Assembly: GCA_017517665.1 (NCBI GenBank)
Contig: JAFWYP010000008.1
Span: 1 to 40,977 of the forward strand
Origin: Clostridia bacterium
GTDB taxonomy: Bacteria > Bacillota > Clostridia > Oscillospirales > Acutalibacteraceae
DNA length: 40,977 bases
Direction of reading: 5' to 3'
The notes below the pieces were generated by a model, which ran no database searches, was not told the DNA's origin, and saw only the letters and a program-made list of their open reading frames with translations. Shown here one piece after another: positions 1 to 40,977 of the stretch; positions within the stretch are counted from its first letter, which is position 1, and each line of letters starts with the position of its first letter. The translations under genes and the position numbers were made by a program.

Positions 1-1
1 A

Positions 2-1000
2 CCCGCAGACGCTGCAAAGGCAGTTGAGCTCGGTGCAGAAGGTATCGGTCTTTGCCGTACAGAGCATATGTTCTTTGAGGCTGACAGAATTGCTGCATTC
101 AGAGAAATGATCTGCTCCGATACAGTAGAAGAAAGAGAAGCAGCTCTTGAAAAGATTCTTCCTTACCAGCAGGGCGACTTCGAAGCTCTCTATGAAGCAC
201 TCGAAGGCAACCCCGTTACAATCAGATTCCTTGATCCTCCTCTCCATGAGTTCGTTCCCACAGAAGAAGCTGACATCGCTGCTCTTGCAGAAGCACAGGG
301 CAAGTCAGTTGAAGACATCAAGGCTATCATCAGCGGTCTTCACGAATTTAACCCCATGATGGGTCACAGAGGCTGCCGTCTCACAGTTACCTATCCCGAA
401 ATCGCTGCAATGCAGACAAAGGCTGTTATCCGTGCAGCTATCAATGTTAAGAAGGCTCATGCTGACTGGAACCTTGTTCCCGAAATCATGATTCCCCTTG
501 TTGGCGAAGTTAAGGAACTTAAGTATGTTAAGAACATCGTTGTTGCAACAGCTGACGCTGAAATTGCAGCAGCAGGCGTTGATCTTAAGTACGAAGTTGG
601 TACAATGATCGAAATTCCCAGAGCTTGTATCACAGCAGACGAAATCGCTAAGGAAGCTGAATTCTTCTGCTTCGGCACAAACGACCTTACTCAGATGACA
701 TTCGGCTTCAGCCGTGATGACGCAGGTAAGTTCCTCAATGCTTACTATGATACAAAGATTTACGAATTCGATCCGTTTGCAAAGCTTGACCAGAACGGCG
801 TTGGCGCTCTTATGGAAATGGCAGTTGCAAAGGGTAAGGCAAGCGGTAAGAACCTCCACTATGGTATCTGCGGCGAACACGGCGGCGATCCCTCATCAGT
901 TGAATTCTGCCACAAGATCGGCCTCAACTATGTATCCTGCTCACCCTTCCGTGTGCCCATCGCTCGCCTCGCAGCAGCTCAGGCAGCTATCAAAGGTTAA
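2..1000 (+). CDS. ppdK: Pyruvate, phosphate dikinase, C-terminal part (5' end outside window)
   Basis: Catalyses interconversion of pyruvate, ATP and phosphate with PEP, AMP and pyrophosphate; in anaerobes it commonly serves glycolysis in the cytoplasm. The frame is open from base 2 and gives the last 332 residues, against about 875 in the clostridial enzyme, so this is the PEP/pyruvate-binding TIM-barrel domain. Visible landmarks: GLCRTEHMFF near the start, GHRGCRL, the metal-ligand stretch TMIEIPRA, FGTNDLTQ, and the catalytic-cysteine loop GICGEHGGDP about 45 residues from the end, followed by SCSPFRVPIARLAAAQAAI. The internal ATG at 68 is not the real start. Codon use is C/G-rich at third positions, unlike the AT-rich genes that follow, which fits a resident housekeeping gene. 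A strong terminator follows. Identification is very secure. Confidence 0.97.
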   Translation, partial: PADAAKAVELGAEGIGLCRTEHMFFEADRIAAFREMICSDTVEEREAALEKILPYQQGDFEALYEALEGNPVTIRFLDPPLHEFVPTEEADIAALAEAQGKSVEDIKAIISGLHEFNPMMGHRGCRLTVTYPEIAAMQTKAVIRAAINVKKAHADWNLVPEIMIPLVGEVKELKYVKNIVVATADAEIAAAGVDLKYEVGTMIEIPRACITADEIAKEAEFFCFGTNDLTQMTFGFSRDDAGKFLNAYYDTKIYEFDPFAKLDQNGVGALMEMAVAKGKASGKNLHYGICGEHGGDPSSVEFCHKIGLNYVSCSPFRVPIARLAAAQAAIKG

Positions 1001-1132
1001 TAGGACTGACCTGTTTTTACGAGTTGACATCGGCTACGGTGACGCTCTGAAACACAGAAAATCGACGGGTAAATATCTCCGCCCGTATCAATGGGAAGAC
1101 TTAACCGTCGATGTCTATATCTGATATAACCG

Positions 1133-1166
1133 ACTCCCTCTGTTGGAAACAGCAGAGGGAGTTTTT
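1133..1166 (+). terminator. Rho-independent terminator of ppdK
   Basis: Perfect 10-bp stem ACTCCCTCTG (1133-1142) / CAGAGGGAGT (1153-1162) with a 10-nt loop, running into a T tract (1162-1166). It marks the boundary between ppdK and the accessory region. Confidence 0.93.
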
Positions 1167-1193
1167 GTGTTTGGGGTTGAAATATATTATAAT
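1165..1193 (+). promoter_or_regulatory. Candidate promoter for the 1242 gene
   Basis: A perfect TATAAT (1188-1193) lies 17 bp after a weak -35 (TTGTGT, 1165-1170). It sits directly after the ppdK terminator and 48 bp before the GTG start at 1242. Confidence 0.5.
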
Positions 1194-1241
1194 TATGATA
1201 GAATTAAAATAACAATTGTTAAGGTTAGGAGGATATTTGTT

Positions 1242-1820
1242 GTGGCAGTAGTTCCTATTAATGTGTGTGTCCCTGACGATATTTATGTTGATATTTTAAA
1301 TGGTACTCTTGAACTTTATGGATTAGTAAAAGATGGTGAACATAAGGTGAGAAAGCACTTACCTGTAGTCAAAAGTGCTGCAGAAACAGGTTTGAAGAAG
1401 GCTGCTGAAATTATAAAAACACATAAGGGGACATCTATTGTTGTAGGCTCTGTTCTTGCCGTTGGAACGGGTGTTGCGATAACCGTTTCTTGTGTCGTAT
1501 ATAACAAAAAGAAGAAAGATATAGTATTCTTTAATGAGTGTTTAGAATCTTACTATTCCTCAATAAAAGAAGGAACGCTCAATAACGAAATAATAGATAA
1601 TTTGATACATAGTTTAGATACTCTTGAAGAAAAGAAAATTTCAATAAAGATGTCACCAAATAAACTTAGCGCCATCATTTTTAGTGTGTTCGATTACACA
1701 AACAAACTTGCTGAAGCAAACAATCAAAAAGTAAAATTGTCCAAGCCTAAGAAAAAAGACAATATTGTTGATATAAGGGAGTATCTAGAGATCCAAAAAA
1801 ATATTATTCTGTCCGCATAA
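1242..1820 (+). CDS. Hypothetical protein with one membrane segment
   Basis: A 192-aa protein of unrecognised family. The GTG at 1242 is chosen because AGGAGG at 1227-1232 lies 9 nt upstream; a longer in-frame reading begins inside the ppdK terminator and is not credible. The N-terminal ~65 residues look soluble, followed by a glycine/valine-rich hydrophobic segment (GTSIVVGSVLAVGTGVAITV, about residues 67-87) and a lysine cluster (NKKKKD). The C-terminal ~100 residues are charged and helical, with KPKKKDN near the end. The topology suggests a small single-span protein with a cytoplasmic helical tail. The gene is AT-rich compared with ppdK and is followed 29 bp later by another small membrane protein, so the two may be co-transcribed. 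Function unknown. Confidence 0.75.
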   Translation: MAVVPINVCVPDDIYVDILNGTLELYGLVKDGEHKVRKHLPVVKSAAETGLKKAAEIIKTHKGTSIVVGSVLAVGTGVAITVSCVVYNKKKKDIVFFNECLESYYSSIKEGTLNNEIIDNLIHSLDTLEEKKISIKMSPNKLSAIIFSVFDYTNKLAEANNQKVKLSKPKKKDNIVDIREYLEIQKNIILSA

Positions 1821-1849
1821 TAATTAGCTGTATTATTTTAGAGGTTTGT

Positions 1850-2524
1850 ATGAGAAAAACGCAAAAAATGGAAAAACAAAATAAAATCGTCTGTAATTTT
1901 TATCATATAAAAATAGTTATAGTTATTGCAGTATTTGCCGTGATTTCATTATTGGTTTCTATTGTGCTTCATTTGTTTAAAGCCGATTTTTCTTCTTCAA
2001 TTTTTGCCAATATATTTGCTGGTTTGATAACTGGTCTAATTATATGTTTGGTTGGTGGAGCAAAGCAAAAAAACTCAACAGAGCTTATTGCAAAAAAAGA
2101 ATGGTTGCAAGAGTTAAGCATAATGATTAAACTTTATTTAAATGAATATCATCAATTGTCGCGCTTTAAATTTGAAAAATTTAATGGCGATGAAAATATA
2201 TATAATTTTATTTACGATGTTCATGTCCATTCAAACGCTATAAATTCAGAAATTTTACAAAAGCAATTTGACAAAACAATAAATTTTAAACCAAGAGAAT
2301 ATTGCAAAGAAAAGTTTGATTACGATGCTAATGCACTAATCGATTCATTTGAAGAGTTACACGAAAAGGTAGAACATATAGATATAGATTGTCCAAGTTC
2401 CAAATGCATTCTAGATTATTTTAAGCCAACACATTTTGAACTGTTAAAACTTAATATGAAAGTGCATGAAGAAATCAGAGAGTTAGATATACAAATATCA
2501 GAGTTATCAAGAAGTATTTTTTAA
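1850..2524 (+). CDS. Hypothetical membrane protein with two TM helices and a long helical C-terminus
   Basis: A 224-aa protein of unrecognised family. Two hydrophobic segments stand out near the N-terminus (IKIVIVIAVFAVISLLVSIV, about residues 20-42, and IFANIFAGLITGLIICLV, about 52-69), followed by a ~150-residue soluble region rich in Glu, Lys, Asn and Phe. This TM-hairpin plus cytosolic domain layout is common among small accessory and defence-associated membrane proteins, but no catalytic motif is visible and no function is claimed. ATG 1850 is preceded by GAGGTTTGT. A second in-frame ATG is at codon 7. A strong terminator follows, closing a likely two-gene unit with the 1242 gene. Confidence 0.75.
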   Translation: MRKTQKMEKQNKIVCNFYHIKIVIVIAVFAVISLLVSIVLHLFKADFSSSIFANIFAGLITGLIICLVGGAKQKNSTELIAKKEWLQELSIMIKLYLNEYHQLSRFKFEKFNGDENIYNFIYDVHVHSNAINSEILQKQFDKTINFKPREYCKEKFDYDANALIDSFEELHEKVEHIDIDCPSSKCILDYFKPTHFELLKLNMKVHEEIRELDIQISELSRSIF

Positions 2525-2559
2525 TTATATGTATATTTCTTGCAGTCAATAAAGCACTT

Positions 2560-2603
2560 TCTCCTTGTAAAATGGTATTACCAATTACAAGGAGATTTTT
2601 CTT
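2560..2603 (+). terminator. Rho-independent terminator after 2524
   Basis: Perfect 11-bp stem TCTCCTTGTAA (2560-2570) / TTACAAGGAGA (2585-2595). The loop can itself pair (TGGTATTACCA). It is followed by a TTTTTCTTTT tract. Confidence 0.92.
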
Positions 2604-2686
2604 TTAATCGACATCCTCGACAAATCCGTAATTACATTATAATATTATCTTGCAATCAAAATTAATGTAATGAAAGGATTGATTTT

Positions 2687-3037
2687 ATGGAAAACAAGCT
2701 TACTTACACCAAAGTTGGGAATTATTACATTCCGAACCTGACAATCAAGCAGTCACCGCCTATCGGCAAATATGGCAGAATGCGCCGTGATTATCTACGT
2801 GACCACAGACCTGCACTCTATAACCGTTTGATACTCCGAGAACAACTTCAAGAACATTGTGCCGAAATTAACGAAGCAATCCAAAACCGTCTTGATGTTC
2901 TTATTCCACAGATTGCCGAATCCGCAGGAGTGACCGAAAAATTAAAAGAAACCGACCAGATGAAATGGGTCGGTCTGATGAACACCTGCAAAGCTCAAGC
3001 CGAAGAAATCGCTTTCTCCGAACTGCTCTATGTTTGA
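2687..3037 (+). CDS. tnpV: TnpV-family transposon-encoded protein
   Basis: A 116-aa protein matching the TnpV family carried by Firmicutes Tn4451-type and related integrative elements. Family hallmarks are visible in order: ENKLTYTKVGNYYIPNL at the N-terminus, PPIGKYGRMRRDYL, HRPALYNRLI, and the C-terminal MKWVGLMNTCKAQAEEI. The family's molecular role is poorly defined. ATG 2687 is preceded by GAAAGGATTGATTTT. No recombinase, relaxase or terminal repeats are visible nearby, so this is most likely a relic or passenger of a mobile element. A TATAAT at 2638-2643 is a plausible -10. It signals past mobile-element traffic in this patch. Confidence 0.88.
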   Translation: MENKLTYTKVGNYYIPNLTIKQSPPIGKYGRMRRDYLRDHRPALYNRLILREQLQEHCAEINEAIQNRLDVLIPQIAESAGVTEKLKETDQMKWVGLMNTCKAQAEEIAFSELLYV

Positions 3038-3213
3038 TTTTTAAGGCTGTGTAATGCATAAACCTCGTTTTTAGCCTTCAAGGTCATCTTATATTCGGAT
3101 TCAAAAAATCCGCAAAAGCACCCTTATATATCAACGCCTCTAGACATCAAATCATTACATCCAACATAAATAGGTTACACACACACTTTTGCACAAACCG
3201 AATTAAGTGAGTT

Positions 3214-3252
3214 ATTAAAAAGCCGCCCGAGTTTTTACACTCGAGCGGTTTT
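3214..3252 (-). terminator. Terminator of the 3260-3751 gene
   Basis: Near-perfect stem CCGCCCGAGT (3223-3232) / ACTCGAGCGG (3239-3248), with one mismatch. On the minus strand it ends in a T-rich tract (complement of 3214-3220), just downstream of the minus-strand stop at 3260. Confidence 0.8.
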
Positions 3253-3259
3253 AGTTTCG

Positions 3260-3751
3260 TTATGTTGTTTCTGCAAGATATATTGTTTTTGAGTCGGCAA
3301 TCAAACCTTTTGATAAAGACAGGTTCCACGCTTTCATTGTTGCATGCCACTTCTTATGTTTAATGAAAGTGTCCCAATCAAGTTCATAGATTGCTTTCAG
3401 TTTAAAATCATCATCAAACCTGCATATTATAACATATTCAAATTTCTGTTTATCTGGCTCGTTGCTGCCTTTGGGATTTAACCCCGAAAATGCACCGGTA
3501 ATAGAGCCAGAGGTTGCCTTTATGCTGTACCTTTCACCGGCTCTGCTGATAGCATCTATGTTCTGTGTGCCTACAGGAGCAGCCTGCAAATTAGGAAGAC
3601 CTGGGGTATCGCAATAATATTTTATGGCTAAAAACTCTGCTAAATCTCCAAGAACATTTTTGGTTCTTATAATCTTCCTGCTTTTTAATTCTTTTATAAT
3701 GTCGCTATATAATGATACTAATTTCTCGTTAGAAATGCTGCTGATATCCAT
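3260..3751 (-). CDS. Possible PD-(D/E)XK-type nuclease (DUF6998-like)
   Basis: A 163-aa protein. The N-terminus is a short helical region (ISNEKLVSLYSDIIKELKSR), followed by GDLAEFLAIKYY, then TQNIDAISRAGERYSIKATS, FEYVIICRFDDDF and a conserved-looking tail KAWNLSLSKGLIADS. The spacing of the acidic residue in GDLAE, the Asp of NIDAIS and the YSIK lysine recalls a PD-(D/E)XK nuclease core. From memory this family is listed in Pfam as DUF6998, without an established function. It lies 18 bp downstream of a small XRE regulator on the same strand, so the two form an operon controlled from the operator-rich region 4027-4124. A nuclease role is inference only. Confidence 0.72.
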   Translation of the reverse strand: MDISSISNEKLVSLYSDIIKELKSRKIIRTKNVLGDLAEFLAIKYYCDTPGLPNLQAAPVGTQNIDAISRAGERYSIKATSGSITGAFSGLNPKGSNEPDKQKFEYVIICRFDDDFKLKAIYELDWDTFIKHKKWHATMKAWNLSLSKGLIADSKTIYLAETT

Positions 3752-3769
3752 TTTTTATCTCCTGCAAAC

Positions 3770-4012
3770 TTATTTAATCTCTTGTTCCAAATCATCAAAC
3801 AAATCGCTGTCAAAGAATTCTCTGACGCTTATTTCCAATCCGTCACAGATTTTCTTGATTGAAACTACACCTGGATTCTTGCTTTTTTCATTAAGCATAC
3901 TGTAAACGGTTGAGGGTGAAACACCCGAAATATTTGCAAGGGCATTTATTGCGATGTTTCTTTCATTGCAAAGTTCAATAATTCTCAATTCAACGGCTTT
4001 TTTAACATTCAA
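3770..4012 (-). CDS. XRE-family (Cro/CI-type) transcriptional regulator
   Basis: An 80-aa helix-turn-helix protein. ALANISGVSPSTVYSML is the recognition core, and it is followed by KNPGVVSIKKICDGLEISVREFF, the typical SinR/Cro-like ending. The start is TTG at 4012 (minus), supported by AGGTGA six bases upstream; the overlapping ATG is out of frame. It is the first gene of a two-gene unit with the nuclease-like gene. The divergent intergenic region holds four near-identical GCGATATATC sites, presumably its operators, so it probably represses itself and the SLOG gene. Confidence 0.9.
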   Translation of the reverse strand: MNVKKAVELRIIELCNERNIAINALANISGVSPSTVYSMLNEKSKNPGVVSIKKICDGLEISVREFFDSDLFDDLEQEIK

Positions 4013-4026
4013 AGCTAATCACCTCT

Positions 4027-4124
4027 GCGATATATCGTTGATTTAAGTTTATAAAAATCTGCGATAAATCGTGTGGGATATATCGCACAAATATATTTTC
4101 TGTGCTATAATTGCGATATATCCC
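4027..4124. promoter_or_regulatory. Four-site operator array between the XRE regulator and the SLOG gene
   Basis: Four copies of one motif: GCGATATATCG (4027-4037), GCGATAAATCG (4061-4071), GGGATATATCGC (4075-4086) and its exact reverse complement GCGATATATCCC (4113-4124). The core CGATATATCG is palindromic. The last two copies flank a TATAAT (4106-4111), the -10 of the gene at 4144, so binding there would block that promoter. Confidence 0.8.
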
Positions 4125-4143
4125 ATAAAAGAGGTGTTGTTTT

Positions 4144-4566
4144 ATGGCAACTGTAACCTTCTTCGGTCACAGAGATACCCCAAAAGAAATAGAGCCAGCC
4201 TTGCGACTGACTCTGATAGATTTGATTGAAAATAAAAATGCAACTGTGTTTTATGTCGGCAACCACGGTAACTTTGATGCTATGGTACGCCGTCAGCTTG
4301 AGGATTTGTCAAAAACTTATCCGATAAAATATTACGTTGTCCTTGCCTATATGCCAAGCAAGAATGACAAATCCGACGAGCACTCAATCCTACCCGAAGG
4401 AATAGAAACCGTTCCCCGCCGTTTCGCCATCAACTACCGCAACAAATGGATGCTTAATAAATCCGATATCGTCGTAACCTATGTCACCCACAATTTCGGC
4501 GGAGCGTGGCGGTTTAAGGAGATGGCAGAGAGATTAGAGATGATGATAATTAAGTTAAACAAATAA
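4144..4566 (+). CDS. SLOG-superfamily protein (YspA/DUF1273-like)
   Basis: A 140-aa single-domain protein. TFFGHRDTP at the N-terminus, FYVGNHGNFDAMV around residue 40, YYVVLAYMP near 63-71, LPEGIE, PRRFAINYRNKWML and SDIVVTYVTHNFGGAW near the end match the Rossmann-like SLOG fold (nucleotide-sensing, LOG/YpsA relatives). The GNHG and GGAW loops occupy the usual nucleotide-binding positions. SLOG proteins are recurrent in nucleotide-signalling conflict systems, but single-domain members are also common passengers in Clostridia, so no specific ligand is claimed. It is divergent from the XRE regulator and shares its operator array. GAGGTG lies 7 bp before ATG 4144. Confidence 0.85.
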   Translation: MATVTFFGHRDTPKEIEPALRLTLIDLIENKNATVFYVGNHGNFDAMVRRQLEDLSKTYPIKYYVVLAYMPSKNDKSDEHSILPEGIETVPRRFAINYRNKWMLNKSDIVVTYVTHNFGGAWRFKEMAERLEMMIIKLNK

Positions 4567-4592
4567 ATTTTTCAAAATCAGGTATAACAATA

Positions 4593-4964
4593 TTACGTTT
4601 TATAAGTTTTTTTGTAGATAAACAAAGTTACAAAAAGCAATATTATAATAGCTAAGACTAAAAAACTACAAATAATGCTTGCTAAGATGATATTTTCAAT
4701 AATCCATTTTACTGCAATGATTACTATACGAGTTATTGCCCACATTACGGTAAACGTAATAAATCTTACTGCATAATGTATAACTGAACCCCATAGGCCA
4801 CCTGGAGATGTCTTCCAAGCTATCTTAAACGCTACTACTCCAATAATTGCCAATATCAAATATTCTATAATAGGGTTAACGGGCAAATCCAAAGGACTTA
4901 TTAATATTTCATATAAAAACTTATTAATTTCGAAAACCTCCTTTTTATATCCATTAAAAAACAA
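4593..4964 (-). CDS. Small hydrophobic membrane protein, start uncertain
   Basis: Up to 123 aa with three hydrophobic segments (IIEYLILAIIGVVAFKIAW, VIHYAVRFITFTVMWAITRI, IILASIICSFLVLAIIILLF). Family not recognised. The start is odd. The upstream TTG at 4964-4962 lies in the T tract of the preceding gene's terminator and has no ribosome site. An excellent AAAGGAGG (4944-4937) sits inside the reading frame and points 8 nt downstream to an ATT codon at 4928-4926. No ATG, GTG or TTG lies in frame at that spot. Either the protein starts at ATT, or the frame is slightly disrupted, or the TTG is used weakly. Confidence 0.6.
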   Translation of the reverse strand: MFFNGYKKEVFEINKFLYEILISPLDLPVNPIIEYLILAIIGVVAFKIAWKTSPGGLWGSVIHYAVRFITFTVMWAITRIVIIAVKWIIENIILASIICSFLVLAIIILLFVTLFIYKKTYKT

Positions 4965-4985
4965 GCAGGGACTAAAGCCCCTGCT
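4955..4985 (-). terminator. Terminator of the zinc-ribbon gene
   Basis: Perfect 7-bp stem AGCAGGG (4964-4970) / CCCTGCT (4979-4985). On the minus strand it is followed by TTGTTTTTT. Confidence 0.85.
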
Positions 4986-4995
4986 CTTTGATGAA

Positions 4996-5139
4996 TCAAC
5001 CGCCTATTTTAATATAGTGTACTTTATGACATTTGGGACATGGTGGTAAAGTATCTGTATTGTCATCGAGAATAACGATTTCGCCACACGATATACACTT
5101 ATATGTTCCTTTGCCCGGTTTTTGACCTGTAGTATACAT
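4996..5139 (-). CDS. Small zinc-ribbon protein (47 aa)
   Basis: A 47-aa protein with two CxxC knuckles: YKCISCGE near residue 16 and PPCPKCHK near residue 36. This spacing is typical of a rubredoxin-like or zinc-ribbon fold. The start is ATG at 5139 (minus), set by AAAGGAGG seven bases upstream; a longer in-frame reading overlaps the upstream small gene in another frame and has no support. The role is unknown; such proteins are frequent in Firmicutes accessory regions. It lies 37 bp downstream of the 39-aa basic protein gene and ends at a good terminator. Confidence 0.8.
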   Translation of the reverse strand: MYTTGQKPGKGTYKCISCGEIVILDDNTDTLPPCPKCHKVHYIKIGG

Positions 5140-5176
5140 AGTTATACCTCCTTTCAAGATTAATAGTGCTTTTTGT

Positions 5177-5296
5177 TTAGTTAGGAGTCGATCTGCGATG
5201 CCCCTTAACCTGTGTTCCATCAGACTTTTTGTAAGGCTTTACAGGAACGATTTTCTTCTGCTGTTTTCCAGAAGTACTAGTTTTAGTTTTTGCCAT
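5177..5296 (-). CDS. Small basic protein (39 aa)
   Basis: A 39-aa lysine-rich protein beginning MAKTKTSTSGKQQ and ending KGHRRSTPN. The central KPYKKSDGTQVKGHRRS pattern is the kind of short conserved ORF that recurs in Firmicutes genomes and mobile elements. The start ATG at 5296 (minus) has AGGAAAGG about 12 nt upstream, which is slightly long. It is followed 37 bp later by the zinc-ribbon gene, so the two probably share a transcript. High Lys/Arg content suggests nucleic-acid binding, but nothing catalytic is visible. Confidence 0.7.
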   Translation of the reverse strand: MAKTKTSTSGKQQKKIVPVKPYKKSDGTQVKGHRRSTPN

Positions 5297-5344
5297 GTTT
5301 TAAGTCTACCTTTCCTGACGGTGCACTTTTAATCTTGAAGTCAT

Positions 5345-5373
5345 TGACAATCAAGGCGTTTTGTGTTAACATA
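5345..5373 (+). promoter_or_regulatory. Candidate plus-strand promoter in an intergenic region
   Basis: TTGACA (5345-5350), 17-bp spacer, TAACAT (5368-5373). No plus-strand gene follows; the transcript would end at the hairpin at 5429-5458, giving a short RNA. Confidence 0.5.
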
Positions 5374-5377
5374 CTAT

Positions 5378-5460
5378 ATATTGGAATGGGTATGTTACGG
5401 GTTCAACCGTCAATATTCCCTTAATGAAAAAGGTGACTTTGCGAGAGTCGCCTTTTTTCT
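5378..5460 (+). ncRNA. Candidate short structured RNA
   Basis: A possible ~80-nt plus-strand transcript starting after the TAACAT -10. It contains an imperfect hairpin in which GGGTATGTTACGG pairs with CCGTCAATATTCCC around GTTCAA, and ends in GGTGACT / AGTCGCC with a T6 tract. The terminal hairpin also has a T tract on the minus strand and may simply be the bidirectional terminator of the ImmA-like gene, so the RNA call is tentative. Confidence 0.35.
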
Positions 5461-5461
5461 T
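5427..5461. terminator. Bidirectional terminator downstream of the ImmA-like gene
   Basis: Stem GGTGACT / AGTCGCC (one G-U pair) with loop TTGCGAG, flanked by AAAAA on the left and TTTTTT on the right. It works for the minus-strand gene ending at 5466 and for any plus-strand transcript from 5345. Confidence 0.75.
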
Positions 5462-5465
5462 TTTA

Positions 5466-5981
5466 TTATGCATATTTTAATGCGATTTCAGCTGATTGTA
5501 AAGATGTTTTGCAAGAAGTAGAAATCTCACTTGCTGACATACCTCGAATTAAATCCTTAGGCATCAAAAACGACGATGCAAATACATTTGCTTGCCATTC
5601 AGGATCACGATAACTTGGTATATAAGCGTTTGAAGGACATCTCGAAAAATTTGTTATTTCGTCATGCATGAAATAATGACCTAATTCATGTGCGATTGTA
5701 AATCGTTGCCTTGGATCATCGTTGCATGCTGCAAGATATACATCTTGACGAATGCTTAAAGTGTTTGTTTGAGGACAATAATTAGCATATTCCCCTAACA
5801 TTTCATTCTCATAAGGTGTGTCTATTTGAAATGTATCGTCTATCTGAGGTATTATATGCTCAACTATAGATATTATTGGAACATATAAATCCTTACCGAT
5901 ACCAAGTTCTTTACGAACATAGTTTGCAAATTTTTCAATTGCATTTCTACTAAGCGGTGGAGCCATTAGGCGTGTTGTCAT
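5466..5981 (-). CDS. ImmA/IrrE-family zinc metallopeptidase
   Basis: A 171-aa protein with the zincin motif HELGH at residues 98-102 in FTIAHELGHYFMHDE, and the family's downstream block WQANVFASSFLMPKDLIR carrying the third-ligand region. ImmA-type peptidases cleave a partner XRE repressor and so derepress mobile-element or stress genes. Here the upstream gene is exactly such an XRE protein, overlapping by 4 bp (ATGA), which indicates translational coupling. The start ATG at 5981 lies within that overlap. The pair resembles ImmR/ImmA modules of ICEs and prophages, although no integrase is visible nearby. Cytoplasmic. Confidence 0.92.
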   Translation of the reverse strand: MTTRLMAPPLSRNAIEKFANYVRKELGIGKDLYVPIISIVEHIIPQIDDTFQIDTPYENEMLGEYANYCPQTNTLSIRQDVYLAACNDDPRQRFTIAHELGHYFMHDEITNFSRCPSNAYIPSYRDPEWQANVFASSFLMPKDLIRGMSASEISTSCKTSLQSAEIALKYA

Positions 5982-6337
5982 TTATTGCTACCCTCCAGTA
6001 TTTTTTTTATTTTCTCTATTTGCTTATCATCCAGGCTGTTAAATTTTCGTGCAAAAGAAATACATAAATCTTTTTGCATAGCCGTTGAATATGTTGTATC
6101 AAGACTTATCTCATCAAGAGTGTCATAAAAAGCCTTATTTAATTCGTCGATTTCCTCATCTGTTAAATCATAAGTCTCAATAATCTTATAAATCAACTTT
6201 TTTGTTGGTGAACGTTTTCCATTCTCAATAGAAGAAAGATAAGCAGGAACAACATCAAGTGAGGTTGCCATATCCTTCAGTAATTCTTCTCGTTGAATAC
6301 GGAACGTACGTAAATATTTTCCTAAACTTGTTAACAT
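5978..6337 (-). CDS. XRE-family repressor, ImmR-like
   Basis: A 119-aa protein. The N-terminal HTH (LGKYLRTFRIQREELLKDMA, then PAYLSSIENGKRSPTKKLI) is a standard Cro/CI domain, and an acidic helical C-terminus follows. Two ATGs lie close together; the second, at 6337, is preferred because AAAGGAAG is then 8 nt upstream instead of 2. The gene is the first of a coupled pair with the ImmA-like peptidase. Its promoter (TTGACG, 17 bp, TATAGT) has an ACATA/TATGT inverted repeat across the -35 box, consistent with autorepression relieved by the peptidase. Confidence 0.9.
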   Translation of the reverse strand: MLTSLGKYLRTFRIQREELLKDMATSLDVVPAYLSSIENGKRSPTKKLIYKIIETYDLTDEEIDELNKAFYDTLDEISLDTTYSTAMQKDLCISFARKFNSLDDKQIEKIKKILEGSNK

Positions 6338-6364
6338 AACCATCTTCCTTTCTTTTGCAGATAT

Positions 6365-6398
6365 ACTATACCATATAAATTTACATACGTCAATATGT
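6365..6398 (-). promoter_or_regulatory. Promoter and operator of the immR/immA-like pair
   Basis: On the minus strand: TTGACG (6393-6388), 17-bp spacer, TATAGT (6370-6365). An inverted repeat ACATA (6383-6387) / TATGT (6394-6398) straddles the -35 box, the expected position for an autorepressor site. Confidence 0.75.
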
Positions 6399-6451
6399 TA
6401 GTTGATAAATATTAACTTTTTTGTTTATGTTAAAAATTGATTTTTATGCAA

Positions 6452-6486
6452 AAAAACAGACATTGCATATTGCAATGTCCGTTTTT
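6452..6486 (-). terminator. Terminator of the peptide deformylase gene
   Basis: Perfect 9-bp stem GACATTGCA (6459-6467) / TGCAATGTC (6471-6479) with a 3-nt loop. The minus strand continues into GTTTTTTTGC; a T5 on the plus side makes it potentially bidirectional. Confidence 0.88.
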
Positions 6487-6488
6487 CG

Positions 6489-6902
6489 TCAAATGAGCGT
6501 TCCCTCACAATGATCAATCTCATGCTGAATTATCTGTGCAGGAAAGCCTGTAAAGGTTTTGATGCGAGTCTGCATTTCAGATGTCTGCCATTGTACTTTT
6601 ATACTCTTGTATCGCTTGCACTTGCGAGGACCGCCGAGTAGAGAAAGACAACATTCTTCTGTTTCATATGGCTCTGATTTTTTGATAATCTGCGGGTTAA
6701 ACATAACCATATATTTGCCGTCGTTATCAAATGCGATAATACGCTTATGCACGCCAATCATATTCGCCGCCATACCGACACAGCCGTCTTTGTTGGCAAC
6801 AAGCGTATCCAGCAAATCTTGTGCCACCTGCAAGTCTTCTTTTGTTGCAACCTCCGATTTCCTCGCAAGCAAAATCGGGTCGTGAATAAGTTCTTTAATC
6901 AT
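6489..6902 (-). CDS. def: Peptide deformylase family protein, divergent
   Basis: Peptide deformylase removes formyl from nascent N-termini using a metal held by Cys-His-His. This 137-aa protein has all three motifs in order but in altered form: CVGMAANMIG at 41-50 (motif 1, normally GxGLAAxQ, with the catalytic Gln replaced by Met48), ECCLS at 83-87 (motif 2, normally EGCLS, metal Cys85) and QHEIDHCEG with HEIDH at 127-131 (motif 3). It ends almost immediately after motif 3, lacking the C-terminal helix of longer enzymes. Short divergent deformylases of this kind are common in Clostridia as second copies. The metal site is intact, but full activity is uncertain given the Gln to Met change. 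It is single-cistron. Confidence 0.87.
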   Translation of the reverse strand: MIKELIHDPILLARKSEVATKEDLQVAQDLLDTLVANKDGCVGMAANMIGVHKRIIAFDNDGKYMVMFNPQIIKKSEPYETEECCLSLLGGPRKCKRYKSIKVQWQTSEMQTRIKTFTGFPAQIIQHEIDHCEGTLI

Positions 6903-6992
6903 AGCAAGCCTCGTTATATTAGGTATAAATATAAATTTATTGTATCACATTTGCATAATGTTGGCAATTAAAAATTTCGTTTAAAACTTTTT

Positions 6993-7060
6993 GAAAGTCC
7001 GTTTTATTGTACAAACGATGTGTCATAATGTAGTCAAGATAAAAAACACGGCAACGCCGA
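6993..7060 (+). promoter_or_regulatory. Shared promoter module, copy 1 (7076 gene)
   Basis: Contains GAAAGTCCGTTTTAT (6993-7007), a 17-bp spacer after GTTTTA, CATAAT (7024-7029) and AGTCAAGATAAAAAACACGG. A 4-bp mini-hairpin CGGC/GCCG then precedes the ribosome site. The same module occurs at 9348, 27778 and 29290; copies 1 and 4 are nearly identical through the leader. Confidence 0.8.
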
Positions 7061-7075
7061 AAAGGAGATTTTATT

Positions 7076-7711
7076 ATGAATAATAGCATGGAAATCGCAC
7101 TCAACATCAAAAACGATTATACTTTCAAAATGGTCGAAACTCTCTTTGAAAACATGGAACTCGACAGAAATGAAGCTGTTGAAAAAGCAGTAAACCTTGG
7201 AATCCACGCCCTTGCTCAAAGCATAACAGGCGCATTTATTTCCGATCTTTTCGGAGAAGCTACCCAAAACAATATTCCTCTCGACCTTTCATATGACACC
7301 GTCAAGGAACTGACCGCTTGTGCCGCAAGGGTTTACACCCACAACATCAACGTTAACGGAATGGAACCGGCTGAAGCAAAAAGACTTTTCTGCCGCATGA
7401 TTGCTGCTTATCTCATCTACCTTTGTGCAAACGAACATGGCTGCAAGCTTGACGTCAGAAAGCTCTCTTCTGCACCGTCACTTGCCGAAGATGAAAAATA
7501 CTGGTCATCCTGCCTTGAAATCAGAATCGGTAACAAAGCAAAAGTCAATTTCCTTGTTGCCGCAATTGAAGGAATGAAGTTTTCGGCTCTGAAGAAGACA
7601 ATCACGGGTCAGGAATGGTTTTCCGTTGAGCCTCTTGTTGAAGCATACAAAAAAGCAACAGGGGTGAATCTTGCGGAAAAAGGATTCTGCGATGTTGCAC
7701 TTAAAGTGTAA
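7076..7711 (+). CDS. Hypothetical protein (211 aa)
   Basis: A 211-aa, probably cytosolic and mostly helical protein; family not recognised. It begins MNNSMEIALNIKNDYTF, contains an alanine-rich region (MIAAYLIYLCANEHGC) and has no obvious motif, signal or membrane helix. AAAGGAG lies 9 bp before ATG 7076. Its significance is contextual: it is driven by copy 1 of a promoter/leader module that also precedes the genes at 9424, 27859 and 29372. The leader is almost identical to that of the 29372 gene, so the two may be part of one regulon. Codon use is C-rich at third positions, as in resident genes. Confidence 0.85.
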   Translation: MNNSMEIALNIKNDYTFKMVETLFENMELDRNEAVEKAVNLGIHALAQSITGAFISDLFGEATQNNIPLDLSYDTVKELTACAARVYTHNINVNGMEPAEAKRLFCRMIAAYLIYLCANEHGCKLDVRKLSSAPSLAEDEKYWSSCLEIRIGNKAKVNFLVAAIEGMKFSALKKTITGQEWFSVEPLVEAYKKATGVNLAEKGFCDVALKV

Positions 7712-7728
7712 TAACGTAATATAACAGA

Positions 7729-7757
7729 TTGACCCCAAACGGTATTTTCTGTATAAT
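7729..7757 (+). promoter_or_regulatory. Promoter of the DUF2779 nuclease gene
   Basis: TTGACC (7729-7734), 17-bp spacer, TATAAT (7752-7757), about 30 bp before the start. Unlike its neighbours' promoters, this is an ordinary sigma-A type. Confidence 0.8.
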
Positions 7758-7789
7758 CAAATCATAATCAACAGACAAGGGGAATGATT

Positions 7790-9265
7790 ATGTCTCTGCG
7801 ACTTTCGAAATCAAAATACTGCAATGCCGTTCAGTGTCCCAAAATGCTCTGGCTTCACAGAAACAAACCCGAAGAATTTGACGATTCTGTTATGAACGAT
7901 GCCGTTCTTGAAACGGGTAATATGGTCGGCGACCTTGCGATGGGTCTTTTCGGAGATTTCACCGAAGTTCCGTTTGGGGATTTAGGTGATATGCTTGAAG
8001 AAACTCAAAGGCTTATCGATGCAGGCATGCCCGTTATCGCAGAAGCATCTTTTGCCCTTGACGGACTTTTCTGCAGTGTCGATATTCTCAAAAACAAGGG
8101 CAACGGTCACGTTGAAATCTATGAAGTCAAAAGCTCAACTGCAGTGAGCGAAATCTATCTTCACGATACTGCATATCAGCAGTATGTGCTGGGCGGTCTG
8201 GGTTACAAGGTTGACGGAGTTTATCTTGTGCATATCAATCCTTGCTACGTCCGTCACGGTGAAATTGACCTTGATGAGCTGTTTGTGATTGAAGATGTGA
8301 AGTGTTACACCGACTGCAGGCAGACGGGCATCAGAGATTTTCTTCCCGAGCTCGAAAGAATAATGGAAAGCGATTATGAGCCTCACCGTGAGGTCGGATG
8401 CCATTGCAACAAACCCTACACCTGCGGATATTTTGACTACTGCACGGGCAGACTTTCGCACCCGAATGTTTTTGATATCAGCAGACTGAAGTTTGATACA
8501 AAAGTAAAGCTTTTCAACGAAGGTGACTACGATTTTGAGAGTCTTGCAAAACGCAAGGAAATCAAGGGCAATCAGCGTTTGCAGGTTGAATCGCATCTCA
8601 ACAACATCGGCAAAATCGATGCAAAGGGAATCCGCGAAACCGTTGACTCGCTTTTGTTTCCGCTTTATTTCCTTGACTTCGAAACATTCCAGGAAGCAAT
8701 TCCGCCGTTTGATTACACATCCCCTTATGAGCAGATTCCGTTTCAGTATTCGCTCCATTGGCTTGAGAGTGAAAACGGTGAACTTCATCACACCGAATTC
8801 CTTGCCGAAGCAGGTACAGACCCCCGACGTGCACTCGCAGAAAAACTCTGCAACGATATTCCGATGAATGTCTGCACAACGGCATACAATATGGGCTTTG
8901 AGAAGAATGTCATCAAGAAACTTGCAGAGATTTATCCCGACCTTGCCGACCATCTGATGAACATTCACGATAACATAAAAGACCTCATGACACCGTTTTC
9001 AAAGAAGCATTATTATCTCCCCGCAATGCAGGGTTCGTATTCGATAAAATATGTTCTCCCCGCGCTTTATCCCGATGAGCCTTCGCTTGATTATCACAAT
9101 CTCGAGGGAATACAAAAAGGCGACCAGGCATCAAATGCGTTCAAAAATATGAAGTCGATGCCCCCCGAAGAAATCGCCGAAACACGAAAAAATCTTCTTG
9201 CTTACTGCAAACTCGATACCTATGCAATGGTAAAAGTCTGGCAGAAGCTCATTGAGAATTCATAA
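7790..9265 (+). CDS. DUF2779 protein: Cas4-like nuclease fused to DEDD exonuclease-like domain
   Basis: A 491-aa protein with two nuclease-like halves. The N-terminal half is a Cas4/AddB-like PD-(D/E)XK domain: early cysteines (KYCNAVQCPKMLW), then D...EVK (IYEVKSS around 110-118) and a cysteine cluster CHCNKPYTCGYFDYC around 204-218, the expected Fe-S ligands. The C-terminal half (from about 290) starts YFLDFETF, a DnaQ/DEDD ExoI motif, with TAYNMGFEKNVI as ExoII-like and YCKLDTYAMV as ExoIII-like. The N-terminal plus DUF2779 layout is known in bacteria but uncharacterised. The start at 7790 is preferred over 7784 because AAGGGGA is then 6-7 nt away. It probably processes DNA ends or single strands. 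Confidence 0.9.
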   Translation: MSLRLSKSKYCNAVQCPKMLWLHRNKPEEFDDSVMNDAVLETGNMVGDLAMGLFGDFTEVPFGDLGDMLEETQRLIDAGMPVIAEASFALDGLFCSVDILKNKGNGHVEIYEVKSSTAVSEIYLHDTAYQQYVLGGLGYKVDGVYLVHINPCYVRHGEIDLDELFVIEDVKCYTDCRQTGIRDFLPELERIMESDYEPHREVGCHCNKPYTCGYFDYCTGRLSHPNVFDISRLKFDTKVKLFNEGDYDFESLAKRKEIKGNQRLQVESHLNNIGKIDAKGIRETVDSLLFPLYFLDFETFQEAIPPFDYTSPYEQIPFQYSLHWLESENGELHHTEFLAEAGTDPRRALAEKLCNDIPMNVCTTAYNMGFEKNVIKKLAEIYPDLADHLMNIHDNIKDLMTPFSKKHYYLPAMQGSYSIKYVLPALYPDEPSLDYHNLEGIQKGDQASNAFKNMKSMPPEEIAETRKNLLAYCKLDTYAMVKVWQKLIENS

Positions 9266-9297
9266 TTACAATTCCTCTTTTTCATTTACACTCACTC

Positions 9298-9344
9298 AAA
9301 AGTCGGAAAACTGCTGTAAAAAAGCAATTTTTCGGCTTTTTTGC
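9298..9344 (+). terminator. Terminator of the DUF2779 gene
   Basis: Stem AAAAGTCGGAAAA (9298-9310) / TTTTTCGGCTTTT (9328-9340) with an inner TGC/GCA pair and a T6 tract. Confidence 0.82.
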
Positions 9345-9347
9345 ATT

Positions 9348-9405
9348 GAAAGTACTGTTTTTCGGACTCTGACGATGATATAATACAGTCATAAGATAAA
9401 AAACA
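9348..9405 (+). promoter_or_regulatory. Shared promoter module, copy 2 (9424 gene)
   Basis: GAAAGTACTGTTTTT, 16-17 bp, TATAAT (9379-9384), then ACAGTCATAAGATAAAAAAC. It is the most diverged copy in the -35 element but matches exactly in the transcript-start block. Confidence 0.78.
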
Positions 9406-9423
9406 CAAACAAGGAGAACAAAA

Positions 9424-10548
9424 ATGAATTTTGATTTTTTGAAGAATTACCCTGAAATGAATACTCTCTATACGTACTGTTCCGAATCTGAACGTTTTGT
9501 TTATTCTTATCCCGATATAAGTATCACATCAGCAAGAAAATCAATGGAATATATTGTCAAGCTGGTTTACGGTTCAGCGGTTCAAAGCGATATCACAGGC
9601 CTTACTGTGTTTGATATGCTTCGTGATTATGATTTCATTGACTATCTTGATAATAAACCTCTTGTTGATGCGATTCACTTTATCAGAAAAATCGGAAATC
9701 AGTGTGTTCACGGTACATCTTTTGAAAGTGAATCGTCAATTGAAGTTCTCGAAAGACTTCATTTTGTTGCAGGAACTGTCTGTGTACTTCTCGGAGTGAT
9801 TAATTCGTTTGAAGAATTTGATAGAAATATGCTTACCCAAACAACCGATACAACAACAAACATAAGCGATGCAGAACCCGAAGTTTCCGAACAGCTGATA
9901 GGCAAGTTCGCACACCGACTTTCTTCCGTGAGACGTGTTTCCGAGCTAAAAAAAGAGATTATTGATGTTCATAAAAACACAAAGACAATGAACAAGAACA
10001 TCAGAACAGGCAAAGTTTCATCAGGAACAGACTCAGGAAACAATACCAGAACAGCTTTTCAACTTGTTGCCGAATGGTTGGATGACCGAGATGAAATTTT
10101 GGAAATTGCCGTGGATAATATAAGATGTATCATATCTGCAAAAATTAACGGTAAAGTCATTAATGTCGCAGTAAAAAGTGGCTGTCCTGCTCTGGCTTTT
10201 AAAAAAGCTGATGACACATGGGATGCTCTTGGCGGAATCGATTATGTTCTTTACGCAACGGACTTCAAATCCAATATTCCCGTTCTTGACCAACTCCGTG
10301 TTTTTAAATCTGATGAGTTTTATAAAATGTGGGAAGATCTTGGGCTTATCAGAAAAAAGGTTTCAAGAGGTGAAAGTGACAGACTTAAAGCAATCTACGG
10401 CGATGATTTCAAAACTGATATCAATCTTCACGCTGACTCAATTACTGTTCAGTGCTTCACAAACTCGAACAAGAAGTATACCGCTCTTCAGAATGTTATC
10501 GTGAATTATCCCATTCTCACTGAAAATGGATTCAAGAAAATTTTTTGA
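9424..10548 (+). CDS. DUF4145-like N-terminal domain protein
   Basis: A 374-aa protein. Residues ~1-125 (SITSARKSMEYIVKLVYG..., then FIRKIGNQCVHGTSFES and a long helix LERLHFVAGTVCVLLGVI) resemble the DUF4145 domain found at the N-terminus of HsdR-like restriction subunits and in stand-alone proteins. A Ser/Thr-rich linker with basic residues follows (residues ~130-210). The C-terminal ~165 residues form an unrecognised alpha/beta domain (IRCIISAKINGKVINVAVK...). No catalytic motif is seen. It uses copy 2 of the shared promoter module, with AAGGAG nine bases before ATG, and is convergent with the BREX operon across a shared terminator. It may be a defence accessory or a sensor. Confidence 0.78.
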   Translation: MNFDFLKNYPEMNTLYTYCSESERFVYSYPDISITSARKSMEYIVKLVYGSAVQSDITGLTVFDMLRDYDFIDYLDNKPLVDAIHFIRKIGNQCVHGTSFESESSIEVLERLHFVAGTVCVLLGVINSFEEFDRNMLTQTTDTTTNISDAEPEVSEQLIGKFAHRLSSVRRVSELKKEIIDVHKNTKTMNKNIRTGKVSSGTDSGNNTRTAFQLVAEWLDDRDEILEIAVDNIRCIISAKINGKVINVAVKSGCPALAFKKADDTWDALGGIDYVLYATDFKSNIPVLDQLRVFKSDEFYKMWEDLGLIRKKVSRGESDRLKAIYGDDFKTDINLHADSITVQCFTNSNKKYTALQNVIVNYPILTENGFKKIF

Positions 10549-10580
10549 ATAAAAGTTTTGTTTATATACTATAAGTTGAC

Positions 10581-10617
10581 AAAGCGTCCTCACAGAATAA
10601 TTCTGAGAGGACGCTTT
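10581..10617. terminator. Bidirectional terminator between the 9424 gene and the BREX operon
   Basis: Perfect 11-bp stem AAAGCGTCCTC (10581-10591) / GAGGACGCTTT (10607-10617) with an inner CAGAA/TTCTG stem. It lies between convergent stops at 10548 and 10622. Confidence 0.88.
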
Positions 10618-10621
10618 AAAA

Positions 10622-11749
10622 TTATACAATTATGATTTTTTTTATCGCTTTCGCAATTTCTAACACATCTTCTTTTGTGTTATCTTTGCTCAGAGAGATT
10701 CTTATAGTTCCTTTGGCTGTTTTTTCTTCTAATTGAATCGCTCTTAACACATGAGAAATTTGAGTATTTATACTATCGCAAGCGGAGCCAGTAGAAACCT
10801 CAATTCCCATAAGATCAAGACGATGCAATATTGTTTCGCCCTCAAAACCAGGAAAAGAAACACTTATATTGCCTGGAACGGTACTATTAGAGCCATTTCT
10901 GACAAAATTGATTTTTGATTTTTTCAATTCGTAAATCAAGTCTTTTTCAAGACCTATAATATGTTTTTGGTTTTCTTTTATATTATCGCAATTCTTTTTG
11001 AGTGCAATAGCCATAGCAATGATAGAAGCTATATTTTCTGTTCCCGCTCTTTGACTTTTTTCTTGTGAGCCTCCACTTAAAAGCGGAAAAATCTTAATTC
11101 CATTTTTTATGTAAAGGAATCCAATTCCTTTCGGACCGTTAAATTTATGAGCAGAAGCAGAAAGCATATCAACACCTAATGCTTTAACATCAACCTCTAT
11201 GTGACCAATCGATTGAACAGCATCAGTATGAAACAAAACACCCGATTCATGACTAATATCGGCTAATGATTTAATCGGCTCAATTGTTCCGATTTCATTA
11301 TTTGAAAGCATTATTGAAACCAATTTGGTGTTGGGAGTAATTGCCTGCTTCAACACCTCAGAACTAATAACACCTTGAAAATCAGGCATTAGATATGAAA
11401 CGTGGTATCCCAGTTTTTCAATATCCTCACAAGAACGAAGAACAGCATGGTGCTCAATTGCTGATGTGATAACATCTTTTTTGTTTGAATCAGAAAAAAC
11501 CGTTCCTTTTATTGCCCAATTATCACTTTCGGTTCCACCTGAAGTAAAATAAATTTCTTCAGGCTCAGCATTAATACAAGAAGCAATCATTTCACGAGCT
11601 TCTTTAAGGGCTTTTTTAGGTGCTCGAGAAAAAGAATAAGGCTGAGAAGCATTACCATATTCGTTAAGCAAGTATGGCTTCATAGCTTCAAAGGCATCAA
11701 TATCAAGTTTTGTAGTTGCCGCATTATCGGCATAAATGATTTTTTTCAT
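10622..11749 (-). CDS. Cysteine desulfurase of the BREX type 4-like operon (NifS/IscS/DndA type)
   Basis: A PLP enzyme that takes sulfur from cysteine as a persulfide and passes it on. It has 375 aa from ATG 11749 (minus; GAGGT seven bases upstream). Motifs: YADNAATTKL at the N-terminus, FTSGGTESDNWAIKG, EHHAVLRSCE with the PLP-stacking His, HTDAVQSIG, the PLP lysine in SASAHKFNGPKG (K202), RAGTENIAS, and the active-site cysteine C324 in STGSACDS on a mobile loop. It is the last gene of the operon, 7 bp after the tetracysteine gene. A dedicated desulfurase beside a PAPS-reductase-like BrxP parallels DndA/SspA with DndC/SspD in DNA phosphorothioation. An alternative is Fe-S cluster supply for BrxP. 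Confidence 0.95.
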   Translation of the reverse strand: MKKIIYADNAATTKLDIDAFEAMKPYLLNEYGNASQPYSFSRAPKKALKEAREMIASCINAEPEEIYFTSGGTESDNWAIKGTVFSDSNKKDVITSAIEHHAVLRSCEDIEKLGYHVSYLMPDFQGVISSEVLKQAITPNTKLVSIMLSNNEIGTIEPIKSLADISHESGVLFHTDAVQSIGHIEVDVKALGVDMLSASAHKFNGPKGIGFLYIKNGIKIFPLLSGGSQEKSQRAGTENIASIIAMAIALKKNCDNIKENQKHIIGLEKDLIYELKKSKINFVRNGSNSTVPGNISVSFPGFEGETILHRLDLMGIEVSTGSACDSINTQISHVLRAIQLEEKTAKGTIRISLSKDNTKEDVLEIAKAIKKIIIV

Positions 11750-11756
11750 GTTTACC

Positions 11757-11954
11757 TCATTTAAAAAGTGTGCAGCCTTCTTCTTTGAACTCTTCAATTT
11801 TGTCGAGCAAGTCATTGACGGAACAATCGAGATAATTTGCTAAACATTCTATACAGAAAAAATTATCAATATTGGCACCTATCATTTTTTTGTTTATGCC
11901 AATAGTGTCTTTGTCGAGAGGCTCTTTTCCGCATATTGAACAATTATTCTTCAT
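11757..11954 (-). CDS. Small tetracysteine (zinc-ribbon-like) protein of the BREX operon
   Basis: A 65-aa protein with two CxxC pairs (C5/C8 in NCSICGKE, C34/C37 in FFCIECLANYL) plus C44 and C61. The second half is a helix ending EEFKEEGCTLFK. It could bind zinc, or act as a sulfur or Fe-S carrier between the desulfurase and BrxP. It overlaps the brxL end by 11 bp and is 7 bp ahead of the desulfurase gene, so expression is coupled to both. Family name not recognised. Its position between BREX core and sulfur donor makes it a candidate functional component, but no function has been shown by sequence alone. Confidence 0.85.
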   Translation of the reverse strand: MKNNCSICGKEPLDKDTIGINKKMIGANIDNFFCIECLANYLDCSVNDLLDKIEEFKEEGCTLFK

Positions 11955-13404
11955 CGCTTAAATCCTTTACAGTGAATACAGGCATCAGCTTATTTTCTTT
12001 TTGATACTCAGCGGTATCAATAATTGCAAGCTGCTGCCATATTATTTTGCGCATTTTAACAGCAGGTCTTAAACAGTAACGCTGGAAATCATTCACACTG
12101 ATATCTTTAGGCGTTCTGACGTTTGGGAAAAGAAGCTTAAGAAATGCCGTTGCGATTCTTTTAACAGCTTCAGTGTGTCTTATATAAGCACTACCATCAA
12201 CATTAACAAGTCGATCAACAATTGAACGGTAGCTTACATCGCTTCTTAATTCGTGCATTATTGAACAGAAATATTCTGTATTTAATGCCCAACCTGTCAT
12301 TTTTAAATTATTAGTCATAGGAGGTATATCCCAGCCTTTAATAAATCCGTGCATTCGGTCGACTAAAGCACTTTCTTTGAAAAGCTCAGGAAGTTCTGTT
12401 AACATGTTTGAATATTCATCCATGTTGATTTGCTCAATGTTTCCAAGGAAAATAACACCTGCATCAGATTTGCCTTCATATCCTCCAAAATTAAATGTGC
12501 CTCTTTCCATATAGCCTTGCATTATTGATCGCATCTCGTTCACATCACTAAATTGAACAAGTTTTACTTCGTCAATAGCTACATAGTCATTCCCCATTAT
12601 AAAACCAGGTATGCGTCTTGAAGAATCGTAGAACATCTTTGCTCTGGTGACTTTTCCTCCGTCGGTAAGGAATCCAAATTTACTGATGTTTCCAAACACA
12701 TATGTTTTTCCAGTGCCTTTGGGTGCAAGTTCAAAAAGATTTAATCTTTTTTCAACAAAAGGCAAAAGTCTTGAAAGCATAGCTAATTTTTGAGTCTCAT
12801 CTTCATAGGCGTCTGCATTATAGTCGATCGCACCCAAAAGAATATCTATCCATTCCGCAACCGTAAATTCGGAACGAACATCTTTAAAATATTCAAGATC
12901 TATTTCATAAGGGCAAAAATTAATAAAATCTAAAAGTTTAATTTTTCCTGGGATTTTAGGCTTAGCATAATCGTCAGGGGGTCTATATCCAAGTTCAATT
13001 ATTCCCCATGTTTCTTGTCCATTGACAAGTTCACTTCTTACTGAAGACCATACACGAGATTCAATAACTGTTTCTTTGTTTGTTAACCCGTAATCAGGAA
13101 GAGAAAAAGATATTTCCTCTGTCTTAATATCAATATCGACAGTGATTTTAGTTAAAATCTTAACTTTTTCATGTTCAATAATTATACGATCTTTAATGCT
13201 TACCCAGTCTTTTTTGTCAGGAATGTGCGCCTTAATGAATTCAGATACTTCTTGAATATCGAAATCACCGTTTTCGTCTTGGAATTGTTTTAATAACCAG
13301 TCACGAAGAAAAGATGGCAAACTTAAAGAAGAAAAGAAATTGCTGTTTTGCAAATCTTTATATACGATCATTTCGTCAAAACAATCTCTTAATTTATCAA
13401 TCAT
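11944..13404 (-). CDS. brxL: BrxL-type AAA+ protein, short form
   Basis: A 486-aa AAA+ ATPase. Walker A is APKGTGKT at 227-234 in the BrxL signature context LFELAPKGTGKTYVFGNIS; Walker B is YVAIDEV at 274-280, followed by MQGYMERGTFNFGG and FLGNIE. In type 1 BREX, BrxL is about 680 aa with a C-terminal Lon-like domain; this protein stops after the AAA+ and a helical lid, so the Lon-like part is absent, as expected for type 4 forms. BrxL assembles on DNA and is needed for phage exclusion in characterised BREX systems. It starts 12 bp after pglZ and overlaps the next gene. Confidence 0.9.
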   Translation of the reverse strand: MIDKLRDCFDEMIVYKDLQNSNFFSSLSLPSFLRDWLLKQFQDENGDFDIQEVSEFIKAHIPDKKDWVSIKDRIIIEHEKVKILTKITVDIDIKTEEISFSLPDYGLTNKETVIESRVWSSVRSELVNGQETWGIIELGYRPPDDYAKPKIPGKIKLLDFINFCPYEIDLEYFKDVRSEFTVAEWIDILLGAIDYNADAYEDETQKLAMLSRLLPFVEKRLNLFELAPKGTGKTYVFGNISKFGFLTDGGKVTRAKMFYDSSRRIPGFIMGNDYVAIDEVKLVQFSDVNEMRSIMQGYMERGTFNFGGYEGKSDAGVIFLGNIEQINMDEYSNMLTELPELFKESALVDRMHGFIKGWDIPPMTNNLKMTGWALNTEYFCSIMHELRSDVSYRSIVDRLVNVDGSAYIRHTEAVKRIATAFLKLLFPNVRTPKDISVNDFQRYCLRPAVKMRKIIWQQLAIIDTAEYQKENKLMPVFTVKDLSDEE

Positions 13405-13416
13405 ATATTTGCCTCA

Positions 13417-15696
13417 TCAAAAGAACTTACGTTCATTTTGCCCTTCTTTCTTTAATTTAAAATTTAATCCAGAAGCAATTATACCGTTGCAATAATAAAC
13501 ATCGAAGCTATAATCTCCAACTTTCTTTCTTTTAAAATCAGAAAGAACAAATTCATAATTTCCTTTTCCGTCAGACTCGCCTTCATAACTTGTGCCTTCA
13601 GCTACTATTGAAATTTTATCCATGGGATATTTAATAAAGAGTTTAAGCACTGGTTCGGACTTGTAACTTGCGGTTACAATAGGCGTTGTAACTATGAATT
13701 CATTATCTTTAGGTGTTGCAATCAGTTCAATTATAGGAACAACAACCTCTTCAAGAGAGGCACCTCCATGCACTTCTACATTGGATTTTCTTCCGCCCTT
13801 AAAGCGGTCATAATTTGTAAGAACCCAATAGCCTTTTTCTTCCATTGAGTTCAATGGCTTAGTGTCCCCTTCAGATATTGGACAACATCTGCCAGAGTGC
13901 TTACCTTTTAACTCCATTCCGCAAACGATGTCACTTTCATTGATTACCGCGAGACGGCTGGCGCCATGATCAGAAACAATAATCGCTTTTTCAAAAGCTC
14001 CCGTAGTAATTTTTGCCTTAATTTTATCAAGCAATTCTTCAATTATTTCAAGCTCGCGAATTAAATGCTTTGGAGTTTTGGTAACTCGATAATCGTAGTC
14101 ATCGTTACCTTTATGTTTAATTTCATCAATACTTTTTACATCAAGCACATTAACGCCTTTGTTTTCAAAATATTCTACAAATTCTTTGTTTAATTCTGTA
14201 ATAGAAGGTAATTCACAGTAACAAACTGTAACTCTTGCATGTAGATCTTTTTCGTAACATTTTTTGAGAATAAATGGTAAAAACTCTACGCCAAGGGCAT
14301 CAACGAAATATGCTTGTGCATTTTCAATATTAATATTTTCTATTTCCGAGGTTCTAGGCTGAAGCAAAGAAATAAAATCTCTTTTTGATGCTTGTTCATT
14401 GACTATATCTAAAAACTCATCGGATATTTTATTTGTTACCTTCATATAACGATACATTTCAAAATATTTAGATAACAACTCCGAATCAAATTTATATGGC
14501 AACAGATATGAGCTAAGATCAGGAAAGACTGTGTTTAATATTTCAATAAGTTCTTGTGTTGAATATCTGTTTCCATATTCAGCTAAATAATCAATTATTT
14601 CTTCACGCTCAAGTTTAGTGGCATCTGTTAGATAGTATATTGCATTTTCCTCTTTGCTTCTAACTAAAGCGCAATAATCAACAACTTCATCTTCCTGTGA
14701 ACCTAAAGCTTGAATTATTTTCTTTCGTTCAATATATTTATGCGAAAAGTCAGACGAACTATGATCCAAGTCATAAATAGAACGATAAATACATCTGATA
14801 AAATCTTTAACATTCGACGAGTTCTTTATGGCTGAGGTGAGACAAGAATTATCTTTAGTGCCAAACAATTTTAATCCAATAAAATATAGCCACTTTTGAA
14901 TGTCATCAAAAATAGTCCAGCTATTGATTATAAGGTTTAAGTTTTCGCAATTTCCGAACTCAGAATTAATTAAATTAGCCCACGTGTGCATACTATTTAA
15001 TTTTTCGAGAGCCCAAAGCCATTGTTCATCAGACCCAAAACTCTCATCAATTCCTGAAGCAATGGGATCTTTAAGTAGTACAGCCTCATAGGATGATTTT
15101 ATCGCTGAAATGGGAATTAAAGAATTGGTGAAATTGGTTGTAAGATGATTTGTAACAATAAATATCTTATCTCTTGATAATGCTTCAATAGAGTTCCCGA
15201 TTGAAGGTAATCCGTGATTCATGAAAGAAGCATTTGGAGCAAACTTCGAATTACTTATAAAAATCAATTGCGGAATTGCTTGATACTCACCATCAACTAA
15301 ACACACTCTGTTTTTTTGTGCAGGATTTGTAAAACTAAGATATTGTTCACATTGATAAGATATAAATACAACCTTACCTCTAGTAGACAAATTGATTATT
15401 GTTTTTAATGTTTTCCTCAATTCATCTTCACCATACATACGAAGATAAGTCGTGAAATTTGTAATAAAGACAATACCATCAGCATTACTTATCAAATCAA
15501 AAACCAAATCAATTTGGGGCATTTCATCATTCTTACAATAGTCTTTTGAAGAAATTACACGATTATCGCCTACATTGAAATGTGAAACAAGTTCGTTGAA
15601 TTGCGAACTATTGTTTACATTTATAATAAGGGGTTGAGACACAGAGGATGATGTTATAAAGTTATTGATTCTGTTTATGCAAGCATCAAGCAACAT
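13417..15696 (-). CDS. pglZ: PglZ-family alkaline-phosphatase-fold protein
   Basis: A 759-aa protein. The C-terminal half carries the PglZ domain: AYFVDALGVEFLPF (Asp465 as a probable metal/nucleophile-region residue), the signature IVSDHGASRLAV (DHGASR at 576-581) and GKHSGRC at ~599-604, followed by a beta-rich C-terminal region. PglZ is the one gene shared by all BREX types and belongs to the alkaline phosphatase superfamily; its substrate is unsettled. The N-terminal ~400 residues look like a degenerate P-loop-type fold (LIINVNN, IVFITNF, KVVFISYQ) without a clear Walker A. AAGGAG precedes ATG 15696. It sits 13 bp after brxC. Confidence 0.94.
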   Translation of the reverse strand: MLLDACINRINNFITSSSVSQPLIINVNNSSQFNELVSHFNVGDNRVISSKDYCKNDEMPQIDLVFDLISNADGIVFITNFTTYLRMYGEDELRKTLKTIINLSTRGKVVFISYQCEQYLSFTNPAQKNRVCLVDGEYQAIPQLIFISNSKFAPNASFMNHGLPSIGNSIEALSRDKIFIVTNHLTTNFTNSLIPISAIKSSYEAVLLKDPIASGIDESFGSDEQWLWALEKLNSMHTWANLINSEFGNCENLNLIINSWTIFDDIQKWLYFIGLKLFGTKDNSCLTSAIKNSSNVKDFIRCIYRSIYDLDHSSSDFSHKYIERKKIIQALGSQEDEVVDYCALVRSKEENAIYYLTDATKLEREEIIDYLAEYGNRYSTQELIEILNTVFPDLSSYLLPYKFDSELLSKYFEMYRYMKVTNKISDEFLDIVNEQASKRDFISLLQPRTSEIENINIENAQAYFVDALGVEFLPFILKKCYEKDLHARVTVCYCELPSITELNKEFVEYFENKGVNVLDVKSIDEIKHKGNDDYDYRVTKTPKHLIRELEIIEELLDKIKAKITTGAFEKAIIVSDHGASRLAVINESDIVCGMELKGKHSGRCCPISEGDTKPLNSMEEKGYWVLTNYDRFKGGRKSNVEVHGGASLEEVVVPIIELIATPKDNEFIVTTPIVTASYKSEPVLKLFIKYPMDKISIVAEGTSYEGESDGKGNYEFVLSDFKRKKVGDYSFDVYYCNGIIASGLNFKLKKEGQNERKFF

Positions 15697-15709
15697 AACA
15701 ACTTACTCC

Positions 15710-18700
15710 TTAATTATCTTTAATAATTTCAATGCCAACAGTCATATTCTCTTTGACGAGATCTTTTAAAAACTTTTTAACTTCAGCAACATCAAGGCTA
15801 TCAATCTTATCAAGAGCCTCGTTGCATCCGCCTTGGTTATATTTCATTTCAGCCTTTGCCCTAAGTTTCTTATCAATTTCAGGCAAACCATACCAATCGT
15901 AAGCATCTGCAGCAACATGAGATTCAAGGTAACTCTTAACTTCGTCAATATCTTTAAGCATTACATGATAATCCTTCAGAATTGCTTCGACAAAAGCTTT
16001 GTTAAGGAAATTTTCATCGCTAAGTTTATTGATAAAGTCAGCCTTACCAATATAATCAATTGCTCTGTTAATTGAATCAGTATCAGGGCTCATTCTGTTA
16101 ACAGTATCAAAAGCCGCTTTCGCCTTTGAAAACTCCGAATCATCAACGACACAAAGTATAGGCATACGATACTTTTTAGACCAGTCTCGAGGTGATTCAG
16201 TATTAGTAAGATCTTTCCAAAGGGTTTTAAGTTTGCGATTTTGTGATGTTTTTTCGTAAGTTTCAACTCTATCAGAAACCAAAGCAAAATAGTCTGATTT
16301 GTCCATTATAAATGAGCCAGGGATTGTCTTATACAGTTCACGGACTTCTTCATCGGAATATTTCTCTATAAATGCACTGCACGCTTTTTTGAAAACAACA
16401 ATTTGGTCTTCATAGAAATCCTTAAAACCTTCACTGTGCTGTACAATTGCATTGAAGAAATCTTCTTTTTGTGAATCAAGAATATTATTTGCTCTCTTTA
16501 TATTATACAATATTTCAATTAAAGGCTTGATAGTTCCAAAGACACCGCGTGCCATAGGATAAGAAACGCGAATGTTGTTGCATCTGTCACACCATTCTTT
16601 AATACATGCAGCAAAAGTTGTTGTTTTGGTAATAATTTTATTGCTTTCAAAAATTATTCTATATTCGAGAATAACTTCCTCTATTTTTTCGTTGATTGTA
16701 TTTATATTCCAAACCCAATTTGCAGCATCGGCATCAAATTTCTTGCGAAGAACATTGATGTACTGTCCACCATCATTTATTTTTGAAGCCAAATTGATAA
16801 GTGTGCCATCTTCATAAATCTGGAGATATTTCTCCATACCCTTAGTGCACACTTCTTTAGTTAAAAGTTTTTTCAATTCGGTTGCAACATTCGGTTCTTT
16901 GATGCAAATTTTACCGATTTCAATAGCAATATCGTTGTCGGTTTTTGCCGTGGAAAGATTTTTATTGTTTGCAAGGCCGCAATAACAATCGATAACCTTT
17001 TCCATAATATCAATATCAACATTATAAACAAGGTCATCTAAAACATATTTAAGACACCAAACAGGGAATGAAAGTTCCTTCATTCTATTTCTTATTCTAT
17101 CGCGTGTGCTTTCAACAGAGGTGCAGAGATTTGGTGAAATATCAAATGCTTCGGAAGTAACTTCGTTGAATTTTTTCTCTTCGTCAGTCATTTTAACAAT
17201 GTATTTTTCTTTGTAGCGATTACCAGGAGTGAATTTATGACTAACTATTTCGTTAATCATTTCCTTAAGTTTATCAGTGCTAAGCACATCACTTACAATA
17301 CCATCGCTCCAAGTAAATACATTGTTAGCATACTCTTTGAGAACAAAACCAATAATAAATGCAGTGATATTACAAGGAATAAAACCGTAAGGTGCTTCTT
17401 CAAGTGCATCATATATTGTAGAAATTGCAACTCTTCCATCAGAATTAAAAGCTTTCTGAATAACACTTTCAACATGAATCTTGATTTTAGAAATGTTTAA
17501 AGAAGGAGATATTTCCCAATATTTTTCTATTTTCCACGCTCCATCTAAAGCAAGATCGATTTTAGTTAAATTGTTACTAGACTTGAATGTTTGGGACAGC
17601 TCCTGCTTAATTCCGCATTCTGCTCCGGCTTTGAGAGAGGAACATGTATACATGTTGTCGATTAATGTATAGTTAGATTCTAATCCACAAGGGAACATCT
17701 TTTTATTGATTTCACAAAGATATTCTACAACTTCTGTAGCTTTTGATTTAGATACGCCAATAGTGTTTCCGGGTACATAAATTTTAAATTGGCATGTTGC
17801 AATCTCTTTTTTCCAACGCTCAAGAATTTCTTTCGAGATCTTATCGTATTCATTTGCTTGGTCATTATTTTTTCCTCTGTAGCAAATTGAGTATGCAAGG
17901 TTTTCACAATAATCTTCGTGATTGTTTTTCCCGAGAGGTCTGAGAGATGCATCAATTATAACTGCCTTACAATTGTTTTTAACAGCTTCAGCAATTTTTT
18001 TGCTTACAGCGGCGCTTTCGCTATCGTCCTTGGCAAAAACAATTACAGCAGGAATTTTCACAGGATTTGCCTCGGCTTTATTAGTAACATTTCTAAGAAC
18101 AGTATCAAAATCATTTGATGAACAGTGATCCAGAACATATCTGTTTTTAATAGACGCAACAAGAGAAACCGCCTCGTGAACACTGACAGTGTTTACAAGT
18201 GTAGTTGTAGGTTTTTTCTTGATTTCTTCAATATTTTTTCTGAAAACCTCAGGGTCAATATCAATGGTATTTATCATTGCAGAGAAATGACCATTCGGTT
18301 TAACGAAAATGATCTTTTTATTTACAAGTGCATTAGCAATATTCATTGCTAATCCGCCTTCAAGATCTGAACCTTCAAATGCATAATCAACATTTTTGGC
18401 GTTCGGAGCAAAAAGATCAAGATCATCACCTACACGCTCTGCGATTGCTTGAAGAAGAAGAATTGTTTTAAGAACACGTTTTTCATCAATATCAAGCTGT
18501 CTTTCGAGCGAGGGTGTAAAACTATCTAAAATAGTTCTAATATCTCTTGAAAGGTACTCTTTTCCTGTTGAATAGAAGAAATCCCAAAGCATATCAACCG
18601 TAAGCAACGGATTTTCATCAAGAGGACCATAGTTGTCGATATACCATTGGAAACCTTTAATATCTTCGCCACGGTCATTTTTGATAAAATCAAACATGCT

Positions 18701-19879
18701 TCGCTGGTTAGAATCGAAAGCTGAAGAAATATGTTTAAGAATTAACGCTGCATAAGGATGAATCGGAAGAATGTTTACAAGTTCTTTTTTAGCAATACCA
18801 GCGTGCTTCATAACCGCATCACGCGAATCGGAGGTTCTGCCGTAAAGATCCTCTGAGAATTCATCCCACTCTTCTTTCATCATCGGGTCATCCGTGTTTT
18901 TCATTGCAGCGCCCATAAGCTGAAATGCCATGTTTTCAGGAAGCTCAATAACAGAAGTAGGCTTCATGAAACGGTCTAAAATTTTCATCTTATCTTTATC
19001 TGTATCGTCAAAAAGTGCCGAACTTTTATGAGTTACAATGATAAAATAGAAAGGGATTGATGCACTCAATTCAACAAGATGCTGGAACCCTGTGAGTGAA
19101 CGAACATTGTTAAGAAAATACTCTGTAAATTCGTCCCAAATAAAGACAAGTGAACCAATATTATTTTCGTTAATAACATCCTCTATCCACTTTGCAAGAA
19201 TTTCAGTGTTCAATTTAAAAGGAGTAATCTGCACTTCTTTACCTACGCGGAAGATTTTTTGCATAAGTGAATTAAGCGCTTCACCTTCAAAAGATTCAAG
19301 TTTTTTTACTATAGTTTCTGCTGTATCGCCAGCAAAAAGAAAAGAGTATTTTTGTGCAATCAGTGCATTAAAATAAGTTTTATTTACCTCATCAGACAGC
19401 CATTCTATTGCGCCATCTTTTAGTGCATTGTTGTTTCCGCCATATCCAGCTTCAGTTAGAGCATTAACAATGCTTTCTTGAATAGCGAAAGAAAGCTGGG
19501 CATCATCTTCTATATAAGATGAACCATATCGATGGACAGTTAAAATCTTTTTGGCTGATTTTGCTGCAACAAATCTCTTGCAAAGATCAGAATCGAGGTC
19601 ATATTCATTAAAATACGCTTCAGTTTCTTCGACAGAAGAGTCTAAAAGTTTTTTGAGTGTTAAAACTGCATGCGACTTACCAGTGCCATAAGCACCCTCG
19701 ACCCAAATCGAAAGCTTTTGCGAACGATTAAGCATGGCAACCGTATTTTTTATTAAATTAACAAAGGTTGTGTGGGGATAAAACTTTTTCCAAACATCGG
19801 GATTTTCTTTGATTATCTTTTCATTGACCTGAGGAAAATATTCCGGATCAATGTTGAAATACTGACGATAGTTAGACAT
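15710..19879 (-). CDS. brxC: BrxC/PglY-type P-loop ATPase
   Basis: A 1389-aa ATPase, the typical BrxC size. The N-terminal region has DPEYFPQVNEKIIKENP and Walker A GAYGTGKS (62-69) in WVEGAYGTGKSHAV, with Walker B LVFIWDE (244-250) followed by FTEYFLNN. An ATPase/helical region runs to about residue 450 and a long helical C-terminus with few recognisable motifs follows. In BREX, BrxC is an essential ORC/Cdc6-like or STAND-like ATPase thought to scaffold the complex on DNA. It lies between brxP (22 bp) and pglZ (13 bp). An AGGAG precedes ATG 19879. The assignment rests on Walker context, length and neighbours. Confidence 0.92.
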   Translation of the reverse strand: MSNYRQYFNIDPEYFPQVNEKIIKENPDVWKKFYPHTTFVNLIKNTVAMLNRSQKLSIWVEGAYGTGKSHAVLTLKKLLDSSVEETEAYFNEYDLDSDLCKRFVAAKSAKKILTVHRYGSSYIEDDAQLSFAIQESIVNALTEAGYGGNNNALKDGAIEWLSDEVNKTYFNALIAQKYSFLFAGDTAETIVKKLESFEGEALNSLMQKIFRVGKEVQITPFKLNTEILAKWIEDVINENNIGSLVFIWDEFTEYFLNNVRSLTGFQHLVELSASIPFYFIIVTHKSSALFDDTDKDKMKILDRFMKPTSVIELPENMAFQLMGAAMKNTDDPMMKEEWDEFSEDLYGRTSDSRDAVMKHAGIAKKELVNILPIHPYAALILKHISSAFDSNQRSMFDFIKNDRGEDIKGFQWYIDNYGPLDENPLLTVDMLWDFFYSTGKEYLSRDIRTILDSFTPSLERQLDIDEKRVLKTILLLQAIAERVGDDLDLFAPNAKNVDYAFEGSDLEGGLAMNIANALVNKKIIFVKPNGHFSAMINTIDIDPEVFRKNIEEIKKKPTTTLVNTVSVHEAVSLVASIKNRYVLDHCSSNDFDTVLRNVTNKAEANPVKIPAVIVFAKDDSESAAVSKKIAEAVKNNCKAVIIDASLRPLGKNNHEDYCENLAYSICYRGKNNDQANEYDKISKEILERWKKEIATCQFKIYVPGNTIGVSKSKATEVVEYLCEINKKMFPCGLESNYTLIDNMYTCSSLKAGAECGIKQELSQTFKSSNNLTKIDLALDGAWKIEKYWEISPSLNISKIKIHVESVIQKAFNSDGRVAISTIYDALEEAPYGFIPCNITAFIIGFVLKEYANNVFTWSDGIVSDVLSTDKLKEMINEIVSHKFTPGNRYKEKYIVKMTDEEKKFNEVTSEAFDISPNLCTSVESTRDRIRNRMKELSFPVWCLKYVLDDLVYNVDIDIMEKVIDCYCGLANNKNLSTAKTDNDIAIEIGKICIKEPNVATELKKLLTKEVCTKGMEKYLQIYEDGTLINLASKINDGGQYINVLRKKFDADAANWVWNINTINEKIEEVILEYRIIFESNKIITKTTTFAACIKEWCDRCNNIRVSYPMARGVFGTIKPLIEILYNIKRANNILDSQKEDFFNAIVQHSEGFKDFYEDQIVVFKKACSAFIEKYSDEEVRELYKTIPGSFIMDKSDYFALVSDRVETYEKTSQNRKLKTLWKDLTNTESPRDWSKKYRMPILCVVDDSEFSKAKAAFDTVNRMSPDTDSINRAIDYIGKADFINKLSDENFLNKAFVEAILKDYHVMLKDIDEVKSYLESHVAADAYDWYGLPEIDKKLRAKAEMKYNQGGCNEALDKIDSLDVAEVKKFLKDLVKENMTVGIEIIKDN

Positions 19880-19901
19880 TTTTTATTCCTCCAATATCAA
19901 A

Positions 19902-22235
19902 TCAGAAAAGCTCAAGAACATCTGCAGAAGTTTTTTCGCTGTTAAGAGTAATATTATCAAGACCTAAAGTAAACTTAGCGCTTATAAATTCTGGATATTT
20001 AATAGAAAGACCGTTGAGCATTCTCTCCATATCCTCTCTGCCTATACCAAAAATCTGTGTGGGGCTGATACCGTCAGAATCTATTTCATGGTCAAGCAAA
20101 CGAGAAAGACTGAACTGATAATAGTCTTTACAAGCCTCAGCAAATTTGTAGAGAGAATAAAGAATGACGCGCGAATCAGAATACATCCATCCAGTTCTCA
20201 TTATAGAACGCATCGATCTCTTAATTCCTGTTTTAGTTTCTTTTTCATCAACATCTGGATCTCCAAACCCAATTTTTCTAAGCGGTTCATTAGTATAGAG
20301 AATGGTTTTAAAACTATTCCAAAATTCTCCCTTAGCTTTATCTGTAGCACCATCACCCATATCAAGTTTTAATCTGTCTTCATCATAATTTTCATAAAAC
20401 GGTACATTCTTAACATACCACCCAAAAGCTGGGGTGTAGGCAAGATTACAAAGCATTAGTGCCCACGCCTCTGTAGTATCAACACCAATATCTCTGATCT
20501 TATCACCAAACGGAGTGGTTTGGCGTTTGTTAACTATTCCTGCATCTTGCATGAAACCAAACATTACATCTGTTTTTCTGTTGCCAGGTTCGAAGTTGTC
20601 GTTAGAAAGATACTCTTCAATCCAATTATACTCTACGCCTACGCTAAGATATTTATTAATTCCTTTTAATGTTTTCATTTCATTGCTCCCTCTTATTGAA
20701 TGATAATATAAGCAACCACTTTGAATTTTGAGACACTCGTGACATTTTGAACAATTATCCGAAATTTCAACCTTACCGTTGTCCATACTTATGTTTCTCT
20801 TAGGGCACTCTGCAACACATGTTTTACAGTTAATGCAATAAAGCGTTTTTACTAAGATGTTTTTCATAAAATATATAAATTCAATTGAATTTTTGTTTCT
20901 GCCTTCATTATCAATTGAAATGATGGAATAATTTCCATCACGAATAATAAAACCTTTTCTATATACGCCTTTAAATTCGAATTCGAATTTATCAGAAGAC
21001 TCTTCTAATAGACTACCAATTGTTTTATACCATATTTTCCAATTATCGTTTAAATCTTTTGCTTTAAATATATGATATTTGCTGGTTGTTGAATATGTGA
21101 AGCGTTCTTCTTCAGTAAATTTTAATTCTCTACCGCTTAAACGTGTTTTCCATCCTCCGACTTCAAGAAAAAGCTTTTTATTATCACCTGACAAATCCTT
21201 AGAACTATTTTCAGTAATTAGATTTGAAAATTTGTCAACAATTTCAGGGAAACATACGCGTTTCATATATTCGTGTTTCTCAGAAGAATTAGGACACATA
21301 ATGCATCCAACTCGATTGAATCCCATTTTGTACGCATCATTAAAGCTAAGATTTCTTTCGTACATATAGAGGAAAACTTCAAGTGATGACCAATTTAAAA
21401 TAGGATGATAGCTAAATTGTCCTGCTAATTTTTTCCCAAGGCTTAATTCATCGTAATTTGAACGAGAAGAACTTTCATCTCCTCTAACACCTGTAATCAT
21501 CATAGAGCGGATCGAATTTAATCCCAAAACTTCACACAATTTATTTATAACAGGAACCGTTTTGTGAACACTACAACACCACCTTAATTTTCGAGCAGGC
21601 GGTCCAAATAATTTCCACGATTCTATTGCAGTCATATCTGCTGATGCTTCTATAAAATCTATTTCTTCATCAAAACAGAAATCTTTTATCTCCTCTGCTA
21701 GCTTAATAGTTGTTGGAAACTCCATATCGGTATTTCCAAACATAACCTTAAACTCATTGTGTGGAAGAGCTCTTTGAACTAAATCCAGTGCTACAACGCT
21801 ATCCTTGCCACCGCTGAAAGCAACATAAAACACGTCAACTCGATTTTTGTGCTCGATATATGTGTTATATATTTTTTTGATAGTTTCCTGCTCTAAACTT
21901 TCCATGATATCTTTGTTCTTTTTCACCATCGCAGGAATATCAACAAACCTTAACGGAGATCCATCCGGTTCGGGGTCTTTTATAATTTCAATTTCAGGAG
22001 CAGTATAAATTGAACCTCCTTTTATTTTTGCGACTTGTTCGCCTCGATAAAAATAATTATTTGCCTCGGCCCACATATAAGGATATGTATCATTTTTATC
22101 ATAGTTCCAATATTTATCAAAGCCCAAAATATCAAGCTCTTTATAGTATACAGGTCTTGGTTCTTTGCTGAATACCTGATGCGTAGTGTTCAAAAGGATT
22201 CCACCGGTTGTCGAATCCCATTCATAACAGTACAT
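19902..22235 (-). CDS. brxP: BrxP: PAPS-reductase/DndC-like domain, cysteine clusters, DUF4007-like C-terminus
   Basis: A 777-aa multidomain protein. Residues ~130-340 form the adenine-nucleotide alpha-hydrolase (PAPS reductase/DndC) domain: PP-loop SGGKDS (141-146), GNTDMEFP, RWCCSVHK (C220, C221), GVRGDES, and C311/C314 in RVGCIMCPNSS, the likely Fe-S ligands. A ferredoxin-like stretch follows with C467, C470, C473, C477 and C495, C498, C501, C508. From ~520 to the end is a DUF4007-like domain (NRKTDVMFGFMQDAGI, TTEAWALMLCNLAYTP, RTGWMYSDSRVILYSLYKFAE). In DndC, this chemistry activates the DNA backbone for sulfur insertion. The gene starts 3 bp after the HARE-HTH gene. It replaces the PglX methyltransferase of other BREX types. 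Confidence 0.93.
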   Translation of the reverse strand: MYCYEWDSTTGGILLNTTHQVFSKEPRPVYYKELDILGFDKYWNYDKNDTYPYMWAEANNYFYRGEQVAKIKGGSIYTAPEIEIIKDPEPDGSPLRFVDIPAMVKKNKDIMESLEQETIKKIYNTYIEHKNRVDVFYVAFSGGKDSVVALDLVQRALPHNEFKVMFGNTDMEFPTTIKLAEEIKDFCFDEEIDFIEASADMTAIESWKLFGPPARKLRWCCSVHKTVPVINKLCEVLGLNSIRSMMITGVRGDESSSRSNYDELSLGKKLAGQFSYHPILNWSSLEVFLYMYERNLSFNDAYKMGFNRVGCIMCPNSSEKHEYMKRVCFPEIVDKFSNLITENSSKDLSGDNKKLFLEVGGWKTRLSGRELKFTEEERFTYSTTSKYHIFKAKDLNDNWKIWYKTIGSLLEESSDKFEFEFKGVYRKGFIIRDGNYSIISIDNEGRNKNSIEFIYFMKNILVKTLYCINCKTCVAECPKRNISMDNGKVEISDNCSKCHECLKIQSGCLYYHSIRGSNEMKTLKGINKYLSVGVEYNWIEEYLSNDNFEPGNRKTDVMFGFMQDAGIVNKRQTTPFGDKIRDIGVDTTEAWALMLCNLAYTPAFGWYVKNVPFYENYDEDRLKLDMGDGATDKAKGEFWNSFKTILYTNEPLRKIGFGDPDVDEKETKTGIKRSMRSIMRTGWMYSDSRVILYSLYKFAEACKDYYQFSLSRLLDHEIDSDGISPTQIFGIGREDMERMLNGLSIKYPEFISAKFTLGLDNITLNSEKTSADVLELF

Positions 22236-22238
22236 CAG

Positions 22239-25200
22239 TTATCCCATCCTTTCTCTCTTCGTCTCCGCCTCGCTGATAATATAGTCTAACTTGCTGTAGT
22301 TTTTCTGTGCAAAATAGCCTCTGTCAATTAAATATGTTAAAACTGACTGTTTGTCCAAAGCTATATTTGAATTTGCTATATCATCAATCAAAACATCATA
22401 GAAGTTTTCAAATTTTGATTTTGCTTTAACTATCGCACCACAACACTTATCTTTATTAAATGCCGTGTGAAGAAGTTTATACTTTTTTGAATAAAAAGTT
22501 ACATAGCATTCAAGCATCCACTCGTTCCATTGAAATCCATTATCCGGGAATGCCCCGAAATGTTTGATGTCAAGAATAGAAACGTAATCGTTTAAGCAAA
22601 AACTATCTATTGCATCATCAATCGCATCAACATCAAACGATATTAAACTCTTGGAAACGAAATTATTTTGATTAACTCTGACCGAATTAACCAACAAAGA
22701 TTCATAATAAACAGTGGATCCGAGTGTTTCAGCAAGAGCAACTGCATCCTCAACAGAATATTGTTCTCTGTTTTTGGAAAAATGTTCAAACACGCCCGCA
22801 GTGGAAACGGTTTCACCAGCCTTGCTGATAATATTCCCCTTGAAGAAATATTCCTTGCCTAAATAATATTTCAGAGCTTCACGAATACCGATTCTTGTGT
22901 AAACAGACCATCTATCCATCAGTTCGGGATATTTAGCGCTGATATGCTCAACAAGCTCATCTCCCGAAATGTATGTCTTATAATCTATTTCTTCGTCAAT
23001 AATTCTTGAGATTTTATAAAGTTCATTTTCACTTATTTCAAAATTCTCGGGAACAAAATATTCGCCTCTTTTATTCATTATAAATTCTTTGCTTTTAAGA
23101 ACGGCAGAAATCCTATCTTCTGTGATGTACGGTAATTTCTTTACAATTTCTTCAACTTGCATAGGAACGGGGGTCTCTCTTAACAAGGTCGAAATAACTT
23201 TTACCGGATCCAAAATATCGGTTTCGCTTTTTGCCAGATAACTAAACTTAACAACATAGTCGCCTTCGTTTATCGCTTCAAGATAAACTTTAAGCATTTT
23301 TGAATCAATGATTTTTTGGGTTAAAAAATCATCTGCAAAAATTTCATAAAGAGCTTCAAAATATATTGCGTTAATACCTTTTTCAAAAGAGTCTCTAATA
23401 TAGTTTATGAGTTTTTCTTTTGTTTCTTCGTCCAAAAGGACAGAGGGAGAATATATTCTCTCATTATAAAAAACACCGCATTTAATTATTTTTGCACTGA
23501 GAGAATCGTTATCGCATTCAAGTTCGTTGCCAAAAAGTTCTTTATAAAATGATTTGAATCTCTTAAGGTCAATAACAGATTCAGGTCGAAGTCCGTTTCG
23601 GAATTTTTCTTTTAAAACCTTACCAAAAGCGTTTAGATCTTGAGTTTCATCAACCGAATCTAAAATAGCTATGGACTCCGTCTCTTTTTGCTTTAAATAC
23701 TCAACATATTTATTAATTGCAAAGGTAAATCTTCCGGTTGAGTTCATTTTTGCAAAAACTGGGTTTTTGTAGAGCTTTTTAACAACAACTTGCACTTCAC
23801 CGGAATCACGCATGTTGATAATCGGTTCTTTGCAAAATGAATGCATAACGGCAAATTTTCCTGCACTATTGATTGCTGAAACCATTGAAATAATGGTGTT
23901 TTCGGCATAGTCTTGATACGCCCTTAGCCAATCTGCAAAATCTGATTTTTCGGCTTCATTTGTCTTGATAAAATTAACCGTATTATCTTTTGATGATTCG
24001 AAATTTGTTTCTTGTGAATCATCGTTTGAAGTTTCAACTGATTTTGTCAGATTCTCGTTTAATGTATTCCTTTTTCGATATAAAATTTTAAGGTTATCGA
24101 AATCAACATTGCATATAACAAGAACATTTTTGATTTTTCTGATAATATCGTTTGCACTTAGATTCGCTTCAACATAAATATCGTTGAAAAGAAACATCGG
24201 GACTCTCAGTTTATCTTTGTCTTCACAATCAGCCAAATCTATCCGCATTGAATTACTGAAACTCTTGCCGATATAACTGCGCATTATATCTTCGTATTCT
24301 TCAAATAATTTTTTAAGTATAGCTTGATATAATTCTCGCCAACTTGACTCGCCATAAACGATTTCGTTTTTATATATGCATTCAATCGGCACAGTGTATT
24401 CCAGTTGATTGTTTGCATTGAAATCAACCTTGTTTGTTTCAACAGAATTTATTGTTGCATCTGTTTCATCGTTTTTATGTGTTTCTTCTTTTGAAGATGT
24501 ATTTTTTTGCTCTTCTTTTTCAGAAACGTTAACAAGCGAAAAGACTACTCTTCCACGATTATCTGTTTGAGATATAAAAACATCTTCTTTTTCATGTTTT
24601 GAATAATCGTAATCGGCACAAGCCCTCTTCAATGTTACGCTTACGACACTGACAGGATATTTAGCTCCAAATTTATACAAATTTCTCGAGATAATTTCAT
24701 AATATATTTCTGTTGCAGTTAAAGGTATGTTTGAATTTTTTAGAACCTCTACAATTGCTTCTTTTATTGTTATGTTTTCAGAATCGTTTTCGATTTCCTC
24801 AACTTTGTCTTCTTTAATTTCTTTCTTTTCTTCCTTACCAGAGGAAGTACTTCCATTGAATATTGCAGAATAATATTCATAATATCTTTTCAACGACGAA
24901 TCTATTTTAGCTAAATTTTTTTTGAAACTCGTTCTAAAATGAACATCAAATTGGATAGTTTCAACAACAGCTTCAACTTCAGAAAGTTCCTGTACTTCAA
25001 AAATTGAAGGAGAGGAAATTTTGTTTGAACTTACACAATAATTATTCATAACGCTAAAGCAAAACTGCGAACGTTTAAAAGAATCCGTAGATAATTCTTT
25101 TTTACCAAGCCAATTATAGAAAGATTCTTTGCTCAGCATTTTTTTGCTTTCATCCGAAAGCAAAAACATTTCTTCGCTTAACACCTCTTGCGATTTATCT

Positions 25201-25622
25201 GCGGGTTCTATTCCTTTTTCTTCCTCGTCAATTTGGACATGCTTGATTTCACCCAAAGTTGATGTTTGATCAATAAAATTCTTGCTTTTAGTTTCGTTTG
25301 TTGTTTGATCAACGCTCATTTCATAGTCTGTATTTTTTTTCTTGATTTCATCAATAAAATCAATATACGAAGATAAAGTTTTAATTGCGATATCATAATT
25401 ATTGCGTTGCAACATTTTTAAAACAATATTTGATTGTATTTTTTTTCTTACATAATCAGCTGTGGAGGAATCAAGAGAATCAAACATAGAGGCGGTTGAA
25501 GATTTGATTTTTTTGTATATCTTTTCTGTGATTTCCGTGTCTCGCTTTGGATCATCAGAAATTTCATTTTTCTTAAGCCAAAGAAAAAAATCTTCTTTTA
25601 TTGTGATTGTTTTGTCAAACAT
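22239..25622 (-). CDS. Large HARE-HTH / winged-helix multidomain protein, first gene of the BREX operon
   Basis: An 1127-aa protein. ATG 25622 (minus) is chosen because AAGAGGTG lies 6 bp upstream; an ATG seven codons earlier lacks a ribosome site. Three copies of a helical ~85-residue module start with F..WL and end with Y..Y (about residues 10-91, 165-253, 559-645). A HARE-HTH domain lies at about 284-364 (IKEAIVEVLKNSNIPLTATE, then KFGAKYP and GRVVFSL). The C-terminal third has winged-helix-like pieces (PVPMQVEEIVKKLPYITEDR; TRIGIREALKYYLG) and the conserved-looking blocks RVNQNNFVSKS and HTAFNKDKCCGAIV. HARE-HTH domains link DNA-modification sensing to chromatin or restriction proteins. 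A target-recognition or regulatory role is inferred. Confidence 0.85.
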   Translation of the reverse strand: MFDKTITIKEDFFLWLKKNEISDDPKRDTEITEKIYKKIKSSTASMFDSLDSSTADYVRKKIQSNIVLKMLQRNNYDIAIKTLSSYIDFIDEIKKKNTDYEMSVDQTTNETKSKNFIDQTSTLGEIKHVQIDEEEKGIEPADKSQEVLSEEMFLLSDESKKMLSKESFYNWLGKKELSTDSFKRSQFCFSVMNNYCVSSNKISSPSIFEVQELSEVEAVVETIQFDVHFRTSFKKNLAKIDSSLKRYYEYYSAIFNGSTSSGKEEKKEIKEDKVEEIENDSENITIKEAIVEVLKNSNIPLTATEIYYEIISRNLYKFGAKYPVSVVSVTLKRACADYDYSKHEKEDVFISQTDNRGRVVFSLVNVSEKEEQKNTSSKEETHKNDETDATINSVETNKVDFNANNQLEYTVPIECIYKNEIVYGESSWRELYQAILKKLFEEYEDIMRSYIGKSFSNSMRIDLADCEDKDKLRVPMFLFNDIYVEANLSANDIIRKIKNVLVICNVDFDNLKILYRKRNTLNENLTKSVETSNDDSQETNFESSKDNTVNFIKTNEAEKSDFADWLRAYQDYAENTIISMVSAINSAGKFAVMHSFCKEPIINMRDSGEVQVVVKKLYKNPVFAKMNSTGRFTFAINKYVEYLKQKETESIAILDSVDETQDLNAFGKVLKEKFRNGLRPESVIDLKRFKSFYKELFGNELECDNDSLSAKIIKCGVFYNERIYSPSVLLDEETKEKLINYIRDSFEKGINAIYFEALYEIFADDFLTQKIIDSKMLKVYLEAINEGDYVVKFSYLAKSETDILDPVKVISTLLRETPVPMQVEEIVKKLPYITEDRISAVLKSKEFIMNKRGEYFVPENFEISENELYKISRIIDEEIDYKTYISGDELVEHISAKYPELMDRWSVYTRIGIREALKYYLGKEYFFKGNIISKAGETVSTAGVFEHFSKNREQYSVEDAVALAETLGSTVYYESLLVNSVRVNQNNFVSKSLISFDVDAIDDAIDSFCLNDYVSILDIKHFGAFPDNGFQWNEWMLECYVTFYSKKYKLLHTAFNKDKCCGAIVKAKSKFENFYDVLIDDIANSNIALDKQSVLTYLIDRGYFAQKNYSKLDYIISEAETKRERMG

Positions 25623-25652
25623 TTTGACACCTCTTGTTTGCATATTTATAAC

Positions 25653-25681
25653 ATTTTAACATAGTAAAGTGTTTTTGTAAA
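25653..25681 (-). promoter_or_regulatory. Promoter of the BREX type 4-like operon
   Basis: On the minus strand: TTTACA (25681-25676), 17-bp spacer, TAAAAT (25658-25653), 31 bp before ATG 25622. It is the only clear promoter for the seven genes. Confidence 0.72.
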
Positions 25682-25722
25682 TATAAATGTATATAAATTT
25701 ATATGTTAATTATGTTTACAAA
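25674..25722. promoter_or_regulatory. Palindromic operator candidates in the divergent region
   Basis: TTTGTAAA (25674-25681) pairs with TTTACAAA (25715-25722) and encloses a perfect 14-bp palindrome ATATAAATTTATAT (25691-25704). The left arm overlaps the -35 box of the BREX operon, so a bound dimer could repress it. Confidence 0.55.
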
Positions 25723-25760
25723 TAATAGTCTATAATCAACATAGTGTCTAACGGTTATAT

Positions 25761-25788
25761 TTGCAAAGAGAAATTTTTGTGGTATAAT
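25761..25788 (+). promoter_or_regulatory. Promoter of the AAA+ gene
   Basis: TTGCAA (25761-25766), 16-bp spacer, TATAAT (25783-25788), 21 bp before ATG 25810. Confidence 0.75.
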
Positions 25789-25809
25789 GTCGGTTAAAGA
25801 GGTGATTTC

Positions 25810-27726
25810 ATGTCAGACTCAGCTAAGTTACAGGCTTTAAAAGAAAGATTCGAAATACTTAAAGATACTTGTCTTGAAGATACTCTTATTCAGTTATCTG
25901 TTTCAGAAAATATAATTGCGGCAACCCTTAATATGGATGTCGAAGAAGGTATGAAAATGTGGGAATACGTTCTCACAAAATATTACGGATGTGAACATAC
26001 GGTTGACTATCACTTTTTCACAGACTATGTGGTTCAGCATACAGATGACGAAGCACTGAAAACCGTTTTCAAGACAAACAAGAAAATACGCGATTATGTT
26101 TTTCTGCTTGATCCTTATGAAAGCCATCTTGACTGCTCTTATTTTATTTGCAGTATGGTTTACGAAGAAGAATTTGAGCTTAGTGAAGAATTGATTTCTC
26201 TTCTTATGAGAAATAATAACGGCGAAAACGATCCTCAGCAGAATCTGTATCAGGTTCTCCACACAATTCTTATTAATACAGATACAAAATGGCAGATATC
26301 CTCTGCGGGAATTGATTTTCTTCAGAAATATATCCCTATGGTTAAGGATAAGATTAAAAGAGCAGATCTTGAAGTCTGTATGATCGATGTTGTTGACAGC
26401 GTTGAAAACGGTGCTGACAAAGGTCCGATGTCTTTCAGCCTTTTTACCTCAGATGAAGGATACAAGAAATTCATGGATGACCGTATGAAAAAAGATTCAT
26501 ACAACGATTTCATGGCGGAAAGAGAAACAAAAAAGGCTTCTGCCGGCAGTTCATCCGCAAAAGAAGAGAAACAAATCAACGAAAAATCTCTTGACGAATA
26601 TAAAAAAGAACTTGATTCACTCATCGGCCTTGATGCAGTCAAAAACGAAATAGACGACCTGACAAATTTAATCCGTATCCAGAGACTTCGCAAAGAGCGA
26701 GGCTATGCAAATGTTGAAACCTCACAGCATCTTGTTTTCACGGGCAATCCGGGTACAGGTAAAACAACCGTTGCAAGGCTTGTGGGTAAAATTTATCACG
26801 CTCTGGGATACCTGAGCAAAGGTCACTTCGTTGAAGTTGACAGAAGCGGACTTGTTGCAGGTTATGTCGGTCAGACTGCGATAAAAACTCAAGAAGTAAT
26901 TAAAAGCGCTCTCGGCGGAGTCCTTTTCATTGACGAGGCATATGCTCTCGCTGTTGAAAACATTGAAAATGATTTCGGCAAAGAAGCAATCGAAACTATC
27001 CTCAAGGCGATGGAAGACAACAGAGATGATTTTGTTGTCATCGTTGCAGGATACGATGAACTGATGCACAAGTTTATCAACTCAAATCCCGGTCTCAAAT
27101 CAAGATTCAATAAGTATATTCATTTCCCCGATTACACAGGAAATGAAATGTACGGAATTTTCAAATCACTTCTTGATAAAAACGAGTATTCAATAGCAAA
27201 AAATGCAGACGTTGCAATCAAAAGCATACTGAATCAGGTTTATGACAGCCGTGATAACAATTTCGGCAACGGACGAACAGTCAGAAACTATTTTGAACAG
27301 CTTATTGAGGCACATGCAAGCCGTATTGTTAAAATAAAAAATCCCACCGAAACAGATCTGATACTCATTACAATTGATGACGTACGAGAAGTTTTTGAAT
27401 ATTCGGGCTACGAAATATTCGAATCAATGAACGATTATTCGGAGAATGACGAAACCGACCCGAGAACATGGGATGAGCCTATCGAAGATGACGAAGAAGT
27501 ATTTGTTTACTGCGGAGTCCATTTCCATAATAACGGAAATATCTATCACTACCGTACAGATGATAATACAATAAAAATCGGCGATGAAGTGCTTGTTCCC
27601 GTCGGAAACAGCACCAAACTCAAAACAGGAACAGTGGCTTCGATTGAATATCATACCAGAGCAACAATCCCTTATCCTCTTTATAAAACAAAAGCAATCG
27701 CAGGAAAAGTAGAGGAAGAAAATTAA
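25810..27726 (+). CDS. AAA+ ATPase, CbxX/CfxQ (SpoVK-like) family with extra N- and C-terminal regions
   Basis: A 638-aa protein. Residues 1-~255 form an unrecognised helical region. The AAA+ domain (about 260-530) begins with LIGLDAVKNEIDDL; Walker A is GNPGTGKT (312-319), the pore/VxxY loop GYVGQTA, Walker B VLFIDEA (371-377), sensor 1 VVIVAGY and an arginine-finger region GLKSRF. NNFGNGRTVRNYFE is the family's sensor-2 block. The last ~90 residues are acidic, then beta-rich. CbxX/CfxQ proteins are remodelling ATPases, often in defence or secretion neighbourhoods. It is divergent from the BREX operon across a 187-bp control region. It may be a BREX partner or an independent gene. Confidence 0.9.
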   Translation: MSDSAKLQALKERFEILKDTCLEDTLIQLSVSENIIAATLNMDVEEGMKMWEYVLTKYYGCEHTVDYHFFTDYVVQHTDDEALKTVFKTNKKIRDYVFLLDPYESHLDCSYFICSMVYEEEFELSEELISLLMRNNNGENDPQQNLYQVLHTILINTDTKWQISSAGIDFLQKYIPMVKDKIKRADLEVCMIDVVDSVENGADKGPMSFSLFTSDEGYKKFMDDRMKKDSYNDFMAERETKKASAGSSSAKEEKQINEKSLDEYKKELDSLIGLDAVKNEIDDLTNLIRIQRLRKERGYANVETSQHLVFTGNPGTGKTTVARLVGKIYHALGYLSKGHFVEVDRSGLVAGYVGQTAIKTQEVIKSALGGVLFIDEAYALAVENIENDFGKEAIETILKAMEDNRDDFVVIVAGYDELMHKFINSNPGLKSRFNKYIHFPDYTGNEMYGIFKSLLDKNEYSIAKNADVAIKSILNQVYDSRDNNFGNGRTVRNYFEQLIEAHASRIVKIKNPTETDLILITIDDVREVFEYSGYEIFESMNDYSENDETDPRTWDEPIEDDEEVFVYCGVHFHNNGNIYHYRTDDNTIKIGDEVLVPVGNSTKLKTGTVASIEYHTRATIPYPLYKTKAIAGKVEEEN

Positions 27727-27739
27727 ATGTTAAATAAAG

Positions 27740-27774
27740 AATAGCGGCAGAAATAAACCTGTCGCTATTTTTGG
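27740..27774 (+). terminator. Terminator of the AAA+ gene
   Basis: Stem AATAGCGGCAG (27740-27750) / CTGTCGCTATT (27759-27769), with one G-U pair, then TTTTT. Confidence 0.85.
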
Positions 27775-27777
27775 CTT

Positions 27778-27838
27778 GCAAGTCCGTTTTATGGTACTCT
27801 TGACATGATATAATTCGGTCATAAGGTAAAAAACTCAG
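27778..27838 (+). promoter_or_regulatory. Shared promoter module, copy 3 (27859 gene)
   Basis: GCAAGTCCGTTTTAT, 17-bp spacer after GTTTTA, TATAAT (27809-27814), then CGGTCATAAGGTAAAAAACT. It begins directly at the end of the preceding terminator. Confidence 0.8.
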
Positions 27839-27858
27839 ACAGCAAAGGAGACAGAAAA

Positions 27859-29283
27859 ATGACAAGAGCAATTTGTATGGAAGACTTGAAAGACCTCATG
27901 ATTGAAGAAAATATCGATTTACCCGAAACCGAAGACAAATCAGCTTGCAGAAATTATTCAAAAAACATTGCACTTACCGTCGGATTTTTGCTCGGTGTTT
28001 CCGATGAATCTCTTATGAAGCGCCTCGACAATCCCGATGAATATTTGCCGATAAAAGAAGCTCTCGAAAAAAATGAGGATGCCGTTGCAATCAGACATCT
28101 CAATAATATCCGTTCAAATCTTATCCTTCATTTCAAAGAAGTCAGCCTTAATTTAAGAAATATGAACGCAACATTCATTCCCCTTGACAGAACCGAATTA
28201 TTCAAAGACGATTTCAGGGTTCTCAACAGAATGTCAATTTATATCATTACAGGAAAACCCGATATCAACGAATACCTTAAAAGAATCAACAATGAAATAA
28301 TCAGAAGAATTGATAAAACCGAAAAACTTTTCCCCGACTGGGTCAGATTCAGACACATCAGAACAATGTTCATCATGCCCAACAATATTGAAGAAGAATC
28401 AAAGAAATTCCAGGTTTATCAGAGCCTTTATCCATTCCAGAGATATTTTTACTGGCGTGAGCCTTTTGATTGCGGATATATTCTTTCAACAGACCGTGAT
28501 CTGCTCACCGTTATTTACAGAAACGGCAATGAAGTTTTCACGGACGGCGACAGAGTCTGCGATGCAAGTGACAATGTGAAAAATAACATAAACGAATTCA
28601 TCAACAGCGCATCAAAGATTCAGGTTTTCATTGACGGCGAGAACGCCGATCCCTACAGATTTGCCTCTGCAATCGAGAGCCTCAAAGACCACGAAATCGA
28701 GAAAATCAACAAAATCGTTGTTTACTATGACAGCGAACACACCACAAAAGCCTGGACAATGCTCAAACATTTCACCTACGGCGTTGAAGTTGAAACCGTT
28801 CCTGTTGAGCGCATAGTTGAAAACAAGTCACTCGTTGACCACCGTCTTGTTATGGGCGTTTCAAAAGCGATTTATAAGGAAGATGTTGATTCAATCATTC
28901 TTGTTTCAAGCGATTCGGACTTCTGGTCGGTTATCGATGCATCGGAAGATGTCAGATATCTTGTTATGGTTGAAAGCGAAAAATGCGGTCACGAATTCAA
29001 AAATCTTCTTCGTGACAAGGATGTTTTCTATTGCTATCTTGACAGATTCATCACTCCCGATGATGACAAATTCTTCAAGCTTGTTTTCAAGCACGAACTC
29101 GAAAAGATTATCAGCGATAACTTCAGTCTCGGCAACGCAAGAGAGCTTTTGTCATCTGTTCTCCACTCATGCAGAGCAGGCGTTTCAAAGGCAGAGGAAG
29201 ATATGCTTTTCGAAAAATACATAAAAACCCTTTCACTTAGAATCAATGCAGACGGCAATTTTGTTCTTGAAATTGCAGCATAA
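27859..29283 (+). CDS. NYN-domain (PIN-like) putative RNase
   Basis: A 474-aa protein. Residues 1-~250 form an unrecognised helical region. A NYN/PIN-like domain runs from about 254 to 400: VFIDGENAD (D259, E261), then DHRLVMGVSKAI (D327) and IILVSSDSDFWSVI (D352, D354), the acidic set that binds metal in NYN nucleases (LabA/DUF88 relatives). The C-terminal ~75 residues (DDDKFFKLVFKHELEKII...) resemble a helical tail. NYN proteins are usually RNases; substrate unknown. It is read from copy 3 of the shared promoter module, with AAAGGAG nine bases before ATG. Its position next to the AAA+ gene and BREX suggests an island component, but a direct link is not shown. Confidence 0.88.
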   Translation: MTRAICMEDLKDLMIEENIDLPETEDKSACRNYSKNIALTVGFLLGVSDESLMKRLDNPDEYLPIKEALEKNEDAVAIRHLNNIRSNLILHFKEVSLNLRNMNATFIPLDRTELFKDDFRVLNRMSIYIITGKPDINEYLKRINNEIIRRIDKTEKLFPDWVRFRHIRTMFIMPNNIEEESKKFQVYQSLYPFQRYFYWREPFDCGYILSTDRDLLTVIYRNGNEVFTDGDRVCDASDNVKNNINEFINSASKIQVFIDGENADPYRFASAIESLKDHEIEKINKIVVYYDSEHTTKAWTMLKHFTYGVEVETVPVERIVENKSLVDHRLVMGVSKAIYKEDVDSIILVSSDSDFWSVIDASEDVRYLVMVESEKCGHEFKNLLRDKDVFYCYLDRFITPDDDKFFKLVFKHELEKIISDNFSLGNARELLSSVLHSCRAGVSKAEEDMLFEKYIKTLSLRINADGNFVLEIAA

Positions 29284-29289
29284 TTTTTT

Positions 29290-29356
29290 GAAAGTCCGTT
29301 TTATAGGACACATAACACGTTATAATACAGTCAAGATAAAAAACACGGCACCGCCG
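29290..29356 (+). promoter_or_regulatory. Shared promoter module, copy 4 (29372 gene)
   Basis: GAAAGTCCGTTTTAT (29290-29304), 17-bp spacer, TATAAT (29321-29326), AGTCAAGATAAAAAACACGG and the CGGC/GCCG mini-hairpin. The leader is almost base-for-base that of copy 1. Confidence 0.82.
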
Positions 29357-29371
29357 AAAAGGAGAATAATC

Positions 29372-30280
29372 ATGAACACAGAAAAAACAATCTTCGTAAT
29401 CAAGGGAAGCTCAGAATTCCACGAAAGACTCACTTTCACCAATCCTGTGCCCACAGAAACAGCACATAACATTCAGTCATACTGCAACGAACTTGTTACC
29501 CGTATAAATAACCACGAAGAAGACGAGGACATCAGAGCTGATGCTTATCTCATTGTTGACGGTATCCGTACCGATATAACAGAAGCTGATGCTTTCATTG
29601 CGGCAGCAGAAAAAATTCATGATGCACAATCTTTTGAGTTTGATGTTTATCTTAATGCTCATTACAACTCATCTGTTCTCATTGCGGACACTGAAGACAA
29701 TGAAAACGGCAACGGAACAGACAAATTTATAACATGGTTTGACTGCGGACTTCATCCGTATCTTGACACCGTTAAAGATACCGTGAATTTCGAATACAAA
29801 AAAATCGCATTTCATCCCAACAGCGGTGAATTTTCTTATTGCAAAATCAAAGACGGAGAATATGTTGATATCGACAGTCTTGCAACCAAAGAGTTTCCCC
29901 TTACTGTTAAGGATAGTTCTTACTGGTATTCATACAGTCTCGGTTGCGGCGTTGACAGTATCACTGATGAACAGGCCGAAAAAATCCATGAAATCGTGAA
30001 TAAATATCTTCCCGACGACCAGATTGGTTTTTGCGAGGAATGCTGGGATGATGATAATTCCGTCATTCTCTGTGATGTTCAGTGGATACCGGAAAGCTTC
30101 GCAAAAGTTTCAGAATTCCTTGAAGAAATCAATGCAGTTGTTGAAATCCCCGAAAACAAAACCCGCCAGTACACTCTTACAGCAACTGCCCGAAACGGAT
30201 GGTTTGACATGAAGAACTTCGGCATCATTTTCATGGAAGAAGTCAACGGTAAATTCGTTCTTCTCGGCACGGATTTCTGA
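29372..30280 (+). CDS. Hypothetical protein (302 aa)
   Basis: A 302-aa, acidic, soluble protein of unrecognised family. The start is ATG 29372, with AAAAGGAG nine bases upstream; an upstream in-frame extension would run through the promoter of copy 4 and is not used. It starts MNTEKTIFVIKGSSEFHERL, has two cysteine/tryptophan-containing stretches (ITWFDCGLHPYLD and FCEECWDDDN) and ends LLGTDF. No signal peptide or membrane helix. A perfect 24-bp palindrome overlaps its stop codon. It is followed 53 bp later by another unknown gene, probably in the same operon, together with the genes at 31188 and 31497. Confidence 0.82.
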   Translation: MNTEKTIFVIKGSSEFHERLTFTNPVPTETAHNIQSYCNELVTRINNHEEDEDIRADAYLIVDGIRTDITEADAFIAAAEKIHDAQSFEFDVYLNAHYNSSVLIADTEDNENGNGTDKFITWFDCGLHPYLDTVKDTVNFEYKKIAFHPNSGEFSYCKIKDGEYVDIDSLATKEFPLTVKDSSYWYSYSLGCGVDSITDEQAEKIHEIVNKYLPDDQIGFCEECWDDDNSVILCDVQWIPESFAKVSEFLEEINAVVEIPENKTRQYTLTATARNGWFDMKNFGIIFMEEVNGKFVLLGTDF

Positions 30281-30292
30281 TCAGAAATCCGT
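30269..30292. repeat. Perfect 24-bp palindrome across a stop codon
   Basis: ACGGATTTCTGA followed immediately by its reverse complement. The TGA stop of the 29372 gene is inside it. No T tract follows, so it is not a normal terminator; it may be an mRNA-stabilising or attenuating hairpin, or a protein site. Confidence 0.7.
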
Positions 30293-30333
30293 AAATACGA
30301 ATAAAAAAATAATTGATTTAAGGAGAAATCACA

Positions 30334-31167
30334 ATGAGCGTTTATTATGACATCAGAGAACACATCATCATCAAGGACACAAACGAACATATGGAACTTG
30401 CAGATATGTTCATTTACCGCATTGCCTGCCTCGGAAGATCATTGCTTCTTGACGGAGGAAAAATCATTCAGCTTACCGTTGTTACCGACGGCAAAAAGAG
30501 AGAGTTTTCAGGCAAAACCGTTACCGCAAAGTTTCATAATATTATCCGTGCAATGAGAAGTGCTGAAAGCCTTGAAATTATTGCCGACTACGGATATTAT
30601 CACTACACCACGGATGTTCAGGGAGCCGATGTGTTAGACATTGCGGATTTTCTGGATGAAAGACTCGCAGAAGACGGTGAAGATTATCTTGACGGAATGT
30701 TCTATTCGATGTATAACAACGCAGATTGCTCAAGCGACGCAGGTGCGGTTGTTGCTTACGGCAAGAAAAACGGTGCCGTGTATAAAGGAACAATTGAAAA
30801 GAAAACCGTTGATGCTCTTCCCGACGGTGTGTGGTATTCACCCCAGACTGCCGTGGTTTATGAAGAAGAATCCGAAAATGCAAAGGAAATCGAAGCCATC
30901 TGCCGTGAAATGACAAAATTCAGTTCTTATGATGTATTGGAAGCAGAGAACAACGAAGTTATGTTTTACCTCAACAACCTTGAACTTCACAACAACGATG
31001 AACTTGTTGAATTCATCGGACTCTGCAACAAACTTCTCAAGGCAACCGACGGCGAAGCAATTGCCGATATCAATCTGGTTGATCTGAAAAACGATGATTG
31101 CCGTATCGCTGAAGTTGCTTACAATGACGACGGAACTTACGAAATCGCTCTTTATTCTGCAGAATAA
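30334..31167 (+). CDS. Hypothetical protein (277 aa)
   Basis: A 277-aa acidic soluble protein; family not recognised. The N-terminal ~110 residues look alpha/beta (IIQLTVVTDGKKREFSGK, SLEIIADYGYYHYTT), then DFLDERLAEDGEDYLDGMFYSMYNN, and the C-terminus resembles a small alpha/beta domain (VMFYLNNLELHNNDELVEF ... IADINLVDL). TAAGGAG lies eight bases before ATG 30334. It sits between two other unknown genes in one orientation with short gaps, so it probably shares their transcript. Amino-acid style (Asp/Glu-rich, many Asn and Tyr) is similar to the product of the preceding gene, suggesting functional pairing. No motif is visible. Confidence 0.82.
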   Translation: MSVYYDIREHIIIKDTNEHMELADMFIYRIACLGRSLLLDGGKIIQLTVVTDGKKREFSGKTVTAKFHNIIRAMRSAESLEIIADYGYYHYTTDVQGADVLDIADFLDERLAEDGEDYLDGMFYSMYNNADCSSDAGAVVAYGKKNGAVYKGTIEKKTVDALPDGVWYSPQTAVVYEEESENAKEIEAICREMTKFSSYDVLEAENNEVMFYLNNLELHNNDELVEFIGLCNKLLKATDGEAIADINLVDLKNDDCRIAEVAYNDDGTYEIALYSAE

Positions 31168-31187
31168 AATTATATGAGGTGACAGAA

Positions 31188-31478
31188 ATGTTTGACAAAG
31201 GCATTTTCGGCGGTATGTTTGATTTCAACGGAGACGGCAAACTGGATTCGTTTGAAAAAGCAGCAGAGTTTTCTTTCTTTATGGAAATGATGTCGGAATC
31301 AAAGAAGTCAACAGACAATACGTCAGATGTTTCTTCAGGCACTTTTGATTCAACAGACCTTGAAGATGCTCTTGACGATGCAGGTATCGACATGCTTGAT
31401 TTTGAACTCATGGACGACGATGAACGTGCCGAAGCTCTTGCAGATGCAGGCTACGATATTGACGATTTTGATTTCTGA
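31188..31478 (+). CDS. Small acidic protein with one EF-hand-like loop
   Basis: A 96-aa, highly acidic protein. The start is ATG 31188 with GAGGTG eight bases upstream; the GTG inside that ribosome site is not used. A canonical EF-hand loop is at residues 12-23 (DFNGDGKLDSFE: ligands D12, N14, D16, D20, E23). The C-terminal half is very rich in Asp/Glu (DLEDALDDAGIDMLDF, LMDDDERAEALADAGYDIDDFDF) with two similar DAG-type segments. Calcium binding is plausible. The strong charge would also fit a DNA-mimic, which is speculation. It follows the 277-aa gene by 20 bp and precedes the 106-aa gene by 18 bp. Confidence 0.8.
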   Translation: MFDKGIFGGMFDFNGDGKLDSFEKAAEFSFFMEMMSESKKSTDNTSDVSSGTFDSTDLEDALDDAGIDMLDFELMDDDERAEALADAGYDIDDFDF

Positions 31479-31496
31479 TAAATTCAGGTGATGAAT

Positions 31497-31817
31497 ATGA
31501 CAAACAGAGAAAAGATTGAGTTGTTGAAAACAAAACCATCACAACCTTGTTGTATGGCAGATTATTATCAGAATCTTCTTGAACAAATCGGTGGGCTGAA
31601 ACGTCAGTATTATGACTATATGATAACCGAACCTGTAAATGTTGATGAAGAATTGAAGCGTGTTGAAACAGCTGATTTTGATTTGTGCGGTGCACTGCTG
31701 ACCTTACTTCTTCGCGAAGATCATTTTGCACAGTATGGTTGTTTTGAGCGCAGATGCGAAAAAGGCGATGTTCAGAAAATCGTTGACAGAATGATATATG
31801 TTCTTGAGGACAGATAG
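31497..31817 (+). CDS. Hypothetical protein (106 aa)
   Basis: A 106-aa helical protein; family not recognised. The start at 31497 is preferred: AGGTG at 31486-31490 is then six bases away, whereas the ATG at 31491 abuts it. Notable are CCMADYYQNLLEQIGGLKRQYYDYM near the N-terminus and LCGALLTLLLREDHFAQYG in the middle. It is the last gene of a probable four-gene unit beginning at 29372. No terminator is obvious immediately after it; the next feature is the palindromic control region of the MNT operon. Confidence 0.75.
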   Translation: MTNREKIELLKTKPSQPCCMADYYQNLLEQIGGLKRQYYDYMITEPVNVDEELKRVETADFDLCGALLTLLLREDHFAQYGCFERRCEKGDVQKIVDRMIYVLEDR

Positions 31818-31913
31818 TCTGAAATCAGAAGAAGACTTCAAGGCAGAGCAGCGGAATATCTGATGTTTATGGATGATTGAAATGTCGTCAAGAATACAAT
31901 ACTTGTTTAATAA

Positions 31914-31998
31914 ACGCGCAAAAGTTGCGTAAATTATTTTTTGAAAACACGCAATTATTGCGTGTTTATGTTGCATGTTTTTTGCTTTGTGGTATAAT
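31914..31998 (+). promoter_or_regulatory. Promoter and operators of the MNT-helicase operon
   Basis: TTGCAT (31971-31976), 16-bp spacer, TATAAT (31993-31998). Just upstream is a perfect inverted repeat AAACACGCAA-TTA-TTGCGTGTTT (31945-31967), and an imperfect copy (ACGCGCAAAAGTTGCGT, about 31914-31930). The XRE domain of the first gene is the natural binder. Confidence 0.82.
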
Positions 31999-32018
31999 GC
32001 TGATTGAGGTGATTAAAA

Positions 32019-32489
32019 ATGACTCTCAAAGAACTTCGCAAAGCAAAAAAATTAACACAGGTTGCGTGTGCGGAATATCTCGGAATTCCTCTGCGTACCT
32101 ATCAGAATTATGAGACGGATGCGTCAAAATCCGCTTCAATGAAATATGAATTTATGATGCAAAAATTAGAGGTATACGGTTTTGTGGATGAAACTCACGG
32201 AATATTGACAACCGCAAAAATCAAAGAAACCTGTTCATCAGTTTTTGAAAACTACGATGTTGACTACTGTTATCTTTTCGGCTCATATGCAAAAGGAAAA
32301 GCGACTGAAACAAGTGATGTTGACCTGCTGATTTCAACTTCCGTTTCCGGAATGATGTTTTACGATCTTGTTGAATCTCTTCGTGAAATATTGCAGAAAA
32401 AAGTTGATGTTCTGACTCGGGAGCAGCTCAACGATAATTCTGAACTTATAAATGAAATTCTAAAGGACGGTGTGAAAATTTATGGATAA
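32019..32489 (+). CDS. XRE HTH fused to MNT-type nucleotidyltransferase
   Basis: A 156-aa protein. Residues 1-~45 are a Cro/CI HTH (LRKAKKLTQVACAEYLGIPLRTYQNYE). Residues ~65-156 are a minimal nucleotidyltransferase: YLFGSYAKGKATETSDVDLL with G88-S89 and the Asp pair D100/D102, and a third candidate Asp in KKVDVLT (D130). In MntA/HepT modules such enzymes AMPylate and silence a HEPN RNase toxin. Here no HEPN gene follows; the next gene, overlapping by 8 bp, is a helicase-HNH. The fused HTH and the upstream palindromes indicate autoregulation. It may act as an inhibitor or regulator of the helicase-nuclease. Confidence 0.9.
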   Translation: MTLKELRKAKKLTQVACAEYLGIPLRTYQNYETDASKSASMKYEFMMQKLEVYGFVDETHGILTTAKIKETCSSVFENYDVDYCYLFGSYAKGKATETSDVDLLISTSVSGMMFYDLVESLREILQKKVDVLTREQLNDNSELINEILKDGVKIYG

Positions 32490-34752
32490 GATATTTAACG
32501 AACAAATTTCGGTAAAATCTTTTGGCGAAATCTGTCCCGGTAAAGGTTCAAATACAAGAACCCCTTATGAACATCAGAGAAAGGCTATGGAACACCTTGA
32601 CCTGATGAACAAATCCAAATCATACAGCACACTTGTTGTACTTCCTACCGGCGGCGGAAAAACATATACAGCTTCATTATGGCTTTTGAAAAACGCAATC
32701 GATAAGGGCAAGAAAATACTTTGGATTGCACACAGACAGATGTTATTGGAGCAAGCTGCTGAATCGTTTCAGAAGTATGCGTATGCAGAAGTCGTTCCCC
32801 ACATTTCATCTTTTGCTTTTCGAATTGTTTCAGGTTCATCGAGTCATGACAGAACAAGTGACATAAAGCCAAAAGATAATTTGCTTATTGTCAGCAAAGA
32901 CAGTATCGGCAGAAACCTTAACCGTCTTGACAGTTGGCTTGCAGGCGAAGACGAGATTTATCTTATTGTTGATGAGGCGCATCATTCAACCGCCAAAACA
33001 TATCGCAAGGTAATTGAATATGTAAAATCAAAAGTACCTTGCGTTAAGCTTATCGGACTTACAGCAACACCGTTCCGTACGGCAGAATCAGAACAGGGTC
33101 TTCTCGCAAAAATATATACCGACGGAATCAAAGACGGTCAGGTTGTTCATAACGATATCGGTATTGCATATCAAATAGGACTGAAAGAACTTATTAACAG
33201 ACAAATTCTTTCTAATCCTACATTTGAAAGCTGTTATACCGAAGAAAAATTCGGAGAGTCCCTTGGTGTTGATGCTTGGAAGAGCATACAGAATTTTGAC
33301 GCAATCCCCGATGATATCGCAGAACAAATGGCGGAAAGTGCGGAACGTAATAAACTTATTGTAGAGCGTTACCGTAAAAATCAAGAAAAATACGGGCAGA
33401 CAATAGTTTTTGCTGTTAATGTGATGCACGCAATTCAGCTTACGGCATTGTTCAAAAAAGCAGGAATTAAAGCTGATTATATCGTTTCTTCAATCAAAGA
33501 CTCTGTGACGGGAGTAACCATCAGCAGTCAGGAAAACGAACAAAAAATTGCCGACTACCGTGAAGGACGTTTGCAAGTTCTCATCAATGTAAATATTCTT
33601 ACAGAAGGCAGTGACCTTCCGAAAACAAAAACTATATTCCTTGCTCGTCCTACAGTTTCAACAATCTTAATGACTCAAATGATTGGTCGTGCTCTCCGAG
33701 GAACAAAAGCAGGCGGTACAGCTGAAGCATATATTGTTTCGTTTATCGACCATTGGAACGAACATATTGCATGGGTAAATCCCGAAAGCATTTTCGGCGG
33801 TAGCAATGAATTTGTTGACAACACGGCAGACCGACTCAAGAGAGATTTGCGTGTTATTGCAATATCAAAAATTGAAGAATTCGCTTCGATTCTTGATGAC
33901 AGCATTGATACTTCTGCAATCGAAAAAATCCCGTTCATTCAGAGAATTCCGTTGGGAATGTATGCTTTTACTTACCTTGAAAAAGACGGTATGGATTTAT
34001 CGCATCAGGTAATGGTTTATGACAGTACAGCTGAGGCTTACCAAAATTTGATGGAAGCTCTTCCTTCATTATTTGAAACATTCAACGCAACAGAAGAATA
34101 TCTTGACGATGCAACTCTTGATAAAATGGAAAAGACATGCAGAGATTCTTTCTTCTGCGGAGAAATGATTCCTGCTTACGAAAGAAAAGATGTAATCAAC
34201 ATTTTGAAATATTACGCTCAATATGAATCGGCTCCTCAGTTCTACACATTTGAAGATGTGGACAGAAACAAGCTTGATGTTTCAAAAATTGCTCAGCACA
34301 TTTGGGATGAAGATATGGGCGAGCGTAAAAAGGCGGAATACATAGATTCTATCTGGGAATCAAATGATGATAATATGCTCCGTTTGTTCTTCGGTCGCAA
34401 GTTGTATTTTCTTCGTCAACTTGATGTTGAGTGCATGAAGATTTCTCATCCCGGTATTTATGAAGATGCGGGTCCTGATGTGAAATTCGGTACCAGAGCA
34501 TTGGAAGATTTGCCTCTCAGTGAAATTGGAAAATATAAACCTGAACTTGAAAAAGAACTTCGTGATCAGGCATTCGAAAAATCAAAAAATGAAAACGGTG
34601 AATACTGCTGTGCTATTTGCGGTATGGCAGATAAATCAAAAGTGTGGTTCCAGGTTGACCATATCACACCTATGAATAATGGCGGAAAGAGTGTACCTGA
34701 AAACTTACAGATTCTTTGTCGCCAGTGCAACGGAACAAAAGGTGATAAGTAA
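32482..34752 (+). CDS. SF2 DEAD/DEAH helicase fused to C-terminal HNH nuclease
   Basis: A 756-aa protein. Residues ~25-450 form an HsdR/UvrB-like SF2 helicase: Walker A PTGGGKT (55-61), DEAH (164-167) in LIVDEAHHSTAKTY, motif III GLTATPFRT, motif V-like NVNILTEGSDLP and motif VI QMIGRALRGTKAGG. A helical linker region follows. The last ~48 residues are an HNH nuclease: zinc knuckles C710xxC713 and C746xxC749, with VDHITPMNNGG carrying the DH pair (D726, H727) and ENLQILC. Helicase plus HNH on one chain is a hallmark of DNA-targeting defence effectors. It is translationally coupled to the MNT gene and to the downstream gene. Confidence 0.93.
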   Translation: MDKIFNEQISVKSFGEICPGKGSNTRTPYEHQRKAMEHLDLMNKSKSYSTLVVLPTGGGKTYTASLWLLKNAIDKGKKILWIAHRQMLLEQAAESFQKYAYAEVVPHISSFAFRIVSGSSSHDRTSDIKPKDNLLIVSKDSIGRNLNRLDSWLAGEDEIYLIVDEAHHSTAKTYRKVIEYVKSKVPCVKLIGLTATPFRTAESEQGLLAKIYTDGIKDGQVVHNDIGIAYQIGLKELINRQILSNPTFESCYTEEKFGESLGVDAWKSIQNFDAIPDDIAEQMAESAERNKLIVERYRKNQEKYGQTIVFAVNVMHAIQLTALFKKAGIKADYIVSSIKDSVTGVTISSQENEQKIADYREGRLQVLINVNILTEGSDLPKTKTIFLARPTVSTILMTQMIGRALRGTKAGGTAEAYIVSFIDHWNEHIAWVNPESIFGGSNEFVDNTADRLKRDLRVIAISKIEEFASILDDSIDTSAIEKIPFIQRIPLGMYAFTYLEKDGMDLSHQVMVYDSTAEAYQNLMEALPSLFETFNATEEYLDDATLDKMEKTCRDSFFCGEMIPAYERKDVINILKYYAQYESAPQFYTFEDVDRNKLDVSKIAQHIWDEDMGERKKAEYIDSIWESNDDNMLRLFFGRKLYFLRQLDVECMKISHPGIYEDAGPDVKFGTRALEDLPLSEIGKYKPELEKELRDQAFEKSKNENGEYCCAICGMADKSKVWFQVDHITPMNNGGKSVPENLQILCRQCNGTKGDK

Positions 34753-35285
34753 TGGATGAATTATATTATTCTGCACTCGACCTTGCAATTTTGGTAAGTG
34801 CCAGAGAACTCACCGAAAAAGAAATCACGAAGTTTCTTGAAGCTGTTTGGGAAAAAGATAATGATTATCTTACTCCGCAGTACAGAAATAATTTTCGAAA
34901 ACTTATTCTTGATACATACTATTGGACACATTATTTCTACAATAAAACAACAATTGATGCTGAATTCCCTTCAATACAAAAAGACATGTTTGATTTGGGA
35001 AGCAACTTAGAAAAAGACAACTACACAAGTGATTTTTCAGGCTTGGATTTGTTTTTTAAAAACATGAGAATCCGAATTGTTGTTGACGGTTCAAAGGATT
35101 ATGTGAGAATAAAGCTCAGAACATTATTAAAAGAATACGGCTACAAGCGACGCTCAAAAATGCTGGTAGATTATGTTAACGGTTGTATGGAGTTTTTCCG
35201 TTTAAAAGCGTTTTTGCGTGGCGGTGTCGAATGCGAAATTGAAAATGTTGACATTGATGAAATGCTGACATTCCGTGTCGTTTAG
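34752..35285 (+). CDS. Hypothetical protein, third gene of the helicase-HNH operon
   Basis: A 177-aa protein; family not recognised. Its ATG shares one base with the helicase stop (TAATG), indicating tight translational coupling and probable physical partnership. The N-terminus is helical and aromatic-rich (ELYYSALDLAILVSARELTE; DTYYWTHYFYNKTT). The C-terminus (YVRIKLRTLLKEYGYKRRSK, then RLKAFLRGGVECEIENVDID) is basic and could bind nucleic acid. No RxxxxH HEPN motif is visible, so it is not an evident MNT partner. A strong terminator follows. Confidence 0.85.
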   Translation: MDELYYSALDLAILVSARELTEKEITKFLEAVWEKDNDYLTPQYRNNFRKLILDTYYWTHYFYNKTTIDAEFPSIQKDMFDLGSNLEKDNYTSDFSGLDLFFKNMRIRIVVDGSKDYVRIKLRTLLKEYGYKRRSKMLVDYVNGCMEFFRLKAFLRGGVECEIENVDIDEMLTFRVV

Positions 35286-35303
35286 AAAAACTCTTCGCAT
35301 AAT

Positions 35304-35357
35304 AAAAGTCCGAAGAAATTCTCCGAATGTGTGAGAAATTTTTCGGACTTTTTTTAT
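35304..35357 (+). terminator. Terminator of the MNT-helicase operon
   Basis: Stem AAAAGTCCGAA (35304-35314) / TTCGGACTTTT (35342-35352), extended by AAATTCTC / GAGAAATTT inside, with a T7 tract. Confidence 0.9.
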
Positions 35358-35857
35358 TTTGAGCAAGGGAATATTGTTGTAAAAAAATTGTGAACAGGGG
35401 GATTTTGTGCTTGCGAAAAATGAAGGTGACGATTGGATTTTGCGGATTTATTTTTGCAAAATTTTTGTGTGTGCGGTTGAATTTTGGTGGGTACCCTTTT
35501 GCCAGAAAAATTCAATTTGTATATACACAACAATCGGCACAAGTGGGTATCCAAAGGGAGAAAATCTCCATTTGGCACACGATTTTGCGGCACGCAAAGT
35601 CTAGTGTGTTATACCTTTGTTCCGTCGGCGGTGAAAAGGATGTCTGTCGCCCTACATGACAGCAGACTTTTCACTGGCGCAGAGCAGGCAGATAAGTTCA
35701 GGAAAGGACAGAAAAAATTTGTTTTTTCTGACTGCTCGGGAAAGGAACAAACGGTATATATAAATCCCCGCCGCAGCGGAAGAAAATCGCACGCATCGAC
35801 TACACAGAAATTGAGAGTCTGTTCACAAAATAAGACCTTATCAAATTGATTTATGCG
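35358..35857. other. 500-bp stretch without a convincing gene
   Basis: Several overlapping open frames exist here, but none has a ribosome site plus protein-like composition. The stretch contains an imperfect long hairpin at 35465-35530 (TTGTGT / ACACAA outer pair, TTGAATTTT / AAAATTCAA inner pair), an inner GGGTACCC, and a second imperfect hairpin near 35635-35675. It is most likely decayed or dispersed-repeat sequence at the island's right edge. Confidence 0.55.
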
Positions 35858-35870
35858 TGATATAATCACA
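35858..35870 (+). promoter_or_regulatory. -10 region and operator-like palindrome of the XRE-TPR gene
   Basis: TATAAT at 35861-35866 lies inside GTGAT-ATA-ATCAC, a 5-bp-arm inverted repeat; the -35 is weak. It is placed 43 bp before ATG 35909 and may be an autoregulatory site. Confidence 0.5.
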
Positions 35871-35908
35871 ACAGAAGCTTCGAGAAAAAATTGAAAAAGG
35901 TGAAAATG

Positions 35909-36832
35909 ATGAACAATATTTTCAGCGACAATCTCAAAAAATTCCGTCTTGCAAAAGGCTTGACTCAGGAACAAGTTGCAGAAAAACTGAATGTTAATTC
36001 TCAGACTGTTTCACGTTGGGAATGCGGAACAACTCTACCCGACGTTCTGACTTTGCCCGAACTTGCAAGGCTCTATGAAGTAACTGTTGATGATTTCTAC
36101 AAAAAGAGCACCGTTGCTTACGATAACTACGCACAGCGTCTTGCTTCTGTTTATGAGAAATCCCGTGATCCCGAGGACTTTATGCGTTGCCGTATCGAAT
36201 ACGAAAAGCTTATAAAGAAGGGCGAGATGTCAACCGAGGACAAGTGGCTCTACGCCTGGATTCATATGTATATGATGAATTATTGCAGGGACATTGCAGT
36301 TGAGTGGTATGACAAAGCAGTCAGCGATGACCCGAACGATGACCCCGAAAATTATCAGCTCGCCTGCATGCAGAGAATATGGATGTTCTTTCTTCTGAAA
36401 AAAGAAGATGAAATTATTTCCGAACTCCGAGAAAAAGTAAAATCAAATCCCGATAATCCGAGAGAAACCGATAATCTTCTTGTTGCACTTATCTGGGCTG
36501 AAAAATATGATGACGCCTATAATCTTTTCAAAGATGCAATCAAAAAATTCCCCGATGATTGGCGGATATATATTCACGGCGGTGACATCGCAAAAGACCT
36601 CAAAAAATATGATGAGGCTCTGGAATACTACAACAGAGCAGGCGAAATCGGAACATACTTCTGCGATGAAATGGATTGCAAAGTCGGCCTGTATGAAGAA
36701 ATGGGAGAATATGAAAAGGCTTATAATGAATGCATGAAAATGGCAGATATCTACCGCAGCAGAGGTTACGATGTTGAGGCTGATATAGCAGAAAAACGTG
36801 CTGAAGAAATTAAAAACAAAATTGAAAAATAA
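35909..36832 (+). CDS. XRE regulator with C-terminal TPR repeats
   Basis: A 307-aa protein. Residues 1-~65 are a Cro/CI HTH (LKKFRLAKGLTQEQVAEKLN, then SQTVSRWECGTTLPDVLTLPELARLYEVTVDDF). The rest is built of TPR-like helix pairs (PEDFMRCRIEYEKLIKKGEM; AVEWYDKAVSDDPNDDPENY; KKYDEALEYYNRAGEIG; GEYEKAYNECMKMADIY). This HTH-TPR plan is typical of peptide- or state-sensing regulators in Firmicutes. The start at 35909 gives eight bases from AAAGG; the ATG at 35906 is possible. It is monocistronic. Confidence 0.92.
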   Translation: MNNIFSDNLKKFRLAKGLTQEQVAEKLNVNSQTVSRWECGTTLPDVLTLPELARLYEVTVDDFYKKSTVAYDNYAQRLASVYEKSRDPEDFMRCRIEYEKLIKKGEMSTEDKWLYAWIHMYMMNYCRDIAVEWYDKAVSDDPNDDPENYQLACMQRIWMFFLLKKEDEIISELREKVKSNPDNPRETDNLLVALIWAEKYDDAYNLFKDAIKKFPDDWRIYIHGGDIAKDLKKYDEALEYYNRAGEIGTYFCDEMDCKVGLYEEMGEYEKAYNECMKMADIYRSRGYDVEADIAEKRAEEIKNKIEK

Positions 36833-36962
36833 GCAAACAAGCGGCGGAGAAATCCGGACGGTCTTTTCAAGATTAAAACATATAAGTAAAAACAATACGT
36901 ATAAACCGCAAATTCTGACAAACAATAACAGGGCAACCAAAATATAAGGAGAAAGATATAAA

Positions 36963-37133
36963 ATGAAAGCCACAGGTATTGTCAGAAGAATCGACGACCT
37001 CGGAAGGGTCGTTATCCCCAAAGAAATCCGCCGCACCATGCGTATCCGCGAAGGCGACCCGTTACAGACAACATTGACACAGTCAGAAAACTACATTTCC
37101 GCAATGCTCGATTTAGAGAAACGGTTGGAGTAA
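36963..37133 (+). CDS. Short AbrB/SpoVT-type DNA-binding protein, truncated form
   Basis: A 56-aa protein. Residues 1-34 (MKATGIVRRIDDLGRVVIPK, then EIRRTMRIREGDPL) are a textbook swapped-hairpin AbrB domain, as in SpoVT and AbrB. After GDPL the usual continuation (EI/EIF...) is lost and replaced by QTTLTQSENYISAMLDLEKRLE. Family proteins carry a longer dimerisation strand and often a ~120-residue sensory domain. The gene is therefore probably a 3'-truncated or rearranged copy, though the DNA-binding part is intact. AAGGAG lies 11 bp before ATG. Confidence 0.8.
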   Translation: MKATGIVRRIDDLGRVVIPKEIRRTMRIREGDPLQTTLTQSENYISAMLDLEKRLE

Positions 37134-37178
37134 ATTCCTTACATATCAACGGTTTCAGGCGTTTGATACAGAAACAAA

Positions 37179-37213
37179 AAAGACTGCATGGGTACTCCCC
37201 GTGCAGTCTTTTG
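37179..37213 (+). terminator. Terminator after the AbrB-type gene
   Basis: Perfect 10-bp stem AAAGACTGCA (37179-37188) / TGCAGTCTTT (37202-37211) with GGG/CCC pairing inside. Confidence 0.85.
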
Positions 37214-37221
37214 ATTAACCC

Positions 37222-37336
37222 AATCGGTCAGATTATGCAAGTCCAATCGGTCAGATTTCTGAATTTCAATCGGTCAGATTTCTGAATTTCAATCGGTCTG
37301 ATTTCGGGTTTTGAATCGGTCTGATTTTTGATTTCT
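37222..37336. repeat. Five-copy 23-bp tandem repeat
   Basis: AATCGGTC(A/T)GATT begins at 37222, 37245, 37268, 37291 and 37314, an exact 23-bp period. Copies 2 and 3 contain the inverted repeat TCAGA-TT-TCTGA. Copies diverge toward the ends. Confidence 0.9.
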
Positions 37337-37349
37337 AACCAAATATATA

Positions 37350-37382
37350 GCACTCGTCAGATTTTTGACGGGTGCTTTTTTA
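37350..37382 (+). terminator. Terminator-like hairpin after the repeat array
   Basis: Stem GCACTCGTCA (37350-37359) / TGACGGGTGC (37366-37375), one G-U pair, then T7. No gene lies between this and the terminator at 37179, so it may end a short transcript across the repeats. Confidence 0.8.
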
Positions 37383-37631
37383 TGCCCAAAATTCTTTTGA
37401 GCGCACAAAATGCGAACAAAAAGTGAATTTTCGGGGTAATTTGACGAGTGTAAAGAAACGTTTATTGACACTGTACGAAGTGAGATTTCCTTATAAAAAA
37501 TTGCCATATGATCCTTTGTATATCTGTTCAAGGGAGTTTTATGGGACTTTGAATATGTTAGACTATAACCATAGCAACCGTTAATTGCCAAAGTGAAGTT
37601 CAGATTTTGATTAAAAGAAAGGAATGCTGTT

Positions 37632-38114
37632 ATGGGAAAAGGATTTGATTTCAAATGCAAAAATTGTAATTTTAGTCTTTCTGCAAATCTTGGTATTGGA
37701 TTCGGATATCCGAATCTGTGCACCAAAATACTCGATAATATTAAAAACGGAACACTGGGAAAAGAGTTGCAAGAGATTGCTGACAATATCAATAATCTTG
37801 CAATTTATGCGTCACAAGACTTGTATTTATGTGAAAATTGCAGGGATTTGAGTCCTGAATTGACAATAGCGTTGTGTTCGCCGTTAACAGACTTACCAAA
37901 GTCGGACAGACCGTTTTCGTCTGTTTGTGAGTGTTCGGAATCTGATACATATGTAATGGAATATCAACTCGGAACAGAATATAAAACAGAACTTATAATA
38001 GCCTATTTCTGTGATAAATGTAAAACAAAGATGACAAAAGTGACATCATATGAAAACCTTGAATGTCCGCATTGTCGCAGTGTGTTGGACTATGAAATGT
38101 ATTGTTGGGATTAA
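37632..38114 (+). CDS. Zinc-ribbon-containing hypothetical protein (160 aa)
   Basis: A 160-aa protein with CxxC pairs at the start (FKCKNCNFS), in the middle (YLCENCRDL) and near the end (YFCDKCKTK, LECPHCRSV). It has GIGFGYPNLCTKILDNIKNG following the first ribbon, a layout seen in a widespread Firmicutes family without a name that I recall. Probably two zinc ribbons, cytosolic, function unknown. AAAGGAATG precedes ATG 37632 at normal distance. The 250 bp upstream of it hold no convincing gene. A terminator follows. Confidence 0.85.
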   Translation: MGKGFDFKCKNCNFSLSANLGIGFGYPNLCTKILDNIKNGTLGKELQEIADNINNLAIYASQDLYLCENCRDLSPELTIALCSPLTDLPKSDRPFSSVCECSESDTYVMEYQLGTEYKTELIIAYFCDKCKTKMTKVTSYENLECPHCRSVLDYEMYCWD

Positions 38115-38123
38115 AGTTAAGGA

Positions 38124-38153
38124 GGCAGGTTATTCCTGCCGTTATTTTTATTT
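38124..38153 (+). terminator. Terminator of the zinc-ribbon gene
   Basis: Stem GGCAGG (38124-38129) / CCTGCC (38135-38140), then GTTATTTTTATTT. Confidence 0.8.
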
Positions 38154-38249
38154 GTCAGTTAAGGTTTATAATTCTTCATTCGCTTGATTTTCAATTTCCT
38201 TTTTGATAAGATGTATCTTGTAAATAAAACTATACGGAGAGATATTATT

Positions 38250-39332
38250 ATGAAATCGGTTGTTGCATTCATTACCGCCATCGTTACTTTTTTCAGCGGT
38301 TGTTTTTCAAATATCGTCGACACTATATTTTTCCCCGAATCACCGCAGACAGAGTCCGTTGAATTTGCCCAAAACTTAGGCAACGGCTGGAATCTCGGAA
38401 ACACTCTTGAAGCCTGTGAAATGGGTTCAGCCGAAAAAATGGGTCTTGAAAGCGAAATCTACTGGGGCAACCCATATACAACCAAAGAAATGATAGAAGC
38501 CGTAAAAGAGGCGGGCTTCGGCACCGTCAGAATCCCGATAACATGGGCACAGCACCTTGATGAGAATTATGTGATTGACGAAGAGTGGCTTGCCCGTGTA
38601 AAGCAGATTGTTGACTGGGTGCTCGAGTGTGAAATGTACGCCATAATAAATATTCATCACGATGACACATTCTGGCTTATTACCGACAAAGCGCACGAAG
38701 AAAACGCAACAGCGGTTATTACCGCCATCTGGTCGCAGGTGAGTGAATATTTCAAGGACTACGATGAACGCCTCATCTTCGAAACGATGAACGAACCGAG
38801 AGTGGTAGGATGCGATACCGAATGGAGCGGTATACCCGAGCATTATGAGGTTGTCAACAACCTCAACTTTGCGGCACTCAAAGCCATACGCCAAAGCGGA
38901 GGCAAAAACGAAAGCCGTTTTGTTTCAATCACAACCTATGCGGCGCGCTGTGAAACCGAACCCGTTTCCGCACTCAGACCGCCCGACGATCCCCACGTTC
39001 TTGTTTCAATACATTGCTACTACGGAACGGCACACAGAAGCGAGTTTCTCGACTGCGAAAAGAAACTCACACTGATTGAGAAATATGAAATGTATAAAAT
39101 CCTCAGGGATATTTACAGGATTATAATCAAAAAAGGTTACGGCGTTGTGCTTGGAGAATTCGGCTGGACAGACAGAGTCAACCTCGAAAATCTTGCCGAA
39201 AGAGCAGAATATTTTATCACCACCGCAAACAAATTCGGTATTCCCTGCATTGTGTGGGATAACGGTCTGGATTTCAGACTTTTTGACAGAACAACACACA
39301 TCCTTGAATTCCCCGACTACATAAAACCGTAA
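38250..39332 (+). CDS. Glycoside hydrolase family 5 endoglucanase, predicted lipoprotein
   Basis: A 360-aa secreted enzyme that would cleave beta-1,4-glucan chains at the cell surface. ATG 38250 is chosen because GGAGA lies nine bases upstream and gives a signal peptide with a lipobox (AIVTFFSGC, lipidated C18). The GH5 domain starts NLGNGWNLGNTLEAC; further marks are RIPITWAQH, INIHHDD, the acid/base E182 in ETMNEPR, HCYYGT and the nucleophile E303 in VLGEFGW. Length equals one catalytic domain, with no dockerin or binding module. GH5 subfamily 4 is likely. A cellulose/hemicellulose lifestyle fits a gut or rumen anaerobe. It has its own transcription unit. Confidence 0.95.
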   Translation: MKSVVAFITAIVTFFSGCFSNIVDTIFFPESPQTESVEFAQNLGNGWNLGNTLEACEMGSAEKMGLESEIYWGNPYTTKEMIEAVKEAGFGTVRIPITWAQHLDENYVIDEEWLARVKQIVDWVLECEMYAIINIHHDDTFWLITDKAHEENATAVITAIWSQVSEYFKDYDERLIFETMNEPRVVGCDTEWSGIPEHYEVVNNLNFAALKAIRQSGGKNESRFVSITTYAARCETEPVSALRPPDDPHVLVSIHCYYGTAHRSEFLDCEKKLTLIEKYEMYKILRDIYRIIIKKGYGVVLGEFGWTDRVNLENLAERAEYFITTANKFGIPCIVWDNGLDFRLFDRTTHILEFPDYIKP

Positions 39333-39389
39333 AAGCTGAAAGCCGTCTGATATTTTCAGAAGATCGATATTATATGAAGGTGAATTAAT

Positions 39390-39890
39390 ATGGCAGACAC
39401 AATCTACAAAGAAACCCGAAAAAAGCATGACCTGACAAGAGACGATGTTTGTGACAAGGCATCGCTTATGGATAATCCCATTCAGCCCGAGCGTCTGGAA
39501 AGAATTGAAAACGGTAAATTTCCGATAACTCCCGATGAGGTAATGCTCCTTGCCGAAATCTACGGCGAGCCGACTCTCTGCAACCATTACTGTTCAAAGG
39601 AATGTCCAATCGGTGAGAAATACGTGCCCGAAGTTAAAGTGAAAGACCTCGCACAGATTGTTCTCGAAATGCTCTCATCTCTCAATTCAATGAAAAAGAG
39701 CCAGGAAAGACTTATCGAAATCACAGCCGACGGCATGATTGATGACGATGAAATCAAGGATTTTGTTTTCATCCAGAAAGAGCTTGAACGTATTTCAATC
39801 ACTGTCGAAACCCTGCAGTTATGGGTTGAGCAGATGCTCGCGGATAAGAAAATCAACATAGAAAAATACAACGAACTCATAAACAAATAA
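39390..39890 (+). CDS. XRE-like helix-turn-helix regulator (166 aa)
   Basis: A 166-aa protein. The N-terminal ~60 residues are a XRE-type HTH (YKETRKKHDLTRDDVCDKAS, then PERLERIENGKFPITPDEVMLLAEIYG). A cysteine patch CNHYCSKECPIGEKY follows (about 68-82), perhaps metal-binding. A long helical C-terminus (VKDLAQIVLEMLSSLNSM... FIQKELERISITVETLQLW) is likely for dimerisation. This layout is common in clostridial genomes and has no known target. GAAGGTG lies 8 bp before ATG. Confidence 0.9.
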   Translation: MADTIYKETRKKHDLTRDDVCDKASLMDNPIQPERLERIENGKFPITPDEVMLLAEIYGEPTLCNHYCSKECPIGEKYVPEVKVKDLAQIVLEMLSSLNSMKKSQERLIEITADGMIDDDEIKDFVFIQKELERISITVETLQLWVEQMLADKKINIEKYNELINK

Positions 39891-39896
39891 AATTAC

Positions 39897-39926
39897 GGTG
39901 TCCGTATTAAACGGGCACCATTTTTG
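39897..39926 (+). terminator. Terminator after the 39390 gene
   Basis: Stem GGTGTCCGT (39897-39905) / ACGGGCACC (39911-39919), one G-U pair, then ATTTTTGC. Confidence 0.85.
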
Positions 39927-40031
39927 CATTTATTGTGAAAAAACAAGGTATGTTTTCCGCACAAAGTGTAATTCAGTTTTGTACTTCGGTAAGCTATCAT
40001 ATAGTCAAGGAAACACAAAGGAGTGTTGCAT

Positions 40032-40190
40032 ATGAGTCCAAGACAGAGAATGTTGGCAATCAGGCTGACAGAAAAACTTGCAAAAAATCCCGAATACGCA
40101 CGGACTATCGGGGTAGAGATATCAAACAAAAAAGACGGCAAGGATAATTCAGACGGCAATATAATAATATCAAGGAGTGATTTATATTGA
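40032..40190 (+). CDS. Small hypothetical protein (52 aa)
   Basis: A 52-aa protein starting MSPRQRMLAIRLTEKLAKNP and containing EYARTIGVEISNKKDG. AAGGAG lies eight bases before ATG 40032. The stop TGA overlaps the TTG start of the following membrane protein gene, indicating translational coupling. Basic N-terminal helix, no known domain. Confidence 0.75.
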   Translation: MSPRQRMLAIRLTEKLAKNPEYARTIGVEISNKKDGKDNSDGNIIISRSDLY

Positions 40191-40411
40191 TTGAAATAAT
40201 ATTTTCAATTCTCGCAATCTGGCTTTTCTTCAAAGCCATAGGATTAGCATTCAAGTTAACTTGGGGTGCTGCGAAAATCGGCGCAACGATCCTGCTTGCA
40301 ATTGCAGTGCCCGCATTTATTCTTCTCGCAATTTTCGTCGGCGGATTTGTTCTGCTCTTACCCGTTGCACTAATCGCAGGTGCAGTGGGACTACTTAAGG
40401 CGTGCTGTTAA
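40187..40411 (+). CDS. Small two-helix membrane protein (74 aa)
   Basis: A 74-aa protein with TTG start at 40187, overlapping the stop of the upstream gene (TTGA); AAGGAG lies 11 bases ahead. Two or three hydrophobic stretches (IEIIFSILAIWLFFKAIG; ATILLAIAVPAFILLAIFVG; FVLLLPVALIAGAVGLL) make it almost entirely membrane-embedded. Small proteins of this type are widespread in Clostridia without assigned function. Confidence 0.8.
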   Translation: MIEIIFSILAIWLFFKAIGLAFKLTWGAAKIGATILLAIAVPAFILLAIFVGGFVLLLPVALIAGAVGLLKACC

Positions 40412-40417
40412 AAAATC

Positions 40418-40447
40418 AAGCCGTCCGATTGCTCGGACGGCTTTTGC
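40418..40447. terminator. Bidirectional terminator between convergent genes
   Basis: Perfect 11-bp stem AAGCCGTCCGA (40418-40428) / TCGGACGGCTT (40433-40443) with loop TTGC, A-rich on the left and TTTT on the right. Confidence 0.92.
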
Positions 40448-40448
40448 G

Positions 40449-40977
40449 TTATATCTTCTTTTTCATCAGTCCGTGTTTGTTGCAGTAAATATACAGATAT
40501 CCTTTGCTACGGAGTTGAAGGCGTGTTTCTGCGTTGCCTTCGGGATAGAACTTAACAAACTGTACTCTGTCGGATGTCAGATAAGCGATAAACGAAATGA
40601 AATGAGTCTTTGTCATTTCGTGGTTAACCGTTATGAAATGCTCATCTTCAACCTTTTCAACGGTTACACCGTGTGCTTCGTCAACATCTTCAGCTTCAAG
40701 CGGCGGCAGAGTGATTCCGCAGCAGCTAATGACCGTGTCGCCCGTTGTGCGGATTACGTTGCCGCATACGGGACAGACGTAAAACTTTGAACGCAGAATA
40801 TTTGACGAAATATTTTTATTGATAACCGTATTGCCTGACATAAGCTCCATAACCGAAACTCCGAGTGCCTTTGCAAGCGGTTCAATCAGCGTAATATCGG
40901 GCAGACCCTTTGCCGTTTCCCACTTTGACACAGCCTTATCGCTGACACCTATCTGCTCGGCAAGCTGAGTCTGAGTA
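40449..40977 (-). CDS. XRE regulator with C-terminal zinc-ribbon-like domain (5' end outside window)
   Basis: The reading frame is open to the window's right edge, so the N-terminus is missing. The visible part opens with TQLAEQIGVSDKAVSKWETA, the recognition helix of a Cro/CI HTH, and LPDITLIEPLAKALGVSVMEL. A C-terminal domain carries CPVCGNVI and CCGITLPPLE, then HFITVNHEMTKTHFISFIAY and LYIYCNKHGLMKKKI; it resembles the desulfoferrodoxin/zinc-binding tail found in a clostridial regulator family. Convergent with the small membrane protein across a shared terminator. A start codon inside the frame at 40931 is not real. Confidence 0.9.
   Translation of the reverse strand, partial: TQTQLAEQIGVSDKAVSKWETAKGLPDITLIEPLAKALGVSVMELMSGNTVINKNISSNILRSKFYVCPVCGNVIRTTGDTVISCCGITLPPLEAEDVDEAHGVTVEKVEDEHFITVNHEMTKTHFISFIAYLTSDRVQFVKFYPEGNAETRLQLRSKGYLYIYCNKHGLMKKKI

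Follow-up and report, generated by a model that had tools for sequence, protein, structure and literature searches.

An extended type 4 BREX operon with a mosaic DNA-binding-type protein beside brxP and a small five-cysteine protein

A large mosaic protein of DNA-binding type encoded next to brxP, which we call gene 1, is conserved as a component in one branch of type 4 BREX systems. We describe it in a seven-gene operon that occupies positions 10622–25643 on the minus strand (ORF calls and translations) of a 40,977-nucleotide stretch of DNA from a Clostridia bacterium, hereafter the window. With a probability of about 0.6, we read this operon as a type 4, phosphorothioating BREX system for defence against phages, in an extended subtype whose parts would have the roles set out below. 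The new content lies in that extended BREX-4 subtype, with its mosaic DNA-binding subunit and its five-cysteine protein.

The seven genes are separated by 3, 22, 13 and 12 bp, then joined by an 11-base overlap and then separated by 7 bp; both the order and the gaps given in the first-pass annotation, which had described seven tightly spaced minus-strand genes, were reproduced from the ORF coordinates. The same arrangement of genes is found again in dozens of loci and so is not due to chance. The assignment of brxP-brxC-pglZ-brxL to the type 4 BREX core was confirmed by family models for all four proteins, each encoded on the minus strand. BrxP (19902–22235) carries a PAPS-reductase-like PP-loop domain (SGGKDS), 4Fe-4S ferredoxin-type cysteines and a C-terminal region, and it scored 723.7 bits with PDLC02510, a full-length model that spans residues 1–776. 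The BrxC ATPase (15710–19879; 1,389 aa) scored 924.9 bits with PDLC02485 and 25.6 bits with the NCBIfam BrxC model (cut-off 400), type 4 PglZ (13417–15696) scored 290.7 bits with PDLC02554 and 444 bits with NCBIfam BREX_PglZ_4 (NF033445; cut-off 140), and BrxL (11944–13404) scored 671.3 bits with PDLC02505 and 395.1 bits with TIGR02688 (cut-off 329.3). Type 4 BREX has reportedly been validated experimentally in Bacteroides salyersiae. In BrxP, eight ferredoxin-type cysteines and Cys220, 221, 311 and 314 are invariant in 12 of 12 aligned proteins, and the C-terminal 282 residues gave zero Pfam matches at E 0.1 in a scan for DUF4007, which is often fused to BrxP in type 4 systems. Searches of plasmids and phages for BrxP at E 1e-20 gave 4 and 5 records, respectively; in one record of faecal origin that is labelled as a phage (MT835511.1:16015-18288), the BrxP relative is full-length, with 39.7% identity.

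For comparison, 398 genomes of the phylum were searched with the type 4 PglZ model, which gave 15 places in 14 genomes above the cut-off, the window included, and the phylum loci compared here are the 14 other PglZ neighbourhoods and one locus found through gene 1. The main set (L061–L140) comprises the best 80 of 328 relatives, retrieved from GTDB contigs with two peptide patterns taken from the BrxP alignment, and this choice favours systems like the window's; together with the window it makes 81 loci, in which the near-duplicates L062/L063, L114/L115 and L080/L126 are counted separately and of which 76 or 61 are informative, depending on the side that has to be visible. Among 301 Bacteroidaceae genomes searched, we took 13 of 15 strong BrxP loci and left out one with a split frame (G598) and one in the source genome of L091 (G398). 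The BrxP tree is a quick LG+G4 tree of 93 rows with a midpoint root and a long branch for L059. It holds 76 of the 81 main-set loci (five with a broken or cut brxP were left out), 9 of the 15 phylum loci (without L050 and L052, whose contigs equal those of L106 and L096 in length, and without L051, L054, L058 and L060, the last four being cut or broken) and 8 of the 13 Bacteroidaceae loci, the other five having been left out despite an intact brxP.

Gene 1 (22239–25643, minus strand; likely start 25622 or 25643) encodes 1,134 aa, and its conserved part is a tandem array of winged helices at the C-terminus (residues 671–1131; 22251–23633, minus strand) that belongs to no Pfam family. AlphaFold2 modelled the array with a pLDDT of 95.2 and a predicted fold of winged helices; Pfam scans of 66 members returned no consistent family, and the best TM-score by query length among the Foldseek matches listed was 0.24, with no close solved relative of the whole array there. 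An HMM of the array (residues ~671–1131) matched 77 of 81 loci (best 80 of 328 relatives and the window). When only the 76 loci with at least 1.5 kb preceding brxP were counted, the array adjoined brxP in 73 by a mechanical rule and in 75 after early-called brxP starts were allowed for in L076 and L115, which leaves L122 alone without the array; gene 1 and brxP are separated by a median of 5 nt. Among the 398 phylum genomes, where at most four candidates were scored per genome, all eight strong array matches (271–522 bits) stand beside brxP, and gene 1 is present in 7 of 13 PglZ places with an upstream view, the window included. None of the 13 Bacteroidaceae loci, 10 of them with a visible upstream side, contains gene 1, yet L091, whose source genome is also of the Bacteroidaceae, does. 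On the BrxP tree gene 1 characterizes a single clade, in which 77 of 80 rows have it. Its distribution requires 3 changes, while shuffles average 12.3 and 0 of 500 came as low. Section 34 of PMC12839542 does not name gene 1, which may appear in the figures or supplement of that paper, and we found no description in the literature text covered, including sections 34, 38 and part of 35 of PMC12839542 and portions of PMC10853773, PMC12707154 and PMC6326788. Two further arrangements were observed: L084 (4173-9968) has two tandem gene 1 paralogues before brxP that differ in their N-terminal modules, and two type 4 loci without gene 1 (L055:14652-16133 and L049:16397-17413) have another protein of 338–493 aa beside the core, the two starting alike by eye.

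The N-terminal part of gene 1 is a mosaic of modules, most of them of DNA-binding type. In the window it consists of two integrase-SAM-like modules (residues 19–97, 25353–25589; residues 174–257, 24873–25124), a HARE-HTH module with a predicted winged-helix fold (residues 289–369, 24537–24779), a SeqA-like alpha/beta module (residues 406–523, 24075–24428) and a third integrase-SAM-like module (residues 568–650, 23694–23942), all on the minus strand; the integrase-SAM-like modules were called by module HMM and Pfam, and the HARE-HTH module by Pfam. The label 'HARE-HTH protein' given earlier pointed to a real, if marginal, domain (PF05066, 26.5 bits against a gathering cut-off of 25.9) and missed the conserved C-terminal array. 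As a defining feature of gene 1 the HARE-HTH was rejected, being a minor module found in only 4 proteins of the set. Across the gene 1 proteins of the best 80 of 328 relatives and the window, which reach 1,488 aa, the integrase-SAM-like helical module occurs in 67 copies in 37 proteins (33 copies scanned: PF02899 in 7 and PF13102 in 5, best 1.2e-5), the alpha/beta module in 31 copies in 26 proteins and a module termed W in 30 proteins, with no Pfam family in more than 2 of 26 W members; sigma-70 region 4 is present in 8 proteins and the RNA polymerase alpha-CTD in 5. The 61 complete proteins show 22 module arrangements, 'none' (five proteins) and 'unknown' (one) each counted as an arrangement, and some of the 22 may reflect missed modules because the calls hinge on HMM thresholds. 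Mapped on the BrxP tree, the module strings require at least 38 changes against a mean of 47.8 in 50 shuffles, which indicates that they are partly inherited and often changed.

Exchange between close systems is also apparent from a blast comparison that is independent of the module HMM thresholds. Within the same 81 loci (best 80 of 328 and the window), 45 pairs have BrxP proteins at least 65% identical; N-terminal homology of gene 1 was undetectable in 10 of these pairs, partial in 19 and colinear in 9, while both members lacked an N-terminus in 6 and one had it and the other not in 1. BrxP is 67–81% identical in the 10 pairs without N-terminal homology, two of which include L084, with its two gene 1 copies, and one the degraded locus L125. 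Three loci, L095, L097 and L099, have BrxP proteins 77–81% identical and N-termini without detectable homology to one another.

One of the modules resembles, in its predicted fold and its profile, the domain of SeqA that reads hemimethylated DNA, a likeness that we regard as suggestive. It comes from a VIA-align comparison of the AlphaFold2 model and from a profile comparison. Other searches did not recover it: Foldseek with the same model yielded nothing that reached E 0.001, SeqA was missing both from the 50 matches listed there and from the Pfam matches of 28 module members, no PDB sequence matched at E 10, and single-sequence hhalign of the module against SeqA gave 0.6%. Positions that contact DNA in SeqA are partly kept in the module, with asparagine in 17 of 28 members at Asn150 and arginine in 1 of 28 at Arg116. 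A search for SeqA in phages gave no match, and in the part of PMC6326788 covered SeqA serves only as a microscopy reporter.

Guided by the conservation of the array, the mosaic N-terminus and the predicted folds, we propose, at somewhat less than even odds, that gene 1 is a DNA-reading subunit built from a constant array and exchangeable modules: the array would dock on the BrxP/BrxC machine, and the N-terminal modules would decide which sequence or modification state is engaged. A transcription regulator of the operon might also stand first in it and carry helix-turn-helix modules, in some proteins with sigma-70 region 4 and the RNA polymerase alpha-CTD, but a regulator would probably need neither a length of up to 1,488 aa, nor a place 5 nt (median) from brxP, nor variable strings on a constant domain, and we consider this function improbable. 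Gene 1 could instead sense the invader and act as a trigger, its variable modules recognizing phage or phage-modified DNA and switching on PglZ and BrxL rather than setting the phosphorothioate (PT) sequence. Exchange of modules between close systems is what an arms race would predict, conservation is lowest for the array among the five proteins compared (pairs are on average 24% identical, whereas BrxP reaches 45% and the others 30–58%), and distant relatives of the array, model-confirmed in L159 and L163, occur in PbeA/PbeC helicase-nuclease and ABC-ATPase loci. Against such a sensor, the identifiable modules are of DNA-binding types, and one locus keeps gene 1 without PglZ and BrxL; we think a sensor possible, on balance doubtful. 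The locus in question (L116:12286-17923) has 105 bases between brxC and the small-protein gene in place of pglZ and brxL and retains gene 1, brxP, brxC, the small protein and the desulfurase, which hints that its five kept genes form the marking half of the system. In L135 (10001-13105), a BrxP frame (residues 1–764) runs into a desulfurase remnant (residues 953–1030 of the frame), as if the intervening genes had been deleted, so large deletions do occur.

A more specific form of the DNA-reading proposal, which we offer tentatively and think unlikely to hold in full, is that the gene 1 modules determine the PT target or that the SeqA-like one among them reads hemi-phosphorothioated DNA after replication, and that the five-cysteine protein relays sulfur to BrxP; the operon would then belong to a subtype with recombinable specificity, as with HsdS in type I restriction. 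If so, the PT mark would be maintained in step with replication through the reading of half-modified DNA. Such a subunit bears on how PT systems choose their sites and why only part of the consensus sites is marked: according to PMC11931770, only ~10–15% of available PT sites are modified. A swappable DNA-reading subunit beside brxP would offer a direct test in natural, similar systems that differ in gene 1 (L095, L097 and L099).

The cysteine desulfurase gene, of NifS/DndA type by family models, extends from 10622 to about 11749 on the minus strand; a ribosome-binding-like GAGG precedes the start at 11749, and none is apparent before the ATG at 11815. The protein contains GSAC, which we take to be the catalytic-loop motif, and scored 432.3 bits with the DndA model PDLC02657, 427.4 bits with SspA and 267.2 bits with PF00266 (cut-off 21.5). 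Its description as a NifS/IscS-type desulfurase is borne out by the class V aminotransferase and DndA models but not by the NCBIfam equivalog cut-offs, below which it falls for both NifS (445.6 against 530.75 bits) and DndA (335.6 against 480). As a second desulfurase-like gene, on contig C24 of the window's genome, is only 36% identical, the operon's desulfurase is a separate copy. Of the 61 informative loci (best 80 of 328 relatives and the window), 44 carry the gene, always together with the small protein, and in the other 17 it was not found. The gene has been gained or lost at least 10 times on the BrxP tree; the desulfurase is dispensable.

Linkage of a desulfurase to type 4 loci beyond the window holds in our set and also in section 34 of PMC12839542 (January 2026), where type 4 BREX is PT-based and the desulfurase, found in 255 of 457 taxa, is a potential sixth core component, often with a small zinc-finger protein beside it. 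Linkage as a new observation was accordingly discarded. The main claim made earlier for this DNA is therefore in print already, and a sulfur mark is the accepted view of type 4; PMC11931770 places brxPCZL among three known families for PT synthesis. A sulfur-based self mark is in this way supported by published work on type 4 in general (PMC11931770, PMC12839542) and may extend to this locus. The DndA–DndC-like route suggested for the sulfur fits loosely, since BrxP matches DndC weakly (33.8 bits) and the type 4 reductase is described as lacking a DndC cysteine dyad (PMC12839542, section 34); in the window's genome (88.67% complete) no protein exceeded the curated DndC cut-off, BrxP scoring 28.6 bits against 290.4.

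Judging by what is published on type 4 systems and by the families of the proteins, the desulfurase would take sulfur from cysteine; BrxP, with its PAPS-reductase-like PP-loop and ferredoxin-type clusters, would build it into the backbone of the DNA, carried by the BrxC ATPase; and PglZ and BrxL would act on unmarked invading DNA. That the operon methylates DNA or leaves it unmarked, with no sulfur in the backbone, might be argued from the fact that the sulfur mark is read here from genes alone, but no methyltransferase family is among the family matches of the seven genes, and its place is taken by the PAPS-reductase-like BrxP, just as in published type 4 systems. We consider this reading very improbable. 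The desulfurase may mainly build the iron-sulfur clusters of BrxP, with PT sulfur arriving by another route. The invariant BrxP cysteines speak for such a task, as does the reported assembly of the DndC cluster by DndA (the title of a cited reference); this task does not exclude a donor role, and according to section 34 of PMC12839542 it is the desulfurase that donates the sulfur in PT systems. We consider a mainly cluster-building desulfurase a real possibility, short of probable.

The gene between brxL and the desulfurase (11757–11954, minus strand) encodes a small zinc-finger-like protein of 65 aa. The first-pass annotation counted four cysteines, and the alignment corrects this to five that are conserved, at positions 5, 8, 34, 37 and 61. 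Among the best 80 of 328 relatives and the window, all 61 of 61 copies retain the fifth, near-C-terminal cysteine, mostly within EGCxLF, and 16 of these loci have no desulfurase; the two CxxC pairs are kept save for one cysteine that a single row of the 61 lacks. Pfam gives weak hints only, to DUF2197 in 19 of 30 copies and to a NirDL-like HTH in 16 of 30. The protein is present in 60 of 61 loci with a visible downstream side, again from the best 80 of 328 relatives and the window, and shows 3 changes on the BrxP tree. That it partners the desulfurase alone was ruled out by these 60 of 61 loci against 44 of 61 for the desulfurase; in L048 the small protein lies between brxP and brxC, and no desulfurase was found in the locus. 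A zinc finger needs four cysteines; the fifth, which is free, conserved and near-terminal, suggests, given that the operon is one for sulfur transfer, a persulfide carrier or a redox switch. Most likely, the small protein would act as a sulfur or docking adaptor for BrxP, with the C-terminal fifth cysteine as the candidate persulfide carrier, and this cysteine would provide a one-residue handle on sulfur delivery to BrxP, with or without an operon desulfurase.

When six genes flanking the operon in the window were searched at E 1e-10 against the ORFs of the 80 loci (best 80 of 328), a single match, of 27%, was obtained, in L096. Beside the operon, a divergent gene (25810–27726) encodes a SpoVK/CbbX-type AAA+ ATPase (299 bits, below the family cut-off) with no match among the ORFs of the same 80 loci. 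Downstream, on the other strand, lie a DUF2779 protein with weak Cas4-type nuclease similarity (7784–9265) and a protein with an N-terminal match of 44.8 bits to the defence-candidate model PDC-M16A (9424–10548), and a gene at 32482–34752 is helicase-like by its motif LPTGGGKT, read by eye. Elsewhere, in L110 (13734-17114), the last part of pglZ and the first part of brxL lie together on the opposite strand (15455–16480), as if a segment of ~1 kb had been inverted; the only long-spaced inverted repeat above 16 nt reported nearby is a 23-nt, 83% match (15484–15506 / 16676–16698) that does not lie at clear breakpoints. On/off switching of effector genes or damage is possible.

Set against known systems, the operon shares a distant relative of its array (51–95 bits) with the Pbe / CxC-ABC-ATPase systems, where a large protein bears it beside PbeA and PbeC in L159 (6491-14664) and L163 (5285-13045), and no blast match to the window's BrxP, BrxC, PglZ or BrxL was found in these loci. 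With Ssp and Dnd it has in common a desulfurase and a PAPS-reductase-type enzyme, as well as a weak match of BrxC to SspC models (58.3 bits), but it has PglZ and BrxL in addition, and BrxP scores 33.8 bits with DndC and 29.2 bits with SspD against 723.7 bits with BrxP. The minimal brxPCZL systems of Bacteroidaceae have the same four core genes in the same order; their BrxC is ~1,130–1,180 aa long, compared with ~1,390 aa in window-like systems, and gene 1, the small protein and the desulfurase were not found in the 13 loci, of which 10 give a view upstream and 11 downstream. All three are present in the Leyella locus L091, also of the Bacteroidaceae. Type 4 BREX as described in PMC12839542 shares with the window brxP, brxC, pglZ, brxL, the desulfurase and the small zinc-finger protein; compared with section 34 of that paper, the small protein is here nearly universal, occurs also in the 16 loci without a desulfurase and has a fifth conserved cysteine.
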